Positions 1 through 64,000 of a DNA stretch of 64,000 nt are shown piece by piece (positions within the stretch are counted from its first letter, which is position 1; every line of letters starts with the position of its first letter). Below the pieces are notes generated by a model. It made no database searches. It saw nothing but the letters and a program-made list of their open reading frames with translations, and had not been told where the DNA came from. Position numbers and translations under genes: made by a program. This DNA is from Muricea muricata (Eukaryota; Cnidaria; Anthozoa; Malacalcyonacea; Plexauridae), in the NCBI GenBank assembly GCA_963855995.1, contig OY979717.1, positions 67,254,354 to 67,318,353 on the forward strand, read 5' to 3'.

Positions 1-3000
1 GTGGAAGCGTATAATATGTATCTTGGTTTTGTGAAAATTCTGCCTGTATCGCGTTCTTTCTTTATGGCCAAGTGTCTTTTTTTTGGGTGGGGTAAGTTAG
101 TAAAAAAGAATTTAATTCAAAGCCTATTAAAACGCACAAACAATTTTGATAATGTTATGCTACTAAACACTTCTGGCGTGATTTTTCTATGCATTTATTT
201 TCTACATATACTATGACATCGCTAACAACACGTTTTATTGATTTATCATGTTGCACATATTCTGTTTAACCTGTTTTTCTGGTGAATTCTGCCATTTTTC
301 AAAGAAAAACACAAGAAAACGCTATCATATTGTTTTGTCTATTGCGAAATTTTTCATTTTTTGTGATGCTAAATAATGTAAAAATAGCGATCACATTTTC
401 CTGTGATGCGAAAATGAAAGTAATAATTGAAATTCACAAATGCAAGAAATTGTAAGTATGTTCTTAAGATCTCCAGGACTGATGTAGATAAATTTTTCTT
501 TGCGACCTCCAGGACATTGATAATAAAGTAAAAAAAATATAATCTGTCATATCGTTCTGCCTCATTTCACCCTGACTTTAAATGGCCAGACGTTTTCACG
601 CGCTAGTTTTGACCATTAACGTTAAGATTAAAACATACACATCGTTGCTAGACGTGCAGTATCTTAACGGTCAAGTGGGTTCAGGATTTTATGAGGATTA
701 AAAAATATTATTTAGTTTCATTCATTGTACATGTCTTTCTTCAGCGGAAAGTCTCGAATTTTTCTTTTCGTAGAGCGTTTTAGTTTTGAATCTTTAGTTT
801 TGAAAGTTCAAACGTAGTGAGGTGAATGGGTCCTTTTGGTAGCTCATCTATCCATGGTTTACGTCTTCTCATCTAAGGAAGCTTACACGAACATTTCCAG
901 TAATGAATTTTTACTGATTTGTTTTCCCACACCTTTCCAATTACTGGTAAACATAAAAAGGTAAAACCGTCGACATCAATGATGTAATATAAAAAAAAAC
1001 TAGTGCACTAACTTGAATATAAATATAAGCATTTAAGCTAGCTATCACACATTCGAAGACGTAACACGAGAGCCAAGGCCGTAGGAAGATGAAAAAAGTT
1101 AGGGGGGCTCTTCGACCGCTGAAGGCACAAGTGCTGCTAGGGGGTCCGGGGACACGCCCCCAGAATTTTTTTCTATTTTTAGCATGCTTAAACATGTTTT
1201 TCTGCACTTTTGAGGTTAGTTTTGCCATAATTATTGGATTAAGACATGTGTAAGACTGTTAACTGTTAAAAACGTGTATTTACTTCTAGACTCAACGATG
1301 ATTTTTAGGGGGGCTCAGCCCCCCTGCCTTTGAAGTTAGGGGGGCTTGAGCCCCCCTTACCCCCGTGGCTCTTACGGCCATGACGAGAGCATTGTTAGTC
1401 CAATGGAAAACATGGGCGTGATAATTTTTCAGAGAAGTAAAAGCATCCGAAGAACTAAAGTTAAATACCAACCGTCAATTTTTCGTAATGGTGCATATAA
1501 TATGAATTTATCGATGTAATATAATATGAACAATGCCACATGTCAGTATGTACAGACTAAACTCCACTCCAAAAAAATCTGTTCAGAGTTTTGAAAAACA
1601 GAGAGAACATTTTCCCTGCGAGCTTTTAGTCAGAACTCATTATTTTAACACAAAAGAAACTATGCTCCGAAAATATATCCGTATTATCGAACGCAAGTGT
1701 ACTGAACACAAATCCCAGAAAAGCAGGATTTGTACATTTAAAACTGGACGAATAAAAATAATTCTGCACACATTAATTAGCATTTTGCATGAGCAATGAT
1801 TTGAGATCAAATTAAAACATCTTTTCAAAAGTTGGTCAAATTTAATTTGGCAAAAACGTTGTATATTGAAACTTTAGAGCGATATTTTTTTAATCATATA
1901 ATTATTATGAATGGGTAAATTTACAATGTATATTTTAAAAATTTCAGTTCATTTTTTGTATAATATGATGTTTTTGTTACAAAAATAGTCTGACAATGCT
2001 CCTTTTAAGATTAGTAGTGTAGATCCCACCCAGCGTAATCCGCCCGACGATTTACCCTTCTAAGGAATAGTGATAATAATTTGAAATTTCCATTAAGCGG
2101 CGTTTAATTGTCAGTTAGTTAAACCATTATTTGGAATTCAGAAATTTTAATTTAAAGTCTTATAATAATTATTTTATCCGGACACATCTTTATTACTCAT
2201 AATTATTATATAAAGTACGGCCCTTTGTAAGGATTTCGATCATTGATCAAACTGATGATCTCACGTGTCCAACTAATTATCAATCATAGCTTAGTGATGT
2301 TTCATAATGAAAAAAGAAAAATACATTGGTGCTTAAAAATACCGGATATATATATTTGTCACCCATTCGCTGCGCTCACTCGTGAGATATCATGTTCAAC
2401 ACTCGAAATAAATCTGGTATTTCTGCGCACTCATGTATTATTCTCCATTTATCCAATGCATAAAATGGTAAATTGTAGCAATATACCATATTCTGTTACC
2501 TACTGTTAAACCGTAAGATATGAAGCTATTTGTTTTAGACGGTTTTAAATGCGATTATACAAGTTAAACAAATGACAAATCACACCTGTTGTTTCTATGC
2601 GGCTTTGTAGGATTACCAGCAGTTATTGTTATTGTGACGGCATCCTTGAAAATTGAAGCTTATGGGGACAGCAAATAGTAAGTAGCAGTGGTGTTTCTAG
2701 AGTGGGGACGAGTTAACGATCACCCCAGTTATTTTAATTATCTAGTATGTGATATTTCTAAATCTAAAGTAAAAATTGGGGGGGGGGGGGGGGGTACGAT
2801 TATTACTTAAATTGCTAACGGGCACAAAAATTACGGATATGTGGTTTTAAAATTATTAATAAACCTGCTTGAAAATGCTACAAATAGGATCTTAGAGACC
2901 CTGCAACTAAAATATTCTGAAATAAACCAATGCGGGTGCGTATTTTCGAAAATATTAAAAGTGGGCTGCGCCCATTGAAGTTTTAAATTTATCATTTTTT

Positions 3001-3756
3001 CTTACCAAAGACATCTATTTTAATACAAAGCGTAGTACATTGGGGCGCCTCTCGGAATAGAGAGCGATTTCAGATTTGTCTAATGACTTTCTTTTGATAC
3101 ACCCTGTATACGAATCTCGCGCCTTCAATCATGAGTCACGTTTGAACTACAGAAAATACATCTTATGAAAAAAGAATTCTTTCTCAAAATCCAAATAAGG
3201 AAATTTTCGACCTGAGTTCAAAGTCATCATTCTTTGCAGTTTTTATTGACATTCCGAGAGAATGAAGTGAACTAGAGCAGTCTGTTTTAATGCTCAATTT
3301 TTTAGTTTTACTGAATAATATTTCTGTTTCTTACTTAGCTGTCGTCTTCAAGGTCTCGCATTTCAAATGGGCTTTCTGTTGCCAGTCTTACTTGTACTTG
3401 TCATCAACTTTGTGGCGTATGTATTCATTTTACGTTCGCTCCTTACGTCTGGAATCAATTTGTCTAAAGTGCACAAGGCCAGTGGTATTACGCAAACTAG
3501 ACGCGCTTTAAGTATTTTAGTGGTTCTGGGTCTGACCTGGTTGTTTGGTGTTCTTGCTATCAGAGATGCTAAACTGGTCTTCCAGTATCTGTTCTGTGTC
3601 TTTAATTCACTTCAAGGCTTATTGGTATTTATCTTCTATTGCGTCCTCTCAAAAGAGGCAAGAAGGCAATGGAAGTCATTATGTTGGGGACGAGAAACGA
3701 CAGAACAATTCACGCAGCCAAATACAGGTCAACGTTTGAATGTTTTGAACGTTTGA
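1..3756 (+). CDS. Adhesion-class GPCR, last three exons (5' part outside window)
   Basis: Three exons join in frame: 1-91, 2611-2677 and 3339-3756 (stop TGA). Donors are GTAAGT at 92 and 2678; acceptors end in TTGTAG and ACTTAG. The first exon reads a TM3-like segment (VEAYNMYLGFVKILPV, then FFGWG). The second gives TM4 (LPAVIVIVTA). The third starts with a Cys completing the typical YC motif, then TM5 (GFLLPVLLVLVINF), TM6 with the family signature GLTWLFGVLAI, and TM7 (FQYLFCVFNSLQGLLVFIFY). These motifs are characteristic of adhesion (B2) GPCRs, plasma-membrane receptors that normally have a large GAIN-domain ectodomain. That ectodomain and TM1-2 would lie left of the window. The cytoplasmic tail is short, about 30 residues. 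I see no frame break. Family assignment is secure; the ligand and subfamily cannot be told. Confidence 0.88.
1074..1382. mobile_element. hAT-like MITE in GPCR intron, 8-bp TSD
   Basis: The ends are CAAGGCCGTA on the left and TACGGCCATG on the right, imperfect inverted repeats. A perfect 8-bp direct repeat ACGAGAGC flanks it (1066-1073 and 1383-1390). Inside are GGGGGGCTC/GAGCCCCCC hairpin-forming stretches. An 8-bp TSD and CA-starting ends fit a non-autonomous hAT element. It lies inside the first visible intron of the GPCR. Confidence 0.75.
2678..3338 (+). other. GPCR intron with 17-G homopolymer
   Basis: Intron between the second and third visible exons. It holds an uninterrupted run of 17 G at 2778-2794. 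Around 3094-3107 the minus strand reads TATACAGGGTGT, a motif also seen at 63927. No coding potential. Confidence 0.7.
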
Positions 3757-5210
3757 ATGGTGGAAAGTTCTTCTACGAATCACGTTCCACCTTTTCCGTA
3801 AAAATGCCACGAGTTAGAATTTTCGAGCAAAAAATATTGTTCTCAGTGACTTCAGTATTGACTTGACGTCTGTAGTACTCCAGTACAAATAGACATGTAC
3901 ACATAATATTAATCACGTAATTAATCTCACCTTGTTTTATTATATAATTATTAATATCAATGGTGAAAACCGTAATTCGTATACTTTCATAATACAACTG
4001 TAAGGATTGCACCAGTAAGTATTACATAAAGTTGTAAAAGTACAAGTGGTAATTAAGTGCTTCAAAACGAGATAGTTAGTTGTTAACGCCTTTTTTGCAT
4101 CAACAACTGATGCTCTATTCACGTATGCAAACTGTGCATTTAATTTATGCTAAGATAGTCGACAACTGAATGATTCTTCCCCAGACGATAAAAACGTTTG
4201 CCTAACGTTGTCGATAACAATTTAACTGTCGCCAACTGAGCAGTTTCTCTCTTTACAAGAGAAGTTGCTAGTCATCAACAGTTTGCTTTAATATGGTTGT
4301 CGTCCACATCAGTTGTCAATGACATATAATTGCCGACAACTCATCGTCTGTGGAGGCCGTGGTAGTATAAATAAAATTCTCTTGCAATAATTAAAAAATG
4401 TGGACGTAAAAAAGGTATTCGATACTGTCAACCATGTCATACTACTTAGAAAGTTGATTATTATTATCTTTATATACATTCTTAATTCTGATTGGTTAAT
4501 TACCTGCAAATACTGCGTAAAAAAACGCTCTAAGCATGCGCATTTGATCAAATCATTGCTTAGCCACAAATAACACTTTGAGCATGTGCTATGCTTTCAA
4601 GTGGCTGCTCTCTTGTCTGAGCATTCAAAAGGTTTGTGTTAAAAGCTTATTGTTCCTAGTTATAAAGTCTTATAAGAAATTATGCAAGACATCGGGAAAT
4701 AATTGATCTTTTCCTCACCGACAAATCACGATATTTTGATTAACCTCGTCTAATAATTGATTAATATTTACAGTTAGGATAACGGGAATAAAATTATGCA
4801 GGCTCAAATATTACCTGGCAGATCAAAAGCAGTGTTGCCAAGAGTTATCCTTACAAGTACGTATAAAGACGGGCGTTGCACGAGGCTCTCTCTTCTTTCG
4901 GGCTGCTGATCCTATATACAGGCCAAAAATGTAGACAGGTAAGGTTGGAAACTATTAGGGCACGTAGTTGATTTAGGTTATTGTGAGAAAAAAGAAAATT
5001 TCCAATGCAGGGGGGGTAGTCTTGAAAAGAAATTTAGAATGACTTGCGCCTGAACAGGTGTTCAAAATGCGATTTAACTGACACGAGAATTTGAAAATTT
5101 TTTACTGGATTTCAAAATCTCAAACAAACCAATGAACACTTAATCTGCCGCGACACCTTTCAGCTAAATTTGTACTTGCATTAGTAGATTTATAATTCAT
5201 ACTTAATGTC
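3757..5210. other. Intergenic stretch, no gene recognised
   Basis: Downstream of the GPCR stop. AT-rich, with only short shadow ORFs. Around 4160-4350 several scattered copies of ACAACTGA/TCAGTTGT-type words suggest an old inverted-repeat element, but I could not fix its ends. Confidence 0.5.
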
Positions 5211-5288
5211 TCTATCGGGATTTGAACTCGCATCATCGAATTCGGGTCTTTAAACCGCCGCTTGACCAGTTGAGCTATCGAGCTATCT
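5211..5288 (-). pseudogene. tRNA-like relic (pseudogene or tRNA-derived repeat)
   Basis: On the minus strand there is an A-box-like TAGCTCAACTGGT and, about 40 nt later, a B-box-like GTTCAAATCC. The spacing fits a tRNA. The anticodon stem, T stem and acceptor stem do not pair well, so this is not a functional tRNA. It could be a tRNA-derived SINE head or a piece of a gypsy LTR, because the gag remnant starts just downstream. Confidence 0.4.
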
Positions 5289-5359
5289 AGGAGTTTTTTG
5301 AGTATTATTTAATTCATGTGCACGGAATATTATCGTGGCGACTTGACAATTGATTTTGA

Positions 5360-7140
5360 AGACGCGCAGCGTTAGAATTCGATATCCGCAGTGTAACTGT
5401 GGCTCGAGTCAACGAAGTTTTCGTTGTTTTTTGAAGTTCACTGAAAACATTGTAAAAACATTTAAATGGGCAAAAGGGCAAAGTATTGATGAAGTCGAGA
5501 AGTCATCATTGCGAGTTTGGTACGTTGAAAGAAAGTCTGATAAGAGACAGGATCGTGGCAGGGATCAAAGATGCTAAGGTACGTGAAAGATTACTAAGAG
5601 AGCCTGATTTAAGCTTGGATAAAGCAATTTCCATATGTCGAGCAAGTGAAGCGACTAAGAAACATGCAAGTCGAGAAGATGGCAGCTGGCCCAATATTGA
5701 CAATGTGGATTTTATTAAAGAACGGCGAGAGTCACGTGACTACCTAAACCCAAGTTCGCAGAGGACAAGGCAAGATCGTCCTGAAATGCCTAGAAACGTG
5801 GATCAATCAAGAACTTGTAAGTACTGTGAAAACCTGTATCAAGAAGGACGGTGCCCGGCTTATGGAAAAATGTGCAATAATTGTTGAAATTGGAACCATT
5901 TTGCCTCAGGATGTCAATCGAAATCAATCAATAATATCGAACAAGAACAGTCTCCAGGCCATGAAAGAACTGAGTTTTTCGTGGGAACAGTCGAAGGAAA
6001 TGGAAATGACGTGACGATGCCAAGGACAATGCCAATTCTCACTTCCGGTACTAGTGCATCATACAAACTTGACACTGGGTCTCAGGTAAACATGATTCAA
6101 CAGAAGATCTTTCATGCTCTTCAAAAAAGCCCAAACTTTTCACAGCTAAAGAAAAACTAATGGCATATGATGGAAATGAAATTCCTGTTGTTCGAAAGAG
6201 TGTCGTCAACTTAGAAAGAAAAGGAAGATCAAGCATTCCAGCGCAAATGTTCGTTGTCTCAACAAATTCGTCACCCATGACACGTCAGCGGCTCAATTCG
6301 ATAAAGAGAGTAGAGATTCTCAACTGTGATATGCAAATTTTATGCCAAGTCAAGATGTGCTTGGAGAGATAGGATGCCTTTCTAGAGAGCACCATATCCA
6401 AGTTGAAGAGAATGCAATTCCTGCAGTACACCCACCAATTTATTAGACGTGTGCCATATGCCTTAATGAACCAACTTAAAACAGAACTCAGTGACCGCAT
6501 AAAACAGTTAGATATAATCGAAGAAATTGATGAGCCTACTGACTGGGTAAGTTCACTTGTCATAGTAGAAAAAAGCGGATGGAAGACTTCGTATTTGTTT
6601 GGATCGGCCTCTGACCTTAGCAAACTAATCAAAAGGGGAAATTATCCTATGTCCATAGCAGAAACAGTAATGTCAAAATGTTGGACGCGAAGTATTTCTC
6701 AAAGCTTGATGCGTCAAACGGTTACTGGCAAGTTAAAGTTGACGAGGAGAGTTCAAAGCTCCTAACGTTTAACAATTCATTTGGCCGTCACAGATTCAAA
6801 CGTTTACCATTTGGCATACTCAGAGCAAGTGAAGTCTTCCAGAAAAAGATAGCAGAAAAATAATATAAGGTCTGGATGGTTGCACTAACTTTCAGGATTA
6901 CATTTTAGTGCGGGGTAGTACCAAAGAACTACACAATGCGCGACTGAATGCAGTTATGGAAAGAATGATAACTTACATAGGAAAGTTCATCACGAATCTA
7001 TCTGTAACAACCGCACCTTCAGGACAACTTATGGAATCAGACGTGGAGTGGCATTGGTCTAATCATCACAATGATGCTCTTGATCAAATCAAGAAATTAC
7101 TCCAACGTAAAAAAACCCACTAAAAGTTATAGATCAATAA
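5360..7140 (+). pseudogene. Ty3/gypsy-like gag-pol remnant
   Basis: Three frame-broken segments follow retroelement order. At 5486-5887 is a gag-like piece with a zinc knuckle (CKYCENLYQEGRCPAYGK, then CNNC). Near 6075 the protease motif LDTGSQVNMI is visible. From about 6420 to 6860 comes reverse transcriptase, including KYFSKLDASNGYWQVKVDE and FKRLPFGI. The catalytic block downstream has decayed: an in-frame stop precedes it and the first Asp of the usual DD pair reads Tyr (FQDYILV). It fades out at the start of the RNase H region. No integrase and no clear LTR pair are visible. TGGCGACTTGAC at 5336 could be a primer-binding-site remnant. This is a dead, truncated copy. Confidence 0.82.
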
Positions 7141-7419
7141 GCCATTTACACTACAAGAAGTTTGCGGGTAAAATTTACGAGCAAGATTGTTTTCTGGCAT
7201 GCATCTTCAAGTTTTCATGTCATATTGAAGGTACGTGAATATTTTGTTGGCTGAACGTTTTATTACGACAAGTATGATGGATCTTAACAGTCTGGATTGG
7301 AAATATACGATCAGTTGCAAAATTTAGTTCTTCAGTAAAGGAATTCGCCAAGATAGACGCAGAAGTGGTTTCTTTGACATTAGCAAACCGGTTATGTGAA
7401 CTACACCCTCTCACGAAAT

Positions 7420-8125
7420 CTACTTAAGACGATTGTAGAAAGCGACGAATTTTCCTTTTAAATGATTTGCTGCCAGTTCTTTCTTCATTGATTGCTGTTA
7501 CCCATGCATTTGACGATACGATGGTCAGGTAATCCAAATGGTGCCATGACATTAGGTGTATGGTATTTTTTGTAATAGTGAGATCTAAGGTATTTGTTGC
7601 ACGCATTGGGGTATCAACAATTTGATTTAAATTAGTAAGACATAGTATGCCATTAATATTTTAAATTATTAAAATCACCTAAGATTACCACACCGCAATC
7701 TGGCTGAGTAGGTCGATTTCGGTCAAACTGATCCACAATATAAGTTATACGTTCCTTTTGTTCAGTAACTGGGGTATCCGGTGGGTTGTACGACAAAACA
7801 TATTAAGCCATTTAGCTGCCTAGGTAGCCTGTGAGGTGGTAGCTATAGCCATAGGCGTTCAAATGCTGGATTTTTGAGATATTTTCTTGTAATAGTTGGG
7901 ATATAAGATGAAACAAAGACGCACACCTCGCCGCCTGTATGAAATGATCTGTCGTTCCGAAAAGTTTAACCCATTTACATTATTACGATAAAATCATTCG
8001 CAATTTCGTCATTTGACCAAATCTTAGTAACAACAATGAATTCTAAAGGTTGTACGTGTGATAGCAGGGATAGCTTGTCAATTCTTGGGAGCAACGAACG
8101 AGCATTGATGAGGAAAACTGGTAAG
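7420..8125 (-). pseudogene. CR1/L2-like retrotransposon endonuclease fragment (inverted 5' part)
   Basis: On the minus strand the segment below 8125 reads like the start of an APE-type endonuclease (NARSLLPRIDKL). Further along come VVILGDFNN, a DTPMRATNTLDL-like motif and an APFGLPDHR-like end. These are in different frames and contain stops, so it is a pseudogene. It abuts, in opposite orientation, the 3' end of a similar element at 8107. Together they look like one copy with an inverted 5' part. Confidence 0.65.
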
Positions 8126-8327
8126 CGTAAATTGTGGAATAATCTACCTTCGGAAATACGAAACACAAAGACCATAAACTCGTTTAAATCGTTACTTAAA
8201 ACTTTTTTTGTAAAGGATGCTTTTCAGATGAGATTTTATTGATGTTAATAGGACTATACCTTAGTTAGGGTCTGATTATATGATCCCGCTTACCCGGGAT
8301 CAAATGAAGCGCAACATGATTTTGATG

Positions 8328-9046
8328 TGACATAATAAGTGCTACTCTGGTTTTTGTTAAATGAATGAAATCACCGAACAAAGATTACATTCACGACCCA
8401 ACGTTTCGACACTCCGGTCTAGTGTCTTCATCAGGGGTGGTCTGATGTTGAAACTCACGACCTTATATGCTGTCAAGGTGACGTCATTTACCAACAAGAT
8501 GTAAATACTCTTGCGGTAAATGACTTCCGTCATCCCTATTTAAGGCACAAGGGCTCGCATTGATATGCCAGGCTTCCAAACAAAGCCTTTGACCATAACG
8601 ATTGTTAGTGGTAATGACTTTAGAATTTTACCACGCAATGTTATGGCTTGTTTCACACACGTGTTCCGCCAAAGCTGATTTTGAGCTGCTAAAATTAGAA
8701 ACAGCCCTTTGATGTTCTTTCAGACGTGTGCAAAACTGGCGTTTTGTTTGACCCAGATATACTTTCTCGCAATCACCGCATGGCATAGAGTATACAGCAT
8801 GTGTTTTCTGATCAGTCGGAACGCGATCCTTGGGTTTCGCAAAAATATGTCCCAATGTCTGAAAAGGTTTCAGGGAAACCTTAATACCACAATTATCAAG
8901 AACTCTCCTGATTGGTTCCGCAATTCCTTGAATGTACGGGACTATTGCAAAACCTTTCACGGCGGAATCACCCTCTGGAGAGTTGCAATGAGTCAAGGTT
9001 GGACGCCTTAAACAATCGTAGAGAAAGCTCTTAGGATAATTGTTTT
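8328..9046 (-). mobile_element. Penelope-like element fragment, left arm of palindrome
   Basis: This arm is an inverted copy of 9068-9785. On the minus strand 8996-8628 encodes a Penelope-type linker followed by a GIY-YIG-like nuclease region: AVYSMPCGDCEKVYLGQTKR with CTRLKEHQRAV, then ALAEHVCETSHNIAW. The reading frame ends where the plus copy has GAA but this copy has TAA. Only the C-terminal endonuclease part is present; no reverse-transcriptase core is seen. Penelope-like elements are retroelements with this RT plus GIY-YIG architecture. Confidence 0.8.
8404..8434 (-). ncRNA. Hammerhead-ribozyme-like core, left arm
   Basis: The mirror copy of the core at 9678-9708, on the minus strand: CTGATGA (8434-8428), stem II GACAC/GTGTC and GAAA (8407-8404). 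The core bases are identical to the right arm. The same caveats apply. Confidence 0.5.
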
Positions 9047-9067
9047 GTGATAATTTGTTCTGAAAGA

Positions 9068-9785
9068 AAACAATTATCCTAAGAGCTTTCTCTACGATTG
9101 TTTAAGGCGTCCAACCTTGACTCATTGCAACTCTCCAGAGGGTGATTCCGCCGTGAAAGGTTTTGCAATAGTCCCGTATATTCAAGGAATTGCGGAACCA
9201 ATCAGAAGAGTTCTTAATAATTGTGGTATTAAGGTTCCCTGAAACCTTTTCAGACATTGGGACATATTTTTGCGAAACCCAAGGATCGCGTTCCGACTGA
9301 TCAGAAAACACATGCTGTATACTCTATACCATGCGGTGATTGCGAGAAAGTATATCTGGGTCAAACAAAACGCCAGTTTTGCACACATCTGAAAGAACAT
9401 CAAAGGGCTGTTTCTAATTTTAACAGCTCAAAATCAGCTTTGGCGGAACACGTGTGTGAAACAAGCCATAACATTGCGTGGGAAGATTCTAAAGTCATTA
9501 CCACTAACAATCGTTATGGTCAAAGGCTTTGTTTGGAAGCCTGGCATATCAATGCGAGCCCTTGTGCCTTAAATAGGGATGACGGAAGTCATTTACCACA
9601 AGAGTATTTACATCTTGTTGGTAAATGACGTCACCTTGACAGCATATAAGGTCGTGAGTTTCAACATCAGACCACCCCTGATGAAGACACTAGACCGGAG
9701 TGTCGAAACGTTGGGTCGTGAATGTAATCTTTGTTCGGTGATTTCATTCATTTAACAAAAAACAGAGTAGCACTTATTATGTCGG
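9068..9785 (+). mobile_element. Penelope-like element fragment, right arm of palindrome
   Basis: Plus-strand copy of the same sequence. The nuclease part at 9257-9628 reads AVYSIPCGDCEKVYLGQTKR, KEHQRAVSNF and HVCETSHNIAWEDSKV, and continues to an LEAWHINA motif before its stop. The linker upstream (about 9110-9240) is in another frame, so this copy carries a frameshift near 9240 that the left arm lacks. Each arm is therefore disabled by a different lesion. A direct repeat GATTTTGATGT at 8318-8328 and about 9828-9838 may be an insertion footprint. Confidence 0.8.
9678..9708 (+). ncRNA. Hammerhead-ribozyme-like core, right arm
   Basis: CTGATGA at 9678-9684 is followed by a perfect 5-bp stem II (GACAC 9686-9690 with GTGTC 9700-9704) and then GAAA at 9705-9708. 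This is the conserved hammerhead core. Penelope-like elements are known to carry hammerheads. Stem III could form with ACGT upstream (GACGTC near 9627), but stem I is not convincing by eye. Candidate only. Confidence 0.5.
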
Positions 9786-10208
9786 ATTATATACCTGGTT
9801 GCGATATAGTCACAAATTTCAGTTCGATGATTTTGATGTATTGAAATGAGTCACAGTTTAAGATGTAAAAAATGTCTAATTCCTGATTGCTTGAGATTTT
9901 TGTTTTGCCAAAATATGAAATAAACAAAATAGTGTCTGGCATAAATTTTTGTAAAATATATCTTTTTCATTGATCAATACTGAAGGCATTCTAACTTTGG
10001 TTGCTTTGTACTTCATAGAATGACTTTTTTCAATACCTCAAGATCATTTTACGCTTCATTTAATCCCGGGTAAGCGGGATCATGTAATCAGCTCTTTAGT
10101 TATTAGTATATTTATTACATTATGGTAACCGTTGTAGTGCGCACTTGAAAACCATCCTTCAAGATGATATTTGCGCAATATAAACCAATAAATTATTATT
10201 ATTATTGT

Positions 10209-10505
10209 TAAGACATTAACATTTTTTTGAAGTAAGTCATTCTCACACCTTAATCCTGATAGTTTGATAGCCGTATTATTTTTTACATCCGTTTTGACAA
10301 AGGGACAAAATTCTTCAATGGGTTGATTAATCATTGAAATTAACGAATCGTCACGTTGCTTACGTCGACTCCTTTTACTAACGTCTGTATTTTCAGGGCA
10401 ATTTCTTAAGAGTAAACATTCCAATGTAATTAAAGATTCATTATTTTCCGGATTGCTATTGCTTTTTAAACATATCGTGTGTTTTAACAATAAGACACGA
10501 ATCAT
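10209..10505 (-). other. Unrecognised ORF region
   Basis: The minus strand from 10505 stays open for about 100 codons before running into the ATT-rich retroelement tail below 10209. The composition is polar, with a basic patch (SKRSRRKQRD). I recognise no domain, and the last 40 residues are repeat-derived. It may be chance or a repeat-encoded fragment. Confidence 0.2.
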
Positions 10506-10619
10506 GCATCAGAAGAATGTCCTTTGGGGATGCACTCCGATCAGTTATTAATGATTCGTTGCAGCACTTCGGACTGTCGTCGTTTTTAGTATTTGCTTGT
10601 GTGTTAATATTAAGGCACA

Positions 10620-11620
10620 AATGCTCACAAGAGCTGGCATACTACAAAACATGGACTGGAATGGACTGGACTGAACAGTTGGACTGGACTGGACTGGACT
10701 GGACTGGACTGGTCAGTTGGAATGGACTGGACAGTTGGACTGGACTGGACTGATTTTAATATATGTTTTAAAATGTTTTGCACCTCAAATTTTTCATTCT
10801 TGGAAATTTTACGTACAAATAAAATCGGTAAAACCGGTAATATCGTATGGTTGGCCATTTGTTTCAAAATGGGTTCGTTATGTATGGGCTCTAATCCAAT
10901 GTATATTTTGGTTTATATCCCATATGATAAGGTATGTTTTGTAAATTTAGTACAATAACTCAGTAAGTGTTGCATATATTTGAACAATACATGAAAATAT
11001 TTCCTGTTTGCAATTTTGTATCGTAATTCGCAAGCTATTCTGTATATTTCGAGTATTTCTCAATATCAGTGCAATATCTTACAATAACTCACCATTCCTC
11101 CTTGCTTTTCTCCTTGCTTTTTGATCAAAATTCTTTGCGTCGAATTGGTAATGCCCGCCAATGAGACATGCAGTTCACTGGTACGCAGATATATGCGTGT
11201 TTTGTACGCATATATAAGCGTGTTTTGTATCCATATATATAAGGTGTTTACCAAAAGCGCATATATATGTGCGTCAAAAATACGCATATACACGCGTCCA
11301 AAAAGTCACATATATGCGCTTAAAGTGTTTGGTACAAAATATACATTAAATTAGAACCATATACAGTATCACGAACCCATTTTGAAACGAATGGCTAACC
11401 ATACGATATTACCGGTAAATATTTGTGTGCAAAATTTCCGAGAATGAAAACTTTGTGGTGCAAAACATTTAAAAATAAATATTAAAATCAGACAGTCCAG
11501 TCCAGTCTAACTGTCCAGTCCAGTCCAGTCAAACTGTCCAGTCCAGTCCAGTCCAGTCCAGTCCAGTCCAGTCCAACCGTCCAGTCCAGTCCATGTTTTG
11601 TATTATGCCACAAGAGCTTT
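10620..11620. repeat. Foldback element with GGACT tandem arrays in both arms
   Basis: The left arm (about 10620-10885) and right arm (about 11375-11620) are inverted copies. Each has an outer piece (ACAAAACATGGACTGG), then a GGACT-rich array (10651-10753 on plus; 11493-11595 as AGTCC on plus), then about 130 bp of unique inverted sequence with TAATATCGTATGGTTGGCCA or a near copy. The arrays differ in length between arms. ORFs through the arrays are artefacts. Confidence 0.75.
11170..11340. repeat. Cluster of short palindromic CGCATATATA units
   Basis: About eight imperfect copies of a self-complementary word of the type CGCATATATAWGCG, separated by TGTTTTGTA-like spacers. They form the loop region of the GGACT foldback element. 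Several can form small hairpins. Confidence 0.6.
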
Positions 11621-11707
11621 GAGCACGCTTTCATTCTGGTGTAATTAACGTTCGTCACACTTCGAACTGCCATTGTTTTTAGTTAAGTTGTTTGTTTTGA
11701 CAATAAG

Positions 11708-11825
11708 GCCTGTTACAAACGTCGAACTTTTCATGTGTCGTACCTAATGTAAATAAGCTAAAACAAAGAGTTTAGTTCATTTGCATTAGATTCAGCACAT
11801 GAAAAGTTCGACGTCTGAAACAGGC
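11708..11825. mobile_element. Short palindromic MITE, 5-bp flank repeat
   Basis: Nearly all of this 118-bp segment folds on itself. Its ends are GCCTGTTACAAACGTCGAAC and the inverse of GCCTGTTTCAGACGTCGAAC. A direct repeat ATAAG flanks it (11703-11707 and 11826-11830). Confidence 0.6.
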
Positions 11826-11830
11826 ATAAG

Positions 11831-12380
11831 AGGCAAATCATTCCACTCAAAATTAGCAGGGGGCAATAGGGAGTCAATAATCGATTGCAGTGTTGTAATG
11901 CTGCTTTTTATGTCCTCATGATCGGTCAGTATTTGACTACGTGAGCACTGTGTAATTCCTCGATAGCACTTGAATTGCGATTTAGTTTTTCTCTCAAATT
12001 TGCTATAGGTTTTCTTTCGCCACCAGGGGATCGCCAAGTACCTTCGATCGATGTATATAGTTCAATAAATTCTTTGAAGGATTCAAAATCTCTCTCATCC
12101 AAGATAGTTTTAAATCACTGGTCATGATCAAACAATTAATTGCTTAACCAGCACTTCTTTGTGTATAAGGATTAATTTTTTTATTTATCCAATTAAAATA
12201 GTTAAAATTTGGCTTCCGCCATTTGTGGTGCTTCCAGGTTTTTATGATGGTGTATGATGTGATGGCGATGAAATAAATGATGGCAAAAACTTCCCCTTTA
12301 GGCACTCGAACAGTATACTATCATTAGATCATAAAGAATAGCTGCTTTTCTTTTTAACGTTAAGTAAAGCAGCAATATAT
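11831..12380. other. Intergenic stretch, no gene recognised
   Basis: AT-rich sequence with only shadow ORFs. I see no repeat structure or conserved motif. Confidence 0.4.
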
Positions 12381-12387
12381 TTTGGAG

Positions 12388-12733
12388 CATAGATATCTCA
12401 TATACACTAGATGCTGCATCCCACACTGTGGGCAGGCGAAAATTGAAGCCGAATCGCAGGCGCTAGTCGTTCCCACAGAGTTGACACCTAGCATGATAAT
12501 TTGTGTATTTTGTATTGCGGAAGTGGACAAAGTTGACAATAAATCCTCTTTTATGCACCTAAAAAGTATTTAATACACAAATTCAGAAAAGTATAGTGTT
12601 TTCTGCAGTATTTTTTTTATGAGTGGGAACAACCAATATGGCCGCTGCATATTGTTATGAGAGGATGCCGCTGAGATTTTTTGGTTCACTTTTTGATATA
12701 TAGATGCTATCTACTGTATATGAGATATCTATG
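12388..12733. mobile_element. MITE with CATAGATATCTC ends
   Basis: Inverted ends CATAGATATCTCATATACAC on the left and its near-complement (GTATATGAGATATCTATG) on the right. The flanks TTTTGGAG and CTACGGAG match at five of eight positions, which could be a decayed 8-bp TSD. The terminal CATAGATAT matches the end of the large HECT/integrase element at 48768. Confidence 0.55.
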
Positions 12734-13114
12734 CTACGGAGCTATTCCATATAAACCGTAAAGGTGAGTAATTAAAGTTTAAAATTAATTCTAAATTTGG
12801 CAGGCATAGTTCGTATAAAATCGGCGTAATATGGTAGTTTCTTGGGATCGATGTCACCAATGTTGCAGCAGCATTTTGTACACTCTGCAATTTAACTAGT
12901 TCAGTGTTAGGTAAACCATGTAAGATACTACATGTTACAGTAGTCCAAACGATTTGTTACAGAAGTGGATCTGATACCTACAGCCATAGAAACAGCAATA
13001 CAGCTTGATTTGGACAGTATTAAAACTTCGTCAAATACAAACAAAATGCTCATAAATGTGTTATAATCTTCACTATATAAATATCACTGTTATTACTCCG
13101 CCTGCCGTAGGCGA
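12734..13114. other. Intergenic stretch, no gene recognised
   Basis: No coding signal. It ends at a CCGCCTGCC motif near 13099, similar to motifs at 22114 and 25051, which marks the border of an inverted repeat family. Confidence 0.4.
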
Positions 13115-13868
13115 GGCAGAGTTTTAAATTCGCCCCGTTTCTGTTTTTAATTTTTTTCCTATTTTTAAATTTTTTTCGTTGTCACAGCGCTCATGGGTGA
13201 TACCGCTGGGCACAAGCCGCGTGAACAGACCTAAACACGGCCTTTAAACCCAATTTCTAGCGGAATATGTCAACAAAACACGCATTTTAACATGTATGCT
13301 AGAACATCTAAATCGCAAGAAGGTTTTGTGTGCAAAGATTCTCATGCAAAATGTTTTAAAACGACAAACTCCACCGTGAAACTTTACCGAGGAGCGATGT
13401 ATCGCGGTGAAGTTTTGAGAGCGTGTTTCCATTATTTTATGTTGTGTTTCCACTTTTAGGAAATTTAGAAATTTCTACACAAGAATCAAACGCCAATTCT
13501 ACTGAAATATCTATATACAAAACACAATTTTTAAAATGTAATAGTAAACAAAAAGGGACAGGAAGGTTCTTTATCAAAATATTGCTCCAGAATTGTTTTA
13601 AAACGGCAAATTTTGATAGACTCCATCATTCCATGATCAAGGAGTGAGTCCAGGAAATGTGTTCCTAATTCTAATCACGAAGTATTCGTTGTGATTTCTT
13701 TCCTTGGTATTCTATTTCTACCTATGTTGAGATGCTGATATTTTGTGCAAAATGATTTTTTTGCTTGTGGGATCTCATACATTTATAAAAGGTAAGAGAC
13801 GTTTAACATTCCAATTCCAGAAATGCATATGCTAGTCTAAAGTTTCTAACAAATTATATCGTGAAGAC
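13115..13868. repeat. Left arm of ~750-bp inverted repeat
   Basis: This arm matches 25497-26455 in inverted orientation over its whole length. Landmarks: AGCGCTCATGGGTGATACCG, CGGTGAAGTTTTGAGAGCG and a shared block near 13640-13700. It lacks the 206-bp MITE plus TSD present in the right arm. No coding content is evident. Confidence 0.75.
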
Positions 13869-13879
13869 ATTCCAATACT

Positions 13880-14229
13880 CACAGGATGAAAAATCATATT
13901 TGCCCTCACATTGGCACCAGTTGCCAAAATGCAAATACCGCGAATGCAACACATTTGCTATGGTGCGAATTCATGTGCAAATGTTTCAAGCGATGTCAGT
14001 TAAAAGATATCGGATGACTAATGTGTCCATATATCACTACACTTCATATGATTTTGTCTTTCAATCATGGCCTCACAAAAATGATTTTCAAACAGAGCAT
14101 TCATGCATTTTAAGTGGTTAATCACATTTTCACATGAATTTGCACCATAGCAAATGTGTTGCATTCGCGGTATTTGCATTTTGGCACCGGGTGCAAATGT
14201 GGGGGCAAATATGATTTTTCATCCTGTGA
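13880..14229. mobile_element. CACTA-like MITE, 3-bp flank repeat
   Basis: Inverted ends CACAGGATGAAAAATCATAT, with nested inverted blocks (GCAAATACCGCGAATGCAAC and its complement). The flanking triplet is ACT on both sides (13877-13879, 14230-14232). A 3-bp TSD with CAC ends fits a CACTA/EnSpm-type non-autonomous element, tentatively. Confidence 0.6.
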
Positions 14230-14239
14230 CTGACAATCT

Positions 14240-14580
14240 GTATCCGACCGACAAATCAACTTTACCGTCGGTACGTTTCGAACCATCGGTCAGTTGCTAC
14301 TTACGGTCGGACAGTTGTTATTTAGGTGCAATGTCGTGCCATGCAGGAAGTGCGTCATACAGCACTTGCGCTTCTGTGTTGCTGGTTTCGGCCCTAGCTC
14401 GAACCTCGGCTGTGGATGTGCATGGTCAGTCAGATGGTCCGATCGATCGATCGGATCCATCGGACAAAGCTGTTTACGGTTGGACAATTTTTTACCGATG
14501 GATATATTCTAACCCACTGAGAACAAAAATATCGCTTTGGTCGTTAAAAATTGCGGAAGTCGGGAATGTGAACAAGGCTT
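14240..14580. repeat. Diverged satellite-related segment
   Basis: Contains GATCGATCGATCGGATCCAT and repeated TCGGTC/CGGTCGG words related to the palindromic core of the satellite at 15927-17213. No regular period remains here. Confidence 0.45.
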
Positions 14581-14589
14581 AGAACATGA

Positions 14590-15915
14590 AGTTTTCATGC
14601 TAAACATTGACAGAATAAGTAGAATACATATATTACATTTTACGACACACATATGACAGAACAAGTATAATACAATCAAATGCAGTTCGTAATAAAACCA
14701 TATGACATGCTGACTATTATATTTTACGACGTACATAGTCACAATCATATCACATTAATTACAATGACAATATGCTTGCTTCGTTGTCAAGAAAATCTAT
14801 ATGACATGCTGACTCTTATATTTCTGGACGCAAATAATGATAATCATATACACTAACAATGTTTGCTTCGTTCTCAAGATAACTTACAAGACATGCTAAC
14901 TATTATATTTTACGACGCACATATGACAGAATAAGTAGCCGAATACAATCATTCAAATGAAAGTCGTAATAAAACAATATGACATGCTGACTCTTATATT
15001 TTACGAACATAGTCACAATCATATTATAATAACAATATGCTTGCTTCGTTGTCAAGAAAATCTATATGACATGCTGACTCTTATATTTTAGGACGCAAAT
15101 AATGACAATCATATAACAATAACAATATGTTTGCTTCGTTCTCAAGATAACTTACATGACATGCAAACTATTATATTTTACGACAAACATATGACAGAAT
15201 AAGTAGAATACAATCAAATGCAAGTCGCAATAAAACCATATGACATGCTGACTATTATATTTTACGACGCACATAGTCACAATCATATTACAACAATATG
15301 CTTGCTTTGTTCTCAAGAAAATCTATAATATGACATGCCAACTATTATATTTTACGACGCCAATAATGACAGTCATATAACACTAACAATATGTTTGCGT
15401 CGTTCTCAAGATAACTTACATCACATGTAACTATTATATTTTACGACGCATATATGACAGAACAAGTAGAATACAATCAAATGCAAGTCGTAATAAAACC
15501 GTATGACATGCTGACTCTTATATTTTACGACGCACATAGTCATAATCATATCACAATAACAATATGCTTCCTTCGTTCTCAAGAAAATCTACATGACATG
15601 CCGACTCTTATATTTTACGACGCGCATAGTCACAAACATATAACACAAACAATATGCTTGCTTCGTTCTAAAGACAACTTACATGACATGCTAACTATTA
15701 TATTTTACGACGCACATGTGACAAAATAAGTAGAATACGATTCAAATGCAGGTCGTAATAAAACCACTATATGACATGCTGACTCTTATATTTTACGACG
15801 CACATAGTCACAATCATATTACAATAACAATATGCTTGCTTTGTTCTCAAGAAAATCGATATGACATGTAACACCAAAAATATGTTTGCTTCGTTTTCAA
15901 GATAACTTACATGAC
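14590..15915. repeat. Higher-order tandem array, period ~265-278 bp
   Basis: Sub-units of about 85-100 bp, each with TGACATGCTGACTMTTATAT and TTTTACGACGCAC, plus a GCTTGCTTCGTTCTCAAGA block, repeat in a fixed order. The phrase starting TATGACATGCTGACT after AAAACC (or a near match) recurs at about 14699, 14980, 15238, 15502 and 15770. That gives about five units of three sub-units each. Short ORFs across it are repeat translations. Confidence 0.75.
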
Positions 15916-15926
15916 ATGCTGTGCAT

Positions 15927-17213
15927 TTCACCATCGGTAAAATATTTGTCCGAGCGTAAGATTGCTTGTCCGATGGATCCGATCGATCCATCGGACCATC
16001 TGACATTTGCCATGCTTGCAAACCCTCTTGCTTCAAGACTGTACTGCCTAGAGCGCTTTGCAATTACGTCGTTTCACCATCCGTAAAATATTTGTCCGAC
16101 GTAAGATTGCTTGTCCGATCGATCCATCGGACCATCTGACATTTGCCATGCTTGCAAACCCTCTTGCTTCAAGACTGTACTACCTAGCGCTTTGCAATTA
16201 CGTCATTTCACCATCGGTAAAATATTTGTCCGACCGTAAGATTGCTTGTCCGATGGATCCGATCGATCCATCGGACCACCTGACATTTGGCATGCTTGCA
16301 AACCCTCTTGCTTCAAGACTGTGCTCCCTAGCGTTTTGCAATTACGTAATTACACCATCAGTAAAATATTCGGACCATCTTACATTTGGCATTCTTGCAA
16401 ACCCTCTTGCTTCAGGACTATACTCTTTAGCGCTTTGCAATTACGTCATTTCACCATCGGTAAAATATTTGTCCGAGCGTAAGATTGCTTGTCCGATGGA
16501 TCCGATCGATCCATCGGACCATCTGACATTTGCCATGCTTGCAAACCCTCTTGCTTCAAGACTGTACTGCCTAGAGTGCTTTGCAATTACGTCGTTTCAC
16601 CATCCGTAAAATATTTGTCCGACGTAAGATTGCTTGTCCGATCGATCCATCGGACCATCTGACATTTGCCATGCTTGCAAACCCTCTTGCTTCAAGACTG
16701 TACTGCCTAGAGCGCTTTGCAATTACGTCGTTTCACCATCCGTAAAATATTTGTCCGACGTAAGATTGCTTGTCCGATCGATCCATCGGACCATCTGACA
16801 TTTGCCATGCTTGCAAACCCTCTTGCTTCAAGACTGTACTGCCTAGAGCGCTTTGCAATTACGTCGTTTCACCATCCGTAAAATATTTGTCCGACGTAAG
16901 ATTGCTTGTCCGATCGATCCATCGGACCATCTGACATTTGGCATGCTTGCAAACCCTCTTTCATCAAGATTGTACTGCCTATAGCGCTTTGCAATTACGT
17001 CATTTCACCATCGGTAAAATATTTGTCCGACCGTAAGATTGCTTGTCCGGTGGATCCGATCGATCCATCGGACCATCTGACATTTGCCATGCTTGCAAAC
17101 CCTCTTGCTTCAAGACTGTACTACCTAGCGCTTTGCAATTACGTCATTTCACCATCGGTAAAATATTTGTCCGACCATAAGATTGCTTGTCCGATGGATC
17201 CATTGGACATTCG
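15927..17213. repeat. Satellite array, ~135-150 bp unit, palindromic core
   Basis: About ten tandem units, some shortened (one near 16350-16440). Each contains CACCATCGGTAAAATATTTG, a perfect palindromic core (GATGGATC-GATCCATC type), GCCATGCTTGCAAACCCTC and GCGCTTTGCAATTACGTC. Neighbouring units differ by a few bases and by small deletions in the core. The open reading frames through it are by-products of unit length. Confidence 0.85.
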
Positions 17214-18759
17214 CCACGAGCAATTGAAAAAAAAATCGACACTTAGAAAAAACGTAGGAAAAGTGCTGGTCAAAAGCTGTTAAGTATAAATAACCATAGC
17301 AATAAATGCGTATGCATATTATAGTTCCCCACTTGACAAACATTTTTCGGACGGTAAACATCTTTTACCATCGGATCGATCGGAACCACCTGTGAGAGAG
17401 ATTTCTCCATCGGACTCCGATTGCCGGTATTGGACATCAATCCTAACTTTTTCTTTTTTAACGCCAAACTCATGACATTTTGAAACCTTATAAAGAAATA
17501 GCTGTTCTATGATACAATTGTCAAAAAGAGGAGAAGTTAATTTATTCGTGGAATTTGTTGTTATTTCCTATTGTTATACATCGCCAGATTAATTTGACCT
17601 CGGTTCTCGGCGAAAAACGTTCTCGTTCTCCAACTAGAAGTTAAATAAATAGTGCTGTGTCCTGTCGACCTGAAAGATAAAGCATAGGATTTCTCTTGAC
17701 TTTTGTAATTGGCCCAAGTCGCGCGCTGTAGTTTGATACATGTAACTTTATCCACAAAAATTCGGTATAACAATGACAAAAGTACAAAAGACAAAAATAA
17801 AATTGAAAGTATTATTCAAAAAAATCATGTTCCAAAAAATATGACAACACAATGGTATTTTGAATTCTTTCATCTGTGTCTGGACACGCCCTGTCGAGGA
17901 AAGTAATTTTGACAAGAGGTAAACATATCGTTCATACATGTGCAGGTGTTAAATTCAGTGGTAAAATTCATTCATAAATAAATGGCTACTTCAAAGTCTT
18001 TGGAGCATCAGAAACTAATATGGCTGAACGTATATCTCATGTTGTGTTCTCATGGTTCTGAAATTACAATGCTTTATGACATTTAAATGTGTAAGCAAAA
18101 TACTGGTCATACTGAAATGATTTCCTGTTACAGTGGAAATATGACTTTCAGACACCTAAATGTAAAATTACAGCTGGGAAAAAGTTAACTATTGCCCCGT
18201 ATCAATTGGGAATTCACCAAGCATTTCTGTCCAACTGAAAAACAATTATCATCTAGTATCTAGATTGCATTGCATAATATATTATTTTCTTTCAAACATT
18301 GAGCATTGCATGTATAGCATAACAATATAATCCTTGTATATAAATCATTTGTAAATGCGTTATGAAAAGCTGATGTTGATACAACAAAAGTGTCTGTACA
18401 TATTGCAGACTGCCTGGTATACTGCACAAGTAAATAATTATAGTTACCAGTTATATAAAGTTTAGTAACAAATTTCCGCCCGACTTTTTTCAATGACCAA
18501 CTTTTGTTCAAGCTCAGTCGTATCACACTTGCAATTCAAAGTACATTTAGCAAATAACATATTATACCTATCGACAGTATCGAGTGACCTACGAATTTTT
18601 GGGTCTCAAAACAGCAAATAGACAATGCGTTTAAATAAAAATTTTAGCGTCATTAACAACGCTTGTATTGTAATAAAATGAATAATCTACCTTTCTTTAG
18701 CACGTCCTGAAAATTTCAATGGCATGCAATGTAAAATACCGACGATATACTCATTTAAA
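17214..18759. other. Intergenic stretch, no gene recognised
   Basis: The first 200 bases still hold a stray satellite motif (CCATCGGATCGATCGG near 17370). The remainder is AT-rich without coding or repeat signals that I can defend. Confidence 0.4.
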
Positions 18760-18851
18760 GTCATAAGACAGCCTCGTACCCAGGCGCTTTATGTGCTTAT
18801 AACACAGTTATATATATAGAGATCAGTCAATAAATTAGCGAGCGCGCGGGG

Positions 18852-19094
18852 GTGCTTGGGGAGGTTTTAAAGAGCGAAGCGCCTGGCAGAAAATGGTTCA
18901 AGATGGCGGACGACGTGCTCATGACATATGAAAATGAGGATGAAATCAGTGATGTTTTGAATAAAATCGAAAGGCCTGTTCATGAAGCAATTTGTTTGGG
19001 AAAAATCTTATGCCCAATAAATGAATGCATCGCCCAAAGGGCTTATTTTCACGAGAGCGGTGTTGTACATCACTTTCGAGTGAAACACAAGTGA
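18852..19094 (+). CDS. Small zinc-finger-like ORF inside the TIR element
   Basis: An 80-codon ORF that begins within the terminal repeat; a better start may be the Met of MADDVLMTYENEDEIS at 18903. Its end reads CPINECIAQRAYFHESGVVHHFRVKHK-like residues (described here as C-x4-C, then H-x4-H), a plausible C2H2 finger. It could be the first exon of an element-encoded DNA-binding protein. No continuation was identified. Function not assigned. Confidence 0.35.
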   Translation: MLGEVLKSEAPGRKWFKMADDVLMTYENEDEISDVLNKIERPVHEAICLGKILCPINECIAQRAYFHESGVVHHFRVKHK

Positions 19095-19285
19095 ACTGTG
19101 TTTAGTCAAATGTGTTTTAGCCAGATCCACATTATTCTCATTCATTGCTGAAACAATGTTTTCTTCCAGACTGGAAAGTTTGCACAACGCGCAAAGGAGA
19201 CAGATCGTTTACCGAAAACATGCGCACATAAATTTTGAAAATTGCGTAGACATGTGTGTGTCAAGACCATGGTCAAAACCAATCA

Positions 19286-19663
19286 CAATCTCGTACCCAG
19301 GCCAATCCGTTCATTTTGGGAAGGACGACAGGCTCTGGATAACGCCGATGAGATATGTGATGTGATTGGTTTATGCTGTTTCTGCCCCAGTAACCCAGAG
19401 CCAGTAAACCTCTGTCCAGGGCTTCGTAAAACAACTGTATTCTTTTCATTTCTGATGTCAAAAATATTGATTTCTCTATTCAAGTCAATTCGTTTTGCCT
19501 TCTATAAATCTATGAATATTGCTCCATGATATTGCTACAAATAAACGCCGTTTTACGAATAAGGCACTGGTACCGAAATCATAATTATTCTGACTTTTTC
19601 ATCGATGTTATCCAGAGCCTCTCGTCCTTACCAAAAGGAACGTGGGCTCTGGGTACGAGATTG
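19286..19663. mobile_element. Nested MITE, 9-bp TSD, ends related to host element
   Basis: Inverted ends CAATCTCGTACCCAG, with flanking perfect 9-bp repeats AACCAATCA (19277-19285, 19664-19672). The terminal CTCGTACCCAG is shared with the enclosing element at 18769-21705, so the two probably use the same transposase type. Confidence 0.75.
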
Positions 19664-21854
19664 AACCAATCAGAGACATAAGAATTTTGAGGTCACATAT
19701 ACATATTTACATACTATTTACATATAGACCATTCACATTTTACAGGTAAAAAAAATATGTATTATTTTTACTTTCACCATAATTTCATTAAAGCAATGTT
19801 TAAAACAGTATCTAGTTATCTTCAGCAAAATCGTTTGAACTCATAGGGTCATAGGGTCGATATTTTTCGCTGATTAAGGCTGCAGTTTGTGCATATCCGC
19901 ACCACTCTTCAAAAAATGGGCATATGCAAGGGTCTACCGTGCGCAAGGGAGAAATCCTTTGTGCAGTATAAACTTTCCAGTCTGGGTTTCCTTCATCTTG
20001 CAATAAGCACTGTCCAATCTCATTAATTTGCTCTTGTATTATCAGGATATCTTTGCTATCCTTGGCAAACAGTTCTTTAGATGCCCCAGGATTTCTGCCA
20101 TATGACTTGACTACAAGATGAGTATAAACAACCCTGGAGTATATGTCAAGAAAATTTTTTGTGCATTTTGTATATTAACCTTAAAAACATTTACCTAACA
20201 AGCAGAGCAAGATATGACATGAAAAACTGTCATATAATGTGCGCAGTGGATAATACCACTGTCACCATGATCAGCAAGCCTTCAATGCATATTGGGTTAT
20301 CAAAAATACTAAAGACATATTTAAATATATTTATACAAAGGATACATTGATTGATAGTGTATCACTATGGTCTTCAATGAAGAATTAGGGAAGGTTGCTT
20401 TAATTGTTCTAGTTAGAATGCTTTTCTGTTCTGGTTTTAAATTCAGTTACTCTAGCAACACTGACTGTTTTACATTAGCATTTGGATCTTCATTTTATTG
20501 TAGAAAATGTTCCAACTCATCAGATAATGAAGGTCACCTCTCATCACACTGACAAATTAAATTGAAAAATAATGTAGACATTATATAGACAAGCAAAAAA
20601 ACATTGAGGACATGAACTGACCGGGATCTGCTATCAATGATTTACTTTCAGCAAAATTATGAATACAAACATGTAAAGCGTTATTCTGATGTACAGTATG
20701 CAGATGGCCTATTCATAATTTTCTCACCCACACCAAAAAAGATATGAATATCCATTCCTGGGTCCTAGCATGTGTACTAAAATTACAGCTAGTAGCAACT
20801 GCACAGTGTCATGAGCAATACCCCTGTACCTGCAAACCGCTTGGGTTTTTTTCTGCAGCAGCTTTTGACTCTGGTGTCAATGCATGTTTTCCTTGGTGCG
20901 TGAGTGGAGACTGTGGTGGCGTTTTCTCTAAATTAATATCATCAGAATCTATGCAAATTTGAAACATTCAAGTTACAGCATACCTCAAAATTATATTACA
21001 TAAAATTAGATTCAGGTAATATTACAGACTATATAGCTTTTTCATTAAATATATAGATCGATTATTCACATTTTAAAAGTGTAGAAATAAAATAAATACT
21101 ACCAAATATATAGTTTGTAGAAGTTGAATAGATGTTAATAGTATATCATATACATTTGATACCTTCAATTTCTAGTTGCTGAAATGAAGCATTAAATTCA
21201 TCATCACTTCATCAGACGTTTATACCTAAAAGCAAAGGAATATTGACTTAACGTTAATGTAATCGATAGAAATCTCTTGTTTTGTTTAATCATTGTTTCA
21301 TAAGTGAGTTTTCATTACTAATAAATCACTATGAATATAAAACACAGCAAAATATGAATATATATATATATATATGTAAATATAGTCTCTTAGACGAAAA
21401 ATATGCAAATAAATTGCATATTACCTTCAGAACGTTCTTCTCGAGAGGATTCGTCCATATCAAATGCCTAGCACCTCGAATACCAATTTTAGTTAAAAAT
21501 ATCTCATAATAACAAAAAAATTGCCAAAAATGTTACATGTTTAAGAAATCGGTCAAGATTCTTGAGAAATCGGTCATTTTCTGCCAGGCGCTTTACCGCT
21601 TTTCAAACCTCCCCAAGCACCCCCGCGCGCTCGCTAATTTATTGACTGATCTCTATATATATATAACTATATTATAAGCACATAAAGCGCCTGGGTACGA
21701 GGCTGGTCATAAGATATAAGTTCAGCCATATTAGTTTCTTATGTTTTGGTTGCTTTCAACATGGCGGCCAAGATACCGGAAGTTAAATGTGCGGCACAAA
21801 AACTTCAAAGGTTCCGACGTAAGTGAACTCTCTGTATATGTCTCCTTTTTGATA

Positions 21855-22152
21855 TGTACTATGAAAGTCTTTAATTTAAATTCTAAAAAATGCAATCTTA
21901 CTAGGACTCTGGGCAGAGTCACTCAGACATTGATCTTTGGTTATTTTAGTGATTACATAAGATGTGCTAGCAATGTCTTAAAATGCCTTGAAAGGTACCA
22001 TAATAATAACTGATTTAAAAACGAGTTCGTTGGGCAGAACAAAAATAAGTGAATATACCCCACCCCTAATGAACCCTCTAGTTACAGCCTTGTACCCATT
22101 TTCGTTTTGGCAGGCGGAGTGAACGTCTTAGCAGACGCCTTGTTTAACTAGC
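21855..22152. repeat. Left arm of ~300-bp inverted repeat
   Basis: Matches 25022-25350 in inverted orientation, e.g. GTCACTCAGACATTGATCTT and CCATTTTCGTTTTGGCAGGC. It ends at a GGCGGAGTGAACGTCTTAGC border motif. Confidence 0.7.
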
Positions 22153-22467
22153 GTCATTCCTGATGATGACTAAAATATAGTCGAAAGCTAGAATAGATTT
22201 CAAAATGTTTATTTTCGGAGTTGTCGTTGTTTGGTAATGCAGGCAGCGCAACACTGCTTTGCTCTGTTATTAACAACATTGCAACCCGTTGCACGTTGTA
22301 CGTAGTCTTCTAAGAAATTTCTGTTACGTTTATTTCCAAACTTCTTCAGTAAATCTCGAACGCTTCTACGGTTAACGAAATTCGACATTTCAAACCTAGT
22401 ATTTTGCATGAAATAAATCGCTGAATGAAATTTTATTCTTCACGAAATTTAATTTCTGACCGTAACA
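22153..22467. other. Short stretch with no gene
   Basis: AT-rich; the ORF on the minus strand has no recognisable domain. Confidence 0.3.
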
Positions 22468-22741
22468 CACTGTTGAAAATAAATGTATTTTTACAGCAAC
22501 AACTACTGTAATATTTTACAGTTAAAGTACTGTAATCACGGGTAACAGAAGAAAATACTGTAATAAAACAATTTGTTTGTATTTTAACAGGTAAAATACT
22601 GTAATGTTTACAGTATTTACAATGTAAATACAAACTACAATATAAAGTACTTAACAATTGTCTGTAATTTTACAGTACTTTTTTTGCGTCTAAGCTGCCA
22701 GTACTTTTTACTGTAAATTTACAGTGATTTTTTTAACAGTG
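22468..22741. mobile_element. MITE with CACTGTT ends and TACTGTAA repeats
   Basis: Inverted ends CACTGTTGAAAA and its near complement TTTTTTTAACAGTG. The interior has many TACTGTAA/TTACAGTA words. No convincing TSD was found, so the borders are approximate. Confidence 0.5.
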
Positions 22742-23475
22742 CAATTGTTGCCAAATTTTTAAATTATCTAAAAGTACTTGAAAAAACACTTCTCTTCCGT
22801 CAAGTAATCCTTTGTCACACTTCACTAAAATGTTCGGTAAGTACGTCTTTTGAATACCCAGTGTTGTTCCATCCATAACAATCTTTGTGTAATTTTTCCC
22901 CATATCGCACAAAAAATATGTTGTCAAAGTTAATAAAAATGGTAAAAAAAAATTTATAATTATAAAGGCACAAAACTGAATCAGAAAGAATAACGCAGAC
23001 TGAGCATTTTGTACATGACAGTCTTTACTTTCACTCAAATAAATTAAAAGAAAGAATAAAGATTTTGTTTTGCAGATTTCATAGTTAAGGAGCTGTTTCT
23101 TTACTATGACATGTCTGCAAAACAAGCTGTTTTGGCTATGGCAAGGCTATGGTATGTTTGCAAAACAGGCAGGCTCAAACAGGCTATGGCAGGTCTGCAA
23201 AACAGGCATCATTTTCTTTACCTAAAATAAATAACATACAAAATTCTACGCACCGTAAAAAACACGAAGAACAGGGGGTCCTCACATTTTTTCAGCGTGT
23301 ACACTCATATAACTAAGGTAAATTTTTTATATATTCAGGATAAAAACCAAGTTGTGCAGTGAAAACCCTTAAATGTATAATAATCACTAAGTTATTGGTA
23401 CAGTTCGAGCTCTCCCTAGCTGACAAAATTCAAGACACATTTTTCTGAAACACACTACAATTAAAGGAACAATCA
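22742..23475. other. Intergenic stretch; short GCAAAACAGGC duplications
   Basis: No gene. Between about 23110 and 23210 the words TCTGCAAAAC, AACAGGC and GCTATGGCA repeat three to four times. Confidence 0.4.
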
Positions 23476-23482
23476 CAAAGAC

Positions 23483-23819
23483 CATAGTTAATAGACATAT
23501 ATGGTTTGGAAACTCATTAGAACTACAATATAAGTCATTATCTATGTTTTTGTTCTGGTTTATGCAGGAATGAGGTCTTTCGTCGTCACGTGCGTATTGT
23601 ATTTTCACCTAACTAACCAATAGCAACGTTTTAGGAAATTTAGCCATCCACGACTTGAACAATAGGGTAATTTCAGAACTCCTATTGGTGGACTTGGCAA
23701 AAAAACAATACACACGTGACCATGAAGAACCATATTTTTGAATAAACGTTGACCAACATAGATAATGAGTAATATTGTTATTCTAATGAGTTTCCAAACC
23801 ATCTACTCTATTAACTATG
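23483..23819. mobile_element. MITE with CATAGTTAATAG ends, 7-bp TSD
   Basis: Foldback of 337 bp. Ends CATAGTTAATAGA are inverted, and the similarity continues about 70 bp inward (ATGGTTTGGAAACTCATTAG). A perfect 7-bp direct repeat CAAAGAC flanks it (23476-23482, 23820-23826). The terminus is the same 12-mer as that of the 5.3-kb element at 41311-46602. Confidence 0.8.
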
Positions 23820-23826
23820 CAAAGAC

Positions 23827-25021
23827 AAACTGTAAGATAAATAATTTACATCAGTGTAACTTTCAAAAACAGCTGAACCTCCATTTCTGGTAAATTTCCG
23901 GAGACAACTTTAAAAAGGTCAGTGGAGAGTGGTATGATGAAATGCAGTGGTTTGATGAACAGTTATAGCATTTCAACTCAGGCTGCGGAGGAGTAACATT
24001 TGAGTACACAAATGTACGCGATCAACATTGTATATATGTTCCAAAACCTGAATCCGGGACGAAGGTCCTCAAAATGATCCCGCCCTGAAACAGCATGGTG
24101 TCGACATAGCTCTAACTTCAGACCAATGCAAACAACAGCCTTTCTGAAGTGCCTATAGTGTTTTGGTGGTTATCAGGAGCCAAACATTGCCTAACTATAA
24201 TACTTTCCAAGAAAATCACCACTCAAAATGCCAGGTCAGCAGCTAATTATGCATAAAATCACTAAAATCGCTGGCAGAAATTAAATTTTCATATTTGCTA
24301 AAAAAAATATTACAACATGAAAAACCATGTTCAATTGAGTCCAATTATTGCAGATTTCAAAAGGACTGACATTATTTTGATGATATATAAAGCATTGTAT
24401 TTCACTTACCTCCCTCCCGCAAAAACATGATTTCAGCCATATTTTCCGTCTTGTTTGCTTTTTTATCGCCGAGTAGCCGAAGTATCATATATTTCTTGTA
24501 CTTTTCCATAATCACAGATGACTAAAGAACAATTCAACCCAGTCGTGACTTGTTCTGAGACTGTGCCGTCTACGTTATCTCCCATTTTGTGTCCTTGACA
24601 ATTAACCAAAATTGCCGCTATTACGAAGTCTTGCCGATTTTGTGTGCGATAAATGTGGCGTTTTCGTCTTCATGTGTAATTATATCATGTAATCCAATAG
24701 TACTTTATACTACTGAATTTCTGAAGGTCATTTTGTAAACTTCGCTCAAAAATCCACCCACACAAAATCGAGTGTCAGAATTGAAAGTCAAGCTTCGAAA
24801 TAATTTGAAAGTCACGCGCAATCGTCACGAAAATCCTCGTGGGCGACCATACCGGGGTGAGTGAATATTTTCACAAATACGTAATTTGCTTGTTTCCACA
24901 GCAAGCCAAGTAAACATTTCATATTTTTCTATTTTCATGTATACTTGCGTTTTGTTTTGTTTTTAAGGATTAACTACTAGAAAATCTGACAGACTTCAAT
25001 TTTTTATTGAAAACATTTTTA
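23827..25021. other. Intergenic stretch, no gene recognised
   Basis: No ORF of note and no clear repeat apart from the arm that starts at 25022. Confidence 0.4.
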
Positions 25022-25350
25022 AATTAAAACAAGACGCCTGCTAAGGCGTTCGCTCCGCCTGCCAAAACGAAAATGGGCACAAGGCCAGGCAGGGCTGTAA
25101 CTACAGATTTTATTGGGGGTGGGGTATATTCACTTATTTCTGTTCTTCTCAACTAATTCCTTTTTAAATCAGTTATTGTTAGGGTACTTTCCAAGGCATT
25201 TTACCAGTAAGACATTGCTTGCACATCTTATGTAATCACTAAGATAACCAAAAATCAATGTCTGAGTGACTTGCCAGGCACTCTGTCCAGAGCCCTAGTA
25301 GGATTGCATTTTTTAGAATTTAATTTAAATTAAAGACTTTCATAGTACTT
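25022..25350. repeat. Right arm of ~300-bp inverted repeat
   Basis: Partner of 21855-22152. It begins with the border motif GACGCCTGCTAAGGCGTTCG, also seen in degraded form near 28680. Confidence 0.7.
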
Positions 25351-25496
25351 ATATGTTAAACAAGATTTTTTGTCATAATACCACCAACATATAGCTGTTT
25401 TATTTTGCAAGTAAAGAAAATTTTACTAAAAGTGTATACAATACATCAATATATTAATTTGATGGCATCATCTAAATTTATTTTGGAGCACACTGC

Positions 25497-26455
25497 CTGA
25501 AGTCTCCACGATATAATTTGTTGGGAACTTTAGACTAACATATGTATTTCTGGAATTGGAATGTAAAATGTCTTTTACCTTTTATAATTATATGAGATCC
25601 CACCAGCAAATAAATTATTTTGCACGAAATATTAGCATCTCAACATAGGTAGAAATAGAAAACCAAATAAAGAAATAACAACGTGTTTAGAATTGGGAAC
25701 ACATTTCCTAGACTCACTCCTTAATCATGGAATGATGGAATCTATCAAAATTTGCCGTTTTAAAACACTTCTGGAGCAATGTTTTGATAAAGAACTTTCC
25801 TGTCCCTTTTTGTTAACTATTACATGTTAAAAATTGTGTTTTGTATGTAGATATTTCAGCAGAATTTGCGTTTGATTCTTGTGTAGAAATTTCTAAATGT
25901 CCTTAAAAGTGGAAAAACAACAGAAAATGACGGAAACACCATAGAGATTATAAATAACACTAGAGAGGACGACGAGGGTAAAATTTGGGAGCGCGGCGAT
26001 TGGGGGGCAAATTCTGTAGGAAGATGATTGTTTTGCTACTCGCTATCTATCGCGGAATAGATAGCGAGTAGAGTAACCAATCAAATTACAGCATTTGCAA
26101 TAGTATACTAGTATGATTCTACTAATGTTATTTATAATCTCTATGGGAAACACGCTCTCAAAACTTCACCGCGATACATCATACATCGTTCGTCGGTAAA
26201 GTTTCGCGGTGGAATTTGTCGTTTTAAAACATTTTGCATGAGAATCTTTGCACGTAAAACCTTCTTGCGGTTTAGCATACATGTAAAAATGCGTGTTTTG
26301 TTGACATATTCCGCTAGAAATTGAGTTTAAGGTCGGCTCACGCGGCTCGTGCCCAGCGGTATCACCCATGAGCGCTGCGCTAACTTGCGACACCAAAAAA
26401 AATAAAAATAAAAATAAAAATAAAACAGAAACAGGGCGAATTTAAAACTCCGCCA
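25497..26455. repeat. Right arm of ~750-bp inverted repeat, with MITE inserted
   Basis: Inverted partner of 13115-13868. It is about 205 bp longer because of the insertion at 25940-26145 plus its 8-bp duplication. Without that, the arms have nearly the same length. Confidence 0.75.
25940..26145. mobile_element. MITE with CATAGAGATTAT ends, 8-bp TSD, empty site known
   Basis: Inverted ends CATAGAGATTATAAATAAC. Perfect 8-bp duplication GGAAACAC (25932-25939, 26146-26153). The left arm of the surrounding repeat carries the unoccupied site (GTGTTTCC once, near 13423-13430). This confirms both borders and TSD length. The interior has a GATAGCGAGTAG foldback near 26041-26070. Confidence 0.9.
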
Positions 26456-26725
26456 CAGATTAAGTATATACAGATATGGAACTCGCGCGTGTTTCCTTAT
26501 TATTTTGTGTCCTCACGTACGCGTCAGCTCGCGTCACCTCACGCGCCATGCAACATTGCTCTAACAATTGGAAGTGTAATAAAAGACCAAAGTAATTCCG
26601 AATAAAGCGCGCATAATTAGACTTTACACAATTAAATACTGTATATTTCGAGTCATTTGGCTCATCCTCAGCAGAAATTTTACAAGTATGGCGTTAACTA
26701 TAAGCGCGTACTATTTAAATTAAAC

Positions 26726-27220
26726 TATAGACAATCTAAGGAATGGACTGGAAACGCAAGCTAAAGTTTACGCGACATCCGCTTTACTTTGGAACCCTGT
26801 AACTTCACTTTAAACACATTTCAGGACTTCGTATTTACGTATTTTAAACAAGAACAGAAATGTGAATGGAACTATAGACTTTTAAAACTTTTCAGAGAGA
26901 TAAACAAGCCGGAAAATCACCATTTAATGTTTCCGTGAACCTTTTTCAACAACAACAATGGCAACATTTCTGTAGTCAAAAAGAACGCAAACATTCAGCG
27001 TTGGGTTTTAGCTTTATTATCCATAAAAAATTTTTAAAATCAATAGTTCCATAGACATTGCCGTTCTTGTTTAAAATATGTAAATAGAAAGTCCTGAAGT
27101 ATATTTAAAGTGAAGTTACAGGGTTCCAAAGTATAGCATGTCAGGCCGTATCACGGTTGTATTGTCAGCAACATTGACGCTTTAGCTTGCGTTTCCAGTC
27201 CATTCTTTTGATTGTCTATG
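26726..27220. mobile_element. Foldback element, CATAGACAATC-type ends, 7-bp TSD
   Basis: Arms of about 190 bp are inverted copies (ATGGACTGGAAACGCAAGCT, GGAACCCTGTAACTTCACTT). The right end is GATTGTCTATG; the left end reads TATAGACAATC, probably a C-to-T change of CATAG. A 7-bp repeat ATTAAAC flanks it (26719-26725, 27221-27227). Confidence 0.7.
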
Positions 27221-27227
27221 ATTAAAC

Positions 27228-27658
27228 TTAGTATGCGTCAGCGTACGTTTAACCTACAGTTTGATACAGTTTACGAATGATTTATATAGATCAGTGAGAT
27301 AAGACGTCATCCTCGCGACTTTCGCGTGGAATTTTCGTAGTTCGGCAAAATTTTTAAAACAAGAGCCACTGAACTTGTTTTTGAGTGCTTTTATGTACCA
27401 AAACATGATCATTCTTTATTACTTTCTTGACTTTTTGAAAAGTTAAACCATACGTATGTTTTTAACCAGTTTTTTGAATATATGTTTAAATATGTCTCTG
27501 AGTATTTATTTTGAAGCAATGTTGTTTGTAGTATTACTAAAAAATTGTTGCCAATCAAAATTCAAAACGCTATTTTATGCTGTCTTCAAAAGCACTCTCA
27601 AATTGTCGGCGAAACATATATAGTTCCCGCCATTCAACCCTGTTTGATATGTAGTACT
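27228..27658. other. Intergenic stretch, no gene recognised
   Basis: Nothing recognised apart from general AT-richness. Confidence 0.3.
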
Positions 27659-27928
27659 TTACCTGTTGAATTCAATAGAAGAGATAGAAGTTGTTTGGAT
27701 GAATTGTTCAAGTCGTAGTTGAATCTTTTGGTGTAGGCCGTTCGCCGTGACCCGATATCGTTCACTTTCATTAAGCATGTCGTGGAACTGAGGAAACTTT
27801 ACAGAACATAACTTTTTCAAACACGGGGAGTTCGAATCTGAAAAGTTGCCGCTCCTCCGACCTGCAGTTTTTTCATAAAACCATTTTAATTCCACTCTTT
27901 CGACACGCTTCAAATAATCTCCCGCCAT
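27659..27928 (-). CDS. Element-borne ORF starting MAGDYLKRVERV
   Basis: An 89-codon minus-strand ORF starting in the left arm of a foldback repeat. A mirrored start (MAGDYLKRVERV) occurs on the plus strand at 29944 in the right arm, where it breaks after about 40 codons. The protein is basic with a likely helical C-terminal half. The repeated, outward-facing starts suggest a first exon or small ORF belonging to the repeat. No function assigned. Confidence 0.3.
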   Translation of the reverse strand: MAGDYLKRVERVELKWFYEKTAGRRSGNFSDSNSPCLKKLCSVKFPQFHDMLNESERYRVTANGLHQKIQLRLEQFIQTTSISSIEFNR

Positions 27929-28225
27929 TTTGATATTAATATTCCGTTACCGCCATTAATATTCCGTTTGCAATCGCTCAGAATGGTGATTATTCCGTCC
28001 CAGATCCCTCAACTCGCGGTAAATTGTCATTCTAACCGATGGAATTGCTAAAATCATTAATTTTGTAAACACATGGTTCTTTACGAAGGTGCTAGTCATG
28101 TTTGTGTGTGTGAAGTCCATTTCCACAGCAAAAATGGAGAAATTAGAAGTGATATTAGCAAAAAAATTTGAGACATAATAAAGCAGTGCTTACATACGTC
28201 TTTATCATAAACAGAACTCGCAAAA
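27735..28225. repeat. Left arm of ~490-bp foldback
   Basis: Inverted partner of 29645-30130. Shared landmarks: CTCCCGCCATTTTGA-like, AATATTCCGTTTGCAATCGC, CCTCAACTCGCGGTAAATTG, GGACTTCAC near its inner end. Confidence 0.75.
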
Positions 28226-29644
28226 GTCTACTATTCAGACAAGTTTACTATAATACAAGTAACCTTTAAAGAGAGAGCTAAAGCCATCCTTGCCAATTCT
28301 GGACGAAAACGTTTGTAATAGGAAAGCAACGGACAAATTCATTCTATTTCCAGTTCTGAAAAAGGTAATAGATTAATTGTCCTTATCCAAATTTTTTTCC
28401 CTAAATTTGCTCAATCTGTAAACAGCCTGGGGCTTTAGACATCACAGATATGACATTTCCATCTGGCTTTTTTCAATCTGGGTTACCTTGAATGGAAGTT
28501 GTCACAATGCAATATAGTATCCCAGACAGTAACTATTAAAAGCGATTTCTGATTTCGGGGATAATGTAATGATAAAAGTATAACAATAGCATGCTTGTCA
28601 TAGCCAGCATAGAACTGTAGAGCTGCTACTGGTTTTTTCTGATGCAAAAAAAACTCGATTATTTTGATAAACAGGAACAAGCGCCTGCTAGAGCTTTCAC
28701 TTCGCTTGCCAAGAGTAGAAGAAAACGTGCACAAGGGACACCAACAATTCCCTTTTAAAATCAGTTGTTATTAGGGTCAATTGTATATGTGATTCTAATG
28801 TAACACATAGGTTGGAAACATGTTGGAAACACCTCTCACTTCTAGATACCTTCCAGGAAAATTTAATTAGGCATCGGCTTGAGAGATACCCCTCTTCCAA
28901 CTTGTAACTGGGGGGCATTACCCCACCAGTGATATCGCAACTGCTGCAATAACACTCCATTGTAAAAACGATATTCGGTGCACTATTTCGCCACCTTGTT
29001 TATATATATTGAACAGGCATTGTTTATATATATTGAGCAGCCTCTTAGTGAAATTAATGGTCACTTAGTGAGCTATAAACTGTGTCTCTTTTATGGGAGG
29101 TTTGGATGAAAACCCCCTTTATTGAAGATTGTTCTGTCAGTTTATTTTCAACTTAGGTTGATAAGTGTTTTAGTGCATGTTACTGTTGGTGTTTTAGAAC
29201 TCATGTTTCTTGTGCACTGAAGTAACTGGACACATTGGAGACAATGTATATTTTATTTGTAGTTCTAATAATATTATTGGAAAGTGAGGAACAATACATT
29301 TAAAACAGAAGTTTCAAGCGTTAACGCTTAATGAATACATGAAAACAATTTTTGCAAAACTCTCTGATATTTAAAAATTGTCAACTAATTATTTATCCTG
29401 GGAGGTTATGTACAGTTAATGAATGCATGATGAAGGTGGACTATTATTGATTTTACCTATTTTTGGTCAAAGCCAAAGGCAACATTTTTGCTGCGGTTAT
29501 ACTTGGCTCTTACGCACAACATTGCTGATAACTTATTATTAGTTATACTTTCCTGGTTGTCCGATGCTTTCCCCTGACAAACGTTTTCGACCAGCATTGG
29601 CAAGGGTGGTTTTAGGTCTCTCAAGCTTACTTATATTACCTGAA
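28226..29644. other. Spacer between foldback arms
   Basis: No gene seen. Near 28681-28740 a GCGCCTGCTAGAGC...CTTGCC motif resembles the border of the 25022 repeat arm, pointing to an old insertion. Confidence 0.4.
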
Positions 29645-30130
29645 TCGTCGACTTCTGTGAGTTTTTTATATGATAAAAATAAGTTTAAGCACTGTTTTCT
29701 TATGTCTCAATAATGTTTGCTAATATATCTTTTTTGGTAGCTCTTTTATTTCTGCATTTGCCGTGGAAATGGACTTCACAACACAAACATGACTAGCAGC
29801 TTTGTAAGAAGCCATGTGTTAACAAAGTGAATGATTTTAGCAATTTCATCGGTTAGAATGACAATTTACCGCGAGTTGAGGGATCTGGGACAGAATAATC
29901 ACCATTGTGAGCGATTGCAAACGGAATATTGAAGAATTCAAAATGGCGGGAGATTATTTGAAGCGTGTTGAAAGAGTGAGAAATAAAATGGATTTTATGA
30001 AAAAACTGCGGGTCAGAGGAGCGGCAACTTTTCAGATTCGAACTCCCCGTGTTTGAAAAAGTTATGTTCTGCAAAGTTACCTCAGTTCCGCGACATGCTT
30101 AATGAAATTTGTTTTCTAGCCACATTTTCG
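29645..30130. repeat. Right arm of ~490-bp foldback
   Basis: Inverted partner of 27735-28225, with small indels. Contains the mirrored ORF start at 29944. Confidence 0.75.
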
Positions 30131-31219
30131 AACTACGGCGAACGGCCTAGTGCTTTTTTACGCATATTTACACATATTTTTTCAACAACAAAAAAAATAT
30201 AATGAACCATTGATCAATTCAATGGATTATAGTGTTTTGTTTTTTTCGTATTTTGAACATTATCTTGTGTTTTCGTCGCAAACAAGTAAAAATATCTGTT
30301 TCATAACATATGTGCCAAACAGCTCGAAAATAAAATTACTAAAAAAGCCAACTAAACAACACGCGTTTTCCAGGCATTATAATTTACATGCATGCGCAAA
30401 TAGCGATCATGTCGTGAACTACTTGTACTTGTAACAAAGCTCGATTTTTGTGTAATATTTACTTTTCTACTTTGTTACTTTTGGTTTTGCTTTGGCAAAG
30501 TAAAAAACCTAGTTTAAAGTTATTCGACTTGGCCAGGCTATGGCTCAAGGCTGTTACCTCTACTTTACCATACTGCTCAAATAAATGTTTTATTAAATTC
30601 TATTTAAGTAGTACTTTCACTTATTATAAAACTTTTCTGTTACAGCAACTAAAATTTTGAGCAATACTTTTACATTTAGTTATAAGTAAGTTTCAGTCAG
30701 TACTTTGACTTGTTTACTTAGTAAATAAAAATTGATGTGTTACTTTTTACTTTTACTTAAGTTAAAAATTTGTGTACTTTGCTGAACACTAAATTTAATA
30801 TTGTCTTGAGTACATTATGAATATTACTACCTAATTTATTTAAGGGTGAACAGTTATGACTTGGTACATTAAGTACATGATATTGCCTTTCTGTGATTAT
30901 CATATATTACCATAAAATTGTCATTGGTACTACATGATTTTTATACTATCACCCATAGAAACGAAGTGACTATTCACATGATTTTCACTTTGTCTGTAGA
31001 CATATTTTAAATTGGAATCGTGTATAAGTCATAAATGTTGAACCTTAATGTATTTCCTATTTTTTTCTTCCTTGAACTCAGCTCCTGGTTGCCGAATTTC
31101 AAGGCATAATGCAATAGAATTTTAACAAATAATTGAGTTAAGTACATGCCAGGAAAATTTCGGCACTTAGAAAAGCCTGCTGGCAACTTGGGCTTTTGTT
31201 AAAATATATATTCAGCTAT
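30131..31219. other. Intergenic stretch, no gene recognised
   Basis: AT-rich with many TACTTTT words between 30450 and 30790, possibly an old MITE whose borders I cannot fix. It includes the region 3' of the transposase pseudogene. Confidence 0.4.
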
Positions 31220-32548
31220 TCAAGCCCTTTGGGTGCAACTCTTGAATTCTTTAATAAAAATGGTTTCTATCGCCGCTACATGATGTACAAACATATCTTC
31301 AGGGAGTATCAGTCGTCCAGAGGCTTTAATTCCTTCAAAGGTCTTAAAGACGCACAATAATTGACTGCTGTCGTTAACATTCTCTGTTGTAAAGGTTTGA
31401 GTGCATGTCTCGCAGATGTGTTTGCTCAGGCACTTTTTAAGCAGATATCCGGCTGCATATGTTAATGCATTCATGCATACCAAATTTTTTCTTATTTCTT
31501 CTGTTTTGTAGTCGCTGTCATCTACTTGGATGTGACTTGGCTGTGACTTGGTGGTCTGCTCATCATCACCTGCTGGTAGATTTGACTCACGGGTATGGGA
31601 TCCGATCAAAAAAGTATCGAAATCTTCCGCACGATTCCCAGTTGACAATGGTGTTAAGAAGTTGTTGACAAACAGCTTGCGAAATGCTCTGATGAATTGC
31701 AGTGGAGATGGATTTTCACAATTCCCCCCTTGTTGCCTTATAAGACCAAAAAAGCTCTCTAAGACATCTTGATTCAACCGTCGGGTCATGAAGAACTCTA
31801 ATGAATAATCTTTATACAGGTGCTTCCATAATGCATTTATTCCATTTAATGTCATTGTAAATCCTTTCAGACATCGAATATGGTTTGATACATCTTCTTG
31901 GCTTCTCTTGTCAATCACCTTGATGGATGCAATGAACTTCAACATATCAGCAATGAATTGATGGTGGGGTGAATTTTCAGACCTTGCCTGTTTGTAGATC
32001 TTTGTGCTATTTAGAGAGGAGCTATTTAGATAATCAAAGATGTTGTCAAAATTTGAAATAAGTTCAGCAGTTCCCATGGCAGATGGTGGTAAAGCACCCA
32101 GTGAGATATACGTGGACATTGTGGAAGCTACGGTTTGGCTAATGGTTTGTGTCGCAAGCTTTACTTTCATTTTCATGAAACCGTTAGGATTGATAATAAT
32201 GCTTCTGTGTTAGTTTGGGACAACATCGAAGATTTTGTGTTCTATCAAGTTCGTTAATGACTTGAATATCTTCCCAGGATGCTACCTTCTTCATGTTCTT
32301 GCCACAGTGAATGTCATATTTCATGAGATTGTTTCTCACAGCTTTGATGAGATGAGGTGAGTCATAAAGATAAAATATTTTCTTTCCCTTGTGGATAAAC
32401 CAGGGCTTGTCTGGTGTGATGTTTAGTACGCGTAACAGTTTTTGAAGGTTTGAACCCAAATCTGAAATGATGGTTTCTACAAATAAGCCAACTGATGTTT
32501 AGTCATCAATCATTTCAAACAGAATACTCTTGATCTCCTCACTTGGGC

Positions 32549-34467
32549 AACAAAGGAAACTTTTGTCTGATTGGTCGACTCTTTTAAGAGTTTTCTTTGA
32601 TGAAATTTACTTCCGGTTCGGGAAGCCGTAAAGGAGCGGGCAAAGTTCTTACAACAATTAGTTGACAATTGAAACAGCGTTTACAAAATTAATAGTATTT
32701 GCTTCTGATCTTTCTTATCAACGTTAATTGATGCAGCAAGTGTTTATCTTAGGCAGCCGTTAAACTTGGGAATTTTGATGCAGTATTTCAAAGTTTTAAT
32801 GCCGTTCGTTCTGGAGCAGTGAAAATATACATGCACGTAATTATACAATGTTATTATTTTTATGTTCAATCAAAGGAGGTTAGAACGGCTAACTCGGCAA
32901 GTAATATTAATGATATATGGTGAGTTAAATGACTATAAAGTAAAGTTATGGAAACTAGTATTATAGGAAAAACAAAGGCTTGTTTATATGTGTAATATTC
33001 TAGCCAAAAACAAGCAAAGAAGATACATAGCCTTCAACCATGGTAATTTCAAGGCTTAATATACAACTGATTATCTCAAAACTTTGTATGCTCAGACTTC
33101 AAAGATATATTATCTCGGAAGTGAGTTTTTCACATTATGACAATATTTCTTTGGAAAGTTATTACCTTTTGTTTTTAACATTAAATTTAAACGAGAAGGC
33201 TGTTTCGTTTTTCAGTTGCTCGCACAAAAGTGCCTGGACTAATGTGACGAGCACGTGTGACGGGAATTCCCTTTAAACACACTGAAATTATACACTCCTT
33301 TTTCAGTAATTACAGTTATTTCTTCAATGCAACCTGTTCCACATGTAGTTTTAATAGTTTCAATCGTGCGGGTTGTCGTTCAAGATTAATGAAAGGACAA
33401 TATTTCAAGCAGTGTTTGACTGCTTAGTAATTACATATATTTGTATGTTTTAGATACAGAATATTTGCAGATAAGTTTGTTTTTACCTAAAATTTTATGA
33501 TCCCAAGCTCTTGAAAATTGTAAAGCATACGTTCATACGCTTTTTGCTGTTTTCTTAAAATTTTTTCCTAAACAAAAATTGGAGAGGAAATGTGTAGGTT
33601 GAAACTTATGAGTTTTTCACCGCTTGTAAGCAAACGAAAGTGTGTGACGGGAAAAGGCTATCAGGCTAAGTTGCTTATGTAAAACTACTGTTTAAAATTA
33701 GTTTTGTTTTTTTGTTGACCCTGCACTGCATTCGTGGTGGGTAAAAAACTGGCAAAATAGACTCCATTACGAAAAAGCTAAAATTACTATCACGATAAAT
33801 GTTGAAAACAAAAGCCGATAAATTTCAGACAAAATACTGTTATTACACGAAAATTGATAATCAAAGTGACTTACCTTATTAGTTTAAGCAAGTAAAATTT
33901 TGAGTTAATCAGATGCATATAAAACTGTCAATTGAGCACAATAGAAGGTATAAGTCGAGGTATACATGTTCTTTGCCAGTTCATGTCAAGGAAACCGAAC
34001 ACGATAAACAGGTCTTCTTTTCTTATTATATTCGCTTTCGTAACTTAATTCTTTCATCACTTGACAACTCGTATAGTCTTTGAATGCTATACCTTGAATT
34101 AGCGCTGTTTTAATATTATCCCTTTGAAGGTAGAAACATCAAACGTCAAATCATGTATTAACGTAGTTGTATTCGTGTGGAAGCGTTTTTTAAGACTGAC
34201 ACACTGATCGGGATTAAAACGTTTAAAATCTGTATCCAAAGTCTCAAAAGCGAGTATGTCGAAGATAAATACCCGTACATTTACCAGCGTCAAATTCAGA
34301 AGCAACAAAGATAATTTCGAACTGTGATTGCTCATTTAGTTAAGCTAGTTGACCTTGTTGTTTTTTAAAGTCTTCGTCTGCTTTTTCGAGCCTTCCCGAA
34401 CCGGAAGTGAAATTGATCAGTGAAAGCCTTCGGAAAATTTACCAATCAGACAAAAGTCTCCTTTGTT
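32549..34467. mobile_element. 1.9-kb TIR insertion with 9-bp TSD in the transposase gene
   Basis: The ends AACAAAGGAAACTTTTGTCT and its near complement form TIRs; a second inverted block CACTTCCGGTTCGGGAAG lies about 60-80 bp inside. A perfect 9-bp repeat CACTTGGGC flanks it (32540-32548, 34468-34476) and encodes the shared CPS of the transposase on both sides. The 9-bp TSD suggests a Mutator-like non-autonomous element. The interior has no recognised gene. Confidence 0.8.
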
Positions 34468-35659
34468 CACTTGGGCATGATTCATGGACTAGAACATATC
34501 CAAGGGGTTGTTTCCTTTTCTCCTTGATCCCTCTTGCCATAAATACCAGGCTGAGTGCAGATGTTGCCACCTTGTTTGTTCTCTTTCCTTCACCAAAATC
34601 TTCTACACCTACCACCTCATCCGTGCACAGGTCATACTGGAGATTTGCTTTGAGCGACACTTCATCCATTGTGAGGGTGCAGAGCTTCCCTGAAGGACTC
34701 ATCATTTGTACTTTAGCTGAGATAATCTCTTTAGCAATTTTGGGGATTCCACATGCTGTTGAAAAATTTGACACCCATTTTCATAAGCTGCTTCGAGATG
34801 GCATCTTGAAGAATTTAGCAACCATTCTGTATGCTTTCACACTTATGTGATGAAGAGACAGGGCAAATGACTTTATCGCTCTGGCCTATGAATTGTGAGC
34901 CTATGAATTTAACTACTTTTTCAGGTAGCATTGCTCTTAGTGCTTCAAGAGCACTAGTTTTATCGGGGGTTTTTTCTTCTTCTTCGTGTTAAGTGCTTGG
35001 CGAAGTCATTGTATTTGTTTCTGTTGTCTTGCAATTTTTAATTTGTAGTGCCTTATGTCCTTTTCTTTTTATGGGCCTTCTTTGTTTTTCAGTACAACTT
35101 GTACCTGAGTGTCAATACATAATTCCTTTGTAAGTTTTTTTTTAACATCCACTAATTTATCCAGGATATAAGATTGTACTGAATATAATGCTGTATGTAA
35201 TAATGTATGTAAATTCTCTATTAACCTCTTAAACTGTGGAACTGCCCCATTCAAGAGTTGAAATATTGAGTAAAATCATATGGCATTATACAATAAAATA
35301 AGTTGAGCACCGCCCCTTAATACTTTGCATTGTATTCAGTATTCATTATCAATCATCTTATTATTGTGAATAGGATTCCTGAATAGTGCCTGGAAAAATA
35401 GCCTGTCCCCATGGGAAGGGACAGAAAGTTAGTCAACTTATGAGTAGGAAGATAATAACATTTTTTGTTTTGGGAACATGACAAACTGTTATAATGACAA
35501 GTATTTAAAGGATTTTGATTAGGAATTTCACTGTTGCACTGAATTGTCACCCGTATCATAATGATCTTACGCATCACCAAATATTGGACTTCTTTGGCAT
35601 GAAGAATCTAGTTAAAGCAGTATTAGAATCTTCAGGGGTTTGCTCAGGTTCATCTTACC

Positions 35660-35740
35660 TAGTACTTGCCCTTTAACCCCTTGCCAGGTACTTGCCCTTT
35701 CCCCTTGCCAGGTACTTGCCCTCCCCCCTCGGGTCCATTG
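35660..35740. repeat. Short tandem repeat CCAGGTACTTGCCC
   Basis: Three to four copies of a TTGCCAGGTACTTGCCCTTT-like unit. Confidence 0.6.
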
Positions 35741-35929
35741 AATCAAAACTTTTGGAATGTGCAGTTTGTCAGAAAAATTTCAAAAATGCACAGATCGAAA
35801 AATAAACTTGAACATGTTCCTTTCGCAGTACATACAGTAAGGCAGTGTAAGATAATTATTGTGTGTCAAAATCTATTGTTTATAAACAATGCACAGAAAA
35901 AATGCACCGAACAGTTTTGACTACCACTT

Positions 35930-36215
35930 CAGGAAAATGTACCTGGCATCACAGGATCTTGTTGATCAATTTCATCCAGAATTGGTACGTTGGTGCTGTT
36001 TGTAAAATCTATTAAAAATTTTTAGAATAAATGTATCAAAGACTGATGTTGTATGTTGTGGCTTGATTGGTTTTCCTTTTTTATAGTTCGGGGAATGTAC
36101 CTGGCCTTTCCTCTGCAAGATCCTGTTGACCATTGTCAACCAGAATTGACACATTTGCTGCAGGAATTGGTATGTTGGTGCAGTTTGTAAAATCTATTAA
36201 ATTTTTTCAGAACAA
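35930..36215. repeat. Diverged direct duplication, ~165-bp offset
   Basis: Both copies contain AATGTACCTGG, ATCCTGTTGACC (or ATCTTGTTGATC), CCAGAATTG and TTGGTRYGTTGGTGCNGTTTG followed by GTAAAATCTATTAAA. They lie between THAP exons and later pieces of the transposase pseudogene. Confidence 0.6.
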
Positions 36216-37155
36216 TCAATTATGTATCAGTTTTGGGTAAATGTATCAACAAATGTACAAAATCTAGACAAAATGTGGCTAGTGTCATAGAACAAAAAAT
36301 GATACACGTATATAAACAATTTTTTGTAGCTAGTGTTGAGACGTTTTCACTTTACTGTACAGTGATGGTAACTTTTTCTGCTGTATCTTGTTGAGTGTTG
36401 TGAATGGTTTTCCTTTTTTTCACTAAATAAAGTTATTAAGTGAATTAAACTTTGAAGGGGATTTTATGCAATTTCTGACTCGCACAATCGCCGTCAGTCT
36501 GTATTGTATAAGTTTGATGAAAAATGTTTTTAAATTTTGCTCATTGTACACATTCTCCGTTTGTTCTCTTTGTAGAAGCCGTCGTTTGAAACCAAGTTTT
36601 AATGGGGGATTTGGAATGTTGAACAATGTTGGAACAGCTCCAATTTTTACCGAATTTTTAAGAGGATTTGAAAACATTTCATCCTCAAAATGGGCACTGC
36701 ATGTTCGTATATTTCGATACAAGTAGTTGACGTCCATTAACATCAAGTCATTTCGTCTAGTATTGATTGCCCACTTTTTGGACCTTGTTTTTTGCAATAA
36801 ACATTTTCATGTTAGCTTATAAGTTGTTTTTTTTTAACTTAAGGTAAGGTACAGTCATGAAAGCAAGAACAATCCACTTACCTTGCTGGGTCTTTCGAGA
36901 ACCGGAAAAAAGAAATGCTAGGATTTCTTTTTTTGTAGTTGTTACAATTCAACGCCGAGCACCAGGTTGTCCCCTTTCCCCGCTTTTTTTTCGCCGCTTC
37001 CATTCTTTTCAAACCATAAGCAATTGTACTTTGTGCTTTTGTGTATCGTGTATTCTCCAACCAATGTGATCAAAAAGCATGCAGTTTTTACTCGCGAAAA
37101 CGATATAAAAAGACCACAAAATTAGCATGTATTATTAAAGTCTTTATTACTTTAA

Positions 37156-37520
37156 GACCCCGTTCACACGATACCGGTATGAAACTCTGCCGGTTAAAAA
37201 TCATTACGTTTTCAAGTATTCACACGGTACAGGTGGAGTTATACTTGTTACAACTTTTGTTCATTTCATTATTGAAATTCGCACGCTAAAATGTTTTGCA
37301 TAACCGTAATAAAACATTTGCGGTTAGGCGTTCACACGGTAGTCTCAAGGTTGAATTTCGTTCCGTTTTGAAAGACTCACGGTACGTATACCGCTTTCAA
37401 ACTCTTACGGTTAGCGTTACGGTTTCACACAATTTCATACCGGCATCGTGCGAATGCAACCCCTAAACGTAAGAATTTCATACCGTTTTCAAACTCTGCC
37501 GGTATCGTGTGAACGGGGTC
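37156..37520. mobile_element. Harbinger-like MITE inserted in the DIRS recombinase
   Basis: Inverted ends GACCCCGTTCACACGATACC. The flanking triplet is TAA on both sides (37153-37155, 37521-37523). A 3-bp TAA/TTA duplication is typical of PIF/Harbinger elements. It cuts the tyrosine recombinase reading frame just after HSVRGAAT. Confidence 0.7.
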
Positions 37521-37523
37521 TAA

Positions 37524-38115
37524 ATGTAGCTGCTCCTCTGACAGAATGCGTCTTGAAGATAGATGTGTCTACCCCCGCGTCTTTCAAAATCGAACGGATC
37601 CAACGAGCAACCGTTGCAGTGGTCACTCCCCAATGAGGTTTAATATATGAGATAAAGAGGATGTTTGGTTCTTTCCCTGACAGATTTCGGAACCGCTTTG
37701 TGATCGAAATATAGGAATTAAGGCAGTCCACTGGACACAAAACAAGATTTGTTTAGAGAAGAAAGCTGTTACAGTCTCGTCCGGACGAGATGTCTTAGTC
37801 GGTGTCGTTAGAGTGAAGGCAGCGCCTTCTGGAGAAAGTCGAAGATGGTTGATATCCAGTCGGGCCAAAGAGGAAACGCGCTTAGGACAGGTGATCGCCA
37901 GTAAGGTAAGCTTGAGAGATAGTTATTTTAACGATAGAGAAGAATTGTTGCCCATTTTCTATATATTCCGTTACCTGGCGGACGTCCCGTCTATACGAGT
38001 ATCGCGGTTTAGGAGGACGATTGTTAAGGATGCCCTTCATGAGGTTAAGAGCATAAGGGTGTTGGCCCACAGGGTATCCGTAAATTTTAGGATGCGTCGA
38101 CAACATGGATCGCAA
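37524..38115 (-). pseudogene. DIRS-like tyrosine recombinase, 3' truncated
   Basis: Minus-strand frames give GQHPYALNLMKGILNNRPPK, then an intermediate piece (AAFTLTTPTKTSRPDE) and LFISYIKPHWGVTTATVARW with IFKTHSVRGAAT, the HxxR box of tyrosine recombinases. In DIRS elements this enzyme integrates circular DNA. The frame shifts around 37868 and 37740, and the region with the catalytic Tyr is not found beyond the MITE at 37156-37520. Confidence 0.8.
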
Positions 38116-38120
38116 TACAT

Positions 38121-38966
38121 TTAGGAGTCTACAGTATATTGAAGGCCCTCGTCAAAACAGTCAGCTAGAAAGGACAATATACTATTCGAAGATGCTGAAA
38201 TAGGATCAGTTTTCCTCTTGTCACACCAATTCCAAAGTTGTAGTGCCACCTGGAGAAGCTCTGGGGAGTGGGTGCCCCCCTTGTGGTTGATATAGGCCAC
38301 CGCTGTAGAGCTGTCCCTGTTCAGGGATATTACTTTCGAACTTTGATTCTTCAGAATCGACTGTATTCCCAGCATTGTCCCCTTTAGTTCGAGAACATAT
38401 ATATGCAACTGTCTCTCGGTGGCAGACCACTTCCCGTTGGTTTTGATGTTCCCACAAGCAGCTCCTCAGCCCGTCAAAGAGGCGTCTGTGAATATTGTCA
38501 GATCTGAAGATAGTGTTATAATCGGGCTGCCATTGACTGTTTCGAGATTCTTTAGCCACCAGTAGATTTCCCCTAGGGACTGAGAGCATAACAAAACTGG
38601 AGCCTCGTAATTGTGATTCATTTGGCTCAGACGTCTGATGAGGAGAGCGTGTAGGTAACGAAAATGAGGAGTTGCTTGCCACACGGCTAGGCGATAAGAT
38701 TCCGAAAGACTTAGAAGTTGGGCCAGGGTTCGAAGGAGAACCTTCGAGTTTGAACGAATCTGTCGGCACAGTGTTAGTAATTTCTGCACTTTCTCGGAGG
38801 GTAGAGTGAAATGGATGGTTATTGAATTGATTGTAAACCCGAAAAACGTTATAACCTGAGTCGGGGTTAGAACCAGGTTGATTATGAACCCCAACGCTTT
38901 TAGGAGATTCACAGCCATCTGGGTGAAGTCGTTGACTTCGCGAGGTCTCTTCTCAGGCAAGGTCAC
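38121..38966 (-). pseudogene. DIRS-like RT connection and RNase H region
   Basis: Minus-strand frames read NLLKALGFIINLVLTPTQVI and FFGFTINS (RT thumb region), followed by TIFTDASLTG and, after a stop, GKWSATERQLHIYVLELKG and SLNRDSSTAVAYINHKGG, which fit the RNase H D-E-D layout. A stop codon after DASLTG breaks the frame. Upstream it should join the RT palm, but that part lies in inverse orientation. Confidence 0.8.
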
Positions 38967-39228
38967 TTAGTGACCAAGATAGATCTCAAGGACGCATACT
39001 TTTCGGTAGCTATTCACCCTCAGAGTCAGAAATTCCTGAGATTCCTGTGGCAAAACAAAGCATTCAAGTTCTGGTCTCCTCCGTTCGGTCTGAACATTGC
39101 ACCGTCTCTGTTTACTCGCCTCATGAAACCAATAGCAGGTCTCCTGAGGAAACGGGGCGTTCGCCTACCCCTGTATCTGGACGATATGCTCATAATTGGT
39201 TCGATCCAAGAGACTTTACTGTAGCCCA
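38950..39228 (+). pseudogene. DIRS-like RT palm, locally inverted
   Basis: The plus strand reads VTKIDLKDAYFSVAIHPQSQ, FWSPPFGLNIAPSLFTRL and LPLYLDDMLIIGSIQETLL: the RT motifs A to C, with the YLDD active site intact. The sequences before (RFIDTPHFQMENWAT, minus, ending at 39225) and after (EVNDFTQMAVNLLKALGF, minus, from about 38940) are on the other strand. Short inverted repeats sit at the borders (GGTCACTTAGTGACC at 38961; AAGAGACTTTACTG at 39211, whose complement is what the opposite junction needs). Confidence 0.8.
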
Positions 39229-39281
39229 GTTCTCCATTTGAAAATGCGGTGTGTCAATGAAGCGATTTTGGGGACCCAGGT

Positions 39282-41298
39282 CTATAATTGGACGCATGCT
39301 TCCGTCCCTTTTTTTAGGTTACAAATAACCGACTGTAAAAACCGTCTTAGCAGAACGGGACTTTGCATATTGCCCCTTTCTCCAGCAAGTTTTGGACTTT
39401 CTGCTCTAATAGTGGATGTAACTCCGGAACTGTTTTTGTCACCTACGGTAACTTTTGAAAAGGAAGACAACGAAAAGAAATGTTTACTACGGTAACAATT
39501 TCTAAAACCGCAGGGTCGAAAGTGATGCTGTTCCATTGTTCGATGAACTGAGGGATTTTCGCAGCTGACCCTGTTGAGACCGAGGGGGACGAAAAAAAAT
39601 TTTGCCTTTGCCGAAAATTTTGATATTTGCCGTTTTTTTGGAATGGTGCTGGAATTAATTGAAGAGGACGGTACAATACCTTGAATCTCGTGACCCGTAG
39701 GTCGTTTTGCTCTTGTCGAGCTTAAGTGCTAAATTATTAGGAAGACCATGGGATAATTTTGCCTCTTTAGACGCAATTGACGGAAAATCGTCACCAAAGA
39801 GCCACCTCTTGGCATTTAGAAGTGGCTGGGTAACCAAATCAATTTTAGATTTATTAATCGAGGCAAGAATTTTTTTGCACCTAAATGTAGATCCGGTCTG
39901 TGGCAAATGTTTAATACACCCATTGTTCGTTTTGTACCTATTTTGTTCAACCCCAGCCACTGTAGTCCATATAGTTAACTGTCAATAGTCTTCAAAAAGT
40001 TATCCACCGAATAGGATAGAAATTCAGGCATAACAACGACGTCTAAGATGAAAAAAGTAGTGTAATAAACAACTTCATGTTGCCAACTGATGTCAGTGGC
40101 GCCACGAAGAATTACAAATTGCTGCTTCAATATCGACATTTTATGCATTAAATAACGTACGTATTTCGCTTAAATCGATATAGGTGTAACTTTGAAGATC
40201 TTTCCCCCGATAAGCTTATTAAACCATGTATTAATTGTGGTAGAGTCGAAAAATATTGTTATAAATAGACACAAGTGTTACACGTTCACTTTGTCGTTCA
40301 TGTTTCTTTGTCAATTTCAGAATTCGTAAAATTGACAAATCACAGTGAAGCACAAAAGTTCTAAACATTTGCCACAGACCAGGTAAATAACTGAGTGTTG
40401 GTAGACCCCAGAAGACAGTGTTTGCTGCAAAATTAATTTGAGGTCTTGAGGCTGAAGGGTAACCCCCTGTTCGAGTTGATCATGCAATATGCATAATGAG
40501 CCGGTAGCGTTAAGCATAGCGCGTTGAATGCCAGCTAATTCCCTGTCGCGCTCTTGAATGAACTTTTTGTTCGAAGCAGCGACATGTTGGAGCATTGAAG
40601 GGTCAAAGACAGGAGCTACAAGAGCAGTTCCTCCAGTATATCGCAAACTTGGTCAAATGTCAATTTTCTCCGGAAATGTTTTTCCAGAAAATTTTTACTT
40701 TTTAAACTCCTCTGTCGGGGTCCAAGAGGTGTCCGTAATTTCAGGGTCGTATGAACCAGACGAAGTACCAATAATCTTATCCTGTGGTTCCTGGCAAGCT
40801 TCTGCTTGAGCTGTAGTTACTGGCGTTACAGGCTGATTATCCAAATTTGGTGGCTGAAAAGCCAAATTTGGTGACTGAATAGCCGAAATTGGTGGCTTAA
40901 AAGCCGAAATTGTTGGCAGAGTAGCCGATTTCTGCAGCTGCGAGGCAACGTCTAGAGGTTGTAAACCTGATGAACCCATTTGAACTGGATCTGAGCCGTC
41001 GAGATCGTTTCCCGCCTCAACTGACAACGTGTCGCCATCCCGTTCGGCGATCCCGAGACTTCGATCCTCTTGGCGGATTTCTGAAACGTTTAGAGGCGTC
41101 TGGCGGTTTTCTAAACCTGGAAATTCTCTTATTACACGAGTTTATCTCGTATTTTAAATCCTGTAAAGTACTCAAAATCGTACTGAGCATCTCCTGACTG
41201 TTGTCATTACGACTGGAAAATTTTTGTTTTTTCGAGCTCGAGTGTTGACGTGAGGAATCGCGCGAACGAGATCTTTTTCGATGACGATTGCTTGACAT
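39282..41298 (-). pseudogene. DIRS-like Gag and N-terminal Pol region
   Basis: Gag probably starts at the Met of MSSNRHRKRSRSRDSSRQH (41298), an arginine-serine-rich N-terminus. A proline-rich repeat zone follows (ISAFKPPISAIQSPNLAFQ, near 40900), then a helical region (about 40640-40430, HVAASNKKFIQERDRELAG) and the late Gag motif LFGDDFPSIASKEAKLSHGL (about 39810). The pol-side lead-in reads IPQFIEQWNSITFDPAVLEI (about 39540). Several frame changes are needed to connect them, so the copy is decayed. Only 6 bp upstream of the Gag start, a 5.3-kb transposon has inserted. Confidence 0.75.
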
Positions 41299-41491
41299 TA
41301 CTTGTAAAATCATAGTTAATAGAAACAAGGACATGGTTAGGAAGGCCGGCAAACTTCAAAGGCTTTTTGCTCGGATGTTGATAGATCATATTTCACAGGT
41401 CACGTGGTACGCGAAGGTGCACAATTTTCAAGGAGTGACATTTTAAACGCAATCAGTACAAGTCTTAGTATTTTTCATTTTTCTTCAAAAC

Positions 41492-42665
41492 ATGTCAGAA
41501 AATAGCTCAGACAGCGATTCTGTCGTCGATGTAGATGACAACGAATTGTTATTTGAAGATGAGGGGATTTCTAACGCGTTTCTAGAGACTCTGGAAGCGC
41601 TCGAAGAGAACACTTTCGAATTTGATTTTGAGATGACAGACGCAATAACTGAGGTAAACTTAAGTATTTTGAAACGAATTTTAGTCGGGAGCGATTAACT
41701 AACTTTTCTTTTAAATGTTTAAAATAGGTTGAGGGCACCAAATGTTTTCCCTTTGATAAATACGCAAAAATATGCAAATCTAAAGGCGGACTTACTCGAC
41801 ATAAGCCGATAAGCGAAGTAAACACGAAGAACAGGTGGGAGCATCAGTAGGTGCGTCAAAGAATCCCCCAAAAGGACAATTGACATGGCCGTAATTCAAA
41901 AACTTTGTACAGAAATTTATGACAAAAGTCGAAAGAAACTTTATCCTGAGGATATTATTAAGACGGTGGAAGGATTGAAGCCTAGCGAGGAATTTGTAAA
42001 TTTCGTCAGCGAGGTCTTCTCGAAGTTTGGTCGAAAATGCAACCAAGACGTTTTCCTGGCCAGATTTTATGGAGAGATTTATAAGAATTGGAAAAGATTT
42101 TTCCCAGCTTCAGATTCATTCCATTCACTTTCCTCAGAAATTGGTTGCATACCACAAGCAGGCCAGTACAGCTGAAGCATCCGAGGTGTAAATGTTTAGA
42201 TTTACTATTTTTATTATATGAGGTGGAACCTTACAAGATTGAAACTGCCCTTTTTAGATAACTCTGTGTGTGTATAAACAGAAATAATGATTTTTAAAGT
42301 AATATCAGTTGAAATGTATTTTCAGCAAAATGAAGAAGTCAAAATTAATCCTGAAGAGTTGGGACCACTGTCCTATATTTCTGCTTATGTTCTTCAGTCA
42401 CTGTACAAAAAGAGTTAGAACTCTCCTCACTGGGATTCACCCCGTAGTTTAGAGTTGCAAGGCCTGCTAAAATCAGTAAAACTGCAAGTAAACTGTTTCA
42501 AGTGCATGTAGCAAGTTAGCATTGGAAAACTTTGTAAAACTCTATATTAGGGTTAGAAGCTTTTCACATGGAAAGGACATTGTTAGCCATTATAAACTAA
42601 AAGCAAAACAATCAAAGACAAAGGCATTAAGAAAACAACTGCAGAAACAATCAGAGAAAAAGTGA
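41492..42665 (+). pseudogene. C2H2 zinc-finger protein of the transposon, decayed
   Basis: Exon 1 (41492-41652) encodes an acidic N-terminus (MSENSSDSDSVVDVDDNELL) and ends at a GTAAAC donor. Exon 2, after an AATAG acceptor (41727), gives a finger-like CFPFDKYAKICKSKGGLTRHK-type segment. A helical region follows (IQKLCTEIYDKSRKKLYPED, VNFVSEVFSKFGRKCNQDVF) in a shifted frame. A last exon near 42326 reads LGPLSYISAYVLQSLYKK, then a stop, with homologous-looking sequence continuing to KDIVSHYKLKAKQSKTK near 42600. At least two frameshifts and one stop. From memory, proteins of this layout are common beside transposons in cnidarians; their role is unknown. Confidence 0.6.
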
Positions 42666-43545
42666 TATTTATAATTGATCATATTTGTGCAACTATATTA
42701 TGCAAATAATATCTTATGCAACTATCTTATGCAAATAAAGTGTTGCAGTATCTCAGTGTTCTATTTTTAACACATATCTATAAAATAACCTGAATATTCT
42801 ATTTGATTCCAAGAAAATACATTAAATAACAACTAAGCATAATATAAATATCAACTTTCTTGTGTGTTTGCATGGTGATTACCAATCAAATAATAATTTT
42901 GTGGAAGCACCACATAAATTTATTATCGCATAGCTTTTGATCTGTAGCTCACACCTTCATCAGTGATAATGATAATTATAATAACAATAATTATTAGCAA
43001 TGATGAAGATCTGAGCCTCCGAATTGTAATGTTTGTGATAAAAAATTTATGCGGTGTCACCACATGGTGTTTTTAATTAAAGAATTGTCTAGTTCTATAA
43101 AGCAGGGTTCCTCTGATGAAGTAGCCAAACACAACGTATTCTTAAGATATGCACTTGCATAATAAAAATTAAATACAACATAAAGCGTCATAGCTGATGC
43201 ATTTAGTAACCACAATAATAGATCTCAGGTACCGGTACACTATTGTTTGCTTATAATATGCAGCTAATTCAATTAAGTTTGAAGTCAGCAATAGTGAAAT
43301 GTGCAATGTGAGTGCTCTAAGGAAAATTAGGAAAACATTAGTTTTATAATAAGTTCAGCACATTAGTGGCCTTGTAAGATTTAATTTAACAACTTTATTG
43401 GAACCTTTATTGGAGTGCATGCAAACAATAGCCCAAAGGGGAAATATGCGAACGGGACAGTAACTACGTCCCATGCAAGGCATCTCCCTCACAGTAATAT
43501 AGAAAGTATGTACACATTGTACAGTATCACAATAGAACAAACAAT
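42666..43545. other. Transposon interior, no gene recognised
   Basis: AT-rich. A foldback-like pair, AACTTTATTG...ATTATCGCATAG and inverse-like words near 42890-43050 (GTGGAAGCACCACATAAATT against AATTTATGCGGTGTCACCAC), marks a small palindrome of about 170 bp. Confidence 0.5.
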
Positions 43546-43688
43546 ACACAACACAACACAACACAACACAACACAACACAACACAACACAACACAACACA
43601 ACACAACACAACACAACACAACACAACACAACACAACACAACACAACACAACACAACACAACACAACACAACACAACACAACACAACA
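43546..43688 (-). repeat. (TTGTG)n tail of the CR1-like element
   Basis: About 28 uninterrupted copies of ACAAC on the plus strand (TTGTG on the minus strand). It lies about 120 bp past the stop codon of the minus-strand retrotransposon, so it fits the short-unit 3' tail of CR1/L2-type elements better than an independent microsatellite. ORFs across it are artefacts. Confidence 0.85.
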
Positions 43689-45607
43689 AGAGCAGAACAA
43701 TCTAACAGAAGCGAATGATGAATAGTAGAATGATATAACTCAGCTTGTAAGCAAGTAGGAACGATATCATCGCGGAATATCATCACTCGCCTCTGTTGAG
43801 ACTTCACATTTAACGACTACTTGATTGCCTGTGGCAAGAACAGTCAGGCACAAAAGTCCATGTGCAAGGCATTGACAAGTCAAAAGATCTGTTCAGCTCC
43901 AATTTAAACAAGTCCTTAATTGACCTTTTAAAGAGCGCTAAACTAGACAAGTTTCTCTGAGGAGTAACGAGAATGGACTTGTTCCAAAGTTTCACTATAC
44001 GGTTAAAATAAGATGACTGAATGGCGCTGGTACGACAATATGGTGTTTTCAGTGTTCTCAAATTACTTGACCTGGTCCGTCTATTATTGACAAAGGAGAC
44101 AAAGTTGGAAATGTCTATGCCAATGTGTCCATGCAATGCCTTATGAAAGAATGTTAAGTCTTTTAACTCTCTATCATAGCAAAGTGGTAGAAGATCTAAT
44201 GCAACTAGTCGATCCTTGTACTCCTGCTGTCCCTTGCGTTGCTGTAATATCCATCTTGTTGCTCTTCTTTGGACGTTTTCGACTTTGAGTTTGAGAGAAA
44301 TATTTGACGGAGACCAGACTTCAGTCGCGTAATTTAAGTGACACTTCACCAGCGAGAGATAGAGTGAGCGTCTTACTCTGGTGTCTTTAATCAGAGGACA
44401 AGTCCTACGCAGAAGGCCGAGCATTTTGTTGACTTTGCTGACAACAGTCAGAATTTGCTGGTTCCATGTGAAGTTGCTTGTTATCACTACTCCGAGATCT
44501 TTCTCTTTTCTTACAGGAGCTAAATAATGTTTTATCTTCAAGATGGTATTCAAAATTAACTGGATTTAGTTTTCTCGTCACTGCCAGAACTTTACATTTC
44601 GATGCATTAAATGACATATTATTAATATAGCTCCAAGTGTTGAGACTATCTAGAGATTGTTGTAGAGTTTCACAACATTGTATACTCGAAATACTTTCAT
44701 AAATTTTTGAATCATCAGCATAGAGAGCTGTCTGCGACCTGTTCTTGACAACATCAGGAGAGTCATTTATGAAGATTGCAAACAGTAAGGGACCAAGTAT
44801 GCTTCCCTGCGGAACACCAGATGTAACAGACGTCCATTGAGAAGCGACACCATCTACAACGACTCTTTGGAGGCGACCATGAAGATAGTCAACCAACCAA
44901 TTTAGCAATTTGCCTGTCACTCCATAAGACTTTAACTTTACAAGTAGAGTGCAGTGGTCTACCGAGTCAAAAGCTTTAGCGAAGTCCAAATACAGGATAT
45001 CTGTTTGGATGTTTTTATCTAAATTCTCTCCGATTGTATGGAAGACGGACAGGAGCTGTGTGACGCACGATCGATTTCTAACGAAACCGTGCTGTTCGTC
45101 TGAAATATGGCCGGAAACATGTTGGTAGAGATTATTGCTTACACAGCGCTCGAGTGTCTTGCTTACGATGGACAACAGTGAGATTGGACGATAGCTCTCA
45201 GCAAGTTCCTTAGATTCCTTTTTGTGGACAGGTGTTATGTTGGCAGACTTCCATTCTGTAGGCACTCGACCACAGTTTAGGGAATGGTTAAAAAGAGCGC
45301 ACAGGCTTGGTCCAATTTGTTCACAGCATACTTTCAATAAACGAGGGTGGATTTCATCTGGTCCATGCGATTTATTGACGTCTAAATTACGCAAATAGCT
45401 TATGACTTCTTCCTTACTTACAGTGATTTCGGATAATTCTGAGTCGCTTGGGAGCCGAACTGCACTATCAGTATCACCATTGTCCCATTGAACCCAACAC
45501 TCATCGATATTTCCTGAAAACGTTATATCTGGAGATTTCCACCTGGAGATTATATCTCCATCACTTTTGTCGCTGCACATTGTACACTTGACAATTGTTG
45601 ATGTCAA
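43546..45607 (-). mobile_element. CR1/L2-like non-LTR retrotransposon, 5' truncated
   Basis: Minus-strand ORF 45607-44405 contains the reverse transcriptase: GPDEIHPRLLK, PVHKKE...AESYRPISLLS, motif A YLDFAKAFDSVDH, motif B SGVPQGSILGPLLFAIF and the YADD active site. A frameshift near 44540 moves the rest to 44553-43810 (RKEKDLGVVIT, NLRTLKTPYCRTS), the usual C-terminal region ending in a stop. No endonuclease domain is seen upstream of 45607, so the copy is 5' truncated. The 3' UTR is about 120 bp and ends in (TTGTG)n. Confidence 0.9.
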
Positions 45608-45882
45608 CCTTCACTGAACTAACTGTATAAGCCACAAATTTATTCTTACATTTTCATGCAGCAAGGTCTAGTTTTCATTCATCGTTTCCTCGTGTTTTAT
45701 TGATAAATTTCATGATCATCAGGCAAAAACCAGCCAAACACTGTGATTGAAAAACCAAGACCTGAGTCAAAGAATATACGGCCAATGCGTGTCTGTCATC
45801 AAAATACTCGAAAATAAACTTTTGTTCGTGTTCTTTTCTCGAACAGCCAGTTAATTTTACAGCTGTAACTCTACGTTTGAAG

Positions 45883-46389
45883 TTAGTCATCCAGATGTTT
45901 ATATACTCGACTGGATTCTTTGCTAGTACTTGCAGCTGGTGATCCCTCGTCAGTTTCGTGGCGTTTAAGAGGCCTTCTAGGTTTTGTTTCTGTTTCGAAG
46001 GATTTTTGCGGAAGATTCAACGTCGGTATAGCTCCCGGGAGCAATCTTACGAGCAACATTATTATTGTGTACGTAAACATGACGATTCATGACTTCGTAC
46101 TGCGCGACTGAAGAGACCCAAAGAGACCCACAGTTGACGCATAAGTATGCAAATATCATTACAATTCATGTAAATTTTACAATAATGACAATACTTACGC
46201 TTTTCAATGAATTTCTCCTATAAATGCTTTTCGCACACATGCAGTTTGGCGTCTTATTAGGTCCACATCAATTACGCGATTTTTAGTGATTTGGTTCACC
46301 CACTTCTCCTGCGTTTTCTTTGACAAATCGTCTTCTCCGCTTGGCAGCTTAAAGATACTTATTCCAAATTTCCTTGTGATGTAGAGCAT
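45883..46389 (-). pseudogene. THAP-like protein remnant of the 5.3-kb transposon
   Basis: Minus-strand 46389-46204 reads FGISIFKLPSGEDDLSKKTQ and KWVNQITKNRVID, which resembles the middle of a THAP domain. After a gap, another frame gives GAIPTLNLPQKSFETETKPR, like the AVPTLN-type end of THAP domains, followed by a low-complexity linker. The zinc ligands are incomplete and the frames broken. Identification is tentative. Confidence 0.45.
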
Positions 46390-46609
46390 CCGAAAATGCT
46401 ACAGTTAACGCCGGGCATGACCGTAAATGGCCATAGGGAGCAAAAAAGTTTTGAAATACAATACGACCCCATACTGTGTTACAGCATGAATGCGTTCATT
46501 GTGCACCTTCGTCGTGACGTCACAGGACATAAATCAGAACAATAGCATATCCAACCACGTAACTCAGCCTTCCTAATTATGTCCTTGTTTCTATTAACTA
46601 TGGTAAAAT

Positions 46610-47798
46610 GTACACAGGAATCCCGTAAATCACTAAAAATTAAATGTATAAATAAACTAGACAAAGGCCTAAAAAACCACAAAATTACTGCTACAAAAGC
46701 ACTTACCTGTTGGTGAGCGAAGCACAAGGTAAAAAAGCCACTGGAGGTTCATGGGACAGCACCCTTCAGAGGGGGGGGGGTGCCGTTGCAGGTATTTTGT
46801 TTCCTTTGGGGGTACCCAAGTGTTAAAAGGTGATCCGAAGCACAAATAGGTAAGCCATTTCGATTGTTAATTTTTCATACATATATTTCGACTGGAGTTC
46901 ATGAAATATAATTGATTTGTTTATTTTGTTACATGAAACCATCAACTATTGTCGACATGTGAACATGCTTTAAGCATGTAATAATTTTGTAGCTACTTGC
47001 CACAATACAGTGCATAAAAATTAACTTAATACACTGCACAGAATGTCTTTCTGCAGTGATGCATTAACATGACCGACTGACACACTGATTATTGGTTTCT
47101 TAATAACTGATTAAATAACTAATTAATAACTAAATAATTGAAACAAAATTTAAAACATCGGAACTAATATATCAACAGCACTGCTGCAGTCAGTTTAGCT
47201 ACTGTACTTCCTGAGCAATCTTGTTAAATATCTAATAAAGGTGAAAAAATATGGTTTGATTGGACCTTGTGTGACTCGTATTCCGATAAAAACGAATTAA
47301 AACGCCTGGACTTCTTTGCCAAATCTATACATACATTGCAACCTTTGACTACCATATACAATACACTACAGTGAATGTCTTAGTACAAATGACTAAATTC
47401 TTTAAAATATTTAAATAAAACAAGCTCAACAATCATGAGAATGGCTCCACTCAATGATGTAAATTAAAGTAAATTTAAGAAAGTACTAGCGCCATTCTTC
47501 CATACGTGGTTACTGACATGAAGAATATTTTTTCATAAAAAATATCATACAATCGAACAAATTGTCACAACATACACCGATGATGTAAAAAAATAAAAAT
47601 TAAATTGTATAATTGTGGAATAAATCACAAAGAACAGAGGCTAAAAATTTCGATTCCTTCTCGTATGAGTTGAATAGTTCTATTTGTGGTTATGTAAACC
47701 ACTTTACGGTAGCAAAAAGGACCTGCAGAACGTCAAAATCCGCCACTTTTGGCGGACACGTTTGCATAGAGAGCCGCTCCTCCAGGGACAAATTAGTA
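46610..47798. other. Presumed DIRS 5' flank and intergenic DNA
   Basis: If the 41311-46602 transposon is removed, this continues the 5' region of the DIRS copy. It contains an 11-G run near 46770. No gene seen. Confidence 0.4.
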
Positions 47799-47806
47799 TA
47801 GCTCAG

Positions 47807-48635
47807 CAGTGCTTCCATAACGAAAATCGAGATTTCCCTTTTCGATGATGAAAATTTCCTGATATTTCCTGATTTTTTCTCCAGATTTCCTGATATTTCC
47901 TTAATGATTCTGGCACAAAAACCATTAAAACCAGTTTCATTCAATACAATTCATTTCGAATTTTATTCCCCCTTAAACGATTTAAAGACCTTTTTACATG
48001 ACTAAATTTTCTTAGAAAAATTTCACGTGTCCAAAGGATTTTTGATCATTTAAATTAGGGGTTTTTGACAAACTTACATTCAAAAGACATTTGACATATG
48101 AAATTGGCCAAAGAAAATTTGGCTGTGTAAAATGAGGTAAAGACTTTCAGTAAGTTTTGAAAGGAAATATCAATGACCAATGAAAATAAAGATCAAATTT
48201 ACAATAGTAAAAATAACGGTTCTCTCCCATATATCTTATTTATGGCGGTTTAAAACAGTTAAATTACCCTGGATAAACCACAATGCACCGCGATATGTTC
48301 AAAATTCAAGATGGCGTCGCCATTGTTGAAAAACTCAATTGTAAAATATAATTTAACACTGGTCAGCGGCAGTGAAGACACGCTAGTGCTAGTACGTAGT
48401 ATATAGCGTGAACCGATCACTGGACTGTATTGGTAATTTGTTTTGTTGTTAGTTATTACTACAAGAAAATCGAGAAAACTAATTCGTTTTTCAAGATTTT
48501 GTGATGTTTTAGTTGCAGCCGGATAATTTTGTCAATTTTCTGAGATTTCCTTAGATTTTTTTCTGTCCTGAGAATTTCCTTTTCAGCTCAGGATTTCCTG
48601 AGTATCAGGAAATTTCCTTAGAAATGGAAGCACTG
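47807..48635. mobile_element. hAT-like non-autonomous element, 829 bp, 8-bp TSD
   Basis: Inverted ends CAGTGCTTCCAT. Perfect 8-bp repeat TAGCTCAG flanks it (47799-47806, 48636-48643). Both sub-ends carry many TTTCCTGATATTTCC-like short repeats, possible transposase-binding sites. The CAGTG end and 8-bp TSD fit hAT. No gene inside. Confidence 0.85.
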
Positions 48636-48767
48636 TAGCTCAGTGAGCGAGAGCCATTGATATGTATAATACTGGATCGCGCATACATAATAAAATTTTG
48701 AAGTCATCGCCGCCATCTTGGTACTCCAGGTCCAGTGTTCTTTGCGGGTGTAAGAGTAATCTTTTAA

Positions 48768-51013
48768 CATAGATATAGTAGACCTAGATTGCTGACGTAT
48801 ACCTAGCGCGCGTGACCCCCAATAGAAGAATCCAAGATGGCGTCGCAACCGGGCAAAAAAACTAGTAATAGTATTACGAAAAACAGGTTTTTGGGCTTTT
48901 TTGATCGTTTAACTGCTGCGAATCACGTTCAACTGGACTTTTTTGAAAATAAGTCACTATTGCGGAGGTTTTGAACCTGAAATGAGACGAGTGGGCTAGA
49001 TTCTTACAAAATTATCGTTCGCTGAAGATTCCAAGGAGTGGACGTTTTGACCGGTTCCGTTAGTTTGCGTGGATTATTGCACTTTTAACACTTCGAATCA
49101 CGATCGATCGCGTATATTTAGGAAACGATGTTTATTATCTATGTTTTAATTGTGAAAAGGAAAGCGTTTGCCGAATTTTATGAAAAAATATCGTGGGTTA
49201 ATTTCCTCAGTATCAGCAGCTATACGCCGGCTATTATGACTGCACATCCACCTCCACCTGGAAGGTAGAATTTTGTTTGTTTGTTCATTATAGTTTTTAT
49301 GAGTTTATGGGAAATGATTGTTTGTGTAGAATCTGCTGACAAAGTAGCACAAATGTAAAAACAAATGATGTAAATAAGTATGAAAGAAACCCATGTTTCC
49401 AATTGGTTTCTATTGATTTATGATTATTGATATCAATACATATAATTTGTGTAAATCTGAGAAGCTAAGCATAGCTTTAGAGACTCATGATATTATTAAA
49501 GTGTACGTGAACATGCATGGGGCTTGATAACATGCGTGAATCAAATTAACATTTAATATACTTGAAGCAAAGATCTATTAAAATGTTAAATGACCAGGTT
49601 TTGTGTCATCAAAACTCAGAAAGTGTCTGGTATTATAAATTATAGATGTACAGCTTAATAAAGTTCAAAATACATATTGCTGGTTGCCAATGTGCTTCTG
49701 ATTTTGCTCAAAATCAATTACAATATTGAAATCTGCACATGAAAATCTCACCATTTGTCAACAAGCTGTGCCTGTGACAAATGTGTTGCAAAGATGAAAA
49801 CAAGTTGTGAAATGCTGTAATTTTTTAAAGCTCCTGTAAGCTTGTTAACAAGACATTTATAAATGCTTGTAAATGTGTGGGAATGTAAACACAGTTTTTG
49901 CAAAACATTATTATAAAATCAGATATTCTTTAGGATTGCTATAGAGATAATTAAGCAATATAACTTGCTACAGAGATAATTAAGCAATATAACTTGCTAC
50001 AGAGATAATTAAGTAATATTGACTTCTGCCTATAGGTATCAATTTTCATTTGTAATAAATATGACATCTCTGCAAGCCCAAAGCAGAACCCTGCATGTCC
50101 ATTATTACCTTATCCCAACTTAAAGTCAATCATGCTGCCTCCTGCAAAACTTGTAGTGTACCAGTACTGAAGGACTTTACGCAGATGTTAAATTTCATAT
50201 TTAATACTAAGCAAAAATCAAAATAACACTCAAAATCAAAATCACTAGAAGTAGTAATTTGTAAAAAAGTTAAATTTACTACAAGAACATACTAAACAAC
50301 CAGTTGTCTACTCCAGAAGTCTTTAAGGAACGATATTTGATACATGATAAACATCGTTTTCTAAATATATGCGATCGGTCGTGATTCGAAGTGTTAAAAG
50401 TCCAATAATCCACGCAAACTAACGAAACCGGTCAAACGTCCACTCCTTGAAATCTTTATCGAACGATAATTTTGTAAGAATCCAGCCCACTCTTCTCATT
50501 TTGCGCTCAAAACCTCCGCAATAGTGATCTATTTTCAAAAAAGTCCAGTTGAAGGTGATTCGCAGCAGTTAAACCATCAAAATAGCTCAAAAACCTGTTT
50601 TTTGTAATACAATTCCTAATGTTTTTGCCCGGTTGCGACGCCATCTTGGATTCTTCTATTGGGGGTCACGCGCGCTAGGTATACGTCAGCAATCTAGGTC
50701 TACTATATCCATAGATATATCAAATATTATCATATATCTATGGCGCGGCAGACAGGACAAATCGATGTTTTGTCGAATTGATGACCTTGAGCACCTTTAA
50801 TACGATGTTTTTGTATGTTTGATACGACTACTGAACACCTTTAATATGTTGAAACACCTTTGATTTGATGTCGTGCACCTTTGATTTGATGTCGTGCACC
50901 TTTGATTTGATGTTGCACCTTTGATTTGATGTTGCACCCATTGACATAAATACACCTTTGATTTGATCACAGGCCAGCGATTCATCACAAATATGAGACA
51001 GCGGTGAGGTGTA
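48768..51013. repeat. Left terminal inverted repeat of the HECT/integrase element
   Basis: Order from the outside: block A (48768-about 49140), block B (to about 50340), an inverted and more diverged copy of A (about 50345-50708), a 34-bp CATAGATATATC palindrome (50709-50742) and block C (to 51013, ending GCGGTGAGGTGTA). The inverted A copy is missing from the right repeat. A 60-codon ORF (minus, 49220-49402) recurs with the same translation in the right repeat, so it is repeat sequence and not evidence of a gene. Confidence 0.85.
50854..50968. repeat. Subterminal tandem repeats, left
   Basis: Five to six copies of CACCTTTGATTTGATG with 1-6 bp spacers, in block C of the left TIR. The mirror array lies at 60928-61022. 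Subterminal repeats often bind transposase. Confidence 0.8.
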
Positions 51014-51123
51014 ACTGGTATATACTTGATGTTACTTGATGTAAATCACTGTACATCTTGAATTTCTTATTTTCTTTGGTTCTTCCCGCGTTTTATATTT
51101 GCAAATAAAAATCAAAACTCACG

Positions 51124-54100
51124 ATGGCGTCGTCCTCGTTCTCAAATCAAACAGAAAACGCAAAAGAAATTCTTGAGAAGTGTGCCAAAAATATACTGCG
51201 ATGTATTGAAGGTATTACCTGTACTTTTCATTAACTTTTATTGTTAACAATTTTTTTCAAATTTGCATAAATTCTTGAATATATTAATATAAATGATAAA
51301 AGTTTTACTTTATTTATACTTTAATATTTGGTTGACGTTACATTTTTTCTCTCCAATAAACAGGCTTAGGGGAAAGCAGTAACAGCAAGGAAAGTTCTGG
51401 TTAGTAATAGTTTCATGTTAAAGACTGCGATAAGTTTAGGGCAATTAGCAATTCTTAGCAAGTTCTTAGCAGTTGGCTTGAAAGTGGAGAATGTTGAGGG
51501 TCAACAAGGTCATTGAAAACAGTCATAATTTGAACGTTAATATTGAGCATAACTGCATTCAACAAATGTCCATCTCTACTCCTGACTTAACCATTGCCTA
51601 AAATTTACACAATGTTCAGTATTTTGTTTCACTTTGGTATCAAGCACATAGTGGCAAATTTGACATGACAAGTCCCAATTACTAACCATTGGTGGATCTA
51701 GAGCGTTAATTGAGGGGGTGCATATTCATATATTCAGGTTCTGTCCAACTAATTTCTTTTGAAATCAACCTTATTTTAAAGAAATTAGTCAGGCAGAACC
51801 TGAATATATGAATATACACCCCCTCAATTAATGCTCTAGATCTGCCCCTGTTACTAACTTAATTCAATAACCAGCTGCACATTTTATATGTGAACTTTTT
51901 CATGTTTCTTATGGCTGCTTTATGAGTCACATTTTGTGAAGTTTTTGTTGGAATTTGTGTTTAAATTTTATGACCAATCACTGTTTGACCAATTATTTTG
52001 TTACTTCAGGGAACAAAGACAATAGGAAAATCTGTTATATACAAAGTACATGTCAATTTACCATAGAGCAGGGGCGTGCTGTGTCTTCAAAATGAACGAC
52101 AAACGAGTGACCTCACGAAACCTCACAAATGACTCTGTAATAACAATAACTAACGAGATGCAAATATCTTCCAGTTGCCTAGGACATCATAACTTACTGT
52201 AGCTAGTGTATACAACTCTTGTAGTGCTTTCATGCAAGTTACTTTTATAAACTGTAATGTATTTAATTACTTTAATTTGGAGTTGACCTACAGTAAATGA
52301 AGGGGTCCATTATGCTAGGGGCCTACAACGAGTTCTCATTGTCTCGATCCTGGCCAGCATGCCCCTGCCTTAGAGAAAATTAATGAAAGCCCTAGGCTTG
52401 TAACATTGTTGCCTTATAGAAAACTATCGAAGAAATGAAGAAAAGGAAGAAATACATAATAGAGCTTGTCAAAGCGGTTAGTTCTCTTTAATAGTTCTGA
52501 TTAGCCATTTCCCAAAGTCCTGGGAAAATGGGCATATAAAGTCATGTATGGAGAAACAATAAATAGTGCAGGCTTAGCAGCATGCATCCTTTAAATTATT
52601 TACTTAATGTTAAAAGGATATATTTCACTTTCCTGTCATCTAAAAAGTTTATTTAATAGTAGATTCTTGTATGTTCACATCTTTCATGGCTGTAACCATG
52701 ATTTTTCTGCTCCAAACAATCTCAGTATGCACTGCTGTCTCTTTTAGAGAAAAGGCTAATTGCTGAATTGTTTTAGAATTTTTGAATATCCATTCCTTAT
52801 TTTTTAGAGCTATTAAATTTCTATTTATTTTTTAAAAAAATACTAAGTATAAAGTACCGTACAGTAAATTCTGTTTTGTTTATATACTACAGTACGGTAC
52901 TGGTACTTGGTTTCCCTTTCGACTTTGAAAAATTGATCAATGTTTGACCCAGTAATGTATTTTGAAATCATAAAGACAACTATTTAACTCTACAATTTAC
53001 CAACTTTTTTGTCAAAACCACTTATTTTCCGGTAAACCTGATTTGGAAAACTAATTAGCCGCATAACAAAAAGCATATTGGCACATGCAAGTATGGTATT
53101 GAAATAATATAAAGTGTTTTCAGCTAGAACTACTAATTGTGGTACACTGTGCTTGACTTTATCACAGAGAAACGTTCATTCAAATAGTTATAAATTAATC
53201 TTAATAGCAAAAGTGGCGTGGTTATAACCTTTTATAAATTTTTGTATAGTATATACAAATATATATGTTATAGCATTTCTATAGTATCTATTCTTATATG
53301 TCTTCTTTTTGACATTGATTATAGCATCGGCTAGGGGAGAGCTGAACCGTTTGTTCAACTTTGGTCCATCCACTTTACGTTCCAACTCTACTCCAAGTAA
53401 TCCAAGAAAGAGGAATCATCAGACTACCCTCAAGCTCCCAAATACCTGGACACATATTTTTGTGTGTCTTGGCAACGTTACTGATAATGAAACACCAAAC
53501 CAGAGGTACAAGAAGATGTTGCAAGATGCAGGTCTTGGAGAAAAGAAAATAATTTTTAAGAAAAATGGTTCCTGCTCTTATTTTCATGAAACACTACTGG
53601 AAAACTATCCTCGTCTTCGTGATGGAGGAGGATACGAGTTGTTGCGTACCCAACACCGCTCTACAACCAGACTTGAAATACTACACCTTAGACCAGCAGC
53701 TGGTTATAATGTCCTTCACTTAAAAGAGGCCATTGCATCTGCTAAAATTTATGTAAGACCATTACAAAAAGATCTTAATCTTGAACCCCTACCAGAGAAG
53801 CAAGTTCCACAAGTAAGTTTTTAGCTATGTGTAAAAATTCCTGCATTAAAACTATAAAATGATCTAAATTTTCTGTTTTTATTTCAACACTGACATTATA
53901 GGAAAAAGATTTTGGGCCAACTGAAAAATGTATTGATTGTCAGGAAGAAGTGCCCTTGATTTCCTTTCGTGAGCACATGGCAAACTGCACTGGCTCGTCA
54001 AGCAAGTTTTTTGTGTCCAACTGTGATATAAGTGATGAATGTAGTGAAAGTGAAAATTTACCACTTACTGCTGGCACAAGTTCAGATTGTGAGATATCCA

Positions 54101-55998
54101 TGCCAAAGAGTTCCTCGACCAGTGTTTTAAACGAAACTACGTCACCAAAGATAAATTTTTCAGGTCAAGTATATTTCTTCTTTTGATATCTACAGTACAA
54201 GGGTGTCCATATTTAACATATATTATTTACAGCTGCAGTAAATTACCTATATTATACTGTGTTCCTTCGTAATTGCGTATTTCTTCTTGGCTTTTTCTTA
54301 AAAAGTATTCTTGCTTTTTATTTAGGTTCATTACACATTTTAAAAGAAATATTCCCCAGTGCAACTGATGATCAACTCAAAGTTGCATTGGAAGATAACC
54401 TTAATAATGTCGATTTTGCTGTCGATGAACTCTTGAACGAAACAAAAGGTAAATGTTGGCAAAATGCCTTGTCTTTCTAGGTTTTATTTAGGATCCAAGG
54501 AGTGCGTAAGTGATGGGGATTTTTTCTCATTTAAGATGATGATATTGAAAAAGTGGAAACTACCGGTACCAGAAGCATGAAAGACCTGCTCCGTTCAATT
54601 GTTCCCAGTAGTGGAAAATCCCCACAACGACTGACAGTCAGCAGAGACCACCTTTTTAATGATAGTATAGCGTTTTTCAAAAAACGCGATTTTGACGTCC
54701 TTAGTCCAGTCAGGGTTGTGTTCGAGGGTGAGCCAGTTGTAGATGGGGGCGGTCCAAGAAGGGAATACTTCAGTCTTCTACTGCATTGCATTGTCTCACC
54801 ATCGTCACCATGCCGACTCTTTGAAGGGCGCTCCTCATTCATACTCCCAATGCATAACGTTGATGCAATTAGAGCTGGTTTGTTTAAAGTGGCAGGTCGA
54901 ATGATAATGGCAAGTATAGTTAATGGTGGACCAGGATTTCCCCATTTCCCATCCATCTTGTACGATTACCTTATTTCATCTGCTGGTGAAACAGAGCAAT
55001 TATTATCGACAATAACTAAAGATGATGTTGTTGACTTTACTGTATTAGAGGCAATTCAAAAGGTATATACATTTTTGACAGCATGTAGACAATGTTCAAT
55101 CATAATTCTTTGTATATTATGCAATAACACGCATGGTGAGGTAAGCTGTGTGATATATATTTTGTTGTAGTGCTCTTTATACGAGTTTTTTTTTAACATT
55201 CCCGTTCTTGATTACGTATTGTAATTAACATTTCTTTAGATTGATGATGCCATGACAGACAGTGACATTCGACAAGTCTCGTGTGAAGTTCGTGAGATAC
55301 TTGTTGAGTCTGGCTATACCAGAGTGTTAAATTTATCCAACAAGTTAGATGCAATAACTACAATGTGCGTCCATTCAGTCATATTTTCACGAAATGCTGC
55401 CATTCACCAACTTGCCTTCGGATTGAAGCCTATCTTGGATATAGCACGAAAGTATCCAGAAGAATTGAAAGTTTTATTCGTCAATAAGGAGGGAAACAAT
55501 GACATTGACGCAGATAAATTCAAGTCCTTGCTGGAGTTCGAAGATGTAGAAGTTGGATTGAAAGACATGTTTTTGAAGTATATAGACACAGAAGGTAATT
55601 TGCTTGCCATATACACACCTAACACACGTACATCTTTTTTTTTTATTCGTAAGCGTTCCAAAGTCGTAACGTGAATAAAAATCTGAATAAATTTTTTCCT
55701 AACAGTTAGACATTTACTTGATCTGTGCACATTTTTACTTGAATATTCAAAATTTTTAGTTGACAAGCTACCAGATTTGCTGATGTTTGCCACAGGAACC
55801 AAACAAATTCCGCCACTTGGCTTTCACGATCCTTGCAAGATAACTGTCTTACAGTTAGATTCTATGTGTGGAAATTTGCCAAATTCAAATACCTGTCCAC
55901 AAGAGCTCGAGTTACCACTTCATGAAAGTTACGATGATTTTAAAAAAAGCATCGATTGTGCTTTATCAAATCAAAGCAGTGGGTTTGGAATTATTTAA
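51124..55998 (+). CDS. HECT-type E3 ubiquitin ligase carried by the transposon
   Basis: Nine exons by eye: 51124-51211, 51364-51399, 52420-52476, 53325-53812, 53902-54163, 54326-54448, 54536-55062, 55240-55594, 55706-55998. All phases match and give 742 residues without a stop. Start MASSSFSNQTENAKEILEKC. A middle region (TWTHIFVCLGNV, about residues 85-215) has no named domain. C233, C236, H248 and C252 form a C2HC finger-like motif. Residues 311-348 (LKEIFPSATDDQLKVALEDN) look like a CUE/UBA ubiquitin-binding helix bundle. From about residue 390 comes the HECT domain, with FEGEPVVDGGGPRREYF, MFATGTKQIPPLGF and the active Cys at 709 (NTCPQELELP). HECT ligases pass ubiquitin from E2 to substrate via that Cys. 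The donor after exon 5 (GTCAAG) is weak. Targets unknown; the nearest annotated relatives I recall are G2E3-like proteins. Confidence 0.85.
51687..51850. mobile_element. hAT-like MITE in HECT gene intron, 8-bp TSD
   Basis: Hairpin-like element of 164 bp. The right end GATCTGCCCCTG and the left CATTGGTGGATC are imperfect inverted repeats that become strong inside (TCTAGAGC, AATTGAGGGGGTG). Perfect 8-bp repeat TTACTAAC flanks it (51679-51686, 51851-51858). Confidence 0.8.
52069..52367. mobile_element. hAT-like MITE in HECT gene intron, 8-bp TSD
   Basis: Inverted ends CAGGGGCGTGCTG. The flanks CCATAGAG (52061-52068) and CCTTAGAG (52368-52375) match at seven of eight positions. Same intron as the 164-bp element, about 50 bp upstream of exon 3. 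Confidence 0.75.
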
Positions 55999-56983
55999 TT
56001 ATGGCCTGTACTTATCAGATTGACCTGTTTCTGTTTTTGTACTAAAATAGTTCATGTTCAACTCTTTACAATTTTCCTATTGTAAGTTAATCAAGCAACA
56101 TTGACAATGATATATTTTGGGCACACTAATCATACAATGTAGCTACGTTTGGTTGCAATTTATTTTTCTTGTTGGATTTAAGGTGCTCATTCCCCTTCAA
56201 GTTTTTTTTTCATTTTTAATAGTACAGACTTGCATAGTCAGGTTTTGAAGAGCAGAGTGATAGAAATCAAAATCTAAAAAATTTTTTTGATCATTCATTA
56301 ATTAGTCTAATTATCCTATATGGCTGCCCACTAATTAGCCAAAAAATGGTGTCGCTTGAAACACAATAACTCAAACACAATTAATCAGAACAACATAAAT
56401 GGCATATATTTAAAAAGCTTACAACATGATCTAGTGTCTGATATTGTTTTTTTTTTCACTGTAAAAACATTTTTGCAAAAACTATGGCATAAAATTCAAA
56501 TACTGGCAATTTTAGTTGCCTAATTAGCTATGTAAAGCTAATTAATACATTTTTAATGAGGTATATTAAAAATAACAAAATGTCAGACACTAGAGAATGT
56601 TGATAGCTATGTGCATACCAAGTTTCAATCCTTTACATTTAATATTTATAATGTTATGGTGTCACAAAGATTTCATAATGCCACGAATTTGCAAAACTGA
56701 GAAAATACCCTCTAAAGTATTGTTCCATTTCAATAGTATCTAAAACCAACCTGCTCCATAGCATGTTTTCTCATGGAATAAACAGTTTTTCAGTCAAACA
56801 AACCACATTATCTTAAAGTAATGATACTTAAAATACTAAATATTGATTTAAAAATTTTTGATTTTTTTAAAAAAGTTCAGAATTTGAAGAAAAATGACCA
56901 CCTTAATCATATTTTTGTTATCCTTGGTGTAAACTGTGAAGCAGTACATGTACATACAAGTCCAGTTGTTTTATTTCAATTAA
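55999..56983. other. Gap between the convergent HECT and integrase genes
   Basis: Holds the 3' UTRs of both genes. AT-rich; no ORF or repeat recognised. Candidate poly(A) signals are too common in this composition to assign. Confidence 0.5.
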
Positions 56984-58706
56984 TTATATTAAATTTGCCT
57001 GTTGGAGAAACTCACGAGCACAAACGTATAGATCAATTCCATAACTGTCACTTACTGCAAGTGGTTGTACAAGGGAATTTAAATGCACACTCTGTTGCTC
57101 ATTGATGTCTATAATGGTACTCGGGACATCAACATGATCATATTCTTCACTGGCAGTTCTGTCAACCGGCAATGGGCCATCCCAATCAATCCCATAATGT
57201 ATTTCTTCTTCCTAGTGAATTGAAATAGAAAATGTGAGATGCAAGTGTAACATGTCAAATAGCAACATGCAAGAATAACTTATTGAACTTTCTTAACTTA
57301 TGGAACTCTCTTAAATTATGAGACATAGTTTTCCCAGCCAATTATAGAGATGTTTTGAAAATAAATACCTACCTGGCTAAGACTTTCAAATAACTCTGAT
57401 GCAATTATTGTGCCCGTACCACGTATGCTTAGCAACCCCTCTGTAAATTGTTGAAGCGGTGATAAGCTGCCACATGTACGCATTCCATGATGGTTCCATG
57501 CCTCTGTCCATATATCAATATGACGATTTATTCGTGGAATAAATACAAAGTGCAGCGCAAAAATGTCGACACTGTTTAATGGATCAAGAACACCACAATC
57601 TTCAAGGTGGTGAAATAAGGAATGATATAAAGACAACACACTTGTATAAACATCCCTCCACAGACGCTCAATACGTTGGTTGTGTGTACTACAACCAGTG
57701 ATTACACTTCCTCTTCCTGTGCCTCTATTAGGATGTGATAGCATATATGTAGCAACATCCACATTCTCACCTCCTTTATCTGTCCTTACTCTGGATGGGA
57801 GGCCAAACTTTGCAACAGCTTCTTCAAATAATTTGAGCACAGTAGCAGCCTTGTTGTTATTTGAACAATGCAAGAATACAATCAATCGAGAGTAACCATC
57901 GATTGCACCATGCACAACCATCCTCCACCTAAAATTATGGATTTGGCTTCATAAATAGGAAATAGCTATAAGCTGTGTGAGACTGTCATGTTAAATTTGA
58001 CTTGATTTAAATATTAACATACATACCGTATCAACTTGTGATTACCATCCAAGTGCCAGAGAGCCAAAGGGGAAGTTACATTGTAACTTCGCCGCTTAAT
58101 TGTGGCAAACCACCGCAATGACGAACCTAATGGATCACATCTTCTGAGGCTATCTCTGAGCCTGTGCTCCTTTACACAAATGCCCTGGCATTTTAACATA
58201 GCGAGTATTTGCCGATAACCAGACTGAGGGAACTGTCTATGCACCTCCGTCACAATTCTGTCCAGTTCTTGATCAGTTAGAACAGAAAATTGAATGCCCT
58301 CCAAATTATACTGGTTCATACGTCTACTAATAGTCCTCGCACAAACTCCTAGCATTCTTGATATCTGGGTTTTATTGAAACCGACTGACAAAAAATATTC
58401 CAGTTGTTCTCGATGAATAGCTAATTTAGGCCTTCCCAGAGGCAGAGGCGATGTCAAACTACAATGTGATTCACGGTTCAAAGATGCCAAACATGTTCCG
58501 AGTAAAGTTACTGTTTCTGCTAGAGCTGCGACGCAAGCATTAGATACCACACCACATTCATTTAAAATAAAAATAGAGCGATGAAAATCCTCTGTAGTAG
58601 ATATAAGACTCTGAATCACATCGTCACTTAAATCCGGTTCATTCGCTGCTTTCAAGAATTCAAGCCGAAGTTGATTCAAGTCGGCAATGACCGCAGGTAT
58701 ATTCAT
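56984..58706 (-). CDS. HTH plus DDE integrase-type transposase
   Basis: Three exons on the minus strand: 58706-58027, 57928-57373 and 57211-56984. Donors GTATGT and GTAGGT, acceptors ending in AG; phases match and give 487 residues with no stop. Residues 120-160 hold a helix-turn-helix ([20 protein letters not shown]), followed by a second HTH-like part ([20 protein letters not shown]), an order seen in IS3-type transposases. The catalytic core has D220 ([13 protein letters not shown]), D277 ([12 protein letters not shown]) and E314 ([12 protein letters not shown]): a D,D(36)E layout as in retroviral-type integrases. The start was chosen as the first Met of the open frame, which lies about 90 bp inside the insertion border at 58799. 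It probably binds the TIRs and moves the element. Superfamily not certain. Confidence 0.87.
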
Positions 58707-58799
58707 GACATAACCAAAATCTAATTTACATTTATCAGTTTAATTTAGCTGAAAAATTGTAGATTTACTTATTCTTGCTAAACAATGGCGGCGCCATAT

Positions 58800-60857
58800 C
58801 ACAGATCAGGTATAGACCAGATGTCTCACTTCCTATCTATTCCTAATGTTTTTGTGTCCGCGATTTTTCGGCTGATCACGAATTGCACACGCGAGATGAC
58901 GCAACCAGAGAGCACGAATTGCTCACGCAATGGCACTTGCCCAGTGAACTCAAATAAGACTGGAACGCTACGTGGAGCTGAAATTTTGAAGCCAAGATGG
59001 CGGAAATTGAAGCTCGTCTTGTAGGTATGATCCAGGCCCCTGCGCGGAAATATTACCGAATTCCGTATGAAAAACCGGCTTCATCTCATGTGAAAATTTC
59101 ATATTTTCGGCCGACTATTTTTTTTTAGTACGGCTTTCCCATGGCTCTAGAAATTATAGCAAGTGGTCTTTCAGAATAACCATATTTTAGAAGCAGTTCA
59201 TCATAAAAAGCAAAGTTATTTGGCGAATGAAATTCAAGTTCAGAAAAAACCCGTGGAGAAACAAAAGCAAACTTTTGTTTTTTTCGACCACATGTGAGGG
59301 ATTTGAACAAAACACAGAATAATATGGACTGCAGTTGGATTAATCTTACCTTTTCGTTCGGTTTTTAGCTTTTAGGTAGGGTATTTACCGTTAAAATCAG
59401 CATTTAGGTGCAAAAATTGAAAAACATCGATCGGAAAACTTTCGTCATTTTTCAGCTCCCGCGAAGCCCACGCAGAAAACACGCGTGTTTTATACCTACA
59501 AGACGGCCTTCAATTTCCGCCATCTTGGCTTCACCCAAAGCTCAGGCTATTTACCTGAAGGTATCGTTCCAGTCTTATTTGAGTTCACTGCACTTGCCAC
59601 GCTGACGTGCACTGCTTACGTGAGAGCACGAATTGGACACGCAACACCTCTGGCAAGTGTAATCCTAGGTAGCCCACTAATTGATGGTATATTTTTGGTT
59701 CAAAAAATGTGCATTTGTTCTTGTGTTACTCTTTCTACAACTTTATTGATGCGCGCGGTCCAGTTCAATGCGCGGTCAGCTTGTGATACATCAACGTTTA
59801 CATCATGTATATATATTTTCCCAAGGTTGGCAAGTAAATACCTAAATTGCACACGTAGCCCCGACGAAATGGTACAAAAACTACACAAATACGATTGAAA
59901 ACACAAAATAAACACTTCAAAAATAGACTCAGATAATTTTACTAAACTGCCAGCCACTTTTTTGGGCGAAAACAACAATGAAAATCGGGTAAAATTCGCA
60001 AAGTTTTTCAACATTTTGTTGAATTTTTCGCTGTGACTATGCGTGGTCCAGGTCGTCTGACATTATTTCAAACGGTTTTCCAGTTTAACTGACGACGACA
60101 AGATTTCATTGGCTTTCGAAATTTTTCCAGCTTTACATACCAATGAAATTTTGTCGTCGTCAGTTAAACGGGAAAACCGTTTGAAATAATGTCAGACGAC
60201 CTGGACCACGCATAGTCACAGCGAAAAATTCAACAAAATGTTGAAAAACGTTGCGAATTTTACCTGATTTTCATTGTTGTTTTCGCCCAAAAAAGTGGCT
60301 GGCAGTTTAGTAAAATTATCTGAGTCTATTTTTGAAGTGTTTATTTTGTGTTTTCAATCGTATTTGTGTAGTTTTTGTACCATTTCGTCGGGGCTACGTG
60401 CGCAATTTAAGCATTTACTTGCCAACCTTAGGAAAATATATATACATGATGTAAACGTTGATGTATCACAAGCTGACCGCTCGTTGAACTGGACCGCGTG
60501 CATCAATAAAGTTGTAGAAAGAGTAACACAAGAACAAATACACATTTTTTGAACCAAAAATATACCATCAATTAGTGGGCTACCTAGGGTGTAATGCACA
60601 TTTTTTATCAGAAAAAAGACAGGGAAGTGCAGAATTTTGGCAGTTAAACGGCGATTTTAGGCGCAACTACCTATTGATCTTTATTTTCTTGACGAATTTT
60701 ACTGATAAATGATACGCTGCTTCTTTTTAGCAAGAAAGATTCACGCCACGCGAGCAAATCTGACGCGAGCAAATCTGACGAAGGCTGACGCGAGCTCTTC
60801 AAAATCGCGGACATAAATTTTGCTTAGTGAGACATCTGGTTCTATACCTGATCTGTG
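58800..60857. mobile_element. 2-kb TIR element inserted upstream of the integrase gene, 7-bp TSD
   Basis: Inverted ends CACAGATCAGGTATAG with CCAGATGTCTCACT, followed by a GTCCGCGATTTT block about 50 bp inside. A perfect 7-bp repeat GCCATAT flanks it (58793-58799, 60858-60864). Within it, 58905-59030 and about 59490-59640 are inverted copies (CCAAGATGGCGGAAATTGAA), and a foldback element is nested at 59664-60588. A minus ORF at 59310-59125 (GRKKQKFAFVSPRVFSELEF) has no recognised domain. Confidence 0.8.
59664..60588. mobile_element. Perfectly folding 925-bp foldback element, 7-bp TSD
   Basis: Two arms of about 460 bp meet near 60126 with almost no loop. Ends CCTAGGTAGCCCACTAATTG. A perfect 7-bp repeat GTGTAAT flanks it (59657-59663, 60589-60595). 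Each arm encodes the same short ORF (SIFEVFILCFQSYLCSFCTI, RKIYIHDVNVDVSQADR) on opposite strands, with a few substitutions. The repeated ORF has no known domain. Confidence 0.85.
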
Positions 60858-60878
60858 GCCATATGTTAAATGTCCTGC

Positions 60879-62723
60879 TACACCTCACCGCTGTGTCATA
60901 TTTGTGATGAATCGCTGGCCTGTGATCAAATCAAAGGTGCAACATCAAATCAAAGGTGCAACATCAAATCAAAGGTGCACGGCATCAAATCAAAGGTGCA
61001 CGACATCAAATCAAAGGTGTTTCAACATATTAAAGGTGTTCAGTAGTCGTATCAAACATACAAAAACATCGTATTAAAGGCGCTCAAGGTCATCAATTCG
61101 ACAAAACATCGATTTGTCCTGTCTGCCGCGCCATATATATCAAATATCGTTCCTTAAAGACTTCTGGAGTAGACAACTGGTTGTTTAGTATGTTCTTGTA
61201 GTAAATTTAACTTTTTTGCAAATTACTACTTCTAGTGATTTTGATTTTGAGTGTTATTTTGATTTTTGCTTAGTATTAAATATGAAATTTAACATCTGCG
61301 TAAAGTCCTTCAGTACTGGTACACTACAAGTTTTGCAGGAGGCAGCATGATTGACTTTAAGTTGGGATAAGGTAATAATGGACATGCAGGGTTCTGCTTT
61401 GGGCTTGCAGAGATGTCATATTTATTACAAATGAAAATTGATACCTATAGGCAGAAGTCAATATTACTTAATTATCTCTGTAGCAAGTTATATTGCTTAA
61501 TTATCTCTGTAGCAAGTTATATTGCTTAATTATCTCTATAGCAATCCTAAAGAATATCTGATTTTATAATAATGTTTTGCAAAAACTGTGTTTACATTCC
61601 CACACATTTACAAGCATTTATAAATGTCTTGTTAACAAGCTTACAGGAGCTTTAAAAAATTACAGCATTTCACAACTTGTTTTCATCTTTGCAACACATT
61701 TGTCACAGGCACAGCTTGTTGACAAATGGTGAGATTTTCATGTGCAGATTTCAATATTGTAATTGATTTTGAGCAAAATCAGAAGCACATTGGCAACCAG
61801 CAATATGTATTTTGAACTTTATTAAGCTGTACATCTATAATTTATAATACCAGACACTTTCTGAGTTTTGATGACACAAAACCTGGTCATTTAACATTTT
61901 AATAGATCTTTGCTTCAAGTATATTAAATGTTAATTTGATTCACGCATGTTATCAAGCCCCATGCATGTTCACGTACACTTTAATAATATCATGAGTCTC
62001 TAAAGCTATGCTTAGCTTCTCAGATTTACACAAATTATATGTATTGATATCAATAATCATAAATCAATAGAAACCAATTGGAAACATGGGTTTCTTTCAT
62101 ACTTATTTACATCATTTGTTTTTACATTTGTGCTACTTTGTCAGCAGATTCTACACAAACAATCATTTCCCATAAACTCATAAAAACCATAATGAACAAA
62201 CAAACAAAATTCTACCTTCCAGGTGGAGGTGGATGTGCTGTCATAATAGCCGGCGTATAGCTGCTGATACTGAGGAAATTAACCCACGATATTTTTTCAT
62301 AAAATTCGGCAAACGCTTTCCTTTTCACAATTAAAACATAGATAATAAACATCGTTTCCTAAATATACGCGATCGATCGTGATTCGAAGTGTTAAAAGTG
62401 CAATAATCCACGCAAACTAACGGAACCGGTCAAAACGTCCACTCCTTGGAATCTTCAGCGAACGATAATTTTGTAAGAATCTAGCCCACTCGTCTCATTT
62501 CAGGTTCAAAACCTCCGCAATAGTGACTTATTTTCAAAAAAGTCCAGTTGAACGTGATTCGCAGCAGTTAAACGATCAAAAAAGCCCAAAAACCTGTTTT
62601 TCGTAATACTATTACTAGTTTTTTTGCCCGGTTGCGACGCCATCTTGGATTCTTCTATTGGGGGTCACGCGCGCTAGGTAACGTCAGCAATCTAGGTCTA
62701 CTATATCTACGACTATATCTATG
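60879..62723. repeat. Right terminal inverted repeat of the HECT/integrase element
   Basis: Inverted partner of 48768-51013 comprising blocks C, B and A (inside to outside). It lacks the inner A copy found on the left; the junction is near 61130 at ATATATCAAATAT, a microhomology that could mark a deletion. The outer end has a 12-bp duplication (CTATATCTACGA). Over block B the two repeats looked identical in the stretches I compared. Confidence 0.85.
60928..61022. repeat. Subterminal tandem repeats, right
   Basis: Five copies of CATCAAATCAAAGGTG with short spacers, the inverse of the left array at 50854-50968. Copy number differs slightly between sides. Confidence 0.8.
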
Positions 62724-62732
62724 TCTTTTAAG

Positions 62733-62798
62733 CAGCGTTTTCAATTTCCGTAAATTTCCTTAAAATAAGGAAGTTCATTTATCTATTGAAAATGCTGA
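62733..62798. mobile_element. 66-bp hairpin element
   Basis: Inverted ends CAGCGTTTTCAAT and CAGCATTTTCAAT (minus). No matching TSD found. It sits one base outside the right TSD of the large element, so it probably predates that insertion. Confidence 0.4.
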
Positions 62799-62883
62799 TT
62801 GTCCGCCATCTTGGTACTCCAAATTCGTCATTTCTGCTGGCTTCACTTGAGGCATATGTATGCGTGATCCAGTATTATTCAGA

Positions 62884-63062
62884 TCAATGGCGAGAGCGAG
62901 ACCCAGAACACACGAGCAAGTCTGACACGAGCAAGTCTGACGCGAGCAAATCTGACGCGAGCGATCTGACGCGAGCAAATCTGACGAAGGCTGACGCGAG
63001 CTCTTCAAAATCGCGGACATAAATTTTGCTTAGTGAGACATCTGGTTCTATACCTGATCTGT
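62884..63062. repeat. Partial copy of the 58800-60857 element end
   Basis: Repeats the right end of that element (GAGACATCTGGTTCTATACC then TGATCTGTG) together with a 15-bp tandem repeat GACGCGAGCAAATCT (about six units here, two to three at 60740-60800). The reading frames across it are repeat translations. Confidence 0.7.
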
Positions 63063-64000
63063 GCCATAGATATGTACTTATACTACAGAGGAGGGTGGAA
63101 GCCCGTCCCAGCATGCATTGCAACTCATTAATATTCAGAGTCGTGATTTCTTACAATGTTTGTTGGAAAAGTTGTGGAAATTTATTTCATTTTTTCGCCA
63201 AGAATGTTTGGTATTTTTGAAGGTAAGTTTCTATGGATGTTTTAAATATGAGTCAAATTTAACGACTTTCGCTTTATTTGGTATTCTAATGCGTTGTATT
63301 TATGCTAATCGTCATTTGTACTGACCTGTTTTCTGGGTCATTGCACAAGGGTAAAAAGTGGCTTTCAAAACCCTCTGGGGACAATAGGGTTTTTTAATGA
63401 GAAATTAAATAAAATACACGCTATCGTATTCAAGAAGAGTTGCTCTTTCTAACAGAACTTTAGAAATTACATTGTTCCCATATAACTGACGAGTAATCGC
63501 GGTTTGAAAATGGGGCATTTTCACTATACTTGATCACAGGAATTTTCGTCCACTTGGGAATCATGACGCGAAAAAATACTGCATGAGTCATTATTTTTGT
63601 TTATTTCGAAGCGTTGGCATATATGTCGATCTCTCTTGAATTTAACTGCTGTATTTAAGTTATATACGCTAACTTTTTACATTTTTATAGAATTCGAATG
63701 AATTTTATGAAAATGGAATGATTCTGACAATGATGGCGTTGTTGTTATTGTTGATCAAGAGAATGACAAATACGGTGTGCGAAACGTTCGTGCTCTTAAT
63801 TTGCAAAATGACACCAAGGAAAGCAAATAGAAAGTCTTGAAGAGTTTCTCCCTTGGAAAACTTAACCTCCAGAAGTTGGATTATCTGCCCAGGCCATACC
63901 AGCTTTGGATAGATATTTCAGTATACATACAGGGTGTCCCAAAAAACCCCAAAAACTATTGAAAATGATCTATTGTTAGAATTTCAATGATTTCAATGCC
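63063..64000. other. Right margin, no gene recognised
   Basis: No convincing exon. At 63927-63944 TACAGGGTGTCCCAAAA appears, a motif reminiscent of mariner-like ends, but its partner would be outside the window. Confidence 0.4.

Follow-up and report, generated by a model that had tools for sequence, protein, structure and literature searches.

A stretch of 64,000 nucleotides from Muricea muricata (contig OY979717.1, hereafter the window) carries a HECT ubiquitin ligase gene beside a DDE integrase gene, inside a segment that is bounded by long inverted repeats and a short direct duplication. This locus raises the question of which mobile element owns the two genes, where that element ends, and whether the ligase is a standing part of it or a passenger.

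Ends of the gene-bearing element

The first-pass annotation took positions 48768-62723 as one transposon with near-identical terminal inverted repeats (TIRs) of about 2 kb and an 8-bp target-site duplication (TSD). The underlying observations stand: TCTTTTAA is present on both sides, and the two outer arms are inverted and 99.7% identical over 1576 bp. However, the arms are copies of an independent ~1.9-kb repeat to which the 8-bp TSD belongs, and the gene-bearing element has a 6-bp TSD, TATATC, and inner TIRs of ~0.28 kb each. The features are as follows.

48760-48767, no strand: left 8-bp TSD TCTTTTAA of the outer non-autonomous repeat, just outside 48768-62723
48768-50713, plus: complete ~1.9-kb non-autonomous foldback unit, from self-comparison; not a TIR of the gene-bearing element
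50733-50738, no strand: left 6-bp TSD TATATC of the gene-bearing element, read in the window
50739-61135, plus: gene-bearing DNA transposon of probable IS3EU/GingerRoot type, 10397 bp, termini TATGG..CCATA
50739-51018, plus: left inner TIR, 92% identical to the right inner TIR
58800-60857, no strand: later 2058-bp insertion within the gene-bearing element, tips CACAGATCAGG..CCTGATCTGTG, 7-bp TSD GCCATAT
60874-61135, minus: right inner TIR, ending in ..GCGCCATA
61136-61141, no strand: right 6-bp TSD TATATC, beyond which the ~1.9-kb repeat sequence resumes
61142-62723, minus: remainder of another copy of the ~1.9-kb unit, in inverted orientation and lacking its inner ~370 bp
62724-62731, no strand: right 8-bp TSD TCTTTTAA of the outer repeat, just outside 48768-62723

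Self-comparison shows that the left-arm foldback unit has its own ~370-bp TIRs at 92% identity with tips CATAGATATAGTAGACC. Among 40 scored, 38 further near-identical end copies of the unit were found (28 of them read), and a shorter copy with both ends present (L019) is flanked by the 8-bp TSD GCGAAAAC. At 108 places in the genome, the window's left arm among them, the interior of the unit runs without a break. An exact joined-flank site of the inner element was not found; each place listed (about 100 of the 108) has 3 mismatches to it. The reason is that, past TTATCA, the left flank departs from the normal unit sequence, which we read as a putative local rearrangement of the left side.

These data bear on three accounts of the outer structure. 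A single 14-kb transposon with 2-kb TIRs and 8-bp TSDs, to which both the HECT and the integrase gene belong, would explain the perfect duplication and the near-identical arms, and it is very improbable: the arm repeat occurs without HECT and integrase at many places, arms are missing from the flanks read around other copies of the two genes, and a separate set of TIRs with a 6-bp TSD encloses the pair. We therefore rejected it as the main model. The gene copies in question are two others of the subfamily (copies 2 and 3), which have no ~1.9-kb unit in the flanks read, yet possess the inner TIRs and both genes. A composite transposon, in which two units act as IS-like ends and carry the IS3EU element as cargo, would fit the inverted units around the inner element and the one 8-bp TSD that encloses everything. 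However, the inner TSD lies inside unit sequence, the unit runs on at the right, and its interior is uninterrupted at the 108 places, so that a nested insertion suffices; the composite was rejected as the main explanation and given little probability. On the sequence, then, the gene-bearing transposon is nested within the non-autonomous ~1.9-kb repeat, and a joint move of the units and the IS3EU element after nesting is possible. A nested insertion of this kind can imitate a giant transposon with long TIRs.

Criteria for the class of the inner element (termini and 6-bp TSD) were taken from the available text of PMC10045372 and PMC12730594. The element has a 6-bp TSD, TA..TA termini and a DDE transposase related to IS3/IS481-type integrases; as far as that text goes, IS3EU/GingerRoot elements likewise combine an integrase-like DDE transposase, a 6-bp TSD, TA..TA termini and TIRs of more than 30 bp. 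Its TATGG..CCATA termini also fit the TAYGG..CCRTA described there for rust-fungus IS3EU (PMC10045372, PMC12730594). Since these termini, the 6-bp TSD and the integrase-like transposase occur together, the gene-bearing element is very probably an IS3EU/GingerRoot-type transposon with HECT and integrase genes, nested in a dimer of an unrelated repeat; this confidence applies to the identity and anatomy of the element, not to the HECT target.

Elements elsewhere in the genome have the same plan. The first-pass annotation had set against its own proposal the case in which the two genes fail to co-occur between TIRs; in all seven elements read at both ends (7/7), including two more families (b and c) with the same termini as the window element, both genes lie between inverted TATGG..CCATA ends. 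Five of the seven have a perfect 6-bp TSD (window, TATATC; copy 3, TAGATG; the C8 copy of family b, CTTGAT; two family c elements, CACAAT and AACTAC), which is absent in copy 2 and in the family b copy C1:2.17M, whose ends were read. A genome search with the TIR (12/12 candidates scored) found three places with inverted TIR pairs, all enclosing HECT and integrase matches. The 2058-bp insertion lies 94 bp upstream of the transposase ATG and has no counterpart in copy 2 or 3.

The two convergent genes

Both genes lie inside 50739-61135, in keeping with the earlier proposal of a HECT ligase adjoining a DDE integrase in a cut-and-paste-type element. Their coding exons are listed below.

53285-53812, plus: HECT gene, first exon found, N-terminal part; well supported from GELN onward, 5' end provisional
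53902-54163, plus: HECT gene, exon with a C2HC zinc-finger match (Pfam-type domain match below cut-off)
54326-54448, plus: HECT gene, exon with CUE (ubiquitin-binding) domain, 22.5 bits against a cut-off of 21.1
54536-55062, plus: HECT gene, exon D, HECT N-lobe (domain match)
55240-55594, plus: HECT gene, exon E, central HECT domain (domain match)
55706-55998, plus: HECT gene, last exon, encoding the C-lobe; codon 55894-55896 specifies the catalytic Cys (..SNTCPQE..)
56984-57211, minus: transposase exon 3 (3-exon model)
57373-57928, minus: transposase exon 2, DDE integrase core (PF24764 rva_4) with D277 and E314
58027-58706, minus: transposase exon 1 from the ATG, with the first catalytic Asp, D220, and an HTH region that matches Pfam HTH_23 below threshold

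The HECT gene is split into six coding exons, all five introns have GT-AG borders, and its predicted protein runs for 678 aa from GELN to the stop; the spliced gene with its active Cys was thus correctly recognized at first pass, while the 742 aa given there would require more sequence at the provisional 5' end. The HECT domain scores 74.7 bits (Pfam cut-off 23.9), and the predicted catalytic Cys in the C-lobe aligns with the TC motif of AREL1 in a PDB sequence match. Like AREL1 and HUWE1, the predicted protein has a two-lobed HECT domain with the catalytic LPx(S/A)xTC region at its end; it differs from them in being transposon-encoded and in its N-terminal part, which is unlike the PDB matches listed, all of which cover the HECT domain alone. 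By these matches, the window gene encodes a predicted E3 ligase of the HECT class that has a CUE domain and retains the catalytic Cys. A search with the full-length protein returned two distant proteins only, while exon D returned 17, the window's own among them. A simple motif scan found no SAM-domain exon upstream of the HECT gene. In both copies 2 and 3, HECT exon D is frameshifted beside an open integrase exon 2, so the HECT gene may be dispensable for a single copy.

The transposase, convergent to the HECT gene, is encoded by three exons and has 487 aa, exactly as first described, with the triad D220, D277 and E314; the last two are separated by 36 residues, i.e., D,D(36)E. It matches Pfam rva_4 at 267.4 bits (cut-off 26) and rve at 34.1 bits (cut-off 32.6). 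The claimed HTH is visible as a region of exon 1, with a Pfam match below threshold only. No sequence match to the transposase was found in PDB at E 0.1. Taken together, the Pfam and PDB matches suffice to assign the folds of both proteins. The viral contigs scanned yielded no relatives.

Recurrence and co-inheritance of the pair

Recurrence of the pair, which the first-pass annotation had made a matter for checking, is clear: 64 of the 150 integrase matches listed have a HECT match within 6 kb, and all 64 are convergent. Random placement (200 runs, with rounded lengths for some contigs) gave a mean of 1.23 and a maximum of 4 such pairs. At least part of the many HECT matches in this genome are therefore mobile-element genes (64 of 150 listed adjoin a transposase). 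The other 86 integrase matches have no HECT match among those listed; when three of these loci were read, one had a HECT-like ORF, one had a SAM domain with an apparent HECT N-terminal part (by eye), and one had neither.

The sequenced pairs number 38 and represent 25 diverged families, across which HECT and integrase distances are correlated (Mantel r 0.49, 0/10000 permutations). Tree distances are also correlated (r 0.41, 0/10000), and 9 of 22 bipartitions are common to both trees; six pairs of well-supported splits are in conflict. Wherever the alignment extends to the catalytic Cys, the residue is conserved (13 of 13 distinct places; tblastn on both strands, 17 of 30 loci matched, of which three end before the Cys, two rows are one place, and L050 is a weak match). 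HECT dN/dS between families is 0.07-0.18, with dS saturated. Of 300 family pairs, 296 show greater divergence in HECT than in integrase; a protein that tracks a changing host target would give this pattern, but so would weaker constraint. These patterns suggest that HECT has long been a partner gene of an IS3EU lineage in animals.

One contig with an integrase-HECT pair, in which a HECT-like ORF is convergent to the integrase, probably derives from a sponge contaminant. Among four probable sponge contigs, one has HECT, one (L137) has a retroelement instead, and two are too short to tell.

Relation to described elements and possible role of HECT

In the available text on fungal IS3EU, the extra genes named are a TET/JBP dioxygenase and an alpha-kinase, the latter opposite in orientation to the transposase (PMC12730594), whereas the regular companion gene in the present elements encodes a HECT E3 with CUE. 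Ginger1, as the accessible part of its description has it, likewise occurs in animal genomes, those of cnidarians included, and has an integrase-type transposase with a link to the ubiquitin/SUMO pathway; its authors suggest that this pathway participates in transposition (PMC2836005). We considered Ginger1 membership and rejected it: Ginger1 has a 4-bp CCGG/CCGT TSD and TGTNR ends (PMC2836005), in contrast to the 6-bp TSDs and TATGG ends found here. In Ginger1, moreover, the transposase itself is fused to OTU or Ulp1 protease domains, which take the modifier off, while in the present element a convergent gene of its own encodes a ligase, which puts ubiquitin on. Removal of ubiquitin or SUMO by transposon-encoded OTU or Ulp1 was already known; the lineage described here seems to retain, in a co-inherited gene apart from the transposase, an enzyme that adds ubiquitin. 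Our literature search, which did not extend to Repbase, found no description of a HECT-bearing IS3EU.

TIR binding and cut-and-paste movement are established for DDE families in general, and the transposase would bind the TATGG..CCATA TIRs and move the element in this way. The HECT gene would have its own promoter, and its product would take up ubiquitin on the Cys; the CUE domain may hold ubiquitin while the variable N-terminal part picks the target, and the ligase would ubiquitylate proteins that limit the element. The role we infer is counter-silencing or transpososome control; turnover of transposase or host repressors, as suggested at first pass, is likewise conjectural.

HECT might instead be passive cargo, repeatedly captured from host genes and of no function for the element. 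The broken HECT in two close copies, the partial conflict between the trees and the other enzymes of fungal IS3EU (in the available text of PMC12730594) would agree with this; the single convergent arrangement of all 64 pairs, the correlated divergence across 25 families, the conserved Cys with low dN/dS between families, and the same arrangement on one probable sponge contig make it unlikely. For an active ligase, our tentative preference is a host silencing or restriction protein as target. The element's own transposase or strand-transfer complex, which HECT would limit or disassemble in place of acting on a host protein, ranks next as a possible though doubtful target: tight long-term linkage and the convergent arrangement favor it, as do the OTU or Ulp1 domains within Ginger1 transposases (accessible part of PMC2836005), but faster divergence of HECT than of integrase fits less well with a protein that has to recognise the integrase. 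A DNA-repair factor is a rather unlikely target. HECT could tentatively be the core second gene of an old animal IS3EU lineage, present in cnidarians and sponges and possibly inherited vertically for a very long time, and could serve to clear proteins of host silencing or of the repair checkpoint from the donor or target site; the large HECT gene numbers of such genomes would then reflect mostly transposon genes and not host regulation. The HECT-bearing lineage offers a testable case of a transposon acting on host protein stability.

Outer arms and the nested transposon

The first-pass annotation read 48768-62723 as one transposon with TIRs of about 2 kb. These limits are exact for what they delimit, with TCTTTTAA at 48760-48767 and again at 62724-62731, and the inverted arms are indeed near-identical (99.7% over 1576 bp). 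The arms are, however, an element other than the gene-bearing transposon rather than its TIRs, and the genes have ends of their own.

Elements at the locus and termini of related families
48768-50713, left arm, a copy of a ~1.9-kb foldback unit; the second, inverted copy ends at 62723
50739-61135, inner gene-bearing transposon, start TATGGCGCGG, end GCGCCATA, TATATC on both sides
58800-60857, later insertion inside the transposon, 2058 bp, inverted tips CACAGATCAGG..CCTGATCTGTG, 7-bp TSD GCCATAT
Family b (element ends read), termini TATGGTTAGCG..CGCTAACCATA, TSD CTTGAT for one of two copies and no TSD for the second
Family c (element ends read), termini TATGGGGCGCC..GGCGCCCCATA, TSDs CACAAT and AACTAC

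The left arm folds back on itself, with 48768-49142 inverted relative to 50340-50713 (92%). When its first 279 bases were used as query, 40 of 1262 candidates were scored; those 40 match at 99-100%, the window's own arms being two of them, and the 41st match listed is weak. Among the unit loci cut out, 28/30 lie elsewhere than the window and their matches extend well into the unit, that at L024 running for ~0.9 kb only. Locus L019 holds a shortened unit copy with both ends in view and an 8-bp TSD, GCGAAAAC. The other copies, whose loci reach one end only, probably stand alone, judging from their differing flanks.

A search with the inner TIR (12/12 candidates scored) gave strong inverted pairs at three places, the window, C1:120.78 Mb and C1:48.62 Mb, and all three enclose HECT and integrase matches; the other six matches are 70-73% similar. 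At the ends of the two close gene copies the inner TIR is present and arm sequence is absent. Of the other subfamily copies, copy 3 has the TSD TAGATG, and copy 2 is flanked by CCATAC and CCAATA, which is no perfect duplication.

The joined flanks of the inner element, allowing up to 3 mismatches, were searched as an empty-site pattern and found at 108 places versus 0 for the reversed control. The matches listed (~100 of the 108), including one in the left arm within the window, are interior sequence of the ~1.9-kb unit with a single TATATC and no insertion. The transposon's right flank is therefore unit sequence, and paralogous copies show the site empty. None of the matches listed reproduces the joined flanks exactly; to the left of TTATCA the flank departs from ordinary unit sequence, so that side has been rearranged too.

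Both other subfamily copies lack the insertion at 58800-60857, without which the element measures ~8.3 kb, like copy 2. Lying 94 bp upstream of the start codon of the transposase gene, it could separate this gene from its promoter. It has large internal inverted repeats, and fragments of it are present in the right flank (62955-63068) and next to the unit copy at L023 as well.

The two genes and their pairing

The transposase stands as first annotated, with three exons, 487 aa and D220, D277 and E314, the last two 36 residues apart; it matches Pfam rva_4 at 267.4 bits (cut-off 26). The spliced HECT gene also holds, with six coding exons and five GT-AG introns; of the proposed 742 aa, 678 aa are supported, as the first exon could not be fixed. 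Its product matches HECT (74.7 bits, cut-off 23.9), CUE (22.5 bits, cut-off 21.1) and, below threshold, a C2HC finger. The catalytic Cys aligns with the TC motif position of AREL1 and is kept at 13/13 distinct places at which the alignment extends to it. Both of the closest copies keep integrase exon 2 open and have a frameshift in HECT exon D, to which copy 2 adds a stop.

We scored the best 150 of 384 candidates for HECT exon D and the best 150 of 775 for integrase exon 2. Among the matches listed, 64/150 integrase matches have a HECT match within 6 kb (gaps 1.0-3.6 kb), all 64 pairs being convergent, and random placement gave a mean of 1.23 and a maximum of 4 in 200 trials. Three listed integrases without a HECT match were read. 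L133 has a HECT-like ORF (392 aa, 30.3 bits); L134 encodes a SAM domain (23.2 bits, cut-off 23) along with the N-terminal part of the HECT protein, as judged by eye; L132 has no HECT beside its integrase, which is adjoined by a Mutator-like transposase ORF (717-2939, minus strand, 740 aa, 269 bits). Exon D differs by one change and by none, respectively, in two place pairs (C2:23.79 and C2:38.53 Mb; C1:76.51 and C3:55.80 Mb), suggesting recent movement or duplication.

The two genes are co-inherited. The 38 sequenced pairs form 25 families more than 15% apart in both proteins. HECT and integrase distances are correlated across these families (Mantel r 0.49, Spearman 0.31, 0/10000 permutations), and so are tree distances (r 0.41, 0/10000). 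The trees have 9/22 splits in common, and six well-supported split pairs conflict. HECT is the more diverged in 296/300 family pairs (mean 0.69 vs 0.46). For HECT exon D, dN/dS between families is 0.07-0.18, with dS saturated or, in comparisons with the window copy, not computable; within family b it is 0.19-0.32 for one copy against five others and 0.24-1.33 in the ten remaining pairs, which have few changes.

Relatives, class and possible role

A scan of contigs from prokaryote genomes found relatives at six loci, two of them weak bacterial ones and four in sponge-symbiont MAGs; these four we take to be sponge contamination. In L135 (QPIL01000069.1) the integrase gene (rva_4, 253.7 bits) faces a convergent HECT-like ORF (371 aa, 28.5 bits, cut-off 23.9) that aligns with the L133 ORF over 305 aa (27%, E 8e-35), both having an HTC motif. 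L137 has retroelement-like ORFs downstream in place of HECT, and the contigs of L136 and L138 end too soon to show that region. Named integrase protein matches include Montipora, Dendronephthya and Ptychodera, which make a cnidarian origin of the window likely.

The inner element matches IS3EU/GingerRoot in its TATGG..CCATA termini, 6-bp TSD and integrase-like DDE core, a placement by features described in PMC10045372 and PMC12730594. In fungi, IS3EU elements bring along genes for TET/JBP and alpha-kinase (PMC12730594), and Ginger1 transposases bear OTU or Ulp1 domains (PMC2836005); extra enzymes and a ubiquitin link are therefore already known for relatives. Among the papers searched, judged by title, abstract or term counts, none deals with HECT in an IS3EU-type transposon; none mentions HECT, transposon and IS3EU at once, and the two that mention IS3EU and ubiquitin seem from their titles to be on other subjects.

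The HECT protein would presumably ligate ubiquitin to some target, to the element's benefit. Host silencing or restriction proteins are our favoured, if tentative, candidates, because HECT diverges faster than integrase and related IS3EU carry anti-silencing enzymes. The transposase or its complex, ubiquitinated as a means of control, would be a somewhat less likely target, and repair factors a rather unlikely one.

Other repeats in the window

31220-32209, minus strand, 329-aa ORF with Pfam TNP-like_GBD (PF21788) and TNP-like_RNaseH_C (PF21789), left over from a transposase of a different family
44405-45610, minus strand, reverse transcriptase ORF (RVT_1, 113.9 bits), a piece of a non-LTR-like retroelement
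13244-13984 and 25502-26330, long inverted arms ~12 kb apart, ~90-97% alike in pieces, possibly another large TIR element
8329-9783, inverted arms of 549 nt, 99% complementary, spaced by 357 nt, with a short ORF that recurs on each arm
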